Assembly (NCBI RefSeq): GCF_000283655.1
Contig: NC_016624.1
Location: forward strand, 310,001 to 374,000
Source: Azospirillum lipoferum 4B
GTDB lineage: Bacteria; Pseudomonadota; Alphaproteobacteria; Azospirillales; Azospirillaceae
Length of the DNA stretch: 64,000 bases
Reading direction: 5' to 3'
In this document: positions 1 through 64,000 of the stretch, piece by piece
Position numbering within the stretch: the stretch's first letter is position 1
How the letters are laid out: each line of letters starts with the position of its first letter
Position numbers and translations under genes: made by a program
Notes under the pieces: generated by a model
Seen by the model: the letters and a program-made list of their open reading frames with translations, nothing else
Told to the model about the DNA's origin: nothing
Databases searched by the model: none

Positions 1-2037
1 CGGCAGGCTGAATTCCGGCCGCTCCCCGCCCTGGACATACAGATCCGTGTCGTTCTGGCGCGGCACCATCTGCGAGACGAAGGCGAGATAGGCCGGCGTG
101 GTGAAGGCGATCTGGCGCTGCGGATCCACCGCGACGCCGCCCCAGTTGAAGACGCCGAAATTGCCGGGATAGACCAGCGACCCCTGCAGCGACGGCGGCG
201 TATAGCGCCCCTCGTACCGCAGCCGCTTCAAGGCGATGCGGCAGGCGAGCTGGTCGAACATCGTCGCCCCCCACATGTCCGCTCCGCCCAGCGGCGGCGG
301 GTCGAAGGACAGGGCTGAAACCGGCTGGGTCGGGGCGGTGTGGTCGCCCTCCACGGCACCCTGCGGCGCCGGCTTTTCGGTCACCGGCAACACCGGCTGG
401 CCGGTGCGGCGGTCGAGCACGAACAGCTCGCCCTGCTTGGTCGGCTGGACCAGGGCCGGCACGGTCTGTCCGTCGATCGTCAGGTCGATCAGGCTGGGCT
501 GGGCGGGCACGTCATAGTCCCACAGATCGTGATGCACGGTCTGGAAGACCCAGCGCACCTGCCCCGTCGCCAGATCGAGCGCCACGACGGAGGAGGAGAA
601 TCGCTCCACCTCCGGGCTGCGGTTGCCGCCGAACTGGTCGGGCGGCTGGTTGCCCAGCGGCACATAGACCATGCCCAGCGCCTCGTCCACGCTGGAGATC
701 GACCAGCTGTTGGGCGAATTGGCGGTGTAGGTCTGCCCCTCCGCAATCGGGGCGGTCCGGTCGGGCCTGGCCGAATCCCAGTTCCACACCAGATGGCCGT
801 CATTCACGTCGAAGGCACGGATGACGCCCGACTGCTCCTTGGTCGAGACATTGTCCAGCACCGTGCCGCCGACGATGATCAGATCGGCCGTCACCACCGG
901 CGGCGAGGTCGAGTAATAGGCACCGGGCTTCACATTCGGCATGTTGGCCCACAGGTTGATCTCACCGTTCTGCCCGAAGCCGCTGCAGACCGACCCGTCC
1001 TCCGGGTTCAGCGCCACCAGACGGCCGTCGGCGGTCGGCATGAACAGCTTAGACGCGCAGTTGCCAGCGCCAACCGGCGTGGTGCCCGTGGCAGGGCTGG
1101 CAGGCTCGGTCTGCGGCGCCGCCGGACCGGGCGACGCGGCGACCGAGCGCGAGGCCGGATGGTAGGACAGGCCGCGGCAGGTCAGATGCTGCAGCGCAAG
1201 GTTGCGCGGATTGATCTCCAGATCACGGCGCCAGACCTCCTTGCCCGTGGTTGCGTCCAGCGCGATGACGAGCTGGTGCGGGGAGCACAGGAACAGGCGG
1301 TTGCCGATCTTCAGCGGCGTCACCTCGAAGGTGGTTTCCTTCGGATCGCCGGGCCGGCCGCGATGGTCGCCGGTGTGATAGGTCCAGGCGACCTCCAGCC
1401 TGTCGGCATTCTCCGGGGTGATGCCGGTCAGCGGCGAATAGCGCTGGCCGTAGCCGGTGCGGCCATAGGCATGCCATTCCCCGTCCGGAATCGTCGGGCC
1501 GGAGCCGTCACCCGGAGTTCCGGCCGATGCGGTCTGCTGCCGCGCCGGAACGGTTCCGTCGATGCGGTGCGGGTCGGTGAACCAGGATGCGACGGCCACC
1601 ACCAGAACGATCGCCAGCGAGGCGGTCAGCGGAATGCCGGCGCCGCGGAAGGCTCCCACCGGGTAGGCGCCGGGTGCCGGCACACCGGCCATCGGCTGCC
1701 GTTCGCCCAGGCGGCGGGTGATCCAGGGCATCAGCAGCAGGAACCCGACCACCGCGATGATGTCGCCGCGCGCCGCCAGCGGCCACCAGTCCAGCCCCGC
1801 TTCCCACAAGGCCCAGACCAGCGTGCCGATCACCAGCAGCGCGTAGACCGTCAACGCCGCGGGCGACCGCTTCACCAGCAGAAGGGCGGTGGCCAGGAAC
1901 AGGATGCCCGCGACGGCATAGTACCAGGACCCACCCAGCAAGATCAGCCAAAGGCCACCGAACAGCGACCCCAGTCCCAATATTGCCAGCAGAATTGTCA
2001 TCGCCCACAGGGCGACGCTTCGCTCGGATTTTTTCAT
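1..2037 (-). CDS. gcd: Membrane-bound PQQ-dependent (quinoprotein) glucose dehydrogenase, C-terminus cut by the window
   Basis: Oxidises aldoses such as glucose to the lactone in the periplasm and passes electrons to ubiquinone. The visible 679 codons start at ATG 2037, six bases after a GAGGA ribosome site. The first ~135 residues hold four to five hydrophobic membrane segments (AMTILLAILGLGSLFGGLW onward), as in Gcd and quinate dehydrogenases. A periplasmic beta-propeller follows, beginning WHAYGRTGYGQRYSPL, with propeller motifs such as ALDATTGKEVW and ALDLATGQVRWVFQT. Full-length relatives have about 790 residues, so roughly 110 C-terminal residues lie before position 1. A quinate/shikimate or other polyol substrate cannot be excluded from sequence alone. 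No PQQ biosynthesis genes are in the window. Confidence 0.88.
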   Translation of the reverse strand, partial: MKKSERSVALWAMTILLAILGLGSLFGGLWLILLGGSWYYAVAGILFLATALLLVKRSPAALTVYALLVIGTLVWALWEAGLDWWPLAARGDIIAVVGFLLLMPWITRRLGERQPMAGVPAPGAYPVGAFRGAGIPLTASLAIVLVVAVASWFTDPHRIDGTVPARQQTASAGTPGDGSGPTIPDGEWHAYGRTGYGQRYSPLTGITPENADRLEVAWTYHTGDHRGRPGDPKETTFEVTPLKIGNRLFLCSPHQLVIALDATTGKEVWRRDLEINPRNLALQHLTCRGLSYHPASRSVAASPGPAAPQTEPASPATGTTPVGAGNCASKLFMPTADGRLVALNPEDGSVCSGFGQNGEINLWANMPNVKPGAYYSTSPPVVTADLIIVGGTVLDNVSTKEQSGVIRAFDVNDGHLVWNWDSARPDRTAPIAEGQTYTANSPNSWSISSVDEALGMVYVPLGNQPPDQFGGNRSPEVERFSSSVVALDLATGQVRWVFQTVHHDLWDYDVPAQPSLIDLTIDGQTVPALVQPTKQGELFVLDRRTGQPVLPVTEKPAPQGAVEGDHTAPTQPVSALSFDPPPLGGADMWGATMFDQLACRIALKRLRYEGRYTPPSLQGSLVYPGNFGVFNWGGVAVDPQRQIAFTTPAYLAFVSQMVPRQNDTDLYVQGGERPEFSLP

Positions 2038-2154
2038 GGCACGTCCTCAACCAAACCCGTTTCCGTTTCCAACGAACGGGGACGGGGTTGGTTGCGGAGC
2101 TCTTGAGCGATGGACGCCTTTCGCTGCGCATCGCTGCCCATCCGGCGAAGCTTC

Positions 2155-2180
2155 GGAACGCGGACCGCGCCACTTTTGTT
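2155..2180 (+). promoter_or_regulatory. Candidate EcfG/RpoE2-type stress promoter of the BON gene
   Basis: GGAAC at 2155-2159, a 17-nt spacer, then TGTT at 2177-2180. This fits the alphaproteobacterial general-stress consensus (GGAAC, 16-17 nt, CGTT) with one mismatch in the -10 box. It lies 40 nt before the start codon at 2221. The same motif at similar distance precedes several genes at 32-36 kb. Confidence 0.55.
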
Positions 2181-2220
2181 GAACGGCGGAAGATACCGGA
2201 GTTTTTAGATGGAGGCCGCC

Positions 2221-2760
2221 ATGCGCATGCACCGCCATCCCTGGAGCGAGGAGTTCGCCAAGATGAGCCCGGAGGCGCGTTACCGCGGCGTCGGCCCGCG
2301 CAATTACCGCCGCTCCGACGAACGCATCCTGGAAGACATCAACGAGCGCCTGACCGACGATCACCACATCGACGCCTCCGATGTCGGGGTGACGGTGGAA
2401 GGCGGTGAGGTGACGCTGTCCGGCACCGTCGCCGACCGCGCCGCCCGCCGCCGGGCGGAAGACATCGCGGAAAGCGTGTCGGGCGTCGGCCATGTGCAGA
2501 ACGACCTGCGCGTCGCCGGCCGGACCGCGACGGATCGGAACGCGGCCGTCGGCGTCGGCGTCGGCGTCGGCGAGCGGGTGGAGCCGGCCGCCCCGCAGGG
2601 CGAGGGCAGCGTCACCGGCCCCGGCGCCCCGGCGCGGGACGCCATGGTGGCGGCGCTCGACAACAGTTCCATGGTGCTGGGCAAGCAGCCGCTGCCGGAG
2701 GACGACACCCAGCGCCGCAACGACGCCATGGCCGGCACCGCCGGACGGGACCGCCGCTGA
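2221..2760 (+). CDS. BON-domain protein
   Basis: A 179-residue protein with one BON domain (about residues 25-95: DERILEDINERL, then VEGGEVTLSGTVADRAARRR and AEDIAESVSGVGHVQNDL). BON domains occur in OsmY- and secretin-type proteins and are thought to bind phospholipid or membrane surfaces. No signal peptide is evident; the N-terminus (MRMHRHPWSEEFAKM) is hydrophilic, so it is probably cytoplasmic or peripheral. A low-complexity stretch of alternating Gly and Val follows the domain. ATG 2221 is preferred to the in-frame ATG 2209 because GGAGG at 2211-2215 is correctly spaced only for the former. An EcfG-like promoter upstream suggests stress induction. Confidence 0.82.
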   Translation: MRMHRHPWSEEFAKMSPEARYRGVGPRNYRRSDERILEDINERLTDDHHIDASDVGVTVEGGEVTLSGTVADRAARRRAEDIAESVSGVGHVQNDLRVAGRTATDRNAAVGVGVGVGERVEPAAPQGEGSVTGPGAPARDAMVAALDNSSMVLGKQPLPEDDTQRRNDAMAGTAGRDRR

Positions 2761-2939
2761 GTCATGATCGGATCGGGGAGGGCGGTTCCGCCCCCCTGCA
2801 CCGGATGCGCTGCTGCCCTGCGCGGGCATCCGGAGGACCTGAGAGGGTGCTTAACCCTCGGTTAACCGGCGGGGATCATTGTCCCGCGGCAAATCGAGTA
2901 TCCCCTCTCAAGCCTTCCTGAAACAGAGCATCTGCCATC

Positions 2940-3149
2940 ATGGGCAACAAGACCATCAAGCTTTCCGACAAGGGCGGTTACCGCGACGTCGCCCTGGAAC
3001 AACTGCCGCGCAACGTCCGCGCCGCGGTGACCGACCTGTCGACCAAGAATCCGGTCGCCGACATCATCGTCGACCAGTCCGGCATGCTGTACCGCATCCA
3101 CCTGTCGGCGCCGGCTAACATGTATGTGGATGTGCTGGCCGTCGCCTGA
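2940..3149 (+). CDS. Small conserved-looking protein, unknown function
   Basis: A 69-residue protein starting MGNKTIKLSDKGGYRDVALE. No family is recognised. The composition is soluble and mixed, with two predicted short beta-like stretches near the end (ADIIVDQSGMLYRIHL and MYVDVLAVA). Codon use has the strong G/C third-position bias of the neighbouring genes, which supports real coding. The ribosome site is weak. It is convergent with the regulator-like gene at 3203-3502, with a hairpin between them. Confidence 0.6.
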   Translation: MGNKTIKLSDKGGYRDVALEQLPRNVRAAVTDLSTKNPVADIIVDQSGMLYRIHLSAPANMYVDVLAVA

Positions 3150-3187
3150 GGCGCCGCCGCAATCCAGTTTTTCGGCCAATCGGTCCG

Positions 3188-3220
3188 GAAGGGCGGTTGC
3201 AGCTATTGCAGCCGCCCTTC
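3188..3220. terminator. Candidate bidirectional terminator hairpin
   Basis: GAAGGGCGGTTGC at 3188-3200 pairs with GCAGCCGCCCTTC at 3208-3220 (13 bp with one G-U pair, 7-nt loop). It lies between two convergent genes, and the stop codon of the minus-strand gene (3203-3205) sits in the loop. There is no long T tract. Confidence 0.55.
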
Positions 3221-3502
3221 GTCGTTCCGGCCCTCCAGACGGGCCAGCGCCCGGTTCAGCAGCCGGGGCGGCAGCATGGCCACCGCACCGTCGCGCACCG
3301 CGCGCACATCCTCCGGATCGAGGCCGGTGACGGCGGCCAGCTGCCGGTCGTCCAGCCCGCGGTCTTCCGCCAGCAGCGTGATCCATCCCGCCAGGGTGCG
3401 GGCCTGGGCCAGCCCGGCCCGGTCGTTGAACCACAGGCCGCCGCCTGGGCGGCCAATCGGCGTTGCGTTTTCGAAAGGCATATCGGGATCGAACGACGTC
3501 AT
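3203..3502 (-). CDS. Small helix-turn-helix (XRE-like) protein, putative regulator
   Basis: A 99-residue protein starting MTSFDPDMPFENATPIGRP. The segment from about residue 48 (LDDRQLAAVTGLDPEDVRAV) reads as an XRE/HigA-type helix-turn-helix, preceded by a helix (RTLAGWITLLAEDRG). The size and layout resemble HTH_37-type antitoxin or phage-like regulators, but no toxin gene is adjacent. ATG 3502 is chosen because GGGGAGG lies just upstream. Further upstream the same frame stays open to 3877 but has no ribosome site. Family assignment is by eye and only moderately secure. Confidence 0.6.
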   Translation of the reverse strand: MTSFDPDMPFENATPIGRPGGGLWFNDRAGLAQARTLAGWITLLAEDRGLDDRQLAAVTGLDPEDVRAVRDGAVAMLPPRLLNRALARLEGRNDEGRLQ

Positions 3503-3818
3503 GGACGCACCTCCCCTCAGCAGTTTCTTTCGCAGTCGCAGCAAATGATACCGCTCTGCAGCGGATTTTGTTTCCCTACATTTATGAATTCTGCCGGTCA
3601 CTTCCAGAGGGAGGTAGACAGTATTCGGCACTACCAACGCTCTTTTTCCTGTCTTTTTGCGCTGCGTCATGACCGGAAGGCGGTGGCGGGGCGCCTTTCC
3701 GGGATTCTTTGAAACTGTCTTCACGGGCCGGGGGCTAGGGCGGGGTGGCGGCTTCGGCGTATAACCGGTGCCATCGTCCCGAATCCTCGTCCCGAACCCT
3801 CTGAAGTCCGGAAACCCG
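3503..3818. other. Intergenic region between divergent genes
   Basis: 316 nt, markedly less GC-rich than the surroundings between about 3540 and 3670 (tracts such as TTTTGTTTCCCTACATTTATG). It probably holds the promoters of the small regulator (minus) and of the amidohydrolase pair (plus). No RNA gene or repeat was recognised. Confidence 0.5.
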
Positions 3819-5081
3819 ATGCCCGTCTCCCCGTCCTCCCAGTCGCCGCTGTCCGGGCCGGCCCTTCTCGAGCGCATCGACGCGCTGGCGGCGATCAGCG
3901 CGGAGGAGGGGCGCCTGTCGCGCCTCTACCTGACGCCGGAACACCGCCGCGCCAACGACCTCGTCGCGCAGTGGATGCGCGCCGCCGGGATGGCCGTGCG
4001 GGAGGATGCCGTCGGCAACATCATCGGCCGCTACGAGGGCGACCGGCCGGGCCTGCCGGCGCTGCTGATCGGCTCACACCTCGACACCGTGCGCGATGCC
4101 GGGCGCTATGACGGCATGCTGGGCGTGCTGAGCGGCATCGCCGTGGTGGCGGACCTGAACGCCCGCGGCCGCCGCCTGCCCTTCGCCGTCGAGGTGATCG
4201 GCTTCGGCGACGAGGAGGGCACGCGCTTCCAGTCCACCCTGATCGGCAGCCGCGCCATCGCCGGCACCTTCGACCCGGCGGTGCTGGAGACTCGCGACGC
4301 CGCCGGCACGCGGCTGGCCGATGCGATGACCGCCTTCGGGCTCGATCCCGCCGCCTGGGCCACCGCCGCCTATGAGCCGCAAGCCGTCCTGGCCTATGTG
4401 GAACTGCACATCGAACAGGGGCCGGTGCTGGAGGCTCTGGGCCGGCCGGTCGGCGTCGTCACCGCCATTGCCGGCGCCACCCGGCTGGCGGTGACGGTGG
4501 AGGGGATGGCCGGCCATGCCGGCACCGTGCCGATGACCCTGCGCCGCGATGCGCTGGCGGCTTCGGCCGAGATGATCCTGGCGGTGGAACAGCTCTGCTC
4601 GGGACAGGAGCGGCTGGTCGGCACCGTCGGCCGGATCGAGGCGTCGCCCGGCGCCACCAACGTCATCCCCGGCAAGGTCCGCTTCACCATCGACCTGCGT
4701 GCCGACCGCGATCCGCTGCGGCTGGAGCGGGTCGGCGCCGTCCGCGCCCGGCTGGAGTCCATCGCCGATGCCCGCGGCGTCGCCATCGGCTTCGAAACCC
4801 TGCATGAAAGCCCGGCCGTCGCCTGCCATCCGGCCCTGATGGCGCAATTCGCCGCCGCAGCCACCGCCGAAGGGCTGGATGCGCCGGAGCTGCCGAGCGG
4901 CGCCGGCCACGACGCCATGGCGGTGGCGGCGCTGACCGACATCGCCATGCTGTTCGTGCGCTGCGAGCGCGGCATTTCGCACAACCCGGCCGAACGGATC
5001 ACCGCCGCCGATGCCGAGGCGGGAGCCCGCGTGCTCGCCCGCTTCGTCGAAAACTTCCAGCCCGCAATCTCCCTTCCGTGA
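3819..5081 (+). CDS. Allantoate amidohydrolase / N-carbamoyl-amino-acid hydrolase (M20 family)
   Basis: A 420-residue binuclear-metal amidohydrolase of the AllC/HyuC/beta-ureidopropionase group. It hydrolyses an N-carbamoyl or ureido group, releasing ammonia and CO2, in purine (allantoate), hydantoin or pyrimidine breakdown. Family signatures are GSHLDTVRDAGRYDGMLGVL, GFGDEEGTRF, ELHIEQGPVLE (metal ligands and catalytic Glu), GHAGTVPM in the dimerisation domain, and SGAGHDAM near the C-terminus. ATG 3819 begins MPVSPSSQSP; the frame is open to 3768 without a better site. The next gene starts 13 nt downstream and is another M20 enzyme, so the two probably form a nitrogen-scavenging operon. Allantoate versus N-carbamoyl-amino-acid specificity cannot be decided here. 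Confidence 0.85.
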   Translation: MPVSPSSQSPLSGPALLERIDALAAISAEEGRLSRLYLTPEHRRANDLVAQWMRAAGMAVREDAVGNIIGRYEGDRPGLPALLIGSHLDTVRDAGRYDGMLGVLSGIAVVADLNARGRRLPFAVEVIGFGDEEGTRFQSTLIGSRAIAGTFDPAVLETRDAAGTRLADAMTAFGLDPAAWATAAYEPQAVLAYVELHIEQGPVLEALGRPVGVVTAIAGATRLAVTVEGMAGHAGTVPMTLRRDALAASAEMILAVEQLCSGQERLVGTVGRIEASPGATNVIPGKVRFTIDLRADRDPLRLERVGAVRARLESIADARGVAIGFETLHESPAVACHPALMAQFAAAATAEGLDAPELPSGAGHDAMAVAALTDIAMLFVRCERGISHNPAERITAADAEAGARVLARFVENFQPAISLP

Positions 5082-5094
5082 CGGACCGCCTGCC

Positions 5095-6333
5095 ATGACC
5101 GACCTGCCCCCCTCCCTCGCCGCCACTCTCGATGAGGCGGTGAATGCCCGCTTCGACGAGGAGGTCCGTTTCCTGGCGGAGCTGGTGAAAGTGCCGTCCG
5201 ACAACCCGCCCGGCGACTGCGCCCCCCACGCCGTCCGCGCCGCAGACTTGCTGGAGGCGATGGGCTTCACGGTCGAACGCCATCCGGTGCCGGCCGATCT
5301 GGTGCGGGCCAACGGCATGATCAGCGCCACCAATCTGGTGATCCGCCACCGCTTCGGCGAAGGCCCGACCGTGGCCCTGAACGCCCATGGCGATGTGGTT
5401 CCGCCCGGCGAGGGCTGGTCGAGCGATCCCTATGGCGCAGAAATCCGTGACGGCGTGATGTATGGCCGCGGCGTGGCGGTGTCGAAGTCGGATTTCGCCA
5501 CCTACGCCTTCGCGCTGCAGGCGCTGATGGCCTCGAAGGCCCCGCTGAAGGGGACGGTCGAACTGCACCTGACCTATGACGAGGAGGCCGGCGGCGAGAT
5601 CGGGCCGAAATGGCTGCTCGACCAGGGCATTTCCAAGCCGGACTATGCGGTGTCGGCCAGCTTCGCCTATTCGGTGGTGACCGGCCACAACGGTTGCCTG
5701 CATCTGGAGGTGCAGGTCGACGGCAAGTCCGCCCATGCCGCCCGTCCCGACACCGGCCATGACGCGCTGGAGGCGGCGACCGGCATCCTGGCGGCTCTCT
5801 ACGCCCACCGGCCGGAACTGGCGACGCGCCGCTCCAGCGTGACCGGCATCTCTCATCCGTCGCTGACCGTCGGGCTGATCCAGGGCGGCATCAACACCAA
5901 CGTGGTGCCGGACCGCGTCACCTTCCGCCTCGACCGCCGCATGATCCCGGAGGAGAACCCGGCGGAGGTCGAGGCCGAACTGCGCGCCCTGATCGAGCAG
6001 GCCGCCGCAGGCCGCGAGGGCATCCGCGTCACCATCCGCCGCATCCTGCTGGCCCGGCCCTTCCGCTCGGTCGGCGACGCGCCGCGGCTGGCCGCGCTGT
6101 TCGCGGCCCATGCGCAGGAGGTGCTGGGCGTTCCGGTCGGCCAGAACGGCATCCCGCTCTACACCGACGCCCGCCATTATTCGGAGGCCGGCATCCCCAC
6201 CATCCTCTACGGCGCCGGCCCGCGCGACCTGCTGGAAGCCAACGGCCACCGTGCCGACGAGAAGCTGGTGCTGGAGGATCTGCGCAAGGCGACCCAGGTG
6301 GTGGCGCGGTCGCTGGCGGAACTGCTGGGGTAA
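5095..6333 (+). CDS. M20 family peptidase/deacylase (ArgE/DapE-like)
   Basis: A 412-residue zinc-dependent amidohydrolase of the acetylornithine deacetylase/succinyl-diaminopimelate desuccinylase group. Metal-site motifs are NAHGDVVPPGEGW, YGRGVAVSKSD and TYDEEAGGEIGPKWLL. The lid/dimer domain carries GKSAHAARPDTG, and PLYTDARHYSEAGIP supplies a C-terminal ligand region. It begins 13 nt after the upstream allantoate-type hydrolase and is likely co-transcribed with it, so an acyl- or carbamoyl-amino-acid intermediate is a better guess than lysine or arginine biosynthesis. The exact substrate is unknown. It ends 11 nt from the convergent minus-strand operon. Confidence 0.78.
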   Translation: MTDLPPSLAATLDEAVNARFDEEVRFLAELVKVPSDNPPGDCAPHAVRAADLLEAMGFTVERHPVPADLVRANGMISATNLVIRHRFGEGPTVALNAHGDVVPPGEGWSSDPYGAEIRDGVMYGRGVAVSKSDFATYAFALQALMASKAPLKGTVELHLTYDEEAGGEIGPKWLLDQGISKPDYAVSASFAYSVVTGHNGCLHLEVQVDGKSAHAARPDTGHDALEAATGILAALYAHRPELATRRSSVTGISHPSLTVGLIQGGINTNVVPDRVTFRLDRRMIPEENPAEVEAELRALIEQAAAGREGIRVTIRRILLARPFRSVGDAPRLAALFAAHAQEVLGVPVGQNGIPLYTDARHYSEAGIPTILYGAGPRDLLEANGHRADEKLVLEDLRKATQVVARSLAELLG

Positions 6334-6344
6334 GCGCCGCCCTC

Positions 6345-8120
6345 CTACCCCACCCGCTCCCCCGACGGCAGCCCGAGGTCCCAATCGGCCAAGCCGGAGG
6401 CGGCCGGATCGGTGGCGGCGGTGTCCAGCGCGGCCAGATGGCGGTCGATCAGCACATTCAGCCGGTCGCGCGCCTCCCACACCGTCAGGCTGTGGTCGGC
6501 GCGGTCGAGATAGACCAGCTCGATGCCGGTCAGGCCGTCCAGCGCGCGTCCGCCTTCGCCCAGATGCAGATAGAACTCGGCCAAGGTCATGTCGCCACTG
6601 CTGTAGACCAGCAGAACCCGGCGCCCTTCCGCGGACAGGCGGCGGAACATGCGCAGCGCGTGGCGGGTCAGGCCGGTGCGGATCAGCACCTTGCGGACGA
6701 AGCGGCCGGCCAGCCGCTTGGTCAGCCCCATCACTCGGGCGCGGTTGCGGAAGCTGGCGCGCAGACGGGCCGGCTTCAGCGCCTCCAGCAGATATTCGGT
6801 GGTGGAGCGGAAGGCGACCGTCCGCATCAGCTCCGAGACGGCGGTGCCGTCGCCCAGCTCGAACCGTCCGGGATTGAGCGCGACCTGCCCGACCACCCGG
6901 TTGTCGCCCAAACCGGCATGCAGGGCGGGCGTCCCGCCGGCACACAGGCCGACGACGACGACCCGCGCGTGCCCCTGGGCTTCGAGCCAGTCCAGGGCCG
7001 CCCGCACGTCGCCGATGCCATCCCGGTGGTAGAGCAGGTTGTCGGCAACGCCCGGCCGGCCGGGGCTGTCGCCGATCCCGGCGGCGTCGATCCTGAGCGA
7101 GCAGTAGCCGCGCGCCGCCAGACGGCGGGCCTGCACCACGGTGGCGCGACCGGACCCGACATGGTGGGTGGCGCCGCTGTTCAGGAACAGGATGGCCGGC
7201 CGGCTGCCGGCCGGGTCGGCCAGGACCGGCGTGCAATAGATGCCGAACAGCTCCGGGCCCTTGCCGAAGAAGACCGGACGCTCCACCGCGGTCGTGGTCA
7301 TCAGCCCGGCCGGGCGGTCCGGCGGCGGGGTCGCACCCGTGGCGACCGGCCCGGCGGCGATCCAGCGCAGGACCGGGTCGAACGCCGTGGCGGCCTGGGC
7401 GCGCTGCGGCTGCTGGACCATCTCCAACATGCCGCTGATGCCCATCGGCTCCGCCACCGCGCCCATCGCGCGCCAGCGGGCCGCCAGCTTCACCGGCGTC
7501 TTCGCATCCGGCCGGTCGGCGATCAGGATGCGTGGAGCCGGCAGCTTCGGCTGGTCGCAGGGGGCAAGGCCGCTCAGCGCCAGCGCGGTCTCCGGCGTCA
7601 GCGGCATGCCGATCACGTTCAGCCAGGACGCGCGCTCCGGCGGTTCCGGGTTGCAGACCGGGCGCAGCACCATGGTGGCCAGCGTCTGCAGTTCCCGCAC
7701 CGCCTTGCGGCCGGAGGTGATCGGCGCCAGCAGCACCAGCGCATCCACCCCCTGCCCGTCCTCGGCCAATTCCAGCGCCGCCGCGGTGGCGAGAAGCGAG
7801 CCCAGGCGGAAGCCGACGAGAACCAGTTCGGTGACGCCGGTGTCCTCGCGCAGGCGGCGCACCGCCGCCTTGACGCCGTCCAGCCACGCACGCACCCGGT
7901 CCGGCTCGCTGTCGTCCCCGGCGGAATCGCCGGAACCCGGATAGTCGAACCGCAAGGTCGGCAGCCCGGCGGTGGCCAACCTCTCCGCGAAGGTCTTCCA
8001 GGCGCGGTGTGCGCAGAGTTCCTCATGCCCGTAGGGACCGCACAGCACCACCCCGCGCAGCCCCGGTGCCGGGTGCAGCCATCCGAAACACCCCTCGAAC
8101 ACCATCGGTGTCGGCTTCAT
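6345..8120 (-). CDS. Tandem alpha/beta hydrolase protein with unusual nucleophile elbows
   Basis: 591 residues containing two consecutive alpha/beta-hydrolase folds. Domain 1 (about 1-260) has GCFGWLHPA, the LRFDYPGSGDS strand-turn, and the elbow G-F-R-L-G at 103-107, with Arg105 where the nucleophile Ser should be. Domain 2 (about 280-560) has LRIDAAGIGDSPG and the elbow G-L-C-A-G at 391-395, with Cys393 as potential nucleophile and a late His in DRADHSL. The layout resembles the paired hydrolases associated with exosortase systems, and domain 2 could be a thioesterase or acyltransferase. It is the last gene of the carrier-protein operon; its ATG overlaps the stop of the GH2-like gene (ATGA). 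A role in releasing or transferring a carrier-bound product is inference. Confidence 0.72.
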   Translation of the reverse strand: MKPTPMVFEGCFGWLHPAPGLRGVVLCGPYGHEELCAHRAWKTFAERLATAGLPTLRFDYPGSGDSAGDDSEPDRVRAWLDGVKAAVRRLREDTGVTELVLVGFRLGSLLATAAALELAEDGQGVDALVLLAPITSGRKAVRELQTLATMVLRPVCNPEPPERASWLNVIGMPLTPETALALSGLAPCDQPKLPAPRILIADRPDAKTPVKLAARWRAMGAVAEPMGISGMLEMVQQPQRAQAATAFDPVLRWIAAGPVATGATPPPDRPAGLMTTTAVERPVFFGKGPELFGIYCTPVLADPAGSRPAILFLNSGATHHVGSGRATVVQARRLAARGYCSLRIDAAGIGDSPGRPGVADNLLYHRDGIGDVRAALDWLEAQGHARVVVVGLCAGGTPALHAGLGDNRVVGQVALNPGRFELGDGTAVSELMRTVAFRSTTEYLLEALKPARLRASFRNRARVMGLTKRLAGRFVRKVLIRTGLTRHALRMFRRLSAEGRRVLLVYSSGDMTLAEFYLHLGEGGRALDGLTGIELVYLDRADHSLTVWEARDRLNVLIDRHLAALDTAATDPAASGLADWDLGLPSGERVG

Positions 8121-10597
8121 GCGTCCCCCCTGTAACGGACGGGCGCCAGCGCGTTCAGCGCATGGACCTCGCCATCCGGCACCCCATCGCCCGCGCAGGT
8201 ACGCGGCCGCAGGCGGACCACCCGTTCGGCGCCGGGGGACAGGTGGAACCAGGCATCCTCCGCCCGAAACCGCCCATCCTCCACATGAACCGAACAGGCA
8301 AGCCGCCGGGTGGCAAGCCGCAACGCCCAGCCGTCGCCCTGCCGCTCCACCGCCGCCGTCAGGCCGAGATCCGCGCGCGGCAGCGAGCGGCCCTTCGGAA
8401 AATAGTGAGATTCATCGATCGGTTCCGCGTCCCTTTCGGCCGGCAGCAATTGCGCCGACACCACATCGTGTGGGATCGGTCCAAACCTGTAGGTGTACGT
8501 CGTGTCAAAAAAGCGGTCGGTCATCGCCGCGGCGGGGAGCATAACCGCCGCCCGCGCCGGCAGGATCACCGGCCGCTCCGCCTTCAGCACCGGAACCGTC
8601 CCGTCGCGCCAGGCCGTCAACCGCAGCAGCGCCTCCACCGGCCGGGCGGTGTCGTTGACCAGATGCACGGCCAGACCGTTCACCCCCTCGTCGGCCAGGA
8701 TGACGCGCAGCGGACGGAAGGCACGTTTCAGCGCATGCCAGGCCGGCTTCGGCGTACCGTCGGCGGCGACCACGCCCCAGCCGGCCCCCGGCCAGGGGTC
8801 GCGCCATTGCCAGACCAGCCCGCCGGCGCAGCCGGACCCGGCGCGCCGCCATTCGTCGAACACCGCCTGCATCACCTCCCCCGTCACCGCGCGGGACAGG
8901 CGGCGGTAGCGGTCGGGGTCTTCATGGCGCAGGCGGCGCGGATCGACGCCGTAGAGCGCCTCCAGGTAATGCTCCCGCACATCCTCGAAATCCCAGGAGG
9001 CGCCGGGATCGCGCGGAACCCGCTCCTTCCAGCGGGGATGATGGAGCGCCGGGACACCGAGCGGGTCGTCCTCCGGCAGGTTCGAGAAGGCGAGGCATTC
9101 GGCGGCAAAGCGCACGTCGGCCCGCCGGGCATCCTCTAGCGGTCTCATATAAGCGCCGACGCCGTAGTAATGGGTCACCCCGGCATTGGCGGCGAAGGGC
9201 AACGGCCCGCCGCTGGGGGAGTTCGCGATCTGGATCAGGTCGGGCCGCCGCGCCGTCGCCTCTTCCGCAATCGCTCCCGCCAGTGCTTCTTGCGTCCAGA
9301 CGGCGCGGGGCAGGCCGAGCATGGCCGCCTGCTGCTCCATCTCGCTGCCGCCGCACAGCACCGCCAAGGAGGGCGAGGCCTGGGTGCGGTCGAGAAGCTG
9401 CGCGATCTCCGCCCGCACGCTCTCAAGAAAGGCCGGATCGCTGGGATAATCGAAATTGGCGAACATGGCGTCCTGCCAGACCAGGATGCCCAGCTCGTCG
9501 CACAGCTCGAAGAAGGCGTCGCCCTCATACAGCATGGTGCCGCCGACGCGGACCATGTTGGCGCCGGCATCGCGCATCCGCCGCAACTCGGGCTCGTAGA
9601 CGGCGCGCTCCGCCGATAGGCCGACCGGATCGACCGGCACCCAGCAGCCGCCGCGGCAGAACACCCGCTCGCCATTCACCAGCAGGGCCAAGCCATTGCC
9701 GTCCGCTCCCCGGTCCACCGCCAGGGAGCGGAAGCCGACGCGGCCCAGATCGACCTCCACCTTGCCCCCCGGCGTGGCGATCCGCGCGACCACGCCATGC
9801 AGCACCGGCTCGCCATGGGTGTGCGGCCACCAAGGCTCCACCTCCGGCAGAGTCATGTCAGCATGCAGCCCGTCGATGCCGTCGAAGCGGAGCGGCGCGA
9901 CCTGCCCGGCCACCTCGACCGAACCGGTCATGTCGGACGACATACCGTCCACCGTCAGGCGGAGCGATAGCCACCCGTCGCGACCGTCAAAGCTGCTGCG
10001 CAGGTCGGCGCCCAGCACACGGACGGGAGCAGTCTCCTCAACCAATTCCACCGGGCGGTAGGGGCCGACCGCATGGACCGGCGGGCACCAGCCCGGCATA
10101 TGGCCCAGCAAAGTGGTGCGGACGAAGCGCAGCGCCGCCGGTTCGGCCAGCTTCGGCCGCCAGCGGGCGCGGCCTTTTTTCGCCGCCAGCACCGGATGCA
10201 GGGCGTGGAAGCGGATGGACAGCTCCGCCTCCCCGTCCAGCATCACCGGCACCTCATGGGCGAGGAACATGCTGTCGGAGGTCAGGATGCGCTCCCCGTC
10301 CAGCCGCACCTCCGCGATGGTGGCGAGGCCGTGGAAGCGCAAGTTGCGCGGACCGTGGCCGGTCAGCCGGGTCCGGTAAACGATATCCTTGTCATGCAGC
10401 GGAAGCGGATCGTCCAGCGACCACAGCCCGGCCGCCTGCAGGGCCTGCGCCGCGGTTCCAGGCACTGCGGCGGCCACGGGGACAGCCACGGCGGCAGCCA
10501 CGCCCTCCTCCGCGCCGCCGGGCGGCAGCAGGGTCAGGTCCCATCCCTCCGTCAGCGCGGTGATCCGCCGTCCCGTGACCGATCGGATGCGCGCCAT
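8117..10597 (-). CDS. Glycoside hydrolase family 2 / beta-mannosidase-like protein
   Basis: 826 residues with the GH2 order: N-terminal jelly-roll (about 1-180), immunoglobulin-like domain (about 190-300), TIM barrel (about 310-640) and C-terminal beta domains. Recognisable parts are FCRGGCWVPVD, MRDAGANMVRVGGTMLYEGD, ELGILVWQDAMFANFDYP and GGLVWQWRDPWPGAGWG. The acid/base Glu appears to be Glu419 in CGGSEMEQ and the nucleophile Glu500 in FAAECLAFS. The invariant Asn before the acid/base of clan GH-A enzymes is a Ser here, so activity or specificity may be altered. There is no signal peptide. It sits between the DUF1839 and tandem hydrolase genes, overlapping the latter by 4 nt. Its real substrate in this operon is unknown. 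Confidence 0.8.
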   Translation of the reverse strand: MARIRSVTGRRITALTEGWDLTLLPPGGAEEGVAAAVAVPVAAAVPGTAAQALQAAGLWSLDDPLPLHDKDIVYRTRLTGHGPRNLRFHGLATIAEVRLDGERILTSDSMFLAHEVPVMLDGEAELSIRFHALHPVLAAKKGRARWRPKLAEPAALRFVRTTLLGHMPGWCPPVHAVGPYRPVELVEETAPVRVLGADLRSSFDGRDGWLSLRLTVDGMSSDMTGSVEVAGQVAPLRFDGIDGLHADMTLPEVEPWWPHTHGEPVLHGVVARIATPGGKVEVDLGRVGFRSLAVDRGADGNGLALLVNGERVFCRGGCWVPVDPVGLSAERAVYEPELRRMRDAGANMVRVGGTMLYEGDAFFELCDELGILVWQDAMFANFDYPSDPAFLESVRAEIAQLLDRTQASPSLAVLCGGSEMEQQAAMLGLPRAVWTQEALAGAIAEEATARRPDLIQIANSPSGGPLPFAANAGVTHYYGVGAYMRPLEDARRADVRFAAECLAFSNLPEDDPLGVPALHHPRWKERVPRDPGASWDFEDVREHYLEALYGVDPRRLRHEDPDRYRRLSRAVTGEVMQAVFDEWRRAGSGCAGGLVWQWRDPWPGAGWGVVAADGTPKPAWHALKRAFRPLRVILADEGVNGLAVHLVNDTARPVEALLRLTAWRDGTVPVLKAERPVILPARAAVMLPAAAMTDRFFDTTYTYRFGPIPHDVVSAQLLPAERDAEPIDESHYFPKGRSLPRADLGLTAAVERQGDGWALRLATRRLACSVHVEDGRFRAEDAWFHLSPGAERVVRLRPRTCAGDGVPDGEVHALNALAPVRYRGDA

Positions 10598-10603
10598 CGC
10601 CGG

Positions 10604-11551
10604 TCACCCGCAATGCCGGGCCAGTGCGCCCAGGGCGGTGTCGTAGGCCCGCTCCATCCGGTCGAAGCCGTCGCTCAGGTCGGGCGCCTTGCGCCGGGCA
10701 ACCGTCCGGGCCAGCTGGAACTGCATCGCCTTGGCGCCCTGGGAGATGATCCGGCAGGCCTCCTCCGCCTCCGCCGGCCCGTCGAGCCAGCGGACATGGG
10801 CGCCCAGCAGCTCGAAATTGGCGCCGAGCTGGCGCAGCAGGTTGAAGGCGTAGAGGTGGAAATACTCCATCGGCCGCGACAGCAGCCGCTCCAGATGCTC
10901 CGGGAAAGCGGCGCGGTAGGCCGCAATGGGGTTCTCCGCCGGCCGGCGGGCGAGGTGGCGGCGCAAAAGCGCCAGCGACGCGTCCCTCAGCGCCCGGCCT
11001 TCCAGCGCCGGCTGCGCCGGCTTGACGAACTCCACATAGGGAAACAGCGGCCCGGCCGCCGCGGTGGCGACCCCCTCGTAATCGGCCCCATCCAGCCGGT
11101 GGAAGCCGGCATTGTGGAAATAGTCCATGGTCCGCGCCGCCGGGTCGATGCGGACGATGCCGACCGTGGTCTTGACATGGGTGGTGCCATAGGAGGTGCC
11201 GCGGGTGTCCGGCAGGTGAAAGCCGTCGACCTCCACCAGCACCAGCCCGCCATCCGGATCGCGGTTCAGCTGCTCCGCGACATGGGTTTCGACGCTGTCG
11301 TAGATCGCCAGTTCCTGCACGCGCAGGCCGTACAGCGTTTCCAGATCCTCCAGCGGCACCTTGAAGAAGGTGAACTGGTCGCCCTCGAAATCCTGGGTGA
11401 CGGTGAAGCCGAGCATCGCCAGCGGGTCGAGCCCGCGGGCATGCAGCGCCTCGATCCACAGATCGACGTAGCAGTTGGTCTCCAGCCAGATCCGCTCGCC
11501 CTGGTGCAGGGGATGGCGGTCGTGGCCGTCGGGCTGGTGCCGGGTCCACAT
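10604..11551 (-). CDS. DUF1839 family protein
   Basis: 315 residues starting MWTRHQPDGHDRHPLHQGER. It matches what I know of DUF1839, an uncharacterised family found next to amino acid:[carrier protein] ligases. Features include ETNCYVDLWIEALHARGLDP, a long beta-rich centre (LVLVEVDGFHLPDTRGTSYG) with conserved His/Asp/Cys positions, and a helical C-terminus. No membrane segment or signal peptide is seen. ATG 11551 lies 8 nt after the ligase stop; an in-frame upstream GTG would overlap the ligase gene. Constant association with the ligase suggests it acts on the aminoacyl-carrier protein, for example as a transferase. That is inference from context. Confidence 0.72.
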   Translation of the reverse strand: MWTRHQPDGHDRHPLHQGERIWLETNCYVDLWIEALHARGLDPLAMLGFTVTQDFEGDQFTFFKVPLEDLETLYGLRVQELAIYDSVETHVAEQLNRDPDGGLVLVEVDGFHLPDTRGTSYGTTHVKTTVGIVRIDPAARTMDYFHNAGFHRLDGADYEGVATAAAGPLFPYVEFVKPAQPALEGRALRDASLALLRRHLARRPAENPIAAYRAAFPEHLERLLSRPMEYFHLYAFNLLRQLGANFELLGAHVRWLDGPAEAEEACRIISQGAKAMQFQLARTVARRKAPDLSDGFDRMERAYDTALGALARHCG

Positions 11552-11559
11552 GGCGCCCG

Positions 11560-12486
11560 TCAGCCCCACAGCACTTTGCGGACCGCCGCCGGCCAGCCGG
11601 CCGGGTCGAAGCCGTGGTGGCGGAACAGCGCCAGCGCCACCCGCTCCATCCCGAAGCCGACGCAAGCCGTGTGGGCGACGCCGCCGTCGGCGGTACGGAT
11701 GTCCCAGATATGGCCGAAATGGTCCTGGTGATAGTTGAAGCTGAGGCAGGCGGTCGGCTGCTCCGTGCTGGTGACGGGGATCAGCAGCTCGAACTTCAGC
11801 TTCTGTTCGCGCTGGCTGCTCGACAGCATGGCGCCGGCCCGGCCGAAGAAGGGATCGTTGGCGACGTCGATGTCCAGCGGCATCTCCAGCGAGGCCATCA
11901 TCCCGCGCCCGCGCTCCAGCCACAGCTCGCGGAACTCCACGACCTGCTCCGGCGTGCCGATGCGGATGTATTCGCGCATGCGGAACATCTGCATGCGGGC
12001 CGGGTCGATGGACGGTTCGTGCCGGAAGCAGTAGGAGAAGACGTCGATCAGTCTGCCGCCATCGGGCAGCGCGCCGCGCCGGGCGACGGTCGGATAGACC
12101 GGATAGCAGGCGGCCGGCGTCATCACCACGTCGGTCGCGACCTGATCCTCGGTCCAGTCCTGCCCCTCCTCCAGCCGGCGCAGCAGGGTGCGGTGCGCCT
12201 TCTCGTCGCCGCCGAAGCTGTGGATGGTGCCGGCCAGATGGGGGAAGCTCTTCAGATAGTCGCTTTCCTCGAAGTATTGGCGGTTCAGGGCCGGCGGGAA
12301 GCGCATCGCCTCCGCCCCGTCGGCACCGCCCCAGCGGGTGACCAGCGCGTCGAAGCGCTCCACCACCTCCTCGAAAACGCCGCTGCGGCCATAGAGGCCG
12401 TCCACGCCGGTGGGGATCAGCAGTCCGGCCGCCACCAGCTCGTCGCGATAGGCCGCCTGGGCCGCCCGGATGTCGACCATGTTCAT
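11560..12486 (-). CDS. Amino acid:[carrier protein] ligase (SerRS-like class II synthetase core)
   Basis: 308 residues containing only the class II aminoacyl-tRNA synthetase catalytic core. Motif 2 is in [20 protein letters not shown] and motif 3 in [13 protein letters not shown]. The N-terminal tRNA-binding coiled coil of seryl-tRNA synthetase is absent. Known homologues in Bradyrhizobium and Agrobacterium activate glycine or alanine and load it onto the phosphopantetheine of a small carrier protein rather than onto tRNA. Their active-site zinc ligands, as I recall Cys131, Glu176 and Cys279, correspond here to Cys127, Glu172 and Cys275, with constant spacing. The carrier protein is two genes upstream. 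The ATG overlaps the dehydrogenase stop (ATGA). Glycine versus alanine preference cannot be read by eye. Confidence 0.9.
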
Positions 12487-13688
12487 TCGAATGGCCCCGA
12501 CCCGTCCCGCTGGACGAGAAGCTGCGTGGCGATGTGCGACATGATGCGGTCGTTGCCGATCATGAGGGCGGCGGAGTGGGCATCGCGCAGGTGGCGGCCC
12601 AGGCTGTAGGGCGTGTCGTTGCGGTAGCCGGCCAGCCCGCAGGTGCGGATCGCCGCCTCCACCACCTCGCGCACCAGCTCCGACGTGGTGACCTTCAGCG
12701 TGGCCATCGCCGTGGCGAAGGACAGGCTGGTCAGCAGCTCCGGCGAGCCGCAGGCCAGCTCATACTGGCGGATGGCGGTCAGGATGACCGTCTTCATCTG
12801 CTGCAGCTTCGCCGTCGCCTCGGCCAGCCGCACGGCGCAGGCCGGGGTGGTGCCGGGCTTGCGCCTGGCCTCCGACCGGACGAAGGCGCGGGCGCGGCTG
12901 ACCGCGTCGGCGGCGATGCCGAGCCAGGTGCTGCTCCACAGGATATGGGTGACCGGCAGCATGGTCCGGGCCGACAAATCGGCGTAGGGCAGCGGCAGGA
13001 TCTGGTCGGTAACGCCCGCCGCCTCCAGCCGGTAGCCGTCGGAACAGGTGCCGCGCATCCCCATCGCGTCCCAGAGCAAGGTCTTCTCCAGCCGGTAATC
13101 GTCGCGGGTCAGCACCACCAGCACCTGATCCGACGATGGCGCGTCGGGATTGCGCCGGGCGGTGACCAGGATCACGTCCGACTGGTCGCCGTAGGAGATG
13201 ACCGAGGCGTTCTTCGCCAGGGTGAAACGGCCCTCCCCGGCTTCCCGATCCGCCTCGACGGCGCAGACGCTGTTGCGGATGTCGCCGCCGGTCTCGGCCT
13301 CCGTCGTGGCGGAGCCGAGAAGCAGCTGTTCGGCCGCCATGCGCGCCATCAGCTCGCGGTGCCAGCCGTTGCTGCCCTCATTACTGCCGTGATTGACCAG
13401 ACAGGCGACCTGGATCTGGTGCATGGCATAGATCATCCCGGTGGCGGCACAGCCGCGGGCCAGCGCATGGCAGGCCGCCGCCACCTCGAACAGCGAGGCG
13501 CCGCCGCCGCCGAGTTCCGCCGGCACCATGGCGCCCAGCAACCGGTCCCGGCGCAGGGCGTCGATGGCCTCGCCGGGGAAGCGGCTATCCCGGTCCACCG
13601 CGTCGGCGTGGGGTGCGGCGATGTCCGCCCCGATGGCGCGCGCGCGGGCCGAGAGGCTCGGAGCCGCGCCGGCCGGGGTGGCGTTCAC
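12483..13688 (-). CDS. Acyl-CoA dehydrogenase family flavoprotein
   Basis: 401 residues with the acyl-CoA dehydrogenase architecture: N-terminal helices ([20 protein letters not shown]), the middle beta domain ([54 protein letters not shown]) and a C-terminal helical FAD-binding domain. It starts at GTG 13688, whose GTGA overlaps the carrier-protein stop; a GGGGGCGAGG ribosome site is just upstream. In this operon it more likely oxidises an aminoacyl or acyl group held on the carrier protein than a CoA ester, as in dehydrogenases of non-ribosomal peptide pathways. This is inference from the neighbouring ligase and carrier. Confidence 0.87.
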
Positions 13689-14032
13689 GCCTCGCCCCCA
13701 TCGATCAGGCCGCGCACCGCGTCGCGGATCGCCGCGATGCTCTCGAAGGTGCGGCGGTTCAGCAGCTTTTCCGGAAACTCGACGTCGAACTGCTCCTCCA
13801 GCCCCAGCATCAGGCCGACACAACCATGAGAGGTGAGGCCGGCGGCATAGAGATCGTCATCGACGGCGAGCCTGCCGGCATCGACCGCCAGTCCGCCGCA
13901 TTCGGCCAGGACCGAACGGATGCCGGCGATCATCCCGTCATCGGCACCGCCACCGGCGGCGGGGGGTAGCCCGGCACTCCCGGCCGCTTGGAACGACGGG
14001 TTGGGGAAAGGCGGGCTGGCGTCCTGCGGCAT
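13685..14032 (-). CDS. Acyl carrier protein-like protein (aminoacyl carrier)
   Basis: 115 residues. The ACP fold spans about residues 34-112, with the phosphopantetheine attachment site DLYAAGLTS, Ser68, followed by the helix LGLEEQFDVEFPEKLL. A Pro/Gly/Ala-rich N-terminal tail of about 30 residues precedes the fold. ATG 14032 is supported by GAGGG nine bases upstream; Met34 is an alternative start without a ribosome site. As first gene of the operon it is the probable partner of the SerRS-like ligase, which would charge its phosphopantetheine arm with an amino acid. The gene overlaps the dehydrogenase by 4 nt. Confidence 0.85.
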   Translation of the reverse strand: MPQDASPPFPNPSFQAAGSAGLPPAAGGGADDGMIAGIRSVLAECGGLAVDAGRLAVDDDLYAAGLTSHGCVGLMLGLEEQFDVEFPEKLLNRRTFESIAAIRDAVRGLIDGGEA

Positions 14033-14610
14033 TCTTTAAATCCCTCGGAAACTTGCTGATCCCAAGCTAGCCACGCCATCCCGGTGCTTCCACTCGGCAT
14101 CGGTATGGCCGCCGGGCTATCCAAGTGATCGCTTTTTCTCCGGTGGGGGTAAGCACAGGGATAGCGTTGGTCGAAGGCCCGAACGCCTTTGGTGTTGCCA
14201 GTTCGGACCATGACCCAGCGGCCTAGGCCTGGACTTGGCCGCTGCGGGTCTTGTGCGGCCGCGACCACCCCGATGCGGGCCGACGAGTCCGAATGGATAA
14301 TCGGCCCGCCGACAATATACTTTCTCGCACACGAAATTTATCCACCTCTAGAGCCTATCGCTTCCATATACCGGAATGAACTGTAATCTCTTTTCCTTTC
14401 AGCGGAAATTATGTTGACGGGAAATCGCCCGGTCGAAAACCATGCAAGAGCCGGTGTGACCGATCGCCGCAAGAACCTTTCGGAACTTGCAGAACCGAGA
14501 TTGCAGACAATGCAGACTTGCGGCCGATGGGGGCCGCCGGCGCCCGGGTGGAGCGCAGCCGCCGCCTCCGGGTGACCGCGATCACACCCGCCCCGAGGGG
14601 ACCCGACGCC
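14033..14610. other. Long intergenic region between the carrier-protein operon and the chemoreceptor
   Basis: 578 nt without a convincing gene; the short frames here lack ribosome sites and recognisable families. It holds a perfect 8-bp hairpin (CAGCGGCC 14216-14223 with GGCCGCTG 14237-14244), a second stem AAGGC/GCCTT near 14174-14190, and an AT-richer block at about 14310-14420. The latter probably carries the promoters of the two divergent transcription units. A small structured RNA is possible but unproven. Confidence 0.4.
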
Positions 14611-17289
14611 ATGCCCACCGCCGCTCCTGCCCTCCCGCAGCATGTTCCCGGCCCGTCCGGCAGCAATCCAACCCCGGGCAACCGGCGCCGTCTGGGCGTT
14701 CGGGCCAAGCTGCTGCTGGCCTTTGCCGCCATGGCGGCGATGACGGTGGCGGCCAGCGCCGTCGGGCTGATGTCCTTTTCCGCCGTCGAGCGGCCGATGG
14801 CGCAGATCACCCATACCAGCCTGCCGGAGATGGAACTGGCGACCCGGCTGGCCGGCGAGAGCAGCCGCATCGCCACCGCCGCCCCGGCCCTGGACGGCGC
14901 CGACAGCCAGGAGGAGCGCGAGCGCATCCAGGCCGAGGCGCGCGAACGCTCCCGCGCCTTCCTGGCGCTGGTCGACGAACTGGCCGCCCGCCGTCCGCAG
15001 GATCCGCTGCTGTCGGAGGTGCGGGACACCGGAAACGCGCTGATCGCCACGCTGGACCGCGTCAACGACGGGGTCGCCGCCCGCCTGTCCCTGCGCGACC
15101 GGCGCGAGGCGGCGTCGGCGCGTCTGGCCCAGGCCTATGACGGCTTCATCAAGACGCTGGCGCCGCTGGTGGAGGGTGCCGGACAGTCCCTGCAGGACAA
15201 GGGCATGGCGCTGGATGGCGGAACCGACAGCGACATGGGGGCGCTGTCGGATGCGGTGCGGTCGATGATCGTACTCTACGACCTGCGCGGCGGCATCGCC
15301 GCTGCGCTCGACGCCATGAACCGCTCCGGCACCGCGCCGGACGCCAAGACCATCGGCGAGTTGCAGCAGGCCTATCTGGAAGCCTCCTCCCAGGTGACGG
15401 GCACGCTCGGCATGCTGGGCGACCGGCTGCCGGCCGACATGGCGGGGAAGATCGACACGCTGTTCCTCTTCGGATACGGCAAGGACAATGTCTTCGAACT
15501 GCGCCGGGCGGCGCTGGACGGTACCGAGAACAGCGGCGGGGCGGTCGACCGGCGGCTGGCGGAAAGGCTGGGCGCGGCACGGGCGCAGGCGGCCGGCTTG
15601 CTCGACGGGCTGAAGGCGCCGCTGCGCAAGGTGCAGAGCGACATCAAGCGCACCAGCTTCGACGTCCGCTCCCGCATCCAGGAGTCGACCCAGGACCTGC
15701 TGGGCCCCGGCCTGGACCGCTTCCGCACCCATCTGGAACTGTCGACCCACGGCACCGCCCTGGCCGGCGCGCTGAACGAAGCGGCGCAGGCCGCCGACGC
15801 CGCCCGGCTGGCTCTGCTGGAAAAGCGCTTCATCACCGAGGCCATCGCGCTCGACCAGCGCATCGTCAAGCTGGCCGACACCGAAATGGGCAACGCGGAC
15901 AAGGCCGAAGGTGCCGAGGATGCCGCCGGCAACGCGGTCATCGCCGCCCTGGCCAAGGCGCTGGCCGCCTTCGGCCGGGGGGAGGACGGCATCGTCGCCC
16001 TGCGCCGCGCCGAATTGGCGGCAACTGCCGACACCGACCGGGTGCTGGCGGAAAACCGGCTGCTGGCGCAGAGCTTCGCCGCCACCGTCGACCGCAAGAT
16101 CGCCGCAATGCGGGACGAAGCCAAGACCGCCATCGCCGGTACCGACGGCACCATCGCCGCCGGCCGCCAAATGCTGATCCTGTTCGCCGTCGGCAGTCTG
16201 GTCGGCGCGGTGGCGCTGGCCTGGCTGGTGGTGGGGCGCCACATCGTCGCCCGGCTCAGCGCACTGTCGGACGCTATGCGCGCCATCGCGGCCGGCGACC
16301 TGAACGCCTCCATCCCCGCCGCAGGATCCGACGAGATCGGCGACATGACCCGTGCGCTGACCATCTTCCGCGATACCGCCAATGCCGCCCGCGAGGCCAA
16401 TGCCCGCGCCGAGGCCGAGCGCGGCCGTGCCGCCGGCGAGCGCCGCCGGGCGATGATCGAAATGGCGGAGAATTTCGAGACCAGCGTCCGCAGCGTACTG
16501 GACCGCGTGGCCCAGGCTGCCGGCGAGATGCAGGACATGGCCGAACGCATGACCCGCAGCGCCGACCTGACCGCCGGGGAGGCGACGACCGCCGCCGGCA
16601 GTTCCCAGCAGGCCGAAGGCAACGTCAAGGCGGTCGCCGCCGCGACGGAGGAGCTGTCGGCCTCCATCCAGGAGATCGGCAGTCAGGTCCACGCCTCCAG
16701 CCAGATCGCCCGCAAGGCGGCGGAAGAGGCAGAGCGGACCGACCGCACTGTGGAGGGGCTGGCCCAGACCGCCGGCCGCATCGGCGAGGTGGTCGGGCTG
16801 ATCCAGTCCATCGCCGGCCAGACCAACCTGCTGGCGCTCAACGCCACCATCGAAGCGGCGCGCGCCGGGGAGGCCGGCAAGGGCTTCGCCGTCGTGGCGA
16901 GCGAGGTGAAGGGGCTCGCCACCCAGACCGCGAAGGCGACGGAGGAGATCTCCGCCCAGATCGCCGCCATGCAGTCGGTGACGCAGGAGGCGGTGGACGC
17001 CATCCGCTCCATCGCCGGCACCATCCGCGAGGTGAACGAGATCGCCGCCACCATCGCCGCCGCGGTGGAACAGCAGAGTGCCGCCACCCGCGAGATCGCC
17101 CGCAATGTCGGCGAAGCGGCGGACAGCACCCAGCATGTCCGCGGCAACATCGACTCCGTCGCCGACGCGGCACGGGAATCGGGGGAGTCCGCCAACCGCG
17201 TTCTGTCGGCCTCCTCCACCGTGCAGGACCAACTGCGGACCCTGTCCGGTCAGGTCGATGCGCTGGTGGAAGAGATGCGGGCGGCCTGA
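14611..17289 (+). CDS. Methyl-accepting chemotaxis protein with a long sensor domain
   Basis: 892 residues. Membrane segment 1 is at about 34-56 and segment 2 at about 521-541, enclosing an unusually long periplasmic sensor of about 460 mostly helical residues. A HAMP domain (about 542-595) and the cytoplasmic signalling hairpin follow. The conserved tip [20 protein letters not shown] binds CheA and CheW. The long helical sensor resembles helical-bimodular types, but no ligand is predicted. ATG 14611 follows GAGGGG ten bases upstream; the frame is open further upstream but with poor coding character. No CWC-type CheR/CheB tail motif is seen. It is a single gene with no chemotaxis operon beside it. 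Confidence 0.9.
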
Positions 17290-17334
17290 CGCCGGTTCTG
17301 AAACAGAGGCCGGGGGGCGAGGGGCGAGGGCGGG

Positions 17335-18048
17335 CTACGGCCCGTCCGCCAGGTCCCGCAGGGCGTCTACGTTGCAGTGGAAACGGTTGGGCCGCATCTC
17401 GTTCAGCAGGCCCTGCCGCTTCAGTTCGGCGACGACGCGGCTGGCGGTCTCGGTGGTGATGCCCAGCACGGCGCCGACATCCTCCCGCCCGAAGAAGTCG
17501 CATTCGCCGTGGTCGTCCACCAGGGTCAGGAACAGCCGGGCGACCCGCGCCCGCGCGCTGCCGGTGCCGAGTTCGACCAGGAAAGCGTCGGCGCGCTCCA
17601 CCGCCTGATGCCAGCGCCGCATCAACTGCTGGTGCAGGTGCTGCGTCTCCTCCGACAGGCGCTGGATCACGGCACGGGGGATGCGGCAGGTCAGGACCGG
17701 ATGAATGGCGATGGCGGTGTGGCGATAGGGTTCGCCCAGCGCCGCCTCCAGCCCGGCGGTGTCCCCGGTGCGTAAGAGCCGGACGATGCGCTGGCCGCCG
17801 TTGGGCAGATACTGCACCAGTTTCACCAGCCCGCCGCGCACGGTGAAGAGGGCCGTCGGCTCGTCCCCGACATGGTAGAGCGCCGCCCCCGGCGCCACCG
17901 TCATTTCGTCGATGGGCAGATGGATCAGGTTGAAATCGGATTCGGTCAGATCGGCGAACAGTGCCGATTCCCGGATGCCGCACCCCCTGCAGTTCGCCAG
18001 CCCCCGCCATGCCGCGTTGATGCTGGTCTTCTTCACGCTCATGTCCAT
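17335..18048 (-). CDS. Crp/Fnr family transcriptional regulator
   Basis: 237 residues: N-terminal cyclic-nucleotide-binding-like beta roll (about 35-145) and C-terminal winged helix (about 165-230, GREDVGAVLGITTETASRVV). Cys20 and Cys23 match the first two iron-sulfur ligands of Fnr, but the position of Fnr Cys29 is Ala; a later Cys near 120 (LTCRIPR) could be the fourth ligand. A canonical oxygen-sensing 4Fe-4S cluster is therefore doubtful, though a different cluster or sensing mode is possible. It is a single gene convergent with the chemoreceptor. Targets are unknown; no perfect TTGAT-N4-ATCAA site was noticed upstream of neighbouring genes. Confidence 0.85.
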   Translation of the reverse strand: MDMSVKKTSINAAWRGLANCRGCGIRESALFADLTESDFNLIHLPIDEMTVAPGAALYHVGDEPTALFTVRGGLVKLVQYLPNGGQRIVRLLRTGDTAGLEAALGEPYRHTAIAIHPVLTCRIPRAVIQRLSEETQHLHQQLMRRWHQAVERADAFLVELGTGSARARVARLFLTLVDDHGECDFFGREDVGAVLGITTETASRVVAELKRQGLLNEMRPNRFHCNVDALRDLADGP

Positions 18049-18264
18049 GGTTTTGCGGGGCGACGATGCTGTGGATACGAACGGTGGTCGCCGGGCAGTG
18101 TGGCAGCTTTTTGGATGCGTTCCAAGGATGCGGCGATATTCGCCTTCTCCCGTCCCGCAGAGTTATTGCGCATACGTTTCATTCGCATGAAAGCATCCGA
18201 AGCGCAGCGTCGTCGCTCGTTTTCCATATGCGATTGCCCTGCACACCCACCGAGCGGGTCCTCC

Positions 18265-20127
18265 TCACGCCGCGCTCTCCGTCACCGGCTGGGGTTCGCG
18301 CACTTCCTCGCGCAGGGTGACGGCACCGTTGGTGCGTTCCAGGATCAGCTTGCGGCTGTGATGGGCGTCGAGCCCCACATGATGGCCGATGGTCAGCAGG
18401 GTGGCGTTCGGCAACTCCCGCTCCATCAGGGTCAGCAACTCTTCCTCCGCCGGGGGGTCGAGGCTGTCGGTGGCGTCCTCCAGGAAGATCCAGTCGGGGC
18501 GGCGGATCAGCAGCCGGGCGAAGCCCAGCCGCTGGCGCTCGGGCACGGACAGCACCTCGTCCCAGCGGTCGGTGGCGTCCAGCCGGTCGACCAGATCGGG
18601 CAGCCCGACGCTGGCCAGCGCTTCGGCCGCCCGGTCGTCCGCCACCGAAGAGGCCGGGCCGGGATAGGCCAGCACCGCGCGCAGGCTGTCATGCGGCAGA
18701 TAGGGGCGTTCCGGCATGAAGAAGACGCGGGTGTGGGCCGGCAGGGTGATGCGCCCGCTGCCCCACGGCCAGACGCCGGCCACGGCGCGGAACAGGCGGA
18801 TGGTCGCCGTCGCATCGCCGCCGATCAGCACCCGGTCGCCCGGACGGACCTCCAGGTCGAAGGCGTGGACCACCGCCGTGCCGTTCGGCTCGTCGATGGC
18901 GACGCCGCTGAAGGTCAGCGTGTGGTGTTCTTCGGAGCGCACGACCTGGATATGGCCGTCCGGCACGTCGCAGACCTCGCGGTCCAGCCGGACCAGCGCG
19001 TCGTGCAGGTTCAGCACGCGCTCCACCGACGCGCGCCATTCGGCGACGCGCGGCAGGTTGTCGATTGGCCAGGACAGCGCGCCCACCGTCTGCTGGAAGG
19101 CCTGCGCCGTCTGCATCAGCACGCCCAGCGAGATGGTCCCGGCGATGTAGCGCGGGGCGGCGACCAGGATCGGGAAGGCGGCCGACAGCACCGAATAGCT
19201 GGCACTGAACACCATCATGTGGCTGAGCGCACGGGTCTGCCCGTTCCAGCCGCGCACCACCCCGCCGAACAGCGTGGCGAGATGCCCGCGCTCCGCCGAT
19301 TCCCCGTGCAGCAGCGCGATGGTCTGGCCGTTCTCGCGGATGCGGGCAAGCGCGAAGCGGAAATCCGCCTCGTAACCCTGGCGCCGGTTGACGGCATTGA
19401 CCAGCGGCTGTCCGATCAGCATGGCGATGGAGGTGCCCATGGCGGCATAGAGCAGCGCCACGAACAGCAGATGGCCCGGCACCGACAGCTCGGTCCCGAA
19501 CAGCGTGACCGTCAGCGTGCCCGACAGCATCCACAGGATGTTGGTGAAGCTGATCAGAAGCAGCACGCAATAGGTCAGCGAATGGCCCAGGTCGATCGCC
19601 ATCTCCGCGGTGATGCGGATGTCCTCGGCGATGCGGCCGTCGGGGTTGTCGTGCTCGCCCGGCATATAGGCGATCTGGTGGTGGCGGCCGCGGCGCAGCC
19701 AGTCCTCCAGCAGCTTGCGGGTCAGCCAGTCGCGCCAGCCCATCTGCAGCCGGCGCTTCACCCGCAGATGCAGCACGACGATGACGATGTTGTAGACGAT
19801 GATCAGCCCGACCAGACCGATCATGGTCAGGAAACGGTCCATGGAGCGCTGTTCGAGCGCGTCGAACAGCCGCTCGCTCCACAGATTGATCAGGACCGGG
19901 ATCGACACCTGTCCGATGGTCAGCACCACCAGCGCCACGGTCAGCGCCCAGACGGTCACCCGGGTCCGGCCGAACCAATAGCCGCCAGCCAGCCGCAGGA
20001 AGCGGCGGGTGAAGCCGGGTGCGTCGTCCGCGGGCCTCTCGTCACCGGAATTGGCGCCGTCGGATTTGGCACCCTCGGATTTGGCGCCGCCCGTCTTGCC
20101 GTCAGTGTCGTCCGTCATGTCCGCCAT
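18265..20127 (-). CDS. SbmA/BacA-type ABC half-transporter with degenerate ATPase motifs
   Basis: 620 residues: ABC_membrane_2 domain (about 40-350, six membrane segments, with [18 protein letters not shown] characteristic of this family) fused to a nucleotide-binding domain (about 390-600). The ATPase motifs are all altered. Walker A at 435-444 reads [10 protein letters not shown] with Thr442 in the Lys position. The Q-loop Gln is Glu (FMPERPYLP). The signature is LSVPE at 526-530. Walker B ends LED at 549-551 instead of LDE. The His-loop (IGHH) is kept. ATG 20127 is six bases after GGAGG. Relatives import peptides, cobalamin or very-long-chain acyl groups. The open frame is intact, so this reads as a maintained pseudo-ATPase rather than a pseudogene. 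Confidence 0.8.
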
Positions 20128-20219
20128 CCCGGACCTCCGCCCTCGATCCCTCACCGTCCGTATTACTAACGAATAGGACGTACCTTGCCAAAAGTACAGG
20201 GGTAGGGGCGAAGAAAGGC

Positions 20220-21584
20220 TTAAAGCCTCCCCGTTCTTACAACCTCGGCAAGGAAGCGGTAGCTGTCCTTCGGCGTGCGTTCCATCGTGTCGTAATCGAC
20301 GCGCACGATGCCGAACCGCTTCGACAGGCCGAAGGCCCATTCGAAGTTGTCCAGCAGGCTCCAGCACAGATAGCCCTTGACGTTGCAGCCGTCGGCCAGC
20401 GCCTGCGCCACCGATTCCAGATGCTCGCGGTAATACAGCACGCGCTCCGCGTCATGGATTTGGCCGTCCGGCGTCACCACGTCGTCATAGGCGCAGCCGT
20501 TCTCCGCGATGAAGACGGCGGGATTGCCGTAATCGGTGCGGAATTCGGTCAGCAGGTCGTACAGCCCTTCCGGCTGCACCGGCCAGGCCATGCCGGTCCA
20601 GCGCCTGCACTGCGCCTCGCCCCAGCCGACATCGAAGGGCCGCCCCTCCTCATGCTTCATCGTCATGCGGGAGTAGTAGTTGATCCCCAGCAGGTCGATG
20701 GGGTAGCGGATCGCCTCCTCGTCGCCGGGCAGCACGAAATCCGCCATCCTGTCGGCCAGCAGCGCCGGGATCTGCCCCCGCATCAGCCCGTCCAGCGTCA
20801 CCCGGTTCCACACCGCGTCCCAGCGGGCGGTCGCGGCCACGTCCTCCTGCCGGTCGCTGTCGGGAACGGCGGGCTGCAGGTTCAGCACTGTGCCCAGCGT
20901 CAGGCCGGAATGCTCCGCCGCGATGGCGCGCAAGGCAGCACCCTGCGCCAGATTCTGGTGGTGCAGCGCCCGCAGGATGCCCTGTTCGCCCAGCTTGTGG
21001 CCGGGGGCGTGTTCCCCCACGCCATATCCGAAGATGGCGACCACGTTCGGCTCGTTCAGCATCATCCAGGTCTTGACCCGGTCGGCCAGCCGGGCGGTGA
21101 CGATGCGGGCATAATCGGCGAAGGGGCCGACGATCTCCCGCCCCTGCCAGCCGCCGGCATCCTCCAGCGGCTGCGGCAGGTCCCAGTGGTAGAGGCAGGC
21201 CATCGGCGTGATCCCCGCCTCCAGCAGGCTATCCACCAGCCGGTCGTAGAAATCGAGGCCGCGCGTCTCGACCGCCCCCGTCCCCGTCGGCAGGATGCGC
21301 GGCCAAGCGATGGAGAAGCGATAGCTGTCGAAGCCCGCCGCCTTCATCAGCGCGATGTCTTCCGGGTAGCGGTGGTAATGGTCGCAGGCGACGGCGGCAC
21401 TGCTGCCGTCCATGATGCGTCCCTCGGCGGTGAAGGTATCCCACACGCAGGGGCCGCGGCCGTCGGCATTGACCGCCCCTTCGATCTGGTAGGATGCGGT
21501 GGACGCACCCCAACGGAAATCCGGCGGAAAACTCAGCGGCTTGGCATCGGCGGCCTGGGACACGGGCTGGCTGAAGCTGTCCAT
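20220..21584 (-). CDS. Family 1 beta-glucosidase
   Basis: 454 residues, a complete GH1 (beta/alpha)8 barrel that hydrolyses beta-glucosides, and often beta-galactosides or fucosides, with retention. The N-terminal signature [15 protein letters not shown] is present. The acid/base Glu178 lies in MLNEPN and the nucleophile Glu361 in FIAENG, with the substrate-binding [13 protein letters not shown] near the end. ATG 21584 follows GGGAGGAATAAGA. There is no signal peptide, so it acts in the cytoplasm on imported sugar. It is divergent from the GH4 glycosidase, and the 210-nt gap probably holds both promoters. No dedicated sugar transporter is adjacent. Confidence 0.92.
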
Positions 21585-21794
21585 TCTTATTCCTCCCACG
21601 GGGCTGGTCCGTTTTCCCCAGCATGCCCCAGCCCGCCGCCCTTCGCCATGGGACAAGCATGCGAACGGTCCGGGCGCGACGCGGTGGCGCAGCCGCAGGT
21701 GGTTGCACGCAGGCCCTGTGCGGACCTGCCCGAAAGGCGTAGCCTGTTCCGACAAGACGGCGATCAGCCGCTCCGACAACGGAGGAAACCCGAC

Positions 21795-23078
21795 ATGCCA
21801 AACACCACCAAGATCGTCTTCATCGGTGCCGGCAGCGCCGCCTTCGGGCTCAGCCTGTTCCAGGACCTGTTCTCCACCACCGAACTTGCCGGCAGCACCC
21901 TGACGCTGGTCGACACCAACACTGAGGCGCTCGACCGCATGGCGGCGCTGGCCGAGGTGATGAACCGCCACGGCGACGCCGGCATCACCATCGAGAAGAC
22001 CACCGACCGCAAGGCCGCCCTGCAGGGCGCCGGCTTCGTGCTGTGCGCCATCGCCATCGACCGCAACCGGCTGTGGCGGCTGGATTTCGAGGTGCCGAAG
22101 AAGCACGGCATCCGCCACACGCTGGGCGAGAACGGCGGCCCCGGCGGGCTGTTCTTTACGTTGCGCACCCTGCCGCTGATCGTCGACATCGTCCGCGACG
22201 TCGAGGCGATCTGCCCCGACGCGTTGTTCATCAACCTGTCCAACCCGGAAAGCCGCATCGTCCTGGGCCTGTCGCGCTGCACCTCCGTGCGGACGCTGGG
22301 GCTCTGCCACGGCATCTTCCTGGCGCGCTGGTTCATCTGCCAGATCCTGGGCATGGCCGAGAAGGAGGTGGATGTCTGGGGCGCCGGGCTGAACCATTTC
22401 CAATGGCTGACCGCCATTCGCGAGAAGGCGACGGGCCGCGATCTCTACCCCCTGCTGCGCGAGAGGGAGGCGACGCACGACCCGTCCTTCACCCCGCTGG
22501 CGCGGCGCCTGTTCCACGCCTTTGGCCTGTGGGTGACGCCCAGCGACGACCACACCGGCGAGTTCCTGCCCTATGGCTGGGAAGCCGGCGAGCACGGCTT
22601 CGACTTCAAGCATGACGAAGACGGCCGAATCATCCTGCGCGACCTGATGGACGGGGTGATCGACGGCAGCAAACCAATCCCCGACGACTGGACCAAGCCG
22701 TCCTGGGGCGAGCGGGCGGTGGCGGTGATCGCCGGCCAACTGCACAACCAGAAGCGCTTCATCGAGAGCGGCATCGTCATCAACCGCGGCGTCATCCCCG
22801 GCCTGCCCGACGAGCTGGCGGTGGAGGTGCCGCTGGTGGCAGACGCCGCCGGCATCCATCCCATCTCGCTCGGCCGCCTGCCCGACGGCATCGTCAAGCT
22901 GCTGTCGGTCCAGGCCAACGTGCAGCAATTGTCGGTGGAGGCGGCATTGCACGGGTCGAAGGAGTTGGCGCTGCAGGCCCTGCTGATCGACCCCGTCATC
23001 AATTCCAGCACGGCGGCCGTTGCCATCCTGGACGAGCTGTGGGAGGCGAACCGGCCCTATATCCGGGCTTGCCTGTGA
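21795..23078 (+). CDS. Family 4 glycosidase (NAD- and Mn-dependent alpha-glucosidase/galactosidase type)
   Basis: 427 residues. GH4 enzymes cleave glycosides by an oxidation-elimination mechanism needing NAD+ and a divalent metal. The N-terminal Rossmann motif [10 protein letters not shown] (9-18), the INLSNPE segment, and Cys171-His172 in GLCHGIF (metal ligands) with a later His in GLNHF are all present. The length is typical (about 430). ATG 21795 is preceded by GGAGGAAA. It is divergent from the GH1 beta-glucosidase, which suggests that the pair handles two linkages of one plant-derived sugar. Alpha-glucoside, galactoside or glucuronide specificity is not decided here. Confidence 0.88.
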
Positions 23079-23229
23079 CGGTCGATGCCAGAATCCTAAG
23101 ATGTTCATGAATGCATGCGATCAGCTTTTCCTTGCATCCCTGCGTTTATCGCGCTCTGCTCCGCGGCATCGTGCACGTTGTCGCGACGACACCCTTCACA
23201 TCAAAATTCCGGAAAAGGAAAAAGGCTTG

Positions 23230-23457
23230 ATGATTCGCTTGGCTTTGCTTGCTCTGTCCGCTCCAGTCACCTTGACCATCCTCGCCGGCTGTGTGACCAA
23301 GGCTGAAGCTCCGATTGTCGATATGGAAGGCGTCGACATCGTCAAATACAATCGCGACCTTGCCGACTGCGAACTCAGCACTCCGGTTGTCTCGCTTGGC
23401 AGCCACCTTACCAAGTGCATGCATGGAAAAGGATACAAGATCCTTTTGGCCCGCTAA
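23230..23457 (+). CDS. Small lipoprotein, unknown function
   Basis: 75 residues with a lipoprotein signal: MIRLALLALSAPVTLTILAG then Cys21, a good LAGC lipobox. The mature part of about 55 residues contains two further cysteines (DCELS and KCMHGKGYK), possibly a disulfide. The frame is open further upstream, but ATG 23230 has AAGGAAAAAGG before it and gives the signal peptide. Base composition is lower in GC than neighbours. Similar small lipoproteins ending in a GYK-type motif occur in many proteobacteria without known function. Confidence 0.72.
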   Translation: MIRLALLALSAPVTLTILAGCVTKAEAPIVDMEGVDIVKYNRDLADCELSTPVVSLGSHLTKCMHGKGYKILLAR

Positions 23458-23503
23458 TTCTGATTGCGCGAAATCCGAATCGAGTTGAAGCGTAAATCCC
23501 GAC

Positions 23504-23528
23504 GACGGGCCAGCGGCCGAAGCCCGTC
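23504..23528. terminator. Candidate terminator between convergent genes
   Basis: GACGGGC at 23504-23510 pairs with GCCCGTC at 23522-23528 (perfect 7 bp, 11-nt loop), followed by CTTTC on the plus strand. It lies between the lipoprotein stop and the MFS transporter stop. Confidence 0.5.
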
Positions 23529-23531
23529 CTT

Positions 23532-24677
23532 TCATCCACGCCGGATCAGCCGGGCCGAGGCGAAGCCCAGCCCGGCGGTCAGCGCGCCGACGCCGAGGAA
23601 CAGCGGCGCAAAGCCGGTGTGGGTGGAAATGAAGCCGTACAGAACCGGCCCGATCCCCTGGCCGATGAAGAAGCAGGACGCGAACAGGGCCAGCGCCGAC
23701 CCGCGGGCGGTCGGCGCCAGCTCCGTCGCCTGGGTCTGCATGGTGTTGTGCAGCATGTAGAAGCCGAAGCCGGCGACCAGGAAGGCAAGGCTCACCACCG
23801 GCCAGGGCACCGGGAAGGCGATGACCAGATAGGCCAGCCCCGCCGCCAGACCGCCGGCCTTCATCATGCCCCATTGGCCGAGCGAGGCGATCATTCGCCG
23901 CACCACCGCGCTGTAGACGACACCGCCGATGGCGAAGGCGGCGATGGTCAGCCCGGCCTGGAAGGCGCCGGCCGCGCCATGCTCCATCAGAACCGGCGCC
24001 ACGAAGGGGAAGACGCCGAAGATCAGCAGCCCTTCCGCCGCCACCGTGGCGAAGACGATCAGCGAGGCCGGGTTGGTCAGCACGGTGGCGTAGCGCCGCT
24101 GCGCATCCGCCACCGACAGGGGGGAGCGCGTCTCCACCTCGCGCGCCAGCCCGATCAGGGCGGCAACGCAGATCAGCGCGGTCAGACCGGATGACAGGCC
24201 GAACACCATGCGCCAGCCGAACGCCTCGGCCAGCGCGCCCGACACGGCCGACCCCGACATCTGCCCCAGGATCACCGCCAGCAGGAAGCGGCTGATGGCG
24301 ATCTGGCGCTCCTCATAGGGCACGCGGTCGCCGATCAGCGCCATGGAGGCCGGGATGATGCCGCCGGCGAAGGCCCCGGCCAGGATGCGCCCGGCCATCA
24401 CCGTGCCATAGGTCGGCGCAATGGTGGACAGTGCCAGCCCGACCGTCAGCACGGCCAGCGCCAGCCGCACCAGCCGCGACTTGCCGATGGCGTCGCCGAC
24501 CGGTCCCAGCACGATCTGCATCAGCGCATAGGGCAGCGTGTAGGCCGACGCCAGCAGCGCCGCCTGCCGCACCGTCACGCCGAGGTCGTCGGCGATCAGC
24601 GTCAGCATCGGATCGGTGGTGCGCAGGGAGAAGGCGCTGGCGAACCCGGCGAGGCCGAGCAGGAAGATGAGACGCAT
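23532..24677 (-). CDS. Major facilitator superfamily transporter
   Basis: 381 residues with about twelve membrane segments and the MFS loop signature after segment 2 (LGPVGDAIGKSRLVRLAL). The short length and motifs resemble the drug/arabinose-efflux group (AraJ/YdhP-like). The substrate is not predictable. ATG 24677 begins MRLIFLLGLAGFASAF. It is a single gene, divergent from phoX across a 325-nt gap. Confidence 0.82.
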   Translation of the reverse strand: MRLIFLLGLAGFASAFSLRTTDPMLTLIADDLGVTVRQAALLASAYTLPYALMQIVLGPVGDAIGKSRLVRLALAVLTVGLALSTIAPTYGTVMAGRILAGAFAGGIIPASMALIGDRVPYEERQIAISRFLLAVILGQMSGSAVSGALAEAFGWRMVFGLSSGLTALICVAALIGLAREVETRSPLSVADAQRRYATVLTNPASLIVFATVAAEGLLIFGVFPFVAPVLMEHGAAGAFQAGLTIAAFAIGGVVYSAVVRRMIASLGQWGMMKAGGLAAGLAYLVIAFPVPWPVVSLAFLVAGFGFYMLHNTMQTQATELAPTARGSALALFASCFFIGQGIGPVLYGFISTHTGFAPLFLGVGALTAGLGFASARLIRRG

Positions 24678-25002
24678 GGATGGCCCGAACGGCGACGATG
24701 AAGATTCAGGACCTTAGCCGGATCCGCCGCGGGCGTACCGCAGTGCGACCGTGATGGCAGGCATGCGCATGCCGCGGGGAGGTTCGTGGCCGCCGCATGT
24801 GTTTGCCTGGCAATCGAGGAGGAAGACCATGGGTCCGATTTGGAACGACGACGGTGTGCGCCTGTTCTCGCGCGATCGGGGCAACCGGGAGGGCGCCCGC
24901 CCCATCCTCTCCGCCTTCATTCATCGCCAACATAAACGTAACATGGTTGTCATCGGCCCCGCCTATGGTGCGCTCAAACTTCCACCCCGGGGGACTAGCA
25001 AA
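24678..25002. promoter_or_regulatory. Intergenic region before phoX
   Basis: 325 nt. It contains a 14-bp palindrome GGCATGCGCATGCC (24760-24773) and a PHO-box-like site (24936-24953). An in-frame ATG at 24829 has an excellent AGGAGGAAG site, so a longer phoX product is possible. That start would give a long leader before the Tat signal and place the PHO box inside the gene. Confidence 0.5.
24936..24953 (+). promoter_or_regulatory. Candidate PHO box (PhoB binding site) of phoX
   Basis: ACGTAACATGGTTGTCAT. The second half (TTGTCAT) matches the CTGTCAT half-site in 6 of 7 positions and the first half matches partially, at the standard 11-nt repeat spacing. It lies about 50 nt before the phoX start, fitting phosphate-starvation control known for PhoX genes. 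Confidence 0.45.
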
Positions 25003-26973
25003 ATGAGCGACGTCAAGGGCTATCAGGCCGCCGAAGACATCGGCAGCAATCCGACCGAAAACCCCACCATGGGCGACGTCATCGCCGCGCGCTTCGGCCG
25101 CCGCGACATGCTGCGCGGCGTGCTGGCGGTTTCCGCCATTTCCGCCGTCGCCGGTCCCGCCGCTCTGGCGGCGCTGTCGAAGGAAGCCGCGGCCGAAGCC
25201 GCCAAGCCGTCCTTCACCTTTTCGGAAGTCTCCTTCGGCGTCGATGAAACCCACCACGTCGCCCCCGGCTACAGCGCCGACGTGCTGATTCGCTGGGGCG
25301 ACCCGGTGGTCCCGGGCGCCCCGGCCTTCGATCCGCTGAAGCAGTCGGCGGCGTCCCAGGCGCTGCAATTCGGCTACAACAACGATTATCTCGGCTTTGC
25401 GCCGCTGCCGCGGGGGAGCAAAACCCCCGATCACGGCTTGCTGTGCGTCAATCACGAGTACACCGACGAAGAGGTGATGTTCCCCGGTCTGGGCGGCGAA
25501 CAGCAGGAAGCCAAATTCGTCAAAATGACCAAGGAACTGGTCGATATCGAAATCGCCGCTCACGGCGGCAGCGTGGTCGAGGTGAAGAAGGTCGGCGGCA
25601 AGTGGACCTACGACCCCGCCTCCAAGTACAACCGCCGCATCACCGGCGAGACCGAGTGCGCCATCTCCGGCCCCGCCGCCGGCCATGATCTGATGAAGAC
25701 CTCCTACGACCCGACCGGGACCAAGGTCCGCGGCATGCTGAACAACTGCGCCGGCGGCATGTCGCCGTGGGGCACCTGGCTGACGACGGAAGAGAACTTC
25801 AACGGCTATTTCTGGTCGGACGAGGAAAAGCCCAAGGCCGACCGTTACGGCGTGCCCGGCAAGTGGTACAATTGGGGCGTCTATCACGACCGCTTCAATG
25901 TCGCCAAAGAACCCAACGAAGCCAATCGCTTCGGCTGGATCGTCGAAATCGACCCCTACGACCCGACCTTCACCCCGATCAAGCGCACGGCGCTCGGCCG
26001 CTTCAAGCATGAGGCCTGCTCCGTCGCCGTCAACAAGGACGGGCGGGTGGTCGCCTACATGGGCGACGACGAGCGTTTCGATTACGTCTACAAATTCGTC
26101 TCGGCCAAGAAATACGTCGAAGGCGACCGCGCCCACAACATGACGCTGCTGGACGACGGCGTGCTGCATGTCGCCCGTTACAATGCCGACGGCTCGCTGG
26201 AATGGCTGCCGCTGGTGCATGGCCAGAACGGCCTGACCGCCGATGCCGGCTTCAAGGATCAGGGCGAAGTGCTGATCAAGGCGCGTCTCGCCGCCGACAA
26301 GCTGGGCGCCACCAAGATGGACCGCCCGGAAGACGTCGAGGTCAACCCGAAGACCGGCGCCATCTACGTCATGCTGACCAACAACTCCCGCCGCAAGGCC
26401 GAACAGGTGGACGCCGCCAACGAACGCGCCGGCAACCTGTGGGGCCAGGTGGTGGAGATGCTGCCGCCGGACGGCGACCACGCCGCCACCAAGTTCACCT
26501 GGAACATTCTGCTCAAGGGCGGCAACCCCAAGGACGGCGCGGTGGGGGCGATGTTCAACCCCGCCACCTCCGACAATGGCTGGTTCTCCTGCCCCGACAA
26601 CTGCGCCGTCGATCACCAGGGCCGGCTGTGGATCACCACCGACCAGGGCGAAGGCTGGTTCAAGGCGTCGGGCAAGGCCGACGGCGTTTACGCGGTGGAG
26701 ACCGAAGGCGCGTTGCGCGGCAAATCGATGATGTTCTTCCGCGTGCCGGTGGGGGCGGAAATGTGCGGGCCGGAGTTCGCGCCCGACGACAAGACCCTGT
26801 TCGTCGCGGTGCAGCACCCTGCCACCGACGGTGTCGATCTCTACAAGCCGTTCGGCCGCAAATCGACCTTTGAAGACCCGGCGACCCGTTGGCCTGACTT
26901 CAAGCCCAACATGCCGCCGCGGCCGTCCGTGGTCGCCATCACCAAGCAAGACGCCGGCGTGATCGGGTCGTAA
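25003..26973 (+). CDS. phoX: PhoX family alkaline phosphatase (Tat-exported)
   Basis: 656 residues of the PhoX/DUF839 family, Ca/Fe-dependent phosphomonoesterases that release phosphate in the periplasm. The N-terminal DIGSNPTENPTMGDVIAARF followed by the twin-arginine GRRDMLRGVLAVSA is typical of the family. Core segments include LLCVNHEYTDEEVMFPG, NNCAGGMSPWGTWLTTEENF, GRFKHEACSVAVNKDGR and MDRPEDVEVNPKTGAIYV, lined by acidic metal-binding residues. ATG 25003 is chosen because it gives the family's usual start, with GGGGGA upstream; ATG 24829 has the stronger ribosome site (see the intergenic entry). A PHO box is present upstream. A hairpin separates it from convergent putA. Confidence 0.88.
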   Translation: MSDVKGYQAAEDIGSNPTENPTMGDVIAARFGRRDMLRGVLAVSAISAVAGPAALAALSKEAAAEAAKPSFTFSEVSFGVDETHHVAPGYSADVLIRWGDPVVPGAPAFDPLKQSAASQALQFGYNNDYLGFAPLPRGSKTPDHGLLCVNHEYTDEEVMFPGLGGEQQEAKFVKMTKELVDIEIAAHGGSVVEVKKVGGKWTYDPASKYNRRITGETECAISGPAAGHDLMKTSYDPTGTKVRGMLNNCAGGMSPWGTWLTTEENFNGYFWSDEEKPKADRYGVPGKWYNWGVYHDRFNVAKEPNEANRFGWIVEIDPYDPTFTPIKRTALGRFKHEACSVAVNKDGRVVAYMGDDERFDYVYKFVSAKKYVEGDRAHNMTLLDDGVLHVARYNADGSLEWLPLVHGQNGLTADAGFKDQGEVLIKARLAADKLGATKMDRPEDVEVNPKTGAIYVMLTNNSRRKAEQVDAANERAGNLWGQVVEMLPPDGDHAATKFTWNILLKGGNPKDGAVGAMFNPATSDNGWFSCPDNCAVDHQGRLWITTDQGEGWFKASGKADGVYAVETEGALRGKSMMFFRVPVGAEMCGPEFAPDDKTLFVAVQHPATDGVDLYKPFGRKSTFEDPATRWPDFKPNMPPRPSVVAITKQDAGVIGS

Positions 26974-27007
26974 GCCGCTGCGTTGCTCAATGGGCCGCCG
27001 TCGCTTT

Positions 27008-27029
27008 CCCTTTCCCCCTGGGGAGAGGG
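27008..27029. repeat. C/G-rich palindromic element
   Basis: CCCTTTCCCC, two bases, then GGGGAGAGGG: a near-perfect 10-bp stem. The core resembles the palindromic repeats at 49.0-49.1 kb. It lies just after phoX and may act as a transcript 3' end. Confidence 0.4.
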
Positions 27030-27063
27030 ATTTCGATGGGCTGCTCCTTAAGACGTGAGGCTC

Positions 27064-27096
27064 ATGCCAGCGGTCATCGATGATGACCGCTGGCAT
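27064..27096. terminator. Perfect 15-bp hairpin between phoX and putA
   Basis: ATGCCAGCGGTCATC at 27064-27078 and its exact reverse complement at 27082-27096, with a 3-base GAT centre. It sits between two convergent genes and probably ends both transcripts, although no T tract follows. Confidence 0.6.
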
Positions 27097-27109
27097 CGCA
27101 CGCTAGTCC

Positions 27110-30100
27110 TCAGCTCATCGCCACCAGGCTGGCGTTGCCGCCGGCCGCCGTGGTGTTGGTGCTGAGCGAGCGCTCGTTCATCAGCCAGGCGATTTCCACC
27201 CCCTCGCCACCCACCGGCACGCCCTGGGTCAGGACGATGGGGCCGGGCAGTTCGGCGATGCGGCGGTTGGCGGCCAGCAGGCGGAAGGCGTCGCCCTCCA
27301 CCAGCGCACCGGCCAGCGCGCCGAAGGACAGCCAGTTCGCGCTCACCCGGACACGGGACGAAAGCTCCGCCGGCAGGCTCTTCAAGCCGGCGGTCACCGC
27401 AGAGTCGCCATCCACCACCACCTCGTTGCCGGTGGCGAGAGCCGCCCCCAGCAGCCGGTACAGCCCGTCCTCCGTCTGCGGCAGCAGCAGGATGCGGCCG
27501 CGCGGGATCAGGCTGTAGACGTTGCTTTCACCCACCGGGCCGGCCAGCTCGACGCTGCCGCCGACAGGGGAATGCTTCGCCAACGTCCGTATGTCGGTGG
27601 CGATTTCCGCCTTGCCCTGATCGGCCAGCCAGCCGGCGAGGGCGTGGGCCGGCGCACGTACGGCGTCGCTGCCGCGCAAGCCCAGGTCAAGACACGGACG
27701 TACGGACAGCAGGCGGGACAGGTACAGCGGGCCGCCGGCCTTCGGGCCGGTGCCGGACAGGCCGTGGCCGCCGAAGGGCTGTACGCCCACCACCGCGCCG
27801 ATGGTGTTGCGGTTGACGTACAGGTTGCCGGCCTCGATCCGGCTGGTCACCCGGTCGATGGTGGCGTCGATGCGGGTGTGCAGGCCGAAGGTCAGGCCAT
27901 AGCCGGTGCCGTTGATGGCATCGACCAGCCGGTCCAGATCGTCACGACGGAAGCGCAGGACATGCAGGACCGGGCCGAACACTTCGCGCTCCAGGTCGGC
28001 AATGCCGTCGATCTCGATGATGGTCGGCGCGACGAAGGTGCCGTTGGCGGTCTCCGCCGGCAGCGGCAGGGACTCCACCCGGCGGCCCTTGGCGCGCATC
28101 GCCTCGATGTGGCGGGCGATGCCGTCGCGCGCCTCCGCGCTGATGACCGGGCCGACGTCGACGGCCAACCGGTCCGGGCTGCCGATGCGCAGCTCCCGCA
28201 TCGCGCCCTTCAGCATGGTCAGCGTGCGGTCGGCCACATCCTCCTGCAGGCAGAGGATGCGCAGGGCCGAGCAGCGCTGCCCGGCGCTGTCGAAGGCCGA
28301 CGCGATGACGTCGCCGACCACCTGCTCGGCCAGGGCGGAGCTGTCGACGATCATGGCATTCTGGCCGCCGGTTTCGGCGATCAGCGGGATCGGTGCGCCG
28401 TCCGGCGACAGGCGTTCGGCCAGCTGGTGCTGGATCAGGCGAGCCACCTCGGTGGAGCCGGTGAACATCACCGCGCGGGTGCCGGCATGGCCGACCAGGG
28501 CGGCGCCGACCTCGCCCGCACCCGGCAGAAGCTGGACCGCACCGGCGGGAACGCCGGCAGCGTGCAGGATCCGCACGGCCTCCGCCGCGACCAGCGGGGT
28601 TTCCTCGGCCGGCTTGGCCAGCACCGGGTTGCCGGCGGCCAGCGCCGCGGCGACCTGACCGGAGAAGATGGCGAGCGGGAAGTTCCACGGGCTGATGCAG
28701 ACCACCGGCCCCAGCGGCAGATGGGTGTCGTTGCCGAAGCCGTCGCGGACACGGGCGCCGTAGTAGCGCAGGAAGTCGATGGCCTCGCGCACCTCGGCGA
28801 TGGCGTTGGCGGTCGACTTGCCGGCCTCGCGGATGATCAGGCCGAGCAGGGTCGGCATGCGTGCCTGCATCTCGTCGGCGGCACGGAACAGACAGGCAGC
28901 GCGCTCGGCCGGCGGGGTGGCGGCCCAAACCGGCGCCGCAGCCTCGGCGAACAGGAAGGCGTCGGCGATGTCGGCCGGCGTGGCTTCGACGCAGTGCCCG
29001 ACGACGTCGCGATGGTCGGCCGGGTTCAGCACCGGCTGCGCGGCTCCGCGGCGCTCGCCGTCCGCCAGCAGCGGGGCGGCGGTCCAGGCGACGGCGGCGC
29101 TGTCCCGCAGCGCGGTGGACAGCTCGGCCAGCGTGGTCTCGTTCGACAGGTCGAGGCCGGCGGAATTTGCCCGCTCCGCCCCAAAGAGATCCTTGGGCAG
29201 GGCGATCAGCGGGTTCTTTTCGCCCATCGGCAGGGCGGCGCGGGCCTGCGCCACCGGGTCGGCGACCAGATCGTCGATGGACACGCTCTTGTCGGCGATG
29301 CGGTTGACGAAGGAGCTGTTGGCGCCGTTCTCCAGCAGGCGGCGGACCAGATAGGCCAGCAGGGTCTCGTGCGTGCCGACCGGGGCATAGACGCGGCAGG
29401 GGCGCTGAAGCGGGCCGACGACCTCCTTATAGAGCGGCTCGCCCATGCCATGCAGGCACTGGAACTCGTACTGGCCGACCTGGAACTCGCCGTTCATCTG
29501 CTCGGCCATCCGGTAGATGGTCGCCAGAGTCTGGGCGTTGTGGGTGGCGAACTGCGGGAACACCGCCTCGGGCGCGCCCAGCAGCCGGCGGGCGCAGGCG
29601 ACATAGGACACGTCGGTGTGCAGCTTGCGGGTGTAGACCGGGAAATCCTCCAGCCCGTCGACCTGGGCGCGCTTGATCTCGCTGTCCCAATAGGCGCCCT
29701 TCACCAGACGCACCATCAGCCGGTGGCCGCTGCGCCGGGCCAGATCGACGATGAAGTCGATGACATAGGGGCAGCGCTTGCCATAGGCCTGCACGACGAA
29801 GCCGATGCCGTTCCAGCCCTTCAGATCCGGGTCGAAGCACAGCGATTCCAGCAGGTCGAGCGACAGCTCCAGCCGGTCGGCCTCCTCGGCATCGATGTTC
29901 AGGCCGATGTCGTAACGGCGGGCCAGTCGGGCGAGCTCGGTCACGCGCGGCAGCAGCTCCGCCATCACCCGGCCCGCCTGGGCACGGGAATAGCGCGGAT
30001 GCAGGGCCGACAGCTTGATCGAGATGCCGGGGCCGTCATAGATGCCGCGCCCGGCCGACGCCTTGCCGATGGCGTGGATCGCCTTCTCATAGTCGGCGTG

Positions 30101-30844
30101 ATAGCGGTCGGCGTCGGCGGCGGTCGTCGCCGCCTCCCCCAGCATGTCGTAGGAATAGCGGAAGCCCTCCGCCTCCATCTTGCGGCTGTTGGACAGCGCC
30201 TCGTCGATGGTCTGGCCGGTGACGAACTGCTCGCCCATCATCCGCATGGCGAAATCGACGCCGCGGCGGATCAGCGGCTCGCCGCCGCGCAGGATCAGCT
30301 TGGTCAGCGCCGACGACAGTGCCTGCTCGCCACCCAGCACGCCCGTCACCTTGCCCGTGACCAGCAGCCCCCAGGTCGCGGCATTGACGAACAGCGACGG
30401 GCTGTTGCCGAGATGGGCGCGCCAGTCGCCGCCGGAGATCTTGTCGCGGATCAGCGCGTCGCGGGTGGCGCGGTCGGGGATGCGCAGCAGCGCCTCCGCC
30501 AGGCACATCAGCGCCACGCCTTCCTGGCTCGACAGGCTGTATTCGTGGATCAGCCCCTCCACCCCGCGCCCCTGCGGCTTGGCGCGCAGCGCCGCGATCA
30601 GCGAGCGCGCGGTCTGGGCCGCCGCCGCGGTCACCTCGTCCGGCAGCGTCGCCTGCTCCACCAGCCACGCCACGCAGTCCGGCTCCGGCCGGCGATAGGC
30701 GGCGGTGATCGCCTGACGCAGCGGACCGGCAGGACGAACGACGGGGGCGAAGGCGGCGAAGGGGCCGGTTCCGCTGGAGAGGACCCCACTGGCGAAGGAC
30801 GGCTCGGAGGCGGGAGCAACGCTCGGGTCGGTCATCTGGTTCAT
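27110..30844 (-). CDS. putA: Bifunctional proline dehydrogenase / L-glutamate gamma-semialdehyde dehydrogenase
   Basis: 1244 residues. It oxidises proline to glutamate in two steps with FAD then NAD+. After an N-terminal arm domain comes the PRODH barrel (KLSALHPRYSRAQAGRV, GLNIDAEEADRLELSLDLLE, VKGAYWDSEIKRAQ). The aldehyde dehydrogenase domain follows (ISPWNFPLAIFSGQVAAALA, FTGSTEV, ETGGQN and catalytic Cys in SAGQRCSALRIL). A C-terminal tail completes a type B PutA. There is no ribbon-helix-helix DNA-binding domain, so it is not an autorepressor. The start at 30844 is the second Met of the frame; no candidate has a strong ribosome site. An inverted repeat 150 nt upstream may be the binding site of an Lrp-type activator. 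It is a single-gene unit. Confidence 0.93.
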   Translation of the reverse strand: MNQMTDPSVAPASEPSFASGVLSSGTGPFAAFAPVVRPAGPLRQAITAAYRRPEPDCVAWLVEQATLPDEVTAAAAQTARSLIAALRAKPQGRGVEGLIHEYSLSSQEGVALMCLAEALLRIPDRATRDALIRDKISGGDWRAHLGNSPSLFVNAATWGLLVTGKVTGVLGGEQALSSALTKLILRGGEPLIRRGVDFAMRMMGEQFVTGQTIDEALSNSRKMEAEGFRYSYDMLGEAATTAADADRYHADYEKAIHAIGKASAGRGIYDGPGISIKLSALHPRYSRAQAGRVMAELLPRVTELARLARRYDIGLNIDAEEADRLELSLDLLESLCFDPDLKGWNGIGFVVQAYGKRCPYVIDFIVDLARRSGHRLMVRLVKGAYWDSEIKRAQVDGLEDFPVYTRKLHTDVSYVACARRLLGAPEAVFPQFATHNAQTLATIYRMAEQMNGEFQVGQYEFQCLHGMGEPLYKEVVGPLQRPCRVYAPVGTHETLLAYLVRRLLENGANSSFVNRIADKSVSIDDLVADPVAQARAALPMGEKNPLIALPKDLFGAERANSAGLDLSNETTLAELSTALRDSAAVAWTAAPLLADGERRGAAQPVLNPADHRDVVGHCVEATPADIADAFLFAEAAAPVWAATPPAERAACLFRAADEMQARMPTLLGLIIREAGKSTANAIAEVREAIDFLRYYGARVRDGFGNDTHLPLGPVVCISPWNFPLAIFSGQVAAALAAGNPVLAKPAEETPLVAAEAVRILHAAGVPAGAVQLLPGAGEVGAALVGHAGTRAVMFTGSTEVARLIQHQLAERLSPDGAPIPLIAETGGQNAMIVDSSALAEQVVGDVIASAFDSAGQRCSALRILCLQEDVADRTLTMLKGAMRELRIGSPDRLAVDVGPVISAEARDGIARHIEAMRAKGRRVESLPLPAETANGTFVAPTIIEIDGIADLEREVFGPVLHVLRFRRDDLDRLVDAINGTGYGLTFGLHTRIDATIDRVTSRIEAGNLYVNRNTIGAVVGVQPFGGHGLSGTGPKAGGPLYLSRLLSVRPCLDLGLRGSDAVRAPAHALAGWLADQGKAEIATDIRTLAKHSPVGGSVELAGPVGESNVYSLIPRGRILLLPQTEDGLYRLLGAALATGNEVVVDGDSAVTAGLKSLPAELSSRVRVSANWLSFGALAGALVEGDAFRLLAANRRIAELPGPIVLTQGVPVGGEGVEIAWLMNERSLSTNTTAAGGNASLVAMS

Positions 30845-31209
30845 CGCGTGGCTGGCTCTGGTCGGGGGGGCGTGGAGCGGCGGCTTCGGAAAGCCCATGT
30901 CCGGCGGGTTGCGGAGGTCGATCCGATGCCTGTCAGGCTAACCGATTTTCCGGGATCCTTTCCAACTGGTATTTCCGCCATTTTGCCAAATTAAATTCTG
31001 AATATGCGCCTTCGTTCAGAATGAACTATGAGCATGATGCTGAATTGCCAGAACATCTGGCCTGTTTTCGAGACCTTCCGGCCAGCGCATTCGTTTTTGC
31101 CGAACAAATGTCGGCAATGCAGCCCTGTTGCCGACGCCGTAGCGGAAGCGACGGCCTAGATTCCGCAGATTCGTCGGGATGAGGGGCGGAGCGCCCGAAC
31201 GGCCGGGAT
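30845..31209. promoter_or_regulatory. putA upstream region with an inverted repeat
   Basis: 365 nt. An AT-rich segment (about 30950-31020) contains ATTCTGAA (30995-31002) and TTCAGAAT (31015-31022), a perfect 8-bp inverted repeat with a 12-nt spacer, about 150 nt before putA. This geometry suits a dimeric regulator; Lrp-family PutR activators control putA in other alphaproteobacteria. No gene was found in the rest. Confidence 0.45.
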
Positions 31210-31824
31210 TCAGCCCTTCAGCGGCTTCGTACGGCTGCTTTCCGGCGGCTTGCGCAGGGGAACCGGGGGTGCGGACTTCTCGCCGCCCTCCCCCAGATAG
31301 GTCTGCGCCGCGGCGACGACCGAGCGCCACGGGCGTTCCAGCGGAAATTGCGGCCAGCCGCCGGCGAACAGGCCGGAGATCATCCAGCCCGCCATCAGCG
31401 TCACCGCCAATTGTTCGGAAAATCCGCCCGTCTTCAGCACCGGCAGGGCGAAGTTGCGCCGCCGCTTGATCGGCCACAGCAGCGGCAGCCCGGCCGGAGT
31501 CAGCAGGTCGCCGGCCAGATGGGTGAGATAGCCGACGATGAAGGGGATCAGCAGGTGCTGGTAGGCCGCATGCTCATGCAGGACCCACAGGCATCCGGCG
31601 ATGGCGAGGGCCGAATGGGTGACGCCGCGATGTCCGAAGATGTTGGAGACCGCGGTGGACAGCGGCTTCACCATCTGTCCCAGAGTCGATTTCGGATGAT
31701 CGATGTCCGGCGCCAGCGCCCCCAGAATCGCCGCGCCGAAGGCGACCGGGTCAAAGGTCATCCCGTACCGGCTCGACAGGTAGAACCAGGTGGCGCCACC
31801 GACGATTATGTGAGAGGACGCCAT
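31210..31824 (-). CDS. YdjM-type membrane-bound metal-dependent hydrolase
   Basis: 204 residues with several hydrophobic segments and the family's metal-binding pattern: SSHIIVGG at the start, GALAPDIDHPKST, FGHRGVTHSALA and GYLTHLAGDLLTPAGLPLLWP. These His/Asp motifs define the YdjM/DUF457 group of inner-membrane proteins, for which phospholipase-like activity is assumed but little shown. In Escherichia coli ydjM is in the LexA regulon; no LexA box was seen here. The start is ATG 31824 or the adjacent GTG 31827. It is a single gene. Confidence 0.8.
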   Translation of the reverse strand: MASSHIIVGGATWFYLSSRYGMTFDPVAFGAAILGALAPDIDHPKSTLGQMVKPLSTAVSNIFGHRGVTHSALAIAGCLWVLHEHAAYQHLLIPFIVGYLTHLAGDLLTPAGLPLLWPIKRRRNFALPVLKTGGFSEQLAVTLMAGWMISGLFAGGWPQFPLERPWRSVVAAAQTYLGEGGEKSAPPVPLRKPPESSRTKPLKG

Positions 31825-32020
31825 CACCGTCGGTCACCGGGGGCCTTGAGCTGGTCTCTGTCGGGACGTGGTCTGCGCCAAGCCCGAAATGGGGGTAGCC
31901 TGACCTTAGGATATTCTTCGCCTCCAGAACAATATCACATGCAGGACCGAGGGATTCCCTAAACGCATAACCTCCATGCGTTCGGCAACGGCGGGTTGCC
32001 GGATGTCTCCGCACGGCCGG

Positions 32021-32608
32021 TCATTTCCGCTTTTCCTCCGCCTGGGTCGCCTCGATCTCGTCCAGCACGGCATCGGGGGCGACATCCTGCCGGATGACGT
32101 CCAGTTCCGCGTCGACCTCCGTCTTCACCCCCAGATGGTCGGCGATGGACGAGACCAGCGTCACCAGCCGGGTCAGTTCATGCTCGGCCAGCAGGCTGAT
32201 CTGCAGGTCGAGGTCGGCGCGCTTGTCCGACACCGCGGCCATGCGGTTCTGGCTGATGAGGACGAAGGTGGACAGGAAGATCGCCTCCACCGACGCGATC
32301 ATCGCCAGCACGACGAAGGACGGATCCCACGGCCTGACCACCGGCAGCCAGCCCAGATTGACCAGGATCCAGCCGCCGAACAGCAGCAGATGCAGGTAGA
32401 CGAAGCGCATGCTGCCGGTGAAGCGGGTGATCCGGTCGGCGATGCGGTCCTGAAGCGTGGCCTCCACCTCCTCCCGCTTGCGGCGGGCCTGAAGCGCCTG
32501 GATGTTGCGCTCCAGCACGGCGCTGAGACCGGCGGTCTGGGGCGGTGGATATGTGGGCGGGCCGCCGCTGCGCCCGGCACCGGCGGCGGTCTGCGAAGGG
32601 TCTGCCAT
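32021..32608 (-). CDS. DUF1003 membrane protein
   Basis: 195 residues. A Gly/Pro-rich N-terminus precedes the DUF1003 core: DRIADRITRFTGSMRFVYLH, two membrane hairpin segments (about 95-115 and 125-148), then the conserved ISQNRMAAVSDKRADLDLQI and an acidic C-terminal helix. The family is widespread, of unknown function, and often stress-induced. ATG 32608 is preceded by GGAGA. An EcfG-type motif lies upstream on the same strand, and the divergent small hydrophilic gene also has one. Confidence 0.85.
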   Translation of the reverse strand: MADPSQTAAGAGRSGGPPTYPPPQTAGLSAVLERNIQALQARRKREEVEATLQDRIADRITRFTGSMRFVYLHLLLFGGWILVNLGWLPVVRPWDPSFVVLAMIASVEAIFLSTFVLISQNRMAAVSDKRADLDLQISLLAEHELTRLVTLVSSIADHLGVKTEVDAELDVIRQDVAPDAVLDEIEATQAEEKRK

Positions 32609-32669
32609 CGTCGGGTCTCCATGCTCCGCGGCGGCCGTCCGGGCGCTGCCGCCCCCGCCGCCAACCGAC

Positions 32670-32694
32670 AACCGCGCCCCCGCACGGCCGTTCC
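32670..32694 (-). promoter_or_regulatory. Candidate EcfG-type promoter of the DUF1003 gene
   Basis: On the minus strand, GGAAC (32694-32690), a 16-nt spacer and GGTT (32673-32670), 62 nt before the start at 32608. It is one mismatch from the GGAAC-N16-CGTT consensus. Confidence 0.42.
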
Positions 32695-32719
32695 GCCCCC
32701 TCCCCGTCCGACGGAAGCC

Positions 32720-32744
32720 GGAACTCCCGAGCGGACGGCATGTT
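32720..32744 (+). promoter_or_regulatory. Candidate EcfG-type promoter of the 101-residue protein gene
   Basis: GGAAC (32720-32724), a 16-nt spacer, TGTT (32741-32744), 34 nt before ATG 32778. Confidence 0.55.
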
Positions 32745-32777
32745 GGCCGAAGGGCGAGCACCAACCGGGAGGACAGC

Positions 32778-33083
32778 ATGAACAAGGACCAGAACCAGGA
32801 TCAGGATCGCGACCGGCAGGTCTCCAACGCCGACAGTCCCAATCCGGGCGCACAGGGTGGCGGGCCGCTCACCCCCGGACGGGCCGGCCAGGGCATGGGT
32901 GTCGGAACCGGCAGCGCGGACGACCTGCCGCACGCCGTCGGCGGCGGACCGTCGACCACCGTCACCGTCGGCGAGGGCACCGGACAGCGCCGCGACCTGC
33001 CGGACCAGCATGCCGCGCCGCCGACCCCGAAGGACGATGCAGGCAAGCGTCCGCGCAACAGGGAGGAAGGCAAGCCGGGTTGA
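32778..33083 (+). CDS. Small hydrophilic, probably disordered protein
   Basis: 101 residues starting MNKDQNQDQDRDRQVSNADS. It is rich in Gly, Pro, Asp, Gln and Arg with almost no hydrophobic residues, so it is probably intrinsically disordered. No family is recognised. GGGAGGA five bases before the ATG and G/C-biased third codon positions support translation. The EcfG-like promoter and neighbouring stress genes suggest a hydrophilin-like stress role, which is inference. Confidence 0.7.
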   Translation: MNKDQNQDQDRDRQVSNADSPNPGAQGGGPLTPGRAGQGMGVGTGSADDLPHAVGGGPSTTVTVGEGTGQRRDLPDQHAAPPTPKDDAGKRPRNREEGKPG

Positions 33084-33286
33084 CCCGCGGCCTGCGCCCG
33101 CCGGTGCCCGAACGGGCCGGCTGCCGATTGAACTTGGTACTCGGCTACCGCCGCGGAGTGCCGGCAGCCAATGGCATTACTCCGGTCCGGCACGGGTAGG
33201 GCACATTCCAGAACCCCTGCCTCCCGGCGTATTTTTGCGGCCTCACGGCGAACTGAGCCGCAAAAAACGCCAGGGAGTGGACATCG

Positions 33287-34747
33287 ATGGCATCGAAGGG
33301 AGTCTCGCGTGCCGTGGACGGAGCCCGACAGGGCTGCATCGGACAGGTGGAAGACCCGAACCGCGCCCACAGGTTTGCGGCCTGGGTTCTCGTTATCGCT
33401 TTCTTGTTCGTGCTGTGCGCCGATACCCTGATCGGTGTCGTGTTCCGGCCCTATCTGGACGGCGGGAGCGGGGACACGACGGTCTGGGACGTGCTGATCC
33501 TGATCTTCGCCGGTTCGCCGGAACGGCTCCCGCTCGATTCCTGGGAGCCGATGATGACCGCCTTCACATGGCTGCGGGACCATGGGAACGGCAATGTCTA
33601 TGACGCGGTCTTCTTCACCCAGCACGTGAAGTTCCAATACCCGCTGACCTCGCTGCTGGTGATGGAGGCAATGTCGGCGGTGGGTTTGCTGCACCTGCGC
33701 GTCTACGCCCTTGCCAATCTGCTGATGGTCGTCGCCGCGGCTGTCGGCATGGCGCTGCTGATGCGCGACCTGGCCGTCAGCATGGGATATGACAGGACGG
33801 CACGCAACGGCATCGGACGCCTCACCCTCGCCGCCCTGGGCGTCGTCGGAACCCTCAGCTTCTACCCGATCGTGAAGGCCTTCGCCGTCGGCCAGATCCA
33901 GGTTTGGCTGAACACCGCCTTCATCTTCGCCGCCCTGTTCTTCCTGCGCGACCGGCGGGCGCTCGCCGGCGCCCTTCTCGGCGCATCGACCCTGATCAAG
34001 CCGCAGATGTCGCTGTTCCTGGTCTGGGCGCTGATCCGCCGGGAATGGCGCTTCGCGGCCGGCTGGGCGGCGGTGGTCGGGCCGGGCTTCGCCGCGGCCT
34101 GCGCGCTCTACGGCTTCGGACCGTCGCTGCACTACCTGGACGTCCTCTCCTTCCTCGGCCAACATGGCGAGAGCTATTTCCCGAACCAGACCGTGAACGG
34201 GCTGCTGCACCGCCTGCTGCAGAACGGCCCCAATCTGCTGTCGACCACCAACGGCGACACCGAATGGCGGGGCAGCGCCTTCGCCCCCTACCACCCGCTG
34301 GTGCATGCGGCGACGCTGCTGTCGGGCCTCCTGTTCTTTCTGTTCGGCCTGCTGTGGCAGCTCGGCGGCAGCGCGCGGGCCGGCGACCGGCTTGCATCCT
34401 TCCTGGTGGCGGGGCTGTGCTTCACCATGGGATCCCCGATTTCCTGGGTGCCGCATTACGGGGTGATGCTGCCTGCCTTCGCCTTCCTGCTGTTCGTCCT
34501 GATCGACCGCGCGCGGCGGGGCGTTTCCCGCGGCCTGCGGGACCTGCTGGTCCTGGGCGTCGCCTTCGCGATCATGAGCAACGACTTCTTCCATCCGCTG
34601 AACAGTCTGGCGGACGGCCCGTTGAACATCCTGCAATCCTATCAGTTCTTCACGGCGCTGGTGGTTCTCCTGCTTCTGGTCGCCACGGACGGACGGGCGG
34701 CGGCGGCGCAGACGGACGAAGCGGTGCCGGCCGGCCCCCCAGCCTGA
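33287..34747 (+). CDS. DUF2029/GT87-type integral membrane glycosyltransferase
   Basis: 486 residues with about ten membrane segments. The pattern fits the GT-C class family GT87 (DUF2029), polyprenyl-phosphate-mannose-dependent mannosyltransferases of which the best known are actinobacterial. Motifs include an acidic early loop (RPYLDGGSGDTTVWDV), FYPIVKAFAVGQIQVWLN and GASTLIKPQMSLFLVWAL. The sugar acceptor here is unknown. It stands alone between the small stress gene and the hemerythrin gene. The start at 33287 is the first ATG before the first membrane segment. Confidence 0.72.
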   Translation: MASKGVSRAVDGARQGCIGQVEDPNRAHRFAAWVLVIAFLFVLCADTLIGVVFRPYLDGGSGDTTVWDVLILIFAGSPERLPLDSWEPMMTAFTWLRDHGNGNVYDAVFFTQHVKFQYPLTSLLVMEAMSAVGLLHLRVYALANLLMVVAAAVGMALLMRDLAVSMGYDRTARNGIGRLTLAALGVVGTLSFYPIVKAFAVGQIQVWLNTAFIFAALFFLRDRRALAGALLGASTLIKPQMSLFLVWALIRREWRFAAGWAAVVGPGFAAACALYGFGPSLHYLDVLSFLGQHGESYFPNQTVNGLLHRLLQNGPNLLSTTNGDTEWRGSAFAPYHPLVHAATLLSGLLFFLFGLLWQLGGSARAGDRLASFLVAGLCFTMGSPISWVPHYGVMLPAFAFLLFVLIDRARRGVSRGLRDLLVLGVAFAIMSNDFFHPLNSLADGPLNILQSYQFFTALVVLLLLVATDGRAAAAQTDEAVPAGPPA

Positions 34748-34811
34748 GCGTCCTGAGCGTCCTGCAGGCCGACCCGGAGGGCCGTCACGCTCCCCCGCCG
34801 GAACGCCGGCC

Positions 34812-34837
34812 GGAACGCCGGGGCTTCCGCGCCTGTT
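34812..34837 (+). promoter_or_regulatory. Candidate EcfG-type promoter of the hemerythrin gene
   Basis: GGAAC (34812-34816), a 17-nt spacer, TGTT (34834-34837), 40 nt before ATG 34878, the same geometry as at the BON gene. A second GGAAC lies 12 nt upstream within a short direct repeat. Confidence 0.55.
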
Positions 34838-34877
34838 GGTGGGCCAGACGACCCAACCGGCAGCAAGGAGTCTCGAC

Positions 34878-35495
34878 ATGCCACGCCACACGCCACGCCA
34901 TCCGGAAGCAGGCTATTCACATGAAGGCGGCACGGGCTGGCTGTCGACCCGCGGGCTGGCGATGATGGCCGGCGGTGCGGCGCTGGCGCTGGTGGCGAGC
35001 CGGCTGCTGCCGCCGGTGGTGGCGCAGCTCGCCGGCTCGGCCCGCGCATCCGCCGGCCGCGACGGTTTCGCCGCGCTGATCGACGACCACCGCCACCTCC
35101 AGGCCCTTCTGGTGGAGATGGTGCAGACGCCCATCGACGCGCCTGGCCGCCGCACCCAGCTTCTGCTGCGCCTGAAGCGCCGGCTGGCCGCCCACGCCAT
35201 GGCGGAAGAGGACGTCGTCTATCCCATGCTGCACGACCAGGCGCGGAAGGAGGAGGACGCCAAGCATCTCTACGGCGAGCATGCCGAGATGAAGATGCAT
35301 CTCTTCACGCTGGAACAGACGCCGAAGGACGATCCGCACTGGCTCGCCGTGGCGCTCGACCTGAAGCGCATCGTCGACGGCCATATCCGGCAGGAGGAGG
35401 AGATCGACTTCCCCGCCCTGCGCAACAGCCTGGACGACGGCCAGACCGCCATCATGTCCGGCGGCGTCGCCCGCGAGAAGGCACTGATCCTCTGA
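34878..35495 (+). CDS. Hemerythrin HHE-domain protein with N-terminal hydrophobic segment
   Basis: 205 residues. A hydrophobic stretch (about 27-45, LAMMAGGAALALVASRLLPP) may anchor the protein in the membrane. The hemerythrin fold follows, with di-iron ligands in DDHRHLQALL, HAMAEEDVVYPML, GEHAEMKMHL and GHIRQEEEIDFPAL. Such proteins bind oxygen, nitric oxide or peroxide, or serve in iron handling. ATG 34878 follows AAGGAG. Its likely EcfG promoter suggests stress induction. Confidence 0.85.
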   Translation: MPRHTPRHPEAGYSHEGGTGWLSTRGLAMMAGGAALALVASRLLPPVVAQLAGSARASAGRDGFAALIDDHRHLQALLVEMVQTPIDAPGRRTQLLLRLKRRLAAHAMAEEDVVYPMLHDQARKEEDAKHLYGEHAEMKMHLFTLEQTPKDDPHWLAVALDLKRIVDGHIRQEEEIDFPALRNSLDDGQTAIMSGGVAREKALIL

Positions 35496-35529
35496 CCATC
35501 GCCTTACGGCAAGGAACCGGCCGGGGACC

Positions 35530-35555
35530 GGAACGCTCCGGCCGCCGGTCCTGTT
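35530..35555 (+). promoter_or_regulatory. Candidate EcfG-type promoter of the alcohol dehydrogenase operon
   Basis: GGAAC (35530-35534), a 17-nt spacer, TGTT (35552-35555), 42 nt before ATG 35598. Confidence 0.55.
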
Positions 35556-35597
35556 GCTGAACCGACTTGATGAACGGCCAATTTCGGGGAGACATCG

Positions 35598-36770
35598 ATG
35601 AGAGCACTGGTCTGGCACGGCGCCAACGACATCCGCTGCGACACGGTCCCGGATCCGGAGATCGAGAATCCGCGCGACGCCATCGTCAAGGTGACGACCT
35701 GCGCCATCTGCGGATCCGACCTTCACCTGCATGACCATTTCATGCCGGGCATGGAAAAGGGCGACATCGTCGGCCATGAGTTCATGGGCGAGGTGGTGGA
35801 GGTCGGGGCCGACGCCAAGAGCGCGCTGAAAATCGGCGAGCGGGTGGTGGTCCCCTTCACCATCTGGTGCGGCGAGTGCGACCAGTGCCGGCGCGGCAAC
35901 TATTCGGTCTGCGAGCGCTCCAACCGCAACAAGGCGCTGGCCGACAAGGTCTTCGGCCACACCACCGCCGGCCTGTTCGGCTACACCCACCTTACCGGCG
36001 GCTATGCCGGCGGACAGGCCGAATTTGTGCGGGTGCCGATGGCCGACCGCACCCACATCAAGGTCCCCGACGGGCTGACCGACGAGCAGGTTCTGTTCCT
36101 GGGCGACATCTTCCCCACCGGCTGGCAGGCCGCCGCCCAGTGCGACATCCAGCCGGACGACACGGTGGCGATCTGGGGCTGCGGCCCGGTCGGGCAGATG
36201 ACGATCCGCAGCGCCATCCTGCTGGGCGCCAAACAGGTCATCGCCATCGACCGCGTGCCGGAACGGCTGGCGATGGCCAAGGCCGGCGGCGCCATCACCA
36301 TCGATTTCGAAGAGGAAAGCGTCGTCGAGCGGCTGAACGAGCTGACCGGCGGCAAGGGTCCGGAGAAATGCATCGACGCCGTCGGCATGGAAGCGCACGC
36401 CACCGCCACGCTCGACAGCATGATGGACCGCGCCAAGCAGGCGTTGATGCTGGAATCGGACCGCGCCCATGTGCTGCGCGAGATGATCTATGTCTGCCGC
36501 CCTGCCGGCGTCCTGTCGATCCCCGGCGTCTATGGCGGGCTGATCGACAAGCTGCCCTTCGGCATGTCGATGAACAAGGGCCTGACCTGGCGCATGGGCC
36601 AGACCCATGTCAACCGCTGGACCGACGACCTGCTGAACCGCATCCAGGACGGACAGATCGACCCGTCCTTCGTCATCACCCACACCGTTCCGCTCGACCA
36701 GGGACCCGAGATGTACAAGACCTTCCGCGACAAGCGGGACGGCTGCATCAAGGTGGTCCTCAAGCCCTGA
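35598..36770 (+). CDS. Zinc-dependent alcohol dehydrogenase (formaldehyde-dehydrogenase-like)
   Basis: 390 residues of the medium-chain dehydrogenase family, oxidising an alcohol or aldehyde with NAD(P)+. The catalytic zinc motif CGSDLHLHD and [12 protein letters not shown] are followed by four structural-zinc cysteines in [15 protein letters not shown] and the Rossmann motif [14 protein letters not shown]. The extended length and [18 protein letters not shown] match the glutathione-independent formaldehyde-dehydrogenase-like branch common beside stress genes. GGGGAGA precedes the ATG. It heads a tight operon with the next three genes. The physiological substrate is unknown. Confidence 0.85.
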
Positions 36771-36779
36771 GGTGACGTC

Positions 36780-37319
36780 ATGGCCTATTACAACCGCTCC
36801 TCCACCGGAGACACCCTCGCCCGCGGGCTGGGCTGGTTCAGCATCGGCCTCGGCGTCGCCGAACTGATGGCCGGCCGGACCATCGCCCGCTGGATGGGGA
36901 TGGAGGACAGGACCAACCTGATCCGCGCCTATGGCGTGCGGGAGATCACCGCCGGGGTCGGCCTGCTGGCTCTCGGCGACCCCAAGCCCTGGATCTGGAG
37001 CCGCATCGCCGGCGACGCCGTCGACATGGCGACGCTGGCCGCCGGCATGCAGGACAATCCCCGTGCCGGCAACGCCCGCATCGCCTTCGGCGCGGTGGTG
37101 GCGGCGACGGCGCTGGACGTGGTCTGCGCCCAGAAACTGCACCAGGAGGAGGCCTATTACCGCAGCCTGCCGGTGCCGGACTACAGCGACCGCAGCGGCT
37201 TCCCCCGCCCGGTTTCCGCCATGCGGGGCGCGGCCAGCGACGCCCCCATCGGCGAGGACATGCGGACGCCGAAGATCCTGCAGTTCCAGATGGCCCAAGG
37301 CCAGACGGCGGCCTCCTGA
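36780..37319 (+). CDS. Membrane-associated protein, cyclase/dehydrase-type neighbour, unknown function
   Basis: 179 residues with three to four hydrophobic helices: LGWFSIGLGVAELMAG, VREITAGVGLLALG, AGDAVDMATLAAGM and ARIAFGAVVAATALDVV. This pattern matches the membrane part found beside or fused to SRPBCC cyclase/dehydrase proteins in alphaproteobacteria. The C-terminus (YRSLPVPDYSDRSGFPRP onward) is hydrophilic. It starts 9 nt after the dehydrogenase stop and ends 5 nt before the nitrilase-like gene, so it belongs to the same operon. Function unknown. Confidence 0.75.
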   Translation: MAYYNRSSTGDTLARGLGWFSIGLGVAELMAGRTIARWMGMEDRTNLIRAYGVREITAGVGLLALGDPKPWIWSRIAGDAVDMATLAAGMQDNPRAGNARIAFGAVVAATALDVVCAQKLHQEEAYYRSLPVPDYSDRSGFPRPVSAMRGAASDAPIGEDMRTPKILQFQMAQGQTAAS

Positions 37320-37324
37320 CCCAG

Positions 37325-38833
37325 ATGCACCCGGCCGACCTGTTCATGGCGCTGTGGCGCTTGCTGGAGGAACGGCGCGACGAGGTCCGCGTCCTGGCCC
37401 TGGGGCTGGAGGCGGACCACGCGCGGGCCGGCCGGCTGGCCGGGGAAGCGGCGGCACATTTGCGGGAGGGCGCCGCGGCCCTGGAGAGGTGGGTCGGGGA
37501 CGGACCGGACCTCGACCGGGTTCTCGCCGCGGCGCAGGCCATCGACGGGTGGTTCGCGCCCCTGGCCTCCCGTTTCGATTTCCGCATGGCCGACGACCCG
37601 CTCCCCGCCGAACGGCTGGAGGCGCGCCGCCGCCTGAACCGCGACGGCCGCTTCAACGCCGACCCGGCCGACGGACAGCTGATCCTGCGTCCCGGCCTGC
37701 TGGCGCGCGCCATGAACATCCGGGAGACGGCACCGCCGGGCGCCGATCCCGACGCTTTCGACCCGGTCGACCTGTTCGCCGCCCTGCTGGCTGTGCCGCC
37801 CGGCCTGACGATAGAGGCCGAGCGCGACGGCGACCCGGACCGCCGCATCGCCGTCCGATATCGCCGCATCGCCGGGGTGTCCGACCAGGACCCGGCCGAC
37901 CCCGCCTGGACCCCGGTCATCGGCGTCGTTCCGCTGGCGGAGGCGGAGGACGACCTTTCCATCCACCAGTTCCGCCGCGACGGCGAGGACTGGTACGACC
38001 CCACCCCGCGCGACGTCAGCCGCCGCGCCGCCGATGCCATCGCCGGACTGGCGGAGCAGGGCGCCACCTTCGTGCTGTTCCCGGAGGTCTCCGTCGGGGC
38101 CGGCACGCTGGACGCGATCCGGCAGGCTTTGCGTGCCCAGGCGGTGGACGGCCCGATCCGCTACGCCCTGGTCGGCGTGAAGGAGGAGGCGGAGACGGGA
38201 GGACGGCCGCACAACCGGGCGCTGCTGCTCGACCGCTGCGGCACGGTGATCGGCAGCCAGACCAAGCTGCATTGCTGGGACCTGGACAGCAACCAGTGCC
38301 GCTCCTACGACCTGCGCGACCGCAACGGCCGGCTGCTGGACTGCGCGCGCGAGGACATCGAGACCGGCGACTGCTTCACCCTGTTCGAGCTGCCCGACCT
38401 CGGCCGGCTCGCCGTCGCCATCTGCGAGGATCTGGGGCGCTCGGAGCCCAGCGCCTGGATCGCCTCCGGCATGATGGTGGACTGGCTGGTCACCCCGGTG
38501 ATGGACAGCGGCCTCACCACCGAGCGCTGGCAGGCGAAGGAAGGCGGGGCTTCGTCGCGCGCCGGTTATTGCCGGGTGATCGTCGCCAACAGCATGGCGC
38601 TGTCGCACCGCTTCAACCGCTACTGCCGTGCCAACGGCGAAGAGGACAAGCTCATCGAGGACTGCGGCGTCGCCCTGCTGTTCCAGCCGCGGGCCAGCCA
38701 GGCCGGCGCGCCCCGCATCGCCTGCCTGACCCTGCCGCTGGCCGACCCGTCCCCCGGCTATGTCTGCGCCAACTGGACGCCCGGCCGCTGGCCCGCCCTG
38801 CCCGACCCCGAAGCGAAGGAGAGCGGCGCATGA
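37325..38833 (+). CDS. Nitrilase-superfamily (carbon-nitrogen hydrolase) protein with a novel N-terminal region
   Basis: 502 residues. The C-terminal ~280 residues carry the nitrilase catalytic triad: Glu254 in FPEVS, Lys314 in SQTKLH and Cys367 in AICEDLG. Supporting blocks are GRPHNRALLLDRCGTVIGSQ and the active-site-proximal SSRAGYCRVIVANS. The first ~220 residues are helical and not recognised. The substrate is a C-N bond (amide, nitrile or carbamoyl) and cannot be specified. It is coupled by ATGA overlap to a winged-helix-like protein and lies downstream of the alcohol dehydrogenase in a presumed stress operon. Confidence 0.75.
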   Translation: MHPADLFMALWRLLEERRDEVRVLALGLEADHARAGRLAGEAAAHLREGAAALERWVGDGPDLDRVLAAAQAIDGWFAPLASRFDFRMADDPLPAERLEARRRLNRDGRFNADPADGQLILRPGLLARAMNIRETAPPGADPDAFDPVDLFAALLAVPPGLTIEAERDGDPDRRIAVRYRRIAGVSDQDPADPAWTPVIGVVPLAEAEDDLSIHQFRRDGEDWYDPTPRDVSRRAADAIAGLAEQGATFVLFPEVSVGAGTLDAIRQALRAQAVDGPIRYALVGVKEEAETGGRPHNRALLLDRCGTVIGSQTKLHCWDLDSNQCRSYDLRDRNGRLLDCAREDIETGDCFTLFELPDLGRLAVAICEDLGRSEPSAWIASGMMVDWLVTPVMDSGLTTERWQAKEGGASSRAGYCRVIVANSMALSHRFNRYCRANGEEDKLIEDCGVALLFQPRASQAGAPRIACLTLPLADPSPGYVCANWTPGRWPALPDPEAKESGA

Positions 38834-39378
38834 GCGCATTGGAACCGGCGCTGCGGTCGCTGACCGACGCGCTGCTGCACGCTGTCGGGCGACGGGACTG
38901 GGCCGTGGCGGACGCCGAACTGGAGACGCTGGCGCAGGAAGCCGTCGCCGCCATGGTCGCGAACCGGACCGAGGACCTTGCCACGCTCGCCCGGCTGGTC
39001 GTGCGCTGCCACACGGCGTTGGCGCTGGAGGAAGGTCTGGACGGCGAGGCGATGCACCGGCTGGGGCAGTTGCGGGCGCTGGCGCTGACCGTTGCCGCCG
39101 CCCGCGGCAGCCCCCCGCCCCGCCCGCCCGGTGCGCTCCGCACCCCCGGCACGCCGACCGCCGCGGTCCTGTCGGCGCTGGGCTCCGGTCCGCGGACCTG
39201 TCCCGCCCTGGTCGAGGCCACCGGCCTGTCGGCGGAGCAGGTGGGCAGCGCCCTGCCGGAGCTGCGCGCCGCCGGCCTCGTCCACTCCTGGCCGGCAGGG
39301 CGGCTGACCGTCAACGCGCTGGCGGATGGGGCGGAGTCGGATGGGGCGGAGCCCCGAACCGTTTTCCGGTGGGCATGA
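38830..39378 (+). CDS. Unknown protein with C-terminal winged-helix-like domain, partner of the nitrilase-like protein
   Basis: 182 residues. The N-terminal ~90 residues are a helical bundle of unknown family (SALEPALRSLTDALLHAVG). A Pro-rich linker leads to a segment reading as a winged helix (TAAVLSALGSGPRTCPALVE, TGLSAEQVGSALPELRAAGL). The ATG overlaps the nitrilase stop (ATGA), so the two are co-translated and probably work together. DNA binding is suggested by fold resemblance only; protein-protein interaction is equally possible. Confidence 0.68.
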   Translation: MSALEPALRSLTDALLHAVGRRDWAVADAELETLAQEAVAAMVANRTEDLATLARLVVRCHTALALEEGLDGEAMHRLGQLRALALTVAAARGSPPPRPPGALRTPGTPTAAVLSALGSGPRTCPALVEATGLSAEQVGSALPELRAAGLVHSWPAGRLTVNALADGAESDGAEPRTVFRWA

Positions 39379-39464
39379 TCTTGAACCGGTGACGGCGGAG
39401 GCGCCCCGCCCCTCTTTCCGCCTTTTTTCCCATAGATCACCAGGAACCGGATCCACAGGAACCG

Positions 39465-40571
39465 ATGGAATTTCCGATCTCCTCCACGGTCGCCGCCTTC
39501 CTGGCGCCGGTCGTCGCCGTGGCCATCGCGATTGCCCTTCACGAGGTGGCATGGCGGGTGCTGCAACGGCTGTTCCGCCCGACCAACGCGCCGGTGCTGA
39601 GCCGGGTCGTCCGCGCCGGCAGGACCGCCACCCGCTTCGCCCTCGTCTTCGCGGCCCTTCTCGCCTCGGTGCCGGCACTGCCGCTGCCCGCCACCGCGAT
39701 GGAGATGCTGGCCCGCGCCGTCGGCATCGGTTTCATCGGCGCGCTGGGCTGGGCCGTCGCCGGCAAGGTCGGGGCGGTGTTCGACGCCTATCTGGACCGC
39801 AGCGGCCCCAACGAGCGCGGATTCGAATGGCGGCGGCGGCGGACCAAGCTGACGGTGTTCCGGCGGCTGGCCCTGCTGACCGTCCTGGGCATCACCGCCG
39901 GCTTCATGCTGATGACCGTGCCGCTGGTGCGGACCATCGGCATCAGCCTGTTCGCCTCGGCCGGCGTCGCCGGCATCGTGCTGGGCATCGCCGCCCGGCC
40001 GACCATCGCCAACCTGATCGCCGGCATCCAGATCGCGCTGACCCAGCCGATCCGGATCGGCGACTCGGTGGTGGTCGAGGGCGAGTGGGGCAATGTCGAC
40101 GAGATCACCTCGACCTATGTCGTCGTCCGCATCTGGGATGACCGGAGGCTGATCGTTCCGCTGGGGTATTTCCTGGAAAAGCCCTTCCAGAACTGGACCC
40201 GCGACGCGCCGAACATCCTGGGCTCGGTGATGCTGTATGTCGATTACTCGGTGCCGATCCCGGCGCTGCGCGACCAGCTGCGCAAGGTGCTGGACAGCAC
40301 CAGCCTGTGGGACAAGCGGGTGTGGAACCTGCAGGTCACCGACCTGAAGGAACACACGATGGAGCTTCGCGCCCTGGTCAGCGCCCCCGATGCCGGCACG
40401 GCCTGGGACCTGCGCTGCCTCGTGCGCGAGGAGATGATCCGTTTCCTGACGGAGCAGTATCCGGGATCGCTGCCACGCGAACGGCTGGATCTGGCGCGGC
40501 CGGCTTCGGGCGCCGCCGGCGAGCGGCTGGCGTCCATGGAATCCGGAGTGGGGGCCAACGGGCAGACCTGA
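39465..40571 (+). CDS. MscS family mechanosensitive ion channel
   Basis: 368 residues. Several N-terminal membrane segments precede the Gly/Ala-rich pore helix (LFASAGVAGIVLGIAARPTI, about 160-185) and the cytoplasmic beta domain (IRIGDSVVVEGEWGNVDEIT, DDRRLIVPLGYFLEKPFQNW). It probably opens on membrane tension to release solutes after osmotic downshock. The C-terminal tail is short. AGGA precedes ATG 39465. It starts 86 nt after the preceding operon and may have its own promoter. Confidence 0.88.
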   Translation: MEFPISSTVAAFLAPVVAVAIAIALHEVAWRVLQRLFRPTNAPVLSRVVRAGRTATRFALVFAALLASVPALPLPATAMEMLARAVGIGFIGALGWAVAGKVGAVFDAYLDRSGPNERGFEWRRRRTKLTVFRRLALLTVLGITAGFMLMTVPLVRTIGISLFASAGVAGIVLGIAARPTIANLIAGIQIALTQPIRIGDSVVVEGEWGNVDEITSTYVVVRIWDDRRLIVPLGYFLEKPFQNWTRDAPNILGSVMLYVDYSVPIPALRDQLRKVLDSTSLWDKRVWNLQVTDLKEHTMELRALVSAPDAGTAWDLRCLVREEMIRFLTEQYPGSLPRERLDLARPASGAAGERLASMESGVGANGQT

Positions 40572-40584
40572 ACCCGCCCGTTGG
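40555..40584. terminator. Hairpin at the end of the MscS gene
   Basis: CCAACGGGC (40555-40563) pairs with GCCCGTTGG (40576-40584), a perfect 9-bp stem with a 12-nt loop containing the MscS stop codon. It lies between convergent genes; no T tract. Confidence 0.5.
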
Positions 40585-40593
40585 ATAGGAACG

Positions 40594-41904
40594 TCATGAA
40601 GACAGGGTCTTGTTGATCCGCAGAGCCACCAGCGTGCAGACCGCACCCGACAGCAGGTAGAGGCCGGAAGCGACCAGCCCGAACTGGCTGGACAGGTAGA
40701 GCGCGACGAAGGGCGCGAAGCCCGCCCCGAACAGCCACGCCAGATCGGAGGTCATGGCCGAACCGGTGTAGCGGTATTGCTGGCTGAAGCCCGACGCCAC
40801 CGAGCCCGACGACTGGCCGAAGGACAGGCCGAGGATGACGAAGCCCACCACCATGAACACCGCCTCGCCGGTCTGCCCGCCGTCGAGCAGCAGCGGGGCG
40901 AAGCCGCTGAACACCGCGATGGCGGCGGCGCAACTGCCCAGCAGGGTCCGCCGCCCGACCCGGTCGGCGATAAAGCCGGACGCGACGATGGCGGCGATGC
41001 CGAAGGCGGCGGCGATCACCTCGATCACCAGGAACGCCCCGGTCTCATGCTGTGCGTTCAGGAAGATCCAGGACAGCGGGAAGACGGTGACCATGTGGAA
41101 CAGGGCGAAGCTGGCCAGCGGCGCGAAGGCGCCGATCACCACGCGCTTGCCCTCCATCTGCAGCGTCTCGATCACCGGGGCGGGCTGCAGTTCGCGGTTC
41201 GTGAACAGCCGCTCGAACTCCGGCGTCTGGACCAGACGCAGCCGGGCGAACAGCGCCACCACATTGATGGCGAAGGCGACGAAGAAGGGATAGCGCCAGC
41301 CCCAGGCGAAGAAATCCTCCGCCGACAGGCTGTTGACCATGTAGGCAAACAGACCGCTCGCCACGATCAGGCCGATGGGCGCGCCCAGCTGCGGGATCAT
41401 CGCATACCAGCCACGCTTGTTCGCCGGCGCATTCATCGCCAGCAGCGAGGCCAGCCCATCCCAGGTGCCGCCCAGCGCCACGCCCTGCCCGACGCGGGAC
41501 AGCGCCAGCAACCAGGCGGATGCGATGCCGATCGCCTCATATCCCGGCAGGAAGGCCAGCGCCACCGTCGACCCGCCCAGCAGGAACAGGGCGATGGTCA
41601 GCTTGGCGCTGCGCCCGTAGCTGTCATCGATGGCCATGAAGATGAAGGTGCCGATCGGCCGCGCAACGAAGGCCAGCGCGAAGATGGCGAAAGACCAAAG
41701 GGTGCCCGTCAGCGGATCGACATAGGGAAACACCAGCTTCGGAAAGACGATCACGGAAGCAATAGCGTAAACGAAGAAGTCGAAGAACTCGGAGGTTCGG
41801 CCGATGATCACGCCGATGGCAATTTCTCCGGGATTCACCCCGTGATGCCGCGCGTTCACCAGCCTCGCATCCCGTTCGACCGCCGCAATCGATGAAGTCG
41901 TCAT
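40594..41904 (-). CDS. MFS transporter of the metabolite:H+ symporter (MHS) type
   Basis: 436 residues with twelve membrane segments. The N-terminal IGRTSEFFDFFVYAIASVIVF and ALAFVARPIGTFIF, followed by DDSYGRSAKLTIALFLLGGS, are typical of the MHS family (proline/betaine, citrate, alpha-ketoglutarate and shikimate importers). The substrate is not predictable. ATG 41904 begins MTTSSIAAVERDARLV. It is divergent from the cyo operon; the 181-nt gap holds a palindromic operator. Confidence 0.85.
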   Translation of the reverse strand: MTTSSIAAVERDARLVNARHHGVNPGEIAIGVIIGRTSEFFDFFVYAIASVIVFPKLVFPYVDPLTGTLWSFAIFALAFVARPIGTFIFMAIDDSYGRSAKLTIALFLLGGSTVALAFLPGYEAIGIASAWLLALSRVGQGVALGGTWDGLASLLAMNAPANKRGWYAMIPQLGAPIGLIVASGLFAYMVNSLSAEDFFAWGWRYPFFVAFAINVVALFARLRLVQTPEFERLFTNRELQPAPVIETLQMEGKRVVIGAFAPLASFALFHMVTVFPLSWIFLNAQHETGAFLVIEVIAAAFGIAAIVASGFIADRVGRRTLLGSCAAAIAVFSGFAPLLLDGGQTGEAVFMVVGFVILGLSFGQSSGSVASGFSQQYRYTGSAMTSDLAWLFGAGFAPFVALYLSSQFGLVASGLYLLSGAVCTLVALRINKTLSS

Positions 41905-42002
41905 GTCGGCCCCGGCTGCGTTATTTCGCTTGCGATGATCCGTAGATCATACAATATGTCACCGCAACATTCGGTGATCTGTCAAGCGCGCAGGAGTCGG
42001 GG

Positions 42003-42023
42003 CATTGGACAAATTGTCCAATG
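42003..42023. promoter_or_regulatory. 21-bp perfect palindrome, candidate operator of the cyo operon
   Basis: CATTGGACAA (42003-42012), a single A, then TTGTCCAATG (42014-42023): a 10-bp perfect inverted repeat with one central base. It is 63 nt before the preferred cyoA start and 99 nt upstream of the divergent transporter. The sequence is not a canonical Fnr box. The regulator is unknown; a dimeric GntR-, Rrf2- or MarR-type repressor would fit the geometry. Confidence 0.6.
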
Positions 42024-42085
42024 TCGCCGCTGGGGCATGGACGCTAGCTGTCTCCCCAAAGCAAACCTTTGATACAGGTCCTGCC

Positions 42086-43195
42086 TTGAGCCGTTATCGC
42101 GCAATCGCCCTGCTGCCAGTGATGGCGGCGTTGAGTGGCTGCAACCTGGTCGTGCTGAACCCGGCCGGCGACGTTGCCAGCCAGCAGGGAGACCTCGTGG
42201 TCATCTCCACCCTGCTGATGCTGCTGATCATTGTCCCGGTCATGGCGCTTACCGTGCTGTTCGCCTGGCGTTACCGTCAGTCGAATAACACAGCCCGCTA
42301 CGAACCGGACTGGGACCATTCGACGCAGCTTGAACTGGTGATCTGGGCAGCCCCGCTGCTGATCATCATCTGCCTGGGGGCCATCACCTGGGTCACCACC
42401 CACAAGCTCGACCCCTACCGTCCGCTCGACCGCATCGCGGCCGACAAGCCACTGCCGGCCGGCGTGAAGCCGCTGGACGTGCAGGTGGTGGCGCTCGACT
42501 GGAAATGGCTGTTCGTCTATCCCGAATACGGCATCGCGTCCGTGAACGAGATGGCGGCGCCGGTCGACCGTCCGATCCGCTTCAGCCTCACCGCCTCCAC
42601 GGTGATGAACTCCTTCTACGTTCCGGCGCTGGCGGGCATGATCTATGCCATGCCGGGCATGGAGACGAAGCTCCACGCCGTGATCAACGAGCCGGGGACC
42701 TACAAGGGCTTCTCGTCCAACTACAGCGGCGCCGGCTTCTCGCACATGCGCTTCGCCTTCCTCGGCCTGTCGGACCAGGATTTCGAAGGCTGGGTGTCGA
42801 AGGTGAAGTCGACCGCCACCCCGCTCGACCGCAACGCCTACATCGCGCTTGAGAAGCCGAGCGAGGCGGTTCCGGTCCAGCATTTCGGCACCGTCGATCC
42901 GAAGCTGTTCAACGCCGTCGTGAACCTGTGCGTGCGCCCCGGCACCATGTGCATGAGCGACATGGCCGCCATCGACCGTGCGGGCGGGCTGAACGCCGGC
43001 GGCATGGCCGCGGCCAACGGAATCCTGCGGGCCAACACGCTGGCCGGCTTCCCGGATACGCAGCCGACCGGCCTGTGCACCGTCGCCGAGGCGGTCGAAG
43101 CCGCCGCAAACTCGGGCGCCGTGCAGCGCCCCACCGTCACGCCGATCAGCGCGTCCGCCTCCCAGGCCGGGCCGCAGCGGCTGGCCAATCCCTGA
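42086..43195 (+). CDS. cyoA: Cytochrome bo3-type ubiquinol oxidase subunit II
   Basis: 369 residues from a TTG start that yields a clean lipoprotein signal ([18 protein letters not shown]) as in CyoA; AGG lies upstream. The in-frame TTG at 42005 is inside the palindromic operator and is rejected. Two membrane helices (about 35-60 and 75-100) precede the periplasmic cupredoxin domain ([40 protein letters not shown]). The CuA ligands are absent ([11 protein letters not shown]), which marks a quinol rather than a cytochrome c oxidase. First gene of cyoABCD-SURF1. Confidence 0.92.
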
Positions 43196-43209
43196 TTGGG
43201 CACACCGGC

Positions 43210-45207
43210 ATGCTTGAGACACTGACGACCTTCCTGTTCGGGCGCCTCAGCCTGAACTCCTTCCCCTATCACGAGCCGATCGTGGTCGCGACCTTCTTCG
43301 CGGTCATGCTCGGCGGCATCGCGCTGGTCGCGGCCCTCAGCTATTTCAAGCTGTGGGGCTACCTGTGGCGGGAGTGGTTCACCACCGTCGACCACAAGCG
43401 CATCGGCATCATGTACATGATCCTGGGCCTGATCATGCTGCTGCGCGGCTTCGCCGACGCCATCATGATGCGCGCCCAGCAGGCCATCGCCTTCAACGGC
43501 AGCGAGGGCTACCTCAACGCCCACCACTACGATCAGGTCTTCACCGCCCACGGTGTGATCATGATCTTCTTCGTCGCCATGCCGCTGGTGACGGGGCTGA
43601 TGAACTATGTCGTGCCGCTGCAGATCGGCGCGCGCGACGTGTCCTTCCCGTTCCTGAACAATTTCAGCTTCTGGATGACCGTCGGCGGCGCCGTGCTGAT
43701 CATGATCTCGCTGTTCGTGGGCGAGTTCGCGCGCACCGGCTGGCTGGCCTATCCGCCGCTGTCGGGGATCGAGGCCAGTCCCGACGTCGGCGTCGACTAT
43801 TACATCTGGGCCTTGCAGGTGGCGGGCGTCGGAACGACGCTGTCGGGCATCAACCTGATCTGCACGATCGTGAAGATGCGCGCGCCCGGCATGACCATGA
43901 TGAAGATGCCGGTATTCACCTGGACCTCGCTCTGCACCAACGTCCTGATCGTCGCCTCCTTCCCGGTCCTGACCGCCGTGCTTGTCCTGCTGTCGCTGGA
44001 CCGCTATGTCGGCACCCATTTCTTCACGAGCGACATGGGCGGCAACCCCATGATGTACGTGAACCTGATCTGGATCTGGGGCCACCCGGAAGTCTACATC
44101 CTGATCCTGCCCTGCTTCGGCATCTTCTCGGAAGTGACCTCCACCTTCTGCGGCAAGAAGCTGTTCGGCTACACCTCGATGGTCTACGCGACCGTCGTCA
44201 TCACCATCCTGTCCTACCTGGTGTGGCTGCACCACTTCTTCACCATGGGTTCGGGCGCCAGCGTGAACTCGTTCTTCGGCATCACGACGATGATCATCTC
44301 GATCCCGACGGGTGCGAAGATCTTCAACTGGCTGTTCACCATGTACCGCGGCCGCATCCGGTTCGAGCTGCCGATGATGTGGACGATCGCCTTCATGCTG
44401 ACCTTCGTGATCGGTGGCATGACCGGCGTGCTGCTGGCGGTTCCGCCGGCCGACTTCGTGCTGCACAACAGCCTGTTCCTGATCGCCCACTTCCACAACG
44501 TCATCATCGGCGGCGTGCTGTTCGGCCTGTTCGCCGGCATCTACTACTGGTGGCCCAAGGCCTTCGGCTTCCGCCTGGATCCGTTCTGGGGCAAGGTGTC
44601 CTTCTGGTGCTGGGTGATCGGCTTCTACGCCGCCTTCATGCCGCTCTATGTCCTGGGCCTGATGGGCGTCACCCGCCGCCTGCGCGTGTTCGAGGACCCG
44701 TCTCTGCAGATCTGGTTCCAGATCGCCGCGGTCGGCGCCGTCCTGATCGCCATGGGCATCGGTGCCTTCCTGGTCCAGATCGCCGTCAGCGTCCTGAAGC
44801 GCCGCCAGCTGGTCGACGTCACCGGCGACCCGTGGGACGGCCGCACCCTGGAATGGGCGACCTCCTCGCCGCCGCCGGGCTACAACTTCGCCTTCACGCC
44901 GGTGATCCACGACAATGACGCGTGGTGGGACATGAAGAAGCGCGGCTATGCCCGTCCGCTGGACGGCTACCGCCCGATCCACATGCCCGCCAACACCGGC
45001 ACCGGCGTAATCCTGGCCGGCATCAGCACGGCGCTCGGCTTCGCCCTGGTCTGGCACATCTGGTGGCTGGCGGCGCTGAGCTTCATCGGCCTGCTGGTTG
45101 TCGCCATCAGCCATACCTTCAACTACAACCGCGACTTCCACATTCCGGTGGAGGAGGTCGTTCGGACCGAGAACGAGCGGACCCGTCTGCTCGCGGGACA
45201 GGTGTAA
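43210..45207 (+). CDS. cyoB: Cytochrome bo3-type ubiquinol oxidase subunit I
   Basis: 665 residues, the catalytic heme-copper subunit that reduces oxygen to water and pumps protons. Heme and copper ligands are in [25 protein letters not shown] (with the His-Tyr crosslink), [12 protein letters not shown] and [12 protein letters not shown]. The quinone-site residues typical of CyoB are in [16 protein letters not shown] and [12 protein letters not shown] 43210 is 14 nt after the cyoA stop. It has the usual fifteen membrane segments. Confidence 0.95.
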
Positions 45208-45210
45208 AGC

Positions 45211-45870
45211 ATGACGACGACCGTTGAAGCCATGCATGGCGGCCACGCGGGGCACGACGCCCCGCGCGACGCCACCCCGCCCGTCTTCTATGTAAGGGAC
45301 GAGCACGCCCACGAAGCCGCCAGCACCGCGCTCGGCTTCTGGATCTACCTGATGAGCGACTGCCTCATCTTCGCGGTGCTGTTCGCGACCTATGGCGTGC
45401 TGGGCACCAGCTACGCCGCCGGCCCGACGCCGAAGGAGCTGTTCGACCTGAATCTGGTGGCGCTGAACACGGCGATGCTGCTGTTCTCCTCCATCACCTA
45501 CGGCTTCGCCATGCTGGCGATGGAGAAGGGCCGCACCGCCCAGACCCAGGGCTGGCTGGTCGTGACCCTGCTGTTCGGCCTCGCCTTCCTCGGCATCGAG
45601 CTGTACGAGTTCGCGCATCTGATCCACGAGGGGGCCGGCCCCGGCCGCAGCGCCTTCCTGTCGGCCTTCTTCACGCTGGTCGGCACCCACGGCCTGCACG
45701 TCACCTTCGGCTGCATCTGGCTGGTGACGCTGATGGTGCAGGTCGCCCGCCGCGGCCTGATCCCGGCCAACCGCCGGCGCCTGATGTGCCTCAGCATGTT
45801 CTGGCACTTCCTGGACGTGATCTGGATCGGTGTCTTCACCTACGTCTATCTGATGGGAGTGCTGCGATGA
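45211..45870 (+). CDS. cyoC: Cytochrome bo3-type ubiquinol oxidase subunit III
   Basis: 219 residues, five membrane helices, matching Cyo[73 protein letters not shown] and [20 protein letters not shown]. It stabilises subunit I. It starts 3 nt after cyoB and overlaps cyoD by 4 nt. Confidence 0.94.
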
Positions 45871-46283
45871 GCACCCACGCGCACGGCGACCACCACGCCC
45901 ATCAGGGCCACGGTCACGGCCACGACGATCATGGCCACGGCCATCCGGAAGGCGCCCACGGCACCTTCGGCAGCTACATGATCGGTTTCGTCCTGTCGGT
46001 GATCCTGACGGTCATTCCGTTCTGGCTGGTCATGAACGGCACGTTGGACAAGGAGACCACCACGGCCGTCATCCTGGCGCTCGCCGTGGTCCAGATCCTC
46101 GTCCACATGGTGTATTTCCTGCACATGAACGGCCGCGTCGAGGGCGGCTGGTCGATGCTGGCGATGATCTTCACGATCATCGTCGTGGTCATCATGTTCG
46201 CCGGTTCGCTGTGGGTGATGTACCACATGAACCACAACATGATGCCCGGCATGACCACCCCCGACATGAGCAAGCTGCCGTGA
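45867..46283 (+). CDS. cyoD: Cytochrome bo3-type ubiquinol oxidase subunit IV with His-rich N-terminus
   Basis: 138 residues. Three membrane helices (from [20 protein letters not shown]) identify CyoD. The N-terminal ~32 residues contain 12 histidines in H-G and H-A pairs, more than in the Escherichia coli protein, and could bind copper or zinc. A Met/His-rich C-terminus ([11 protein letters not shown]) adds to this. The ATG overlaps cyoC (ATGA), and the SURF1 start overlaps its own stop. Confidence 0.92.
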
Positions 46284-47050
46284 CCGGACAGCCGTCCGCG
46301 CCCCACGCGGGCGGCACGGCCAAGGGGGCCCGCCCGGTCTGGGCGCTGGCCCTCTTCGGCCTTCTGGCGCTGGCCGGCATCGCCGGCCTGACCGCGCTCG
46401 GCGTCTGGCAGCTCGAACGGCGGGCCTGGAAGCTCGACCTGATCGAGCGGGTGGAGGCGCGAATCCACGCCTCCCCCGTCCCCGCACCGGGGCCGGAGTC
46501 CTGGCCGTCCGTTTCGGCTGCATCGGCCGAATACCGGCGGGTCGCCGCCACCGGCCATTTCCTGCACGACCGCGAAACCCTGGTGCAGGCGGTTTCCGAC
46601 CTCGGCGGCGGGTTCTGGGTGCTGACGCCGCTGGTCACCGACCGCGGCTTCAGCGTCCTGGTCAACCGCGGTTTCGTGCCGCCTGAAAAGCGCGATCCCG
46701 CGACCCGTGCCGAGGGGCAGCCGCAGGGAACCGTGACCGCCGCCGGCCTTCTGCGCGTCACCGAGCCGAAGGGCGGTTTCCTGCGCAGCAACGATCCGGC
46801 CGCCGACCGCTGGTATTCCCGCGACGTCGCCGCCATCGCCGCCGCCAAGGGGCTTGAGCAGGCCGCCCCCTATTTCATCGATGCCGATTCCACCCGCAAT
46901 CCCGGCGGCTGGCCGGTCGGCGGGCTGACGGTGGTCAGCTTCCCCAACAGCCATCTCGGCTATGCGCTGACCTGGTTCGCGCTGGACCTGATGCTGATCG
47001 CCGCCGTCCTGTTCGTGATCCGCAGCGAGTTGCGGCGCAGACGAACCTAG
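46280..47050 (+). CDS. SURF1 family oxidase assembly protein
   Basis: 256 residues with an N-terminal membrane helix (ALALFGLLALAGIAGLTALG), the SURF1 motif GVWQLERRAWKLDLIERV, a periplasmic domain (TPLVTDRGFSVLVNRGFVPP) and a C-terminal helix preceded by NSHLGYALTWFALDL. SURF1 proteins help insert heme into heme-copper oxidases. It starts at GTG 46280, whose GTGA overlaps the cyoD stop, so it is the fifth gene of the oxidase operon, in the place where cyoE (heme o synthase) often stands. Confidence 0.9.
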   Translation: MTGQPSAPHAGGTAKGARPVWALALFGLLALAGIAGLTALGVWQLERRAWKLDLIERVEARIHASPVPAPGPESWPSVSAASAEYRRVAATGHFLHDRETLVQAVSDLGGGFWVLTPLVTDRGFSVLVNRGFVPPEKRDPATRAEGQPQGTVTAAGLLRVTEPKGGFLRSNDPAADRWYSRDVAAIAAAKGLEQAAPYFIDADSTRNPGGWPVGGLTVVSFPNSHLGYALTWFALDLMLIAAVLFVIRSELRRRRT

Positions 47051-47127
47051 AACAAGGGGCGCAACGGAAAACGGGCCTGCTAAAACTCCCCTCCCGCCGG
47101 TAACTCTCTATATAAGTCGGTGGGCTG

Positions 47128-48435
47128 ATGAACCGGGTGAGGAACAGGACGTCTTTCGTGCGCGACACCACCGACCGCAAGAACCTGTTCCTGCTCGTCC
47201 AGCTGCGTTGGCTCGCCGTCGTCGGGCAGATCGTGACGATCCTGATCGTGCATCTGCAGATGGGAATCCGGCTGCCGCTGCTGCCGATGGCGGCGGTGAT
47301 CTTCGTCCTGATCGCGCTGAACATCGCCAGCCTGATCCAGATCCGCCGCAGCGCCAGCGTTTCCAACACCCAGCTGTTCCTTGAGTTGCTGATCGACGTC
47401 TGGGCGCTGACCCTGCAGCTCTATCTCAGCGGCGGTGCATCCAACCCCTTCATATCGCTCTATCTTCTGCAGGTGGCGCTGGGTGCCGTGCTGCTGGAGG
47501 CCTGGTCGGCCTGGGCGCTGGTGCTGGTGGCGACCGCCGGCTTCACCTGGCTGATCGGCACCCACCAGCCGCTTCCCCTGCCCCATGCCCATGAGGGCGA
47601 GCTGTTCAGCCTGCACATCCAGGGAATGTTCATCTGCTTCGTACTGGCGGCGAGCCTGCTGGTCCCCTTCCTCACCCAGATCAACCGCAACCTGCGCGCC
47701 CGCGACGCCTATCTGGCGGAATTGCGCCAGCGCTCCATGGAAGAGGCGCACATTGTCCGCATGGGCCTGCTGGCGTCGGGCGCGGCGCATGAGCTGGGCA
47801 CGCCGCTCGCCACCCTGTCGGTGATCCTCAACGACTGGCGCCGCATGCCGTTGCTGATGTCCGATCCCGATCTGTCGGAGGAGGTGGCGGAGATGCAGAA
47901 CCAGATCGACCGCTGCAAGGCCATCGTGTCCGGCATCCTGCTGTCGTCGGGCGAGGCGCGCGGCGAGGGCACGGTGCGCACCACGGTGAAGGGCTTCCTC
48001 GACGATCTGGTGCAGGACTGGCTGTCCAGCCGCTCGCCGGCCCGCTTCGAGTACGACAACACCGTCGGCCCGCAGGAGCGGATGATCGCCGACCTTGCCC
48101 TGAAGCAGGTGCTGTTCAACGTGCTGGACAATGCGCTGGAGGCCTCGCCCGGCTGGATCGGCGTCGCGGCCCTGCGGCAGGGCGACAATCTGGTGGTGGC
48201 GGTCAACGATTCCGGTCCCGGATTCGACCCTGCCATCCTGGAGGAACTGGGCAAGCCCTACCGCTCCACCAAGAAGCGGCCGGGCAGCGGGCTCGGCCTG
48301 TTTCTGGTGGTCAATGTGCTGCGCAAGCTGGGCGGCACCGTCTCGGCCAAGAACCGGGCCGGCGGCGGCGCAACCGTCACGCTGACCCTGCCGCTGGCCG
48401 CCCTGTCGCCGGGAGGCTCCGATGGAGATGACTGA
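47128..48435 (+). CDS. regB: Redox-sensing histidine kinase RegB/PrrB/ActS
   Basis: 435 residues, six N-terminal membrane helices. The ubiquinone-binding motif GGASNPF is at 102-108. The phosphorylated His221 lies in SGAAHELGTPLATLSV and the redox-active Cys263 in QIDRCKAIVSGIL, positions nearly identical to His225 and Cys265 of Rhodobacter capsulatus RegB as I recall them. The ATP-binding domain follows (NVLDNALEASP, DSGPGFDPA, GSGLGLFLV). It phosphorylates RegA in response to quinone pool and redox state. It lies 77 nt after SURF1 and overlaps regA by 14 nt. Confidence 0.95.
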   Translation: MNRVRNRTSFVRDTTDRKNLFLLVQLRWLAVVGQIVTILIVHLQMGIRLPLLPMAAVIFVLIALNIASLIQIRRSASVSNTQLFLELLIDVWALTLQLYLSGGASNPFISLYLLQVALGAVLLEAWSAWALVLVATAGFTWLIGTHQPLPLPHAHEGELFSLHIQGMFICFVLAASLLVPFLTQINRNLRARDAYLAELRQRSMEEAHIVRMGLLASGAAHELGTPLATLSVILNDWRRMPLLMSDPDLSEEVAEMQNQIDRCKAIVSGILLSSGEARGEGTVRTTVKGFLDDLVQDWLSSRSPARFEYDNTVGPQERMIADLALKQVLFNVLDNALEASPGWIGVAALRQGDNLVVAVNDSGPGFDPAILEELGKPYRSTKKRPGSGLGLFLVVNVLRKLGGTVSAKNRAGGGATVTLTLPLAALSPGGSDGDD

Positions 48436-48988
48436 GCGGGAGACGCCCGAGCTGGACGGCGGTCCCCGCACCCTGCTGATCGTCGAGGACGACGAGTCCT
48501 TCGCGAAGGCGCTGCGCCGGTCCTTCGAGCGCCGCGGCTACGAGGTGCATGCCTGCGCCGGGCTGGAGGAGATGCGCGAGATCCTGCAGACGATGCAGCC
48601 CGACTATGCCGTGGTCGACCTGAAGCTCGCCACCGGGTCGGGGCTGGAATGCGTGAAGGAACTGCACGAGGCGGACGAGGACACCCGCATCGTCGTGTTG
48701 ACCGGCTTCGCCAGCATCGCCACCGCGGTGGAGGCGATCAAGCTCGGCGCCTGCCATTATCTCGCCAAGCCCTCCAACACCGACGACATCGAGGCGGCGT
48801 TCGACCGCACCGAAGGCGACACCTCAATCGCCCCCGCCGCCCGCACCACCTCGATCAAGAATTTGGAGTGGGAACGCATCCACGAAACGCTGGTGGAGAC
48901 CAACTTCAACATTTCGGAGACGGCAAGGCGGCTGGGCATGCATCGCCGCACGCTGGCCCGCAAGCTGGAGAAGAAGCGGGTGCCTTGA
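48422..48988 (+). CDS. regA: Redox response regulator RegA/PrrA/ActR
   Basis: 188 residues: receiver domain (about 16-130) with acidic pocket VEDDES, phosphoacceptor Asp66 in YAVVDLKLATGSG, and Lys of AKPSNTDD; then a Fis-like helix-turn-helix (NFNISETARRLGMHRRTLAR) that is nearly invariant in the family. RegA controls oxidases, carbon and nitrogen fixation and photosynthesis genes in other alphaproteobacteria. Position after cyoABCD suggests direct control of this oxidase, which is inference. Confidence 0.95.
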   Translation: MEMTERETPELDGGPRTLLIVEDDESFAKALRRSFERRGYEVHACAGLEEMREILQTMQPDYAVVDLKLATGSGLECVKELHEADEDTRIVVLTGFASIATAVEAIKLGACHYLAKPSNTDDIEAAFDRTEGDTSIAPAARTTSIKNLEWERIHETLVETNFNISETARRLGMHRRTLARKLEKKRVP

Positions 48989-49002
48989 GGGGGGTGCGGT
49001 TG

Positions 49003-49041
49003 CCCCCACCCCATCCCTCCCCCGCTTCGCGGGAGAGGGGG
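49003..49041 (+). repeat. Palindromic intergenic repeat, copy A
   Basis: C-rich arm (CCCCACCCCATCCC) followed by the hairpin CTCCCCCGCTTCGCGGGAG and AGGGGG. It lies 14 nt after regA and probably also ends its transcript. Inverted relative to copy B at 49086-49123. Confidence 0.6.
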
Positions 49042-49085
49042 TAGGACGCTTGTCAGAGTGAGGGTATCGAAACAGCAGCGGAGTT

Positions 49086-49123
49086 CCCTCTCCCGCGATA
49101 GCGGGGGAGGGTTAGGGAGGGGG
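49086..49123 (-). repeat. Palindromic intergenic repeat, copy B (inverted)
   Basis: Reverse complement of copy A with few changes: CCCTCTCCCGCGATAGCGGG, then GGAGGGTTAGGGAGGGGG. The stop codon and last codons of the adjacent glycosyltransferase lie inside this copy. Confidence 0.6.
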
Positions 49124-50206
49124 CGAGAGCACTGAAGTGGCAACAGCGCTTCCCCGCTCCATCGCCGCCACCAGCTCCGTCTCCAGCGTCTCCGCCCGGT
49201 GCGCCGCCGTGTGCGCCGCCAGGATCCGCCGGCGCGCCTGTTCGCCGATCTCGCCCTCCGCGGCCGGGCGGCGCAGCACGTCCAGCACCTCGTCGGCGCT
49301 CGAAGCCAGGATGATCTCCCGCCCCGGCTCCAGCAATGTGTCGATGCCGTCCCAAATGTCGGAGACGATCGGCGTGGCGCAGGCCGCCGCTTCGAACAAG
49401 CGGACGCTGGGGCTGTAGCCGGCGCGGATCATGTCCTCGCGCGTCACGTTCAGGGTGAAGCGGCTCGCCGCGTAGAAGGCGGGATGGTCGGCCGGGGGCA
49501 CATGGTGCAGCCGTTCCACATTCGCCGGCCAGACGATGTCGTCGGGATATTGCGGCCCGGCGACGACGAAGCGCAGCTCCGGCGCCCGCCTCGCCGGCTC
49601 CAGCAACAGGCGGTCCAGCGTCGGCTGGCGGTCGATGCTGTAGGTGCCGAGATAGCTGAGATCCCAGCGCTTGGGCACCGGCAGCGGCGCATAGGCCTCC
49701 GCATCCACCGAGCAATAGAGCGCCCTTGCCGCTGGTGAGCCGTACCGTTCCATCAGCCGGTCGAGCGTCGGCCCGCCGGTGAAGGAGAAATACACATCGA
49801 AGCCGGGGATGACCTCCGGCGCGAGATACTCGTAATCGCCGCGTTCCAGCTTCGCCAGGGTCACCGGCGTGTCGATGTCGTAGAAGGCGACGACACCCCG
49901 CGCGGTCTCCTGCGCCCAACGCCCGACCGCGACACCCTCCGGCACATAGGATCCGACCAGCACCGCATCCGCCCCGGCCACCGCGGCGGTGAAACGCTTC
50001 AGATCCTCAAGGTCGCTGTAGAAGGCGAGTTCGCACCAACCCGGATTCGGCAGGTCGCGGTTGTTCGCGTACCAGGGAACGTCCCGCTCCAGGAACAGGA
50101 TCTCGTGCCCGCGCGCGGCGAAGGACTTCAGCAGCGCGCGGAAGGTGGTGGCATGCCCGTTGCCCCAGGAGGAGGACAGGCTGAGCCCAAGGACGACCAG
50201 CTTCAT
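49112..50206 (-). CDS. CgeB-like glycosyltransferase 3 (Glyco_trans_1_2 family)
   Basis: 364 residues, a GT-B type protein: N-terminal LGLSLSSSWGNGHATTFRAL, central WDLSYLGTYSIDRQPTLDRL and C-terminal FTLNVTREDMIRAGYSPSVR with LFEAAACATPIVSD, the CgeB/DUF3880-type donor-binding end. It starts at ATG 50206, overlapping the upstream paralogue by 4 nt. Its last residues (SPPP) and stop are supplied by the palindromic repeat. It is the last gene of the minus arm and presumably adds one sugar of the cluster's product. Confidence 0.82.
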   Translation of the reverse strand: MKLVVLGLSLSSSWGNGHATTFRALLKSFAARGHEILFLERDVPWYANNRDLPNPGWCELAFYSDLEDLKRFTAAVAGADAVLVGSYVPEGVAVGRWAQETARGVVAFYDIDTPVTLAKLERGDYEYLAPEVIPGFDVYFSFTGGPTLDRLMERYGSPAARALYCSVDAEAYAPLPVPKRWDLSYLGTYSIDRQPTLDRLLLEPARRAPELRFVVAGPQYPDDIVWPANVERLHHVPPADHPAFYAASRFTLNVTREDMIRAGYSPSVRLFEAAACATPIVSDIWDGIDTLLEPGREIILASSADEVLDVLRRPAAEGEIGEQARRRILAAHTAAHRAETLETELVAAMERGSAVATSVLSPPP

Positions 50207-51297
50207 GCCGCACTCCGTTCCCGGCGGGCGGCCAGCGCGCCGCGCAACAGCTGGTCCACCTCGACCGCACGGCGGGCATAGGTGTGGCCGGCCAGGATGC
50301 GGCGGCGCGCCGCCTCGCCGATGGCGCGGGAGCGTTCAGGCGTCAGCGCGCGCAGATGCTCGGTCACGTCCTGCCCGTCGCGGGCGACCAGCACCTCCTC
50401 GTCCGGGGCCAGGAACAGTTCCACCCCCTCCCAGGCATCGGTGATCAGGCAGGCGCCGGCGCCGGCCGCCTCGAACACGCGGGTGGCGGGGGAGAAGCCG
50501 ACCTCCGCCATGCTGTCGCGGGCGATGTTCAGCACCGCCTTGGCCGAGCTGTTGAAGGCGTTGTGATCGGCGGTGCCGACATGGCCGATGTGGGTGACGT
50601 TGGCCGGCAGGCCCTTGGTCTCCCAGCCGCTGCCGCCGATGATGTAGCGGGCATCCGGATTGCGCGCCGCCGGCTCCAGGAAGAAGCGCTCCACCCGCGC
50701 CTCGCGGTCGGGCAACCGGTTGCCGAGGAAGTTCAGGTCGGCGCGGAAGCGGTCCTGCGGCGGCACCGGATGGTGGGTGGACGGATCCAGCGCGTTGTAG
50801 ACCGGCCGGCAGACCGGCGCCCCCATCGCCTCATAGGCCGACACCACCGGCGGACCGCCGCCATAGGTCAGCACGAAGTCCAGCTCCGGCAGGCGTCGGC
50901 GCAGCACATGGTCGGGCGCCTGCCGCAGCTCCGCCAGGGTCGCCGGGGCGTCGACGTCCCAATAGATGCGCAGGGCCTGCGGGTCGGAGGCATCCATCAC
51001 GCCGTCCAGCAATTCGTCGTCGAAGACGCCGACGCCATTGGCCTTCACCACCACGTCGGCCTTGACCGCTTCGGCGATCACCGCACGGCAGGCTTCCGGC
51101 GTCGCGTCATAGACGACGACCTTGGCGTAGTCCGGCGGCTCGATGTCGCGGTGCTTCTGGCGGTCGAAGGCGTCCGGCTCGTAGAAGGTGATGTCCCAGC
51201 CATGCGTGGCCAGTTCGCTCAGCATGCCGCGGTAATAGGTGGCAGCGCCGTTCCAGTAGGAGGACAGCAGGCTGGACCCGTAAAAGGCCATCTTCAT
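50203..51297 (-). CDS. CgeB-like glycosyltransferase 2
   Basis: 364 residues, paralogous to its neighbours: MAFYGSSLLSSYWNGAATYY at the start, DLNFLGNRLPDREARVERFF in the middle, ARDSMAEVGFSPATRVFEAA and GAGACLITDAWEGVELFL at the end. ATGA overlaps on both sides place it in one translation-coupled series. Sugar donor and acceptor are unknown. Confidence 0.82.
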   Translation of the reverse strand: MKMAFYGSSLLSSYWNGAATYYRGMLSELATHGWDITFYEPDAFDRQKHRDIEPPDYAKVVVYDATPEACRAVIAEAVKADVVVKANGVGVFDDELLDGVMDASDPQALRIYWDVDAPATLAELRQAPDHVLRRRLPELDFVLTYGGGPPVVSAYEAMGAPVCRPVYNALDPSTHHPVPPQDRFRADLNFLGNRLPDREARVERFFLEPAARNPDARYIIGGSGWETKGLPANVTHIGHVGTADHNAFNSSAKAVLNIARDSMAEVGFSPATRVFEAAGAGACLITDAWEGVELFLAPDEEVLVARDGQDVTEHLRALTPERSRAIGEAARRRILAGHTYARRAVEVDQLLRGALAARRERSAA

Positions 51298-52418
51298 CGG
51301 GCGGACTCCTCAAGGACCGGTTCTTTTTCATTGCCGCGCAGGCTGCCGACGATGGACAGCAACTCGTCGACGCGATGGGCGCAGGTGTGGCGGGCGCGGA
51401 TCGTCTCCAGCCCGTTGCGGACCAGTTCGGCGCGCAGCCCCTCGTCGCGGTCGACGGCGCGCAGATGGTGGGCCATCTCCTCGCCGTCGCGGGCGAACAG
51501 GAAGTCGCGGCCGGGGCGGAACAGCCCTTCCGCATCGCTCCACGGCGCACTGACCAGCGGGATGCTGCAGGCCAGCGCCTCGAACACGCGGATGGTCGGG
51601 ATGCCCGGCAGCATTTCGACGTAGAAGCGGCGCGGCACATGGACGGTGACGCGGTGGCGGGCGAAGATCTCCGGCGCCCGCGCGTTCGGCAGCCAACCCC
51701 TGTAGGCGATGCCGTAACGCTTCAGCGTCGCCAGGGCATCCGCCGGATAGCGCACGCCGTAGATTTCCAGCGGCAGCCCGGCGGCCTTTGCCGGCGCGAA
51801 GAGGAAGCGCTCCAACTCCTCCGTCCGCTCGCCGTCACCCCAATTGCCGATCCACACCGCACCTTCACGTTGCCCTTCTTCGGCGGGCGGATGGAACAGC
51901 CGGATGTCGGCGGCCTCGTGCCAGACGAAGACGCGGCCTTCCCAACCCCAGCGGCGGTAGACCGCGGCCAGCGTCTCGCCGAAGGCCAGCACGCCGTCAT
52001 AGCCGGACAGGTCGAAGGCGTTGATCGCCTCGGGGTCGCTGACCGCGCGGTGGTGGGTGTCGTGGAACAGCAGGGTGAAGCGGCCGCCGCGCTTGCGCGC
52101 TTCGCCTACGGCGGCGACCAGCGCCGGGTCGTTCCATTCATGGACGATCACCAGATCGGCGCCGTCGCAAGCCGCCTCCACATCGAAGCCCTTCGGCATG
52201 CCCTGCGACGACAGCTCCGGATAGGCGCTGCGATAGGCGTCCAGCCCGGACTCGCCATGGTCGGCCAGCAGGTTCTGCAGGCTCCAGGCGCCTTCCGGCT
52301 CCAGCACCTGCACGTCATGGCCGCGGGCGATCAGGTCGCGCAGCACCCCGCGCAGGAAATGGGCGTTGCCGTGGTTCCAGCAGGAGGCCAGCGAATGGGT
52401 GAAATAGACGATCCTCAC
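51294..52418 (-). CDS. CgeB-like glycosyltransferase 1
   Basis: 374 residues: YFTHSLASCWNHGNAHFLRG, LVIVHEWNDPALVAAVGEAR, AVWIGNWGDGERTEELERFL and VPRRFYVEMLPGIPTIRVFE with ACSIPLVSAPWSDAEGLF. Same fold and length as the two downstream paralogues but clearly diverged, so each may add a different residue. It overlaps the GT4 gene by 4 nt. Confidence 0.82.
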   Translation of the reverse strand: MRIVYFTHSLASCWNHGNAHFLRGVLRDLIARGHDVQVLEPEGAWSLQNLLADHGESGLDAYRSAYPELSSQGMPKGFDVEAACDGADLVIVHEWNDPALVAAVGEARKRGGRFTLLFHDTHHRAVSDPEAINAFDLSGYDGVLAFGETLAAVYRRWGWEGRVFVWHEAADIRLFHPPAEEGQREGAVWIGNWGDGERTEELERFLFAPAKAAGLPLEIYGVRYPADALATLKRYGIAYRGWLPNARAPEIFARHRVTVHVPRRFYVEMLPGIPTIRVFEALACSIPLVSAPWSDAEGLFRPGRDFLFARDGEEMAHHLRAVDRDEGLRAELVRNGLETIRARHTCAHRVDELLSIVGSLRGNEKEPVLEESAR

Positions 52419-53566
52419 GCAATCACCTCCGAACGCACCGGGTGCGTCACCGACCGATAGACGTCGAGCATCCCGGCGGTGAGACGGTCCATGTCATAGC
52501 GGGCGGAGCGGCGGCGGGCGGCGGTGCCGAGCCGGCGCGCCTCCAGCGGGTCGTCGAGCAGCCGGCGCAGGGTCGCGGCCAGTGCCGCGGCATCGCCCGG
52601 ATCGGCGAAGATGGCGGCGCCGTCCCATAATTCGCGGAAGCTGGCGATGTCCGACAGCACCAGCGCGCAGCCGGCCTGTGCCGCTTCCAGCACCGTCAGC
52701 CCGAAGGGTTCATACAGCGGCAGCGAGGCGAAGACCGGCGCCCGCGCCATCCATCCGGCGACCGACGCACCGTCCAGCCGCCCCAGCGCCCGGGCATGGG
52801 TCAGCCCGACGCGGTGCCCGGTCGGGCTTTCCAGCGGCCCGGCGGCGAACACCGGCACGTCCAGCAACTTGGCCGCCGCGTCCAGCAGTTCGACGTTCTT
52901 GCCCGAATCCCACAGCCGCCCGGCGGTGAAGACGAAGCGTTCCCGCCCCATCGCTGCGCGGCGGGGACCGGCCTTGCGGGTATAGCGCCCGTTGCGGACC
53001 ACCACCGGCGGCGCCACGCCGTAGAGTGCCGCGGTCGCATCGGCGAAGGCGGCGCTGGGCGCCACCAGCACGTCGCAGGCCCGATAGCCCCGGCGCAGCA
53101 GCTCCGTCCGCCAGCGGAAATCCTCCGGCATCCCGCCGCCGCGCACCGCTGCCCACCAGCTCGCCATGCAGGAATGGCAGACGCCGACGACCGGCATGGT
53201 GAAGCCGGCGTCGGCGGCCAAGGCCGGGCTGTTCAGATGCACGACATCGGGACCGAGCCTTGCTGCCAGATCGCCCAGCGCCTCCGCCGTGCGGCGCACC
53301 GCGGCCTCATTGGGGGCGGTCCAGTCGAGCGGCAGACCGGTGTCGATCAGCTCCAGCCCGTCCACCGCGGCGGCGGCGGCGACCTGATCGGGGTGGGGCG
53401 ACGGTCCCAGCACCGCCAGCGTCACCCGTGTCCCCTGCCCCGCCAGTTCGCGCGCCAGATCCAGCGCATAGGTCCACACCCCGCCGACACTGTCGGCCGT
53501 CATCAGCACATAGGGGGGTTCCGCAGGCGGCAGTTTTCTTTGGGCACTTGTCAGCGGCAGGAGCAT
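52415..53566 (-). CDS. Glycosyltransferase family 4
   Basis: 383 residues, GT-B fold. N-terminal acceptor domain (MTADSVGGVWTYALDLAREL) and C-terminal nucleotide-sugar domain (FVFTAGRLWDSGKNVELLDA) with the E-x7-E motif EPFGLTVLEAAQAGCALVLS. It is a retaining transferase of unknown sugar. ATG 53566 follows GGAGG; the gene overlaps the radical SAM gene by 16 nt. Confidence 0.88.
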   Translation of the reverse strand: MLLPLTSAQRKLPPAEPPYVLMTADSVGGVWTYALDLARELAGQGTRVTLAVLGPSPHPDQVAAAAAVDGLELIDTGLPLDWTAPNEAAVRRTAEALGDLAARLGPDVVHLNSPALAADAGFTMPVVGVCHSCMASWWAAVRGGGMPEDFRWRTELLRRGYRACDVLVAPSAAFADATAALYGVAPPVVVRNGRYTRKAGPRRAAMGRERFVFTAGRLWDSGKNVELLDAAAKLLDVPVFAAGPLESPTGHRVGLTHARALGRLDGASVAGWMARAPVFASLPLYEPFGLTVLEAAQAGCALVLSDIASFRELWDGAAIFADPGDAAALAATLRRLLDDPLEARRLGTAARRRSARYDMDRLTAGMLDVYRSVTHPVRSEVIA

Positions 53567-54843
53567 GCCGCCTCCAGCTCCGTCAGCGGCAAGGGCTCGT
53601 CCTCCTGGATGTCGCTCAGGCGTTCGAACTGGCCAAGGTAATGCTCGTGCGCCCGCTCCCACGCCCGGTCGTCCGGCTCGCCCCACAGGCGACGGTAATC
53701 GGGCGAGGCCGGATAGGGGTAGAGCGGCACCGGGTCGTTGGCCCACACCCCGGCGGCCAGCAGCTTCTCCCGCCAGGCCTTCACCATGTCGGCATCGTCG
53801 CCGGCCACGGCGATCAGATTGGCCTGGACGAAGGGCACGCTGCGCCGGGCATGGATCAGCCGGTCGGCCAGATCGTCGGTGCTCATCCGGCATTTCTTGT
53901 CGAGCGAGGCGCGGCCTTCCTCGGTCAGGCTTTCCACCCCGGCCTCGATCGACACGCAGCCGGCAGCCCCCAGCAGGTCGAGCATTTCCGGCTTCCACAG
54001 ATCGATGCGCGTCTGCACGCCGAACTCGATGGGCCGCTCGACCAGCGCTTCCAGCAGGTCGCGCCGGGGCAGGAAGATCTCGTCGATGAAATAGACGTAG
54101 CGCACACCGGCCGCGATCAGCCCGTCGATCTCCTCCAGGATGATGGCTGTGTCGCGCCGCCGGTACTGGTCGCGGAAATCGATCTTGGCGCAGAAGCTGC
54201 AGTTGTAGGGACAGCCGCGCGACGCCTCCACCTCCGCCCCCGGCCCGACCGGTTCGGTACCGTAACGGTGGTGGTGGTGCGGGTGGCGCTGCAGCCACTC
54301 AACAGGCCAGGACAGCGCCGGCAAGTCGGTGAAGCGCGTGGCATGCGGTCCGCCGGTCACCACCAGATCGCCGTCGCGATGGAAGGCCAGCGACGGAATT
54401 TCTTCCAGCGCCGCAGCTTCCGCCAGCTTGGCGACGATCTCCTCACACTCCCCGCGCACCACCAGATCGACGCCGAGCTTGCCCAAGGTCGGCGCCGGGG
54501 TGGTGGAACCGTGCGGGCCGACCGCGACGGTTCGCCCGCCGCGCCCGCCCAGCGCTGTCAGGAACTCGCGCGGCACGCGCAGTTCCGGCTGGGCGCAGCG
54601 CCAGAACAGGTAGGTCGGCGCCGTGGTCAGCACGGTCATGCCGGGCGTAAAGGCGGCGACCCGCTCCGCCATCTCCGCGTTCGACAGGCCGTCCAGCGCG
54701 CCGTCCAGCAGCAGCACCTCGTGACCGGCCCGCTCCAGCAGCGCCTTGCTATACCCCAGCTCCAGCGGCAGATGCGCTTCGCGGCATCCGAAATAGATGC
54801 TGTGGTCGAAGCTCCAGGCCGGGTTGACCAGCGCAACCCTCAT
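53551..54843 (-). CDS. B12-binding-domain radical SAM enzyme
   Basis: 430 residues. The N-terminal ~170 residues form a cobalamin-binding-type Rossmann domain (VALVNPAWSFDHSIYFGC, LLLDGALDGLSNAEMAERVA). The radical SAM core begins at RGCPYNCSFC, with Cys211, Cys215 and Cys218 binding the 4Fe-4S cluster, followed by GVRYVYFIDEIFLPRRDLLE and VSIEAGVESLTEEGRASLDK. Such enzymes methylate or rearrange unactivated carbons. I recall a TIGRFAM model for a B12/radical SAM protein of a 'rhizo-twelve system' that this may match. It overlaps the upstream epimerase by 1 nt (TGATG). Confidence 0.88.
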   Translation of the reverse strand: MRVALVNPAWSFDHSIYFGCREAHLPLELGYSKALLERAGHEVLLLDGALDGLSNAEMAERVAAFTPGMTVLTTAPTYLFWRCAQPELRVPREFLTALGGRGGRTVAVGPHGSTTPAPTLGKLGVDLVVRGECEEIVAKLAEAAALEEIPSLAFHRDGDLVVTGGPHATRFTDLPALSWPVEWLQRHPHHHHRYGTEPVGPGAEVEASRGCPYNCSFCAKIDFRDQYRRRDTAIILEEIDGLIAAGVRYVYFIDEIFLPRRDLLEALVERPIEFGVQTRIDLWKPEMLDLLGAAGCVSIEAGVESLTEEGRASLDKKCRMSTDDLADRLIHARRSVPFVQANLIAVAGDDADMVKAWREKLLAAGVWANDPVPLYPYPASPDYRRLWGEPDDRAWERAHEHYLGQFERLSDIQEDEPLPLTELEAACSCR

Positions 54844-55910
54844 CAGGCGGCCTCCACCGAAGGGGCGGCTTCCGGAACGCCGCTCTTCTCGGCCCGCAGC
54901 CATTCGGCCAGCAGCGCCACGCCGCGCTTCCAGTCGGTCGGCTCGGCCAAGCCCAAAGCCTGCCGCGCCGCGCGGGTGTCCGACACGTAATAGCGCTGGT
55001 CGCCGGCCCGCCAGTCGCCGAAGCCGACCTCCACCTTGCGCCCCATCAGATATTCGATATGGGCGATCAGCTGGCGCAGGCTGATGGCGTTCGCCGCCCC
55101 GCCGCCGAGATTGAAGGCATGGCCCTTCACCTGCTCGATCCGTTCCCAGGCGGAGACATAGGCCTGCACCGCATCGGCGGCGAACAGCACGTCGCGCACC
55201 TGCCGGCCGTCGCCGTAGATGGTGATCGGCTCGCCGTTCAGCGCGCGGATCAGGAAATGGGCGACCCAGCCCTGATCCTCGGTCCCCATCTGGCGCGGGC
55301 CATAGATGCAGCTCATCCGCAGCACCGCCGTCGGCAGGTCGAAACTGCGGGCGTAATCCAGCACATACTGGTCCGCCGCGCCCTTGGAGCAGCCATAGGG
55401 GGTGTGGAAGTCGAGCGGCCGCACCTCCGCCACGCCATGCGCGCGGATCGCCGGGTCGACCGGCGCATAGGCGTCGTCCACCAGCTCCAGGGCCACGTCG
55501 GCGAGGTCGCCATAGACTTTGTTGGTGCTGGCGAAGATCACCGGCGTCCGCCTGCCCTGGCGGCGCACCGCTTCAAGCAGGGACAGGGTGCCGCGGATGT
55601 TCACTTCGAAATCGTCGATGGGATCGACCATGCTGGTGGTCACCGCGACCTGGGCGGCCAGATGGAACACCGCCTTGGCGTCCTTGGCGGCATCGGCCAG
55701 CGCCTGTTCGTCGCGCAGGTCGGCGGTGACGGCGCTGATGCGCGACGGGTGGCGGGCCTGCAGCCAGCGCAGGTTCCGCTCCACCCCCGGACGGCGCAGC
55801 GCGTCATAGATCAGCACGTCATGCCCGTCCGACGCCAAGCGGTCGGCAAGGTTCGATCCGATGAAGCCGGCGCCGCCGGTGATCAGGACCGGAGTCTTGC
55901 TGCCGCTCAT
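54843..55910 (-). CDS. NAD-dependent epimerase (CDP-paratose 2-epimerase-like)
   Basis: 355 residues, extended short-chain dehydrogenase. NAD motif ITGGAGFIGSNLAD, catalytic region FASTNKVYGDLADVALELVD and YGCSKGAADQY (Tyr-x3-Lys). The STNKVYGD segment is typical of CDP-paratose/tyvelose 2-epimerase-like enzymes. It probably makes a nucleotide sugar for the adjacent glycosyltransferases. ATG 55910 overlaps the next upstream gene by 4 nt. Confidence 0.87.
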   Translation of the reverse strand: MSGSKTPVLITGGAGFIGSNLADRLASDGHDVLIYDALRRPGVERNLRWLQARHPSRISAVTADLRDEQALADAAKDAKAVFHLAAQVAVTTSMVDPIDDFEVNIRGTLSLLEAVRRQGRRTPVIFASTNKVYGDLADVALELVDDAYAPVDPAIRAHGVAEVRPLDFHTPYGCSKGAADQYVLDYARSFDLPTAVLRMSCIYGPRQMGTEDQGWVAHFLIRALNGEPITIYGDGRQVRDVLFAADAVQAYVSAWERIEQVKGHAFNLGGGAANAISLRQLIAHIEYLMGRKVEVGFGDWRAGDQRYYVSDTRAARQALGLAEPTDWKRGVALLAEWLRAEKSGVPEAAPSVEAA

Positions 55911-57019
55911 GCCACCAGACCCCGCTCTTCCAGCTCGCGGCGGGCGTCGGCGACGCGGTCCTGCGCCTCCTGCCGGGCGACCCATTCCGCCAGTTCGGCC
56001 AGACCTTCGGAGAAATTCTCCTTCCGGTCATAGCCCAGCACGGTGCGCGCCTTGGTCAGATCGGGGATGTTGTGGCGGATGTCGCCGGCCCGCGCCTTGC
56101 CGGTGATGTCCGGCGACAGGTCGGCGCGGCCCATCGAAGCGGCCTGCATCAGCGCCACCTCCTCCACCGTCCGCTCCTCGCCGGAGCCGATGTTGAACAC
56201 CTCGCCGTTGGCAGCCGGATTGTCCAGCGCCAGCAGGAAGGCACGGGCGACGTCGCGGACATGGACGAAGTCGCGGCGCTGCTGCCCATCTTCGAAGATC
56301 ATCGGGCGCTGGCCGTTGGCGATGCGCGAGGCGAAGATCGCCAGCACGCCGGTGTAGGGGTTCGACAGCGCCTGCCCCGGCCCATAGGCGTTCCACAGGC
56401 GAAGGGCCGAGCCCTCCATCCCGTACTGCGCGGTCAGCGTCAGGGTCAGCCGCTCCTGCACATATTTGCCGATGGCGTAGACCGATTTCAGCGCCGGGCG
56501 CTTGCTTTCCGGCGTGCGCACCGGCACCAGCGGCCGGCCCTGCCGGTCGAGCGGGTCCCAGCTGCCGTCGGGGTTGCGGGCGCCGCGGACGAGGTCCTCC
56601 ATCAGCGTGCCGTCGGCGGTGCGGTACAGCCCTTCGCCATAAATGCTCATGGACGAGGCGACGACGACGCGGCGCACCGGCTTGTCGATCAGGCGCTGGA
56701 ACAGCACGGCGGTGCCGTAGTCGTTCACCGAGGTGTAGCGGTCGACCGCATACATGCTCTGCCCGACGCCGACTTCGGCCGCGAGGTGGATCACCGAATC
56801 GACGCCTTCCAGCGCACGGGCGACCATGTCGTCGTCACGCACATCGCCGACCAGCAGTTCCACGTCGGCGTCCAGTTCGTCGGGACGCTGCCGCTTGGGG
56901 TGCACCTGTTCGATCAGACTGTCGAGCACCCGGACGCGGTCGCCGCGGGCAAGCAGAGCCTTGGCGACATGGCGGCCGATGAAGCCGGCGCCGCCAGTGA
57001 CGAGAACGGTCTCTCCCAC
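55907..57019 (-). CDS. NAD-dependent epimerase/dehydratase (UDP-glucose 4-epimerase-like)
   Basis: 370 residues. NAD motif VTGGAGFIGRHVAKALLARG, ASSMSIYGEGLYRTADGTLM with catalytic Ser and, later, SVYAIGKYVQERL (Tyr-x3-Lys). Arginine-rich QQRRDFVHVRDVARAFLLAL binds the nucleotide. The start is GTG 57019, with GGAGGG just upstream; the frame is open further without a site. First gene of the minus arm, divergent from the inositol-phosphate synthase gene. Confidence 0.87.
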   Translation of the reverse strand: MGETVLVTGGAGFIGRHVAKALLARGDRVRVLDSLIEQVHPKRQRPDELDADVELLVGDVRDDDMVARALEGVDSVIHLAAEVGVGQSMYAVDRYTSVNDYGTAVLFQRLIDKPVRRVVVASSMSIYGEGLYRTADGTLMEDLVRGARNPDGSWDPLDRQGRPLVPVRTPESKRPALKSVYAIGKYVQERLTLTLTAQYGMEGSALRLWNAYGPGQALSNPYTGVLAIFASRIANGQRPMIFEDGQQRRDFVHVRDVARAFLLALDNPAANGEVFNIGSGEERTVEEVALMQAASMGRADLSPDITGKARAGDIRHNIPDLTKARTVLGYDRKENFSEGLAELAEWVARQEAQDRVADARRELEERGLVA

Positions 57020-57343
57020 AAGTCCCTCCGAGGATTTCGATACGATTCTTGACGTTGACGTGCGGAAACAGAGGGCCAGGGCCTGCGGACATCGACACCG
57101 CGAGCCCCCCGCCGATCTCCGCAAGTTGCCCAGGGCACCCTGTGCGGTTTTATTTCGGGACCGACTCGCAACTCCTTGGCGGAGTCACGACGGCCGCACT
57201 GTCGACGTTAACACCGCCGTTAAAAATTGCGCACCTTGTCCAAAAGGCGTGCCACCAACGACCGATCTTCCGATGATTCCTTTTCATGTCTACAAATAAC
57301 CATGCTCCGTGGAGCGACGTGCATTTAAGGATGGGAGAGCTCC
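57020..57343. promoter_or_regulatory. Divergent promoter region of the glycoconjugate cluster
   Basis: 324 nt between the two arms. It is less GC-rich near 57170-57300 and contains paired GTTAA elements around 57205-57220 and TTGACG near 57050. It presumably drives both arms. No RNA gene was seen. Confidence 0.5.
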
Positions 57344-58450
57344 GTGACTGGTAAAAAGCTCCGGGTAGCAATCGCAGGCGTCGGAAATTGTGCATCGTCT
57401 TTTGTGCAAGGGATATGCTATTACGCCGATGCCAAAGCCAATGAGCCGCCCCCGGGGCTTATGACTGTCGATCTTGGCGGGTATCACGTTGGAGACATCG
57501 AGATCTCTGCGGCCTTCGATGTTGCAGCATCGAAAGTCGGGTTCGATGTCGGAGAGGCTATTTTCGCACCTCCCAATAATACTTTCCGCTTTGCCAAGCC
57601 CCCGCGCTTCGGCGTGCCGGTGGAGCGGGGTCCGACGCTGGACGGCATCGGCAAATATCTGGCCGGCGACATCCCCGAATCGGAGCAGCGGCCGGTGAAT
57701 GTGGCGGAAACCCTGCGCCGCACCGGCACCGACATCCTGGTCTCCTACCTGCCGGTCGGGTCGCAGCAGGCCACGGAATTCTACGCCGAACAGGCGCTGG
57801 AGGCCGGCTGCGCCTTCGTCAACTGCATCCCGGTCTTCATCGCCTCCAACCCGGTCTGGGCGCGGCGCTTCGCCGAGCGCGGCCTGCCGATCATCGGCGA
57901 CGACATCAAGAGCCAGGTCGGCGCCACCATCGTCCACCGCATGCTGGCCAACCTGTTCCGCGAGCGCGGCGTGCGGCTGGACCGCACCTATCAGCTGAAT
58001 TTCGGCGGCAACACCGACTTCAAGAACATGCTGGAGCGCGAGCGTCTGGAATCGAAGAAGATCTCCAAGACCCAGGCGGTCACCAGCCAGCTCGACGTGC
58101 CGCTCGATCCGGACGACGTGCATGTCGGCCCCAGCGACCATGTGCCGTGGCTGACCGACCGCAAATGGGCGCATATCCGGCTGGAAGGCACCACCTTCGG
58201 CGGCGTGCCGCTGTCTGTGGAGTTGAAGCTGGAGGTCTGGGACAGCCCCAACTCGGCCGGCATCGTCATCGACGCGGTGCGCTGCGCCAAGCTGGCGCTC
58301 GACCGCGGCATCGCCGGCCCGCTGGTCGGCCCCTCCAGCTATTTCATGAAGTCGCCGCCCGAACAGTTCACCGACAATGAAGCACGGGAACGCACGCTGC
58401 GCTTCATCGCCGGGGAGCCTCTTGAGACCAAGCCGACCCGCCTGATGTGA
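57344..58450 (+). CDS. ino1: Inositol-3-phosphate synthase (myo-inositol-1-phosphate synthase)
   Basis: 368 residues. It converts glucose 6-phosphate to 1D-myo-inositol 3-phosphate with NAD+. NAD motif [20 protein letters not shown], then [57 protein letters not shown] and [20 protein letters not shown], all typical of the actinobacterial/archaeal-type enzyme. It starts at GTG 57344 with GGGAGAG upstream. It heads the plus arm and overlaps the phosphatase gene (GTGA), suggesting that an inositol unit enters the cluster's product. The first ~250 nt have lower GC than the rest. Confidence 0.92.
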
Positions 58451-59067
58451 GCGTCGGCATGGAAACCATCTTCATCCTGGTGCGCCACGGTTCGCACGAC
58501 CGGCTGGGCTCGGTCCTGTGCGGCCGCATGGCCGGAGTGACGCTGAGCGCCCAAGGCTTGGTGGAGGCCGAGTCGCTGGCCGACCGCCTGTCGTCACAGC
58601 GCCTGACCGCCGTACTGTCCAGCCCGCTGGAACGCGCCGTCGAGACCGCCACCCCCATCGCGGAGCGGCAGGGCCTCCCCCTGACCATCGAACCGGCGCT
58701 GAACGAACTCGACCTCGGCGCCTGGAGCGGCAAGCGGTTCGAGGAGCTGCATAGCGACCCCGCCTGGGACCTGTGGAACCGGGCGCGCAGCCATGCCCGC
58801 CCCACTCCCGGTGAGACTCCAGGAGAGTCGATGGCGGAGGCGCAAACCCGGATCGCAGCATTGCTCGACCGGCTGCGCCGCGCCCATCCCGGCGGCACGC
58901 TGGCGCTGGTCAGCCATGGCGACATCATCAAGGCGGCGCTGGCCCACGCCATGGGCCTGCCGCTCGACTTTTACGGACGATTCGAAATCAGCCCGGCCTC
59001 CCGCAGCGTTCTGATCGCCGGCGATTGGGGGCTGAAGGTCCACAGCATCAACGAGGGTGCGGCATGA
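58447..59067 (+). CDS. Histidine phosphatase family protein (phosphoglycerate-mutase-like)
   Basis: 206 residues. Catalytic His in [10 protein letters not shown], then [20 protein letters not shown], the acid [15 protein letters not shown] and second His in [20 protein letters not shown]. It starts at GTG 58447, overlapping the synthase stop, or at ATG 58459. From position it could remove phosphate from inositol phosphate, since no inositol monophosphatase is nearby. That is inference. Confidence 0.88.
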
Positions 59068-59849
59068 CGAGCCTGACGGCCGACCAGATCCGCGAACGCG
59101 TCGCAGAACTCGGCGACTGGTTCCACAACATCGACCTCAACGGCGTGCGCACGGCGCCCGACCACTTCCTCAACGACTATCCGAACGTGAAGTGGAAGCG
59201 CTTCGAGCATGCGGTGCCGAAGGATCTGACCGGCCGCACCGTCCTCGACATCGGCTGCAACGGCGGCTTCTACTCCATCGAGATGAAGCGCCGCGGCGCC
59301 GACCGGGTGGTCGCCATCGACTTCGACGACCGCTATCTGGCCCAGGCCAAATTCGCCGCCGAGGTGACCGGCCAGGACATCGAATTCCACAAGATGTCGG
59401 TCTATGACGTCGCCAAGCTCGGCGAAAGCTTCGACGTCGTGCTGTTCATGGGCGTGCTCTATCACCTGCGCCACCCGCTGCTGGCACTGGACCTGATCCA
59501 CGACCATGTCGCCAGGGATCTGATGATCTTCCAGTCGATGCAGCGCGGCTCGGCCGAGGTGGCGCCGGTGCGCACGGATTACGACTTCTTCGAACAGGAT
59601 CACTTCGACGATCCCGGCTATCCGAAGCTGCATTTCATCGAACACGACTACGCCCGCGACTGGACCAACTGGTGGGCGCCGAACGCGGCCTGTGCCGAGG
59701 CGATGCTGCGCAGCGCCGGCTTCGCCATCACCGAGCATCCGGAACGCGAGGTCTATGTCTGCCGCCGGGTCGACCGCCCGACGGAGGCGGGGGCGGTCTA
59801 TCCCGCCCAGCCGAAAGAAGACGCCGTGAAGAAAGGGACCGTGGGATGA
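59064..59849 (+). CDS. Class I SAM-dependent methyltransferase (Rta_06860/TIGR04290-like)
   Basis: 261 residues. SAM-binding motif VLDIGCNGGFYSIEMKRRGA, then VVAIDFDDRYLAQAKFAAEV and FDVVLFMGVLYHLRHPLLAL; it looks like the methyltransferase family I recall as TIGR04290 and resembles tRNA wobble-uridine CmoB-like enzymes. Context argues for a small-molecule or sugar target. ATGA overlaps on both sides tie it to the phosphatase and glycosidase genes. Confidence 0.85.
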   Translation: MTSLTADQIRERVAELGDWFHNIDLNGVRTAPDHFLNDYPNVKWKRFEHAVPKDLTGRTVLDIGCNGGFYSIEMKRRGADRVVAIDFDDRYLAQAKFAAEVTGQDIEFHKMSVYDVAKLGESFDVVLFMGVLYHLRHPLLALDLIHDHVARDLMIFQSMQRGSAEVAPVRTDYDFFEQDHFDDPGYPKLHFIEHDYARDWTNWWAPNAACAEAMLRSAGFAITEHPEREVYVCRRVDRPTEAGAVYPAQPKEDAVKKGTVG

Positions 59850-60775
59850 TCGAAGCCGCCAAGATCTGGAACGAGCCGAACAACAAGTCGCACTGGGATC
59901 CCAACCTCGACCCCGAATGGGACCTGTTCGCCCGCATGACAATCCTGGCCGGACAGGCGATCCGGGCGGAGAATTCCACCATCACCCGCGTGCTGGGCGG
60001 CATGTCTCCCATCGACCCGTCCTTCGTCCGCCGGCTCGACGAGCGCGGCGTGCTCGACGAGGTGGACGTGGTGGCGGTCCACGGCTTCCCGCTCGACTGG
60101 AATCTCTGGCAGATCCACGACTGGCCGAACAAGATCGACGAGATCCGCGCCGTCACCGACAAGCCGGTCTGGGTGACTGAGGCCGGCGTGTCCTCCTTCG
60201 GCGCCGAGGAGGTCCAGGCCTGGGGCGTCAAGCGCACCGCCGAACTGCTGATCGGCAAGGTGCCGCGCATCCACTGGTACAGCCTGTACGACCTGCCCAG
60301 CCATTGGGAGGCCACCACCCGCCACAAGGAGGCGGAAGGGTCGTCCTACTATCGCCACTTCCACATGGGGCTGCTGCGCGCCGACGGCATGCCGAAACCG
60401 GCGGTGGAGGCCTTCGCCCCCTATGCCGGGCAGATGGGCATCTGCCAGTGGTTCCATTACGAGGATCACCGGCTGGATGACGCGGTGGCCTGGCTGAAGC
60501 GGCTGGGAGTGCGGCACCTGCGCACCGGCCTGTCCTGGGCCGACAGCTTCCGCCCCAACGCGCTCGACTGGTTCGACCGCCAGATGGAGGCGCTGGCCGA
60601 TTTCGACGTGACCGTCACCTTCTGTTTCACCCCCGAACACCGCGGCGTCGAACCCCACCACACCAGCCCGCCCCAGGTGGCGGAGGAGTTCGCCGAGTTC
60701 TGCGCCGCCATGATCCGCCGCTACGGCACCACGCGGACGGCCGATTCGGCGGCGTCGATGGCGGCGGTGGGGTAA
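59846..60775 (+). CDS. Clan GH-A glycosidase-like protein, apparently circularly permuted
   Basis: 309 residues. The acid/base motif WNEPNN (Glu10) stands at the very N-terminus and the nucleophile motif WVTEAGVSS at about 107. Normally these lie after some 150 residues of barrel strands 1-3. Those strands appear instead at the C-terminus: LKRLGVRHLRTGLSWADSF, FDVTVTFCFTPEHRGVEPHH and SPPQVAEEFAEFCAAMIRRY. The halves thus seem swapped. It is annotated as beta-xylosidase-like by resemblance; no signal peptide. It is co-translated with the methyltransferase (ATGA) and ends the plus arm. Confidence 0.78.
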   Translation: MIEAAKIWNEPNNKSHWDPNLDPEWDLFARMTILAGQAIRAENSTITRVLGGMSPIDPSFVRRLDERGVLDEVDVVAVHGFPLDWNLWQIHDWPNKIDEIRAVTDKPVWVTEAGVSSFGAEEVQAWGVKRTAELLIGKVPRIHWYSLYDLPSHWEATTRHKEAEGSSYYRHFHMGLLRADGMPKPAVEAFAPYAGQMGICQWFHYEDHRLDDAVAWLKRLGVRHLRTGLSWADSFRPNALDWFDRQMEALADFDVTVTFCFTPEHRGVEPHHTSPPQVAEEFAEFCAAMIRRYGTTRTADSAASMAAVG

Positions 60776-60967
60776 GCCCTCGAGCGGTTCCGATGGAACG
60801 GTCACGGGGCCGCGGCTCTCCGCAGGATCGGTGCAGTCCATCGCCGCGACGGTGATGCCACGGGACGACCCGCCTTCGCCGATTGAAGGCGGGATCCTCG
60901 CGGCCGAAATGCGGTCTGGCGCGTTCAGACAGTGGACGTGAACGCGACAGACCCGGACGGACGGTCG

Positions 60968-62059
60968 ATGGACAAACCGGCAGAGCGGCGGCTTCAGGAC
61001 AGGCGCCGGGCGAAACCTTCCCTACGCAAGGGTCGGCTGCTCCATGTCCGTTCCGGCCTGTCGGCGGAAAAGACGCTGCTGGTGCGCATCGGCATCGTCA
61101 TCGTGCTGCTCACGCTGGTCATCGCGGTGTTCTGGTTCGACCGCGACGGGCTGAGGGACAATCTGGACGATCACATCAGCTTTCCGGACATCCTCTATTT
61201 CGCCATGATCACGGTGACCACCGTCGGCTATGGCGACATCGTGCCGGTCAGCCACACCGCCCGCCTGATCGACGCCTTCGCCGTCACGCCGATCCGCATC
61301 TTCATCTGGTTCATCTTCCTCGGCACCGCCTACGAGTTGGTGGTGCAGAGGATCGTGGAGGAATTCCGCTTGAGCCGCATTCAGAAGCAGTTGCAAGACC
61401 ACATCGTGCTGTGCGGCTTCGGGCACAGCGGGTTCATCGCCGCACAGGAAACCGTCGCGAAGGGCCATCCCGCCGACCGCGTCGTCGTCATCGACGATTC
61501 GGAGGACCGCATCCATCTGGCGGCCGAAGCCGGTTTCGTCGGCCTGCTGGGCGACGCCACCAGCGAGGACACGCTGATCAAGGCCTGCGTCGGCAAGGCC
61601 AAGGCGGTGATCGTCAGCACCGGGCGCGACGACACCACCATCCTGGTGGTCCTGACGGTGCGCCACCTGTCCGCCGCCACCAAGATCGTCGCCAGCATCA
61701 AGCAGGAGGAGAACATCAAGCTCGCCAACCTCAGCGGCGCCGATCTGGTGGTGTCGCCGCCCAGGATCGGCGGCTATCTGATGGCCGACGCGGTGGAGAC
61801 GAGCCACGCCACCCCCTTCCTGTGCGACCTGATGTCGGCCGGCGGCAAGATGGTGCTGAGCGAGCGGCGGGCGGAAGCGGACGAGGTCGGCCGGACCATG
61901 GCGGAGATCACCGGCGGCATGGTGGTGCAGGTCCACAGCCATGGCCGCAACATCCCCTTCACCGAGCGCAACCGCTACATCATCCAGGCGCAGGACACGC
62001 TGCTGATCATCAGCCCGCCGGGGGACGGAAAGATCCCCTCTCCCGCTCACCCCCTGTAA
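60968..62059 (+). CDS. Potassium channel with TrkA-N/RCK domain
   Basis: 363 residues: two membrane helices (about 36-56 and 97-118) flanking a pore with selectivity filter TVTTVGYGD, then a cytoplasmic RCK domain starting HIVLCGFGHSG and a TrkA-C-like end (EITGGMVVQVHSHGRNIPFT). A ligand-gated K+ channel of the Kch/MthK kind. ATG 60968 is preferred over GTG 60932; neither has a strong ribosome site. Its 3' end overlaps the convergent gene by 13 nt. Confidence 0.85.
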   Translation: MDKPAERRLQDRRRAKPSLRKGRLLHVRSGLSAEKTLLVRIGIVIVLLTLVIAVFWFDRDGLRDNLDDHISFPDILYFAMITVTTVGYGDIVPVSHTARLIDAFAVTPIRIFIWFIFLGTAYELVVQRIVEEFRLSRIQKQLQDHIVLCGFGHSGFIAAQETVAKGHPADRVVVIDDSEDRIHLAAEAGFVGLLGDATSEDTLIKACVGKAKAVIVSTGRDDTTILVVLTVRHLSAATKIVASIKQEENIKLANLSGADLVVSPPRIGGYLMADAVETSHATPFLCDLMSAGGKMVLSERRAEADEVGRTMAEITGGMVVQVHSHGRNIPFTERNRYIIQAQDTLLIISPPGDGKIPSPAHPL

Positions 62060-63126
62060 TGCCGGCCGAAGCGGTTGTTCAGAAAGGCGTCCAGCGGCAC
62101 CTGTTCCTGCCGGATGAAGCCCGCCTGCGGGATGGAGCCCTCGCGCAGCAGGTCCAGCACGGCGCAGATGCCGGCGGCGGTGGTGACCTGGATGGCGCTC
62201 CAGCTGCGGCCGGCGATGGGCTTGCTGTAGATCTTGGTGGCGAAGGTCTCCTGCCGCAATTCGCCCTCCTGCATGCCGGTGGCGGTCGCCAGCACCAGAA
62301 CCACGTCCTGCAGGGTCAGCGGCACCGCGGTTTCCAGCACGTCCTTCAGCAGGTGGCGCCGCTCGCCCAGCCGCAGGTCGCGGATCAGCAGGCGGACGAT
62401 GTCGCGGTGGCCGGGATAACGCACCGTCTTGTAATCGAGGTTCCGCACCTTGCCGGCCAGCGTCTCGCACAAGGAGCCCAGCCCGCCCGAGGTGTTGAAC
62501 GCCTCGTAATCGACGCCGTCCAGCGCAAAGCGCTCGTCGCCCTCCAGCGGCATCACCTCGTGCTGACGGCCGTCGATGATGGCCTCGCACGGGTTGCAGT
62601 ACTCGTTGATCAGCCCGTCGGTGCTCCAGGTCAGATTGTATTTCAGGGCGTTGGTCGGGTATTGCGGCAGGGCGCCGACGCGCAGATGCAGGTTGTGCAG
62701 CTCGTCGAAGCGGCGGGCGAGGTCATGCCCGACGATGGAGATGAAGCCCGGCGCCAGACCGCATTGCGGGATCAGCGCGGTGTCGGCGGTCTCCGCCAGC
62801 AGCTTCACCTTGCGGGTGGCGGCGACATCCTCGGTCAGGTCGAGGTAATGGGCGCCGGCCGCGACGGCGGCAGTGGCGATGGCCGGGGTCAGGGTGAAGG
62901 GGCAGGCGCTCAGCACCGCATGCTGGCCGGCCATGGCGGCACGCAGCGAAGACGGATCCTCCACATCGACGCGCGTCACCCGCAGCCCGGCACGCTCGGC
63001 GCGGGACAGCAGCGCCTCGTCCCGGTCGCCGATGGTGACGGCGAAATCTTCGGTCTCGGACAGCAGCGTGCCGATCATCGACCCGATCTTGCCGGCACCC
63101 AGAACCAGAACCTTCATCGTTGCCAT
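62047..63126 (-). CDS. Saccharopine dehydrogenase family protein
   Basis: 359 residues. NAD(P) motif VLVLGAGKIGSMIGTLLSET, then VLSACPFTLTPAIATAAVAA, AHYLDLTEDVAATRKVKLLA and LIPQCGLAPGFISIVGHDLA, typical of the saccharopine dehydrogenase/reductase group (LYS9-like C-terminal domain). It may act in lysine catabolism or on a related amino acid. ATG 63126 (or 63117) follows AGGAGCGGGAG. It overlaps the potassium channel gene tail-to-tail. Confidence 0.85.
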   Translation of the reverse strand: MATMKVLVLGAGKIGSMIGTLLSETEDFAVTIGDRDEALLSRAERAGLRVTRVDVEDPSSLRAAMAGQHAVLSACPFTLTPAIATAAVAAGAHYLDLTEDVAATRKVKLLAETADTALIPQCGLAPGFISIVGHDLARRFDELHNLHLRVGALPQYPTNALKYNLTWSTDGLINEYCNPCEAIIDGRQHEVMPLEGDERFALDGVDYEAFNTSGGLGSLCETLAGKVRNLDYKTVRYPGHRDIVRLLIRDLRLGERRHLLKDVLETAVPLTLQDVVLVLATATGMQEGELRQETFATKIYSKPIAGRSWSAIQVTTAAGICAVLDLLREGSIPQAGFIRQEQVPLDAFLNNRFGRHYRG

Positions 63127-63349
63127 CTCTCCCGCTCCTCTGTTCAGCCTTGTGTGTTGGCGATTGGCTCGCACACAAAAGGTGTCGGCGGATGCGGCCG
63201 GGCAGAACCGGGCAATGCGCCGGGCGCGGTCGAGATTTCCGGCGGAATCACGGAATGGCCGTTGAAATGACGGATGCGCTTTATCCCTCGCGCCACCTCG
63301 GCAGCGGCGTTAAGGTCGCAGCCGGTTTTCCCATATCCGGCCCGCACCC

Positions 63350-64000
63350 ATGACCATCCGCCAACTGACCGCCCCGCACGCCGTCCTGCTGGAGGAGCCG
63401 CAAAACGGCGTCCCCCAGACCAGCGAGATGATCCGCGGCGAGCGTTTCCGCATTCTGGAGGAGCGGGACGGCTGGCTGCGGGCGGAGAATGCCTTCGACG
63501 GCCATGCCGGCTGGCTGCCGCCGGGCACCCGGCATGCCGAGCCGGTCGCCCCCACCCACCGCGTGCGGGCCTTGCGCGCCGACCTGCACCCCGGACCGAC
63601 GCATAAGGCGCCGCCGGTGGCAACGCTCAGCTTCGGGTCGCTGGTGACGCTGGATGGCCGGGCCGAAAACGGCTGGGTCGGCACCGACGACGGGCTGTGG
63701 CTGTTCGCGGGATGGCTGGAGCCGGCGGACGCCGCCCCGGCGGCCGACCACATCGCCACCGCCCTGCGCTTTCTGGAGACGCCCTATGTCTGGGGCGGGC
63801 GCAGCAGCTTCGGCATCGACTGTTCCGGGCTGGTGCTGACCGCCATGGCGGCGGCCGGGGTGGTCTCCCACCACAGCAGTGGGATGCAGCGCAAGGACGA
63901 CCGGCTGGGGTCGTGGGTGTCCGACGATGGCCGCGATGTGGAGTATCAACGGGGAGATATCGTCTTCTTCCCCGGCCATGTCGGGCTGATGGTGGACGGG
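63350..64000 (+). CDS. NlpC/P60 family peptidase, C-terminus cut by the window
   Basis: The visible 217 codons include two SH3-like domains (about 1-60 and 65-130: MIRGERFRILEERDGWLRAE and GSLVTLDGRAENGWVGTDDG). The NlpC/P60 catalytic domain follows, with nucleophile Cys in FGIDCSGLVLTAM and His in FFPGHVGLMVDG. It cleaves gamma-D-glutamyl-diaminopimelate or related peptide bonds in cell-wall fragments. No signal peptide is seen, so it is probably a cytoplasmic recycling enzyme. The end lies beyond position 64000. Confidence 0.88.
   Translation, partial: MTIRQLTAPHAVLLEEPQNGVPQTSEMIRGERFRILEERDGWLRAENAFDGHAGWLPPGTRHAEPVAPTHRVRALRADLHPGPTHKAPPVATLSFGSLVTLDGRAENGWVGTDDGLWLFAGWLEPADAAPAADHIATALRFLETPYVWGGRSSFGIDCSGLVLTAMAAAGVVSHHSSGMQRKDDRLGSWVSDDGRDVEYQRGDIVFFPGHVGLMVDG

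Follow-up and report, generated by a model that had tools for sequence, protein, structure and literature searches.

A conserved cassette of eleven overlapping genes with a probable circularly permuted clan GH-A-type domain in Azospirillum lipoferum 4B

Root-associated and soil bacteria, Azospirillum and Mesorhizobium among them, share a conserved metabolic gene set with no known product. We analyzed the copy in a window of 64,000 nucleotides of A. lipoferum 4B (contig NC_016624.1, positions 310,001 to 374,000), where eleven intact genes at 49112–60775 form two divergent operons (Table 1). An earlier note on this DNA had described a divergent eleven-gene cluster with near-universal overlaps. 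This was borne out: all nine intra-operon junctions overlap, by 4, 4, 4, 16, 1 and 4 bases on the left and 4, 4 and 4 on the right, figures that assume a start of E at 54843. The E reading frame opens at 54903, but homologues begin near 54843, the likelier start. The starts of D (53566) and K (59846) are corrected ones, and alternatives exist for G (57019 or 57043) and H (57344 or 57404). The gene content held as well: the minus-strand left arm comprises four glycosyltransferases, a B12/radical-SAM protein and two SDRs, the plus-strand right arm an inositol synthase-like protein, a phosphatase, a methyltransferase and a glycosidase-like protein, and no transporter or polymerase gene is among the eleven. 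Sigma-70 and terminator scans gave matches no more numerous than in shuffled sequence.

Table 1. Features of the divergent cassette (window coordinates)
Feature	Position	Strand	Assignment
A	49112..50206	-	CgeB-type glycosyltransferase, PF13524
B	50203..51297	-	CgeB-type glycosyltransferase, PF13524
C	51294..52418	-	CgeB-type glycosyltransferase, PF13524
D	52415..53566	-	GT4-type glycosyltransferase
E	53551..54843	-	TIGR04295 B12-binding radical SAM protein
F	54843..55910	-	SDR, CDP-tyvelose 2-epimerase type
G	55907..57043	-	GalE-like SDR
Divergent promoter region	57044..57343	.	~300-bp gap; blocks conserved in an alignment of eight Azospirillum sequences
H	57344..58450	+	Inositol-3-phosphate synthase-like
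I	58447..59067	+	Histidine phosphatase, branch 1
J	59064..59849	+	TIGR04290 SAM methyltransferase
K	59846..60775	+	Circularly permuted clan GH-A-type (PslG/GH39-like) glycosidase

A dedicated cassette in relatives

All eleven genes are under purifying selection (dN/dS ~0.04 to 0.32 against the relatives L002, L004, L006 and L007). We compared 80 loci of 128 confirmed relatives, using uncurated codon-usage gene calls, raw ORF clustering having been swamped by antisense ORFs. In 60 of the 80, the seven genes of the left arm sit side by side on one strand with their order unchanged; contig ends cut into several of the remaining 20. This colinearity argues that the cassette is no product of chance; the neighborhood comparison proposed in the earlier note thus found homologues linked rather than scattered. 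Both family models named there match above cut-off, E scoring 722 bits against TIGR04295 (cut-off 400) and J 389.6 bits against TIGR04290 (cut-off 300), and the gene order agrees with that of relatives. Across 289 alphaproteobacterial genomes, TIGR04290 is present in 13 of 13 genomes with TIGR04295 and 1 of 276 others; for a K-like glycosidase, the corresponding counts are 12 of 13 with and 0 of 276 without the model, and no K-like glycoside hydrolase was found in L080 (G300) at E ≤ 1e-3. We conclude that this is a dedicated, co-occurring cassette.

The two family names carry no product, in keeping with the earlier statement that none is known for such cassettes. The name "rhizo-twelve" given there was not found in the papers searched; in NCBIfam release 20 the model is called B12_rSAM_oligo. 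Literature searches around radical SAM, CgeB, inositol synthase, epimerase, Rta_06860 and PhyR/EcfG yielded, among the matches listed, no paper that we recognized as treating this gene system, and an excerpt of a hopanoid study (PMC12583986) contained no link to it.

The composition of the cassette varies. One Methylobacterium locus (L017) has exactly twelve genes in colinear order, adding a UDP-glucuronate decarboxylase-like SDR to the eleven found here; a UXS-like SDR lies within most relatives' cassettes and elsewhere in the genome in Azospirillum. The Azospirillum form of the cassette is without SDR3, GT5, the nucleotidyltransferase and the segment from PIG-L to MT2. F is absent from the cassette in four loci (L008–L011), with a 55–56% homologue elsewhere in the same genomes, and seven Methylobacterium loci (L012, L015, L018, L020, L024, L025, L028) have no B or A following C. 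Among extra gene clusters found in at least 10 of the 80 loci (c0–c6), no lipid-modifying, transport, exporter or resistance gene was recognized, a judgment made by eye except for scanned copies of c0, c1, c2, c4 and c5; transporter-like clusters (c17, c20) occur in 5–6 loci only.

Core enzymes and a separable inositol part

F matches the epimerase TaTyvE (9RL0) at 279 bits. The key residues of CDP-tyvelose 2-epimerase are given as a catalytic Thr-Tyr-Lys, the Asn of TNK, Gln205 and Trp207, and its VAM segment as highly conserved (PMC13098431). In alignment, the window's F keeps equivalents of all these residues, sharing with TyvE the TNK, the YxxxK and the Gln and Trp of the DQGW loop. Among 82 F copies, a count that, like that of K below, includes one gene twice (L022 and L094), TNK is found in 81, DQGW in 81 (the remaining one has EQGW) and PYGxSK in all 82. 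VAM is not kept: F has VAV, and 54 of the 82 copies carry QVAVT. Because that segment is called highly conserved, we describe F as working like a CDP-tyvelose 2-epimerase rather than as a strict member, and no dideoxy-sugar genes were recognized in the cassette, a further difference from TyvE. On homology, the assignment of F as a sugar-nucleotide 2-epimerase of CDP-tyvelose type is well supported, and the predicted C-2 epimerase reaction makes the cassette testable. The two epimerases of the earlier note are thus unlike each other: F is of the CDP-tyvelose 2-epimerase kind, and G, likewise an NAD-dependent SDR, is GalE-like.

E has the CxxxCxxC cluster motif and a class B cobalamin radical-SAM fold. 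Its B12-binding domain scores 29.9 bits against PF02310, where the Pfam cut-off is 32.1, and its top matches include AprD4, an enzyme not known to use B12.

The inositol genes behave differently across genomes. INO1 was not found in 8 of 21 cassette-bearing genomes (E ≤ 1e-3), among them all six examined with an epimerase–glycosidase fusion (L081–L083, L086–L088), and it is present in 3 of the 10 TIGR04295 genomes searched out of the 13 above. INO1 is therefore not part of the core, and the earlier proposal of an inositol conjugate is not supported as a general one. A second gene set, which can sit elsewhere in the genome, comprises INO1, phosphatase, GT5, nucleotidyltransferase, J, K, PIG-L deacetylase, GT4b, GNAT and MT2. 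INO1 lies apart from K in three Methylobacterium genomes (L089–L094), and two loci (L095, L096) have a single operon with INO1, phosphatase, GT4b, PIG-L and GNAT, their families being read from the scanned L046 and L066 copies. The two forms found in nature, one carrying INO1 and one lacking it, tell the core apart from the inositol part.

A permuted glycosidase-like domain

K carries Glu10 (WNEPN) and Glu112 (WVTEAG), both invariant in 14 aligned homologues and lying in what we take to be the catalytic Glu motifs of clan GH-A/PslG. Its structural model is an eight-stranded (beta/alpha)8 barrel with both motifs, as in PslG and GH39, but the strand order differs: the first strand of K corresponds to strand 4 and its last to strand 3, where the GH39/PslG order runs from beta1 to beta8. 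The blocks are swapped in all 38 K copies (37 distinct). An unpermuted version of the domain is fused to F in six INO1-less genomes; the HMM of this version was built from 8 of the 10 long F proteins, those of L072 and L078 being excluded because their first halves have no K match and no WNEP. We read K as a circularly permuted domain of clan GH-A type; with its unpermuted counterpart in the cassettes of other lineages, it provides a clear example of an enzyme whose barrel has been rearranged. In the PDB it has only a weak match (E 0.019), its Pfam score lies below the gathering threshold, and a structure search returned only mixed barrels, including one GH5 and one GH10 chain, neither of which stood out.

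The same breakpoint relative to a parent family is seen in GH70 glucansucrases, which are permuted versus GH13 in the order beta4 to beta8, then beta1 to beta3 (PMC11046441); the likeness to K concerns the breakpoint. Among the matches listed from the literature on permuted glycosidases, we recognized no permuted clan GH-A enzyme, GH70 passages aside. Glucansucrases of family GH70 are transglycosidases, and this, together with the fusion of unpermuted K to a biosynthetic epimerase, would suit a K that mainly moves a glycosyl unit during assembly instead of hydrolyzing; we consider that unlikely, as the shared breakpoint may be coincidence.

Stress-type promoters and the predicted product

The general-stress (EcfG) promoter consensus is of the type GGAAC-N16/17-CGTT. 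A first scan found the strict CGTT motif in 12 of 77 regions upstream of G and in 8 of 51 upstream of H, and a scan with intergenic limits found it in 19 of 146 upstream regions (19 of 144 without the window). Two of 299 permuted-consensus control patterns scored higher (54 and 44 regions), and these led to a relaxed form, GGAAC-N17-GTT, present in 85 of 144 upstream regions of G, H and the small gene c0 in relatives. This form was picked after the data had been seen, and its support is the spacing peak: across spacings of 8–28, there are 85 matches at 17, 7 at 18, 12 at 24 and otherwise 0–4, counts that are not independent because the loci are related. At spacing 17 or 18, sites precede G in 24/25 Mesorhizobium, 0/11 Azospirillum-group and 13/33 other regions, H in 21/22, 0/11 and 7/13, and c0 in 22/24 Mesorhizobium and 4/5 other regions. 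At least one site occurs in 45 of 74 loci and none in 29. The relaxed motif also lies upstream of other genes in the same loci (91 of 493 regions), so part of the signal may reflect a stress-gene neighborhood.

G, H and c0 thus often have stress-type promoters in relatives, though not in Azospirillum. The window has no EcfG-like site within one mismatch; the relaxed motif is absent from L001–L011, with a one-mismatch site in L001 and L002 alone, and scoring of eight Methylobacterium loci (L012, L015, L017, L020, L022, L024, L025, L028) likewise found no stress-type site. With no site in the window or the Azospirillum group, a stress link in this organism is conjectural. In Mesorhizobium, these promoters indicate when to look for the product.

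Our preferred reading, to which we give a probability of roughly 40%, is a cytoplasmic pathway to a short O-methylated hetero-oligosaccharide protectant, built on inositol in genomes with INO1; the earlier note's guess of a methylated oligosaccharide was sound. First, in genomes that have INO1, H would make inositol phosphate and I would dephosphorylate it to a polyol acceptor. Second, F would invert C-2 of a nucleotide sugar, turning a predicted glucose-type substrate into a mannose-type one, while G may supply a further NDP-sugar and the UXS-like SDR UDP-xylose. Third, D would prime the chain and C, B and A extend it. Fourth, J would O-methylate the product, and E would modify a sugar or cyclitol carbon by radical chemistry, most likely C-methylation. 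Fifth, K, as a putative retaining beta-glycosidase with a permuted barrel, may trim, recycle or transglycosylate the product.

The general-stress-type promoters on the operons of many relatives suggest that the product would protect against stress or desiccation from inside the cell, in a way similar to the fagopyritols. These differ in being plant galactosides and are made by enzymes other than those of this cassette. The proposed product would resemble them and other glycosyl-inositols as a glycosylated cyclitol, a class linked to desiccation tolerance (PMC11907402). We also entertain, as a rather unlikely extension, that K founds a new clan GH-A family through natural permutation at the GH70 point, replacing the epimerase-fused unpermuted domain of INO1-less lineages, and serves, perhaps as a transglycosidase, a stress-induced pathway to undescribed methylated, radical-modified glycosyl-polyol protectants of plant-associated and soil Alphaproteobacteria.

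A glycolipid would be a different outcome: as in PIM synthesis, D would add a sugar to a phosphatidylinositol- or lipid-linked cyclitol, and A–C would lengthen the head group on the inner leaflet. INO1 is present in the window, and the only two PDB matches of D at E ≤ 1e-10 are PimA-type phosphatidylinositol mannosyltransferases. That match is weak (45 bits, residues 250–374 of D), however, D is kept in the six fused-F genomes without INO1, and the mostly by-eye survey of extra clusters in at least 10 loci recognized no lipid-modifying or transport gene; we regard this outcome as improbable. Less probable again is a secreted aminocyclitol or pseudo-oligosaccharide secondary metabolite, for which E would behave like AprD4 or like a sugar C-methylase, given the stress-type promoters in relatives and the same survey, in which no exporter or resistance gene was recognized by eye. 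The patchy presence of the cassette is compatible with a secreted metabolite or a protectant.

Mycothiol logic combines inositol, a GT, a phosphatase, a PIG-L deacetylase and a GNAT acyltransferase. The cassette shares INO1, GT4 and phosphatase with it, and in relatives PIG-L and GNAT, the whole set standing in one operon in L095 and L096. A mycothiol-like small redox or storage glycoside is nonetheless very unlikely: H resembles the mycothiol INO1 model TIGR03450 but falls under its cut-off (542.7 versus 638 bits), no MshC-like ligase is among the scanned cassette genes, PIG-L was not found in seven genomes of the L001–L011 group (E ≤ 1e-6, a search run without a positive control), and the cassette, in which INO1 is dispensable, has four GTs, a radical SAM protein and a methyltransferase.

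Conservation of the cassette

The cassette consists of eleven genes, A to K, whose frames overlap at all nine internal junctions of its two operons. Domain scans bore out the assignments of the earlier note and gave CgeB-type glycosyltransferases (A-C, PF13524), a GT4 glycosyltransferase (D), a B12/radical SAM enzyme (E), two SDRs (F and G), an inositol-3-phosphate synthase-like protein (H, INO1), a histidine phosphatase (I), a methyltransferase (J) and a glycosidase-like protein (K). The suggested HMM check placed both TIGR04295 (E) and TIGR04290 (J) above their curated cut-offs. Across the cassette genes, dN/dS between the window and four relatives ranged from 0.04 to 0.32, indicating that every gene is maintained. 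By sequence, the window is Azospirillum-like; the best relatives of E are from Azospirillum, and 21% of window 31-mers are common to the nearest genome compared.

Computation shows the cassette to be a unit. Of 128 confirmed loci holding a close relative of E, found by scanning one genome per species, we retained 80. The linkage anticipated in the earlier note was found: A-G adjoin one another in conserved order in 60 of these. The remaining 20 comprise four lacking F, seven Methylobacterium loci without B or A after C, one with an extra called ORF, one with a split C, and seven cut by contig ends. In the 63 loci where E is flanked by 9 kb or more on each side, G, D, C and E are universal, followed by F (59), A and B (57), H (46), a third SDR (SDR3; 43), I (42), J (33) and K (24); the flanks stop at 10 kb, which makes the last two counts too low. 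Of 289 evenly sampled alphaproteobacterial genomes, 13 had TIGR04295 above its cut-off; TIGR04290 occurred in 14, including all 13 (Fisher p ~1e-21), and a K-like glycosidase (E<=1e-6) in 12, every one within the 13 (p ~2e-20). Across the phylum, TIGR04295 was found in 10/398 genomes drawn, all of the same class; two of the 80 loci (L035 and L078) lie in metagenome bins labelled Gemmatimonadaceae and Myxococcales.

Coordinates of cassette features and neighbouring genes (L numbers, cassette loci in related genomes)
Feature	Location	Arrangement
Cassette, eleven ORFs	window 49112-60775	A-B-C-D-E-F-G minus strand, H-I-J-K plus strand; two divergent operons
RegB/ActS-like kinase, RegA/ActR-like regulator	window 47128-48988	just past gene A
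CyoA/QoxA-type quinol oxidase subunit II	window 42005-43195	upstream of redox two-component pair
K+ channel with TrkA_N domain, saccharopine-dehydrogenase-like protein	window 60932-63174	after K
Fused F, first half without WNEP acid/base motif	L072:8169-10061
Fused F, first half without WNEP acid/base motif	L078:7914-10004
c0	L014:7540-7836	often directly upstream of G
c1	L007:2297-4063	adjoining cassette
DNA topoisomerase IB-like	L032:3029-4120	inside cassette region
DNA topoisomerase IB-like	L081:17701-18822	inside cassette region
DNA topoisomerase IB-like	L082:2385-3401	inside cassette region
DNA topoisomerase IB-like	L083:2119-3135	inside cassette region
DNA topoisomerase IB-like	L087:14015-15040	inside cassette region

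Two modules and a proposed product

The genes fall into two modules, which are adjacent, divergent or on distant contigs, depending on the genome. Module 1 is G-F-E-D-C-B-A, often with SDR3, which is close to UDP-glucuronate decarboxylase (354 bits to 4GLL). Module 2, with family names from scans of other loci's copies, is complete in L095 and L096: INO1, phosphatase, a further CgeB-type glycosyltransferase, a nucleotidyltransferase, J, K, a PIG-L deacetylase, a GT4 enzyme, a GNAT protein and a second methyltransferase. L097 lacks a visible PIG-L gene, L085 lacks visible INO1 and phosphatase genes, and INO1 is separated from K in three Methylobacterium genomes (L089-L094). In the window, module 1 has no SDR3 and module 2 is shortened. 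Within the Azospirillum group (L001-L011), a UXS-like gene lies outside the cassette in 7/7 genomes, one labelled Roseomonas; a search of 12 genomes of this group for the nucleotidyltransferase turned up nothing close (best hits 27-32% identity). L017 has exactly twelve colinear genes, which may explain the name "rhizo-twelve" given in the earlier note.

INO1 is not core to the cassette: it is present in 13 and absent from 8 of 21 genomes searched, all chosen for holding the cassette, so the inositol part is a lineage-specific acceptor supply or add-on. Of the methylated inositol oligosaccharide guessed in the earlier note, the O-methylated oligosaccharide survives as the best reading and inositol as a general component does not. 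We tentatively propose (probability about 0.4) a cytoplasmic pathway to an O-methylated hetero-oligosaccharide acting as a stress protectant, built on inositol where INO1 is present; we infer the product and each reaction. The cassette might instead make a glycolipid, a secondary metabolite or a mycothiol-like cofactor.

By sequence comparison, F is of the CDP-tyvelose 2-epimerase type (best solved relatives 9RL0, 279 bits, and 1ORR, 259 bits), and our best prediction is that it would epimerise C-2 of a glucose-type nucleotide sugar. Of the catalytic or substrate-binding residues described in PMC13098431, F keeps the TNK segment, YxxxK, and the DQGW-loop residues Gln and Trp; the VAM segment is VAV in the window's F. 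Across 82 F copies, PYGxSK occurs in 82, TNK and DQGW each in 81, and QVAVT in 54. F is missing from the cassette in four loci (L008-L011), whose genomes have a 55-56% homologue elsewhere.

Circular permutation of K

K is circularly permuted, as computation shows. It starts with MIEAAKIWNEPNN, the acid/base motif that clan GH-A barrels usually carry on strand 4; the nucleophile motif, WVTEAG, lies in the middle, and the C-terminal segment resembles strands 1 to 3. Residues 3-189 align weakly with PslG 132-324 (phmmer, E 0.019), and residues 201-293 with PslG 26-128 without significance. A normally ordered counterpart exists: in six of the eight INO1-less genomes (L081-L083, L086-L088), F is a fused gene of 640-685 codons with a glycosidase domain at its start. 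An HMM of this domain, built from eight fused F genes, matched native K in two blocks (K 3-184 to positions 112-291, 115 bits; K 196-295 to 8-109, 53 bits); exchanging the halves in silico gave a single 179-bit match spanning positions 8-291. The swapped order is shared by all 38 K copies examined (37 distinct genes), and each has WNEPN inside the first 20 residues; 37 carry WV[TS]E[AV]G and the other WISEAG. The predicted structure (pLDDT 82.3, pTM 0.84) has eight strands, starting at residues 2, 47, 75, 108, 142, 197, 224 and 254, and structure searches returned mixed barrels, which speak neither for nor against the clan. The breakpoint equals that of GH70 relative to GH13, as described in PMC11046441.

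Among the 13 TIGR04295 genomes, six have a free permuted K and six the fused form; neither was found in L080. L078 pairs a fused domain lacking WNEP with a separate permuted K carrying WNEPN, and the fused domain of L072 likewise lacks WNEP.

Regulation and neighbouring genes

Stress-type promoter sites exist in relatives, as computation shows. GGAAC-N17-GTT, which we take from the consensus to be of the general-stress (EcfG) type, precedes G, H or c0, a short conserved ORF, in 85/144 upstream regions; this relaxed form was chosen after a strict scan gave 19/144, and the remaining spacings between 8 and 28 yield 0-12. Other upstream regions in these loci carry it in 91/493 cases. With 17 or 18 bases allowed, it precedes G in 24/25 Mesorhizobium, 0/11 Azospirillum-group and 13/33 other loci. 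An ECF sigma factor gene adjoins G in L081-L083 (L082 copy, 54 bits to the PhyR sigma-like domain). Near Mesorhizobium cassettes recur an HWE histidine kinase (c5) and a regulator (c2) whose PhyR-like domain scores 28.5 bits against 27, both identified from the L036 copies. The window has no general-stress-type site, so the stress reading is carried over from relatives, and stress regulation in Azospirillum would follow theirs.

The c0 gene (product ~98 aa), found in L014 and 27 other loci, often has a general-stress-type promoter of its own; in L014 its product matched no NCBIfam or Pfam family at the thresholds applied. Nor did the L007 copy of c1, a protein of ~590 aa present in 20/80 loci. 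The kinase and regulator beside A, both below NCBIfam cut-off, are called together beside the cassette in 3/11 Azospirillum-group relatives (L002, L004, L006) and are thus probably unrelated to it. Seven relatives (L001-L003, L005, L008, L009, L011) also have a homologue of the K+ channel close to K. The topoisomerase IB-like genes, found in several lineages, were identified by Pfam for the L082 copy and by eye from sequence for the other four.
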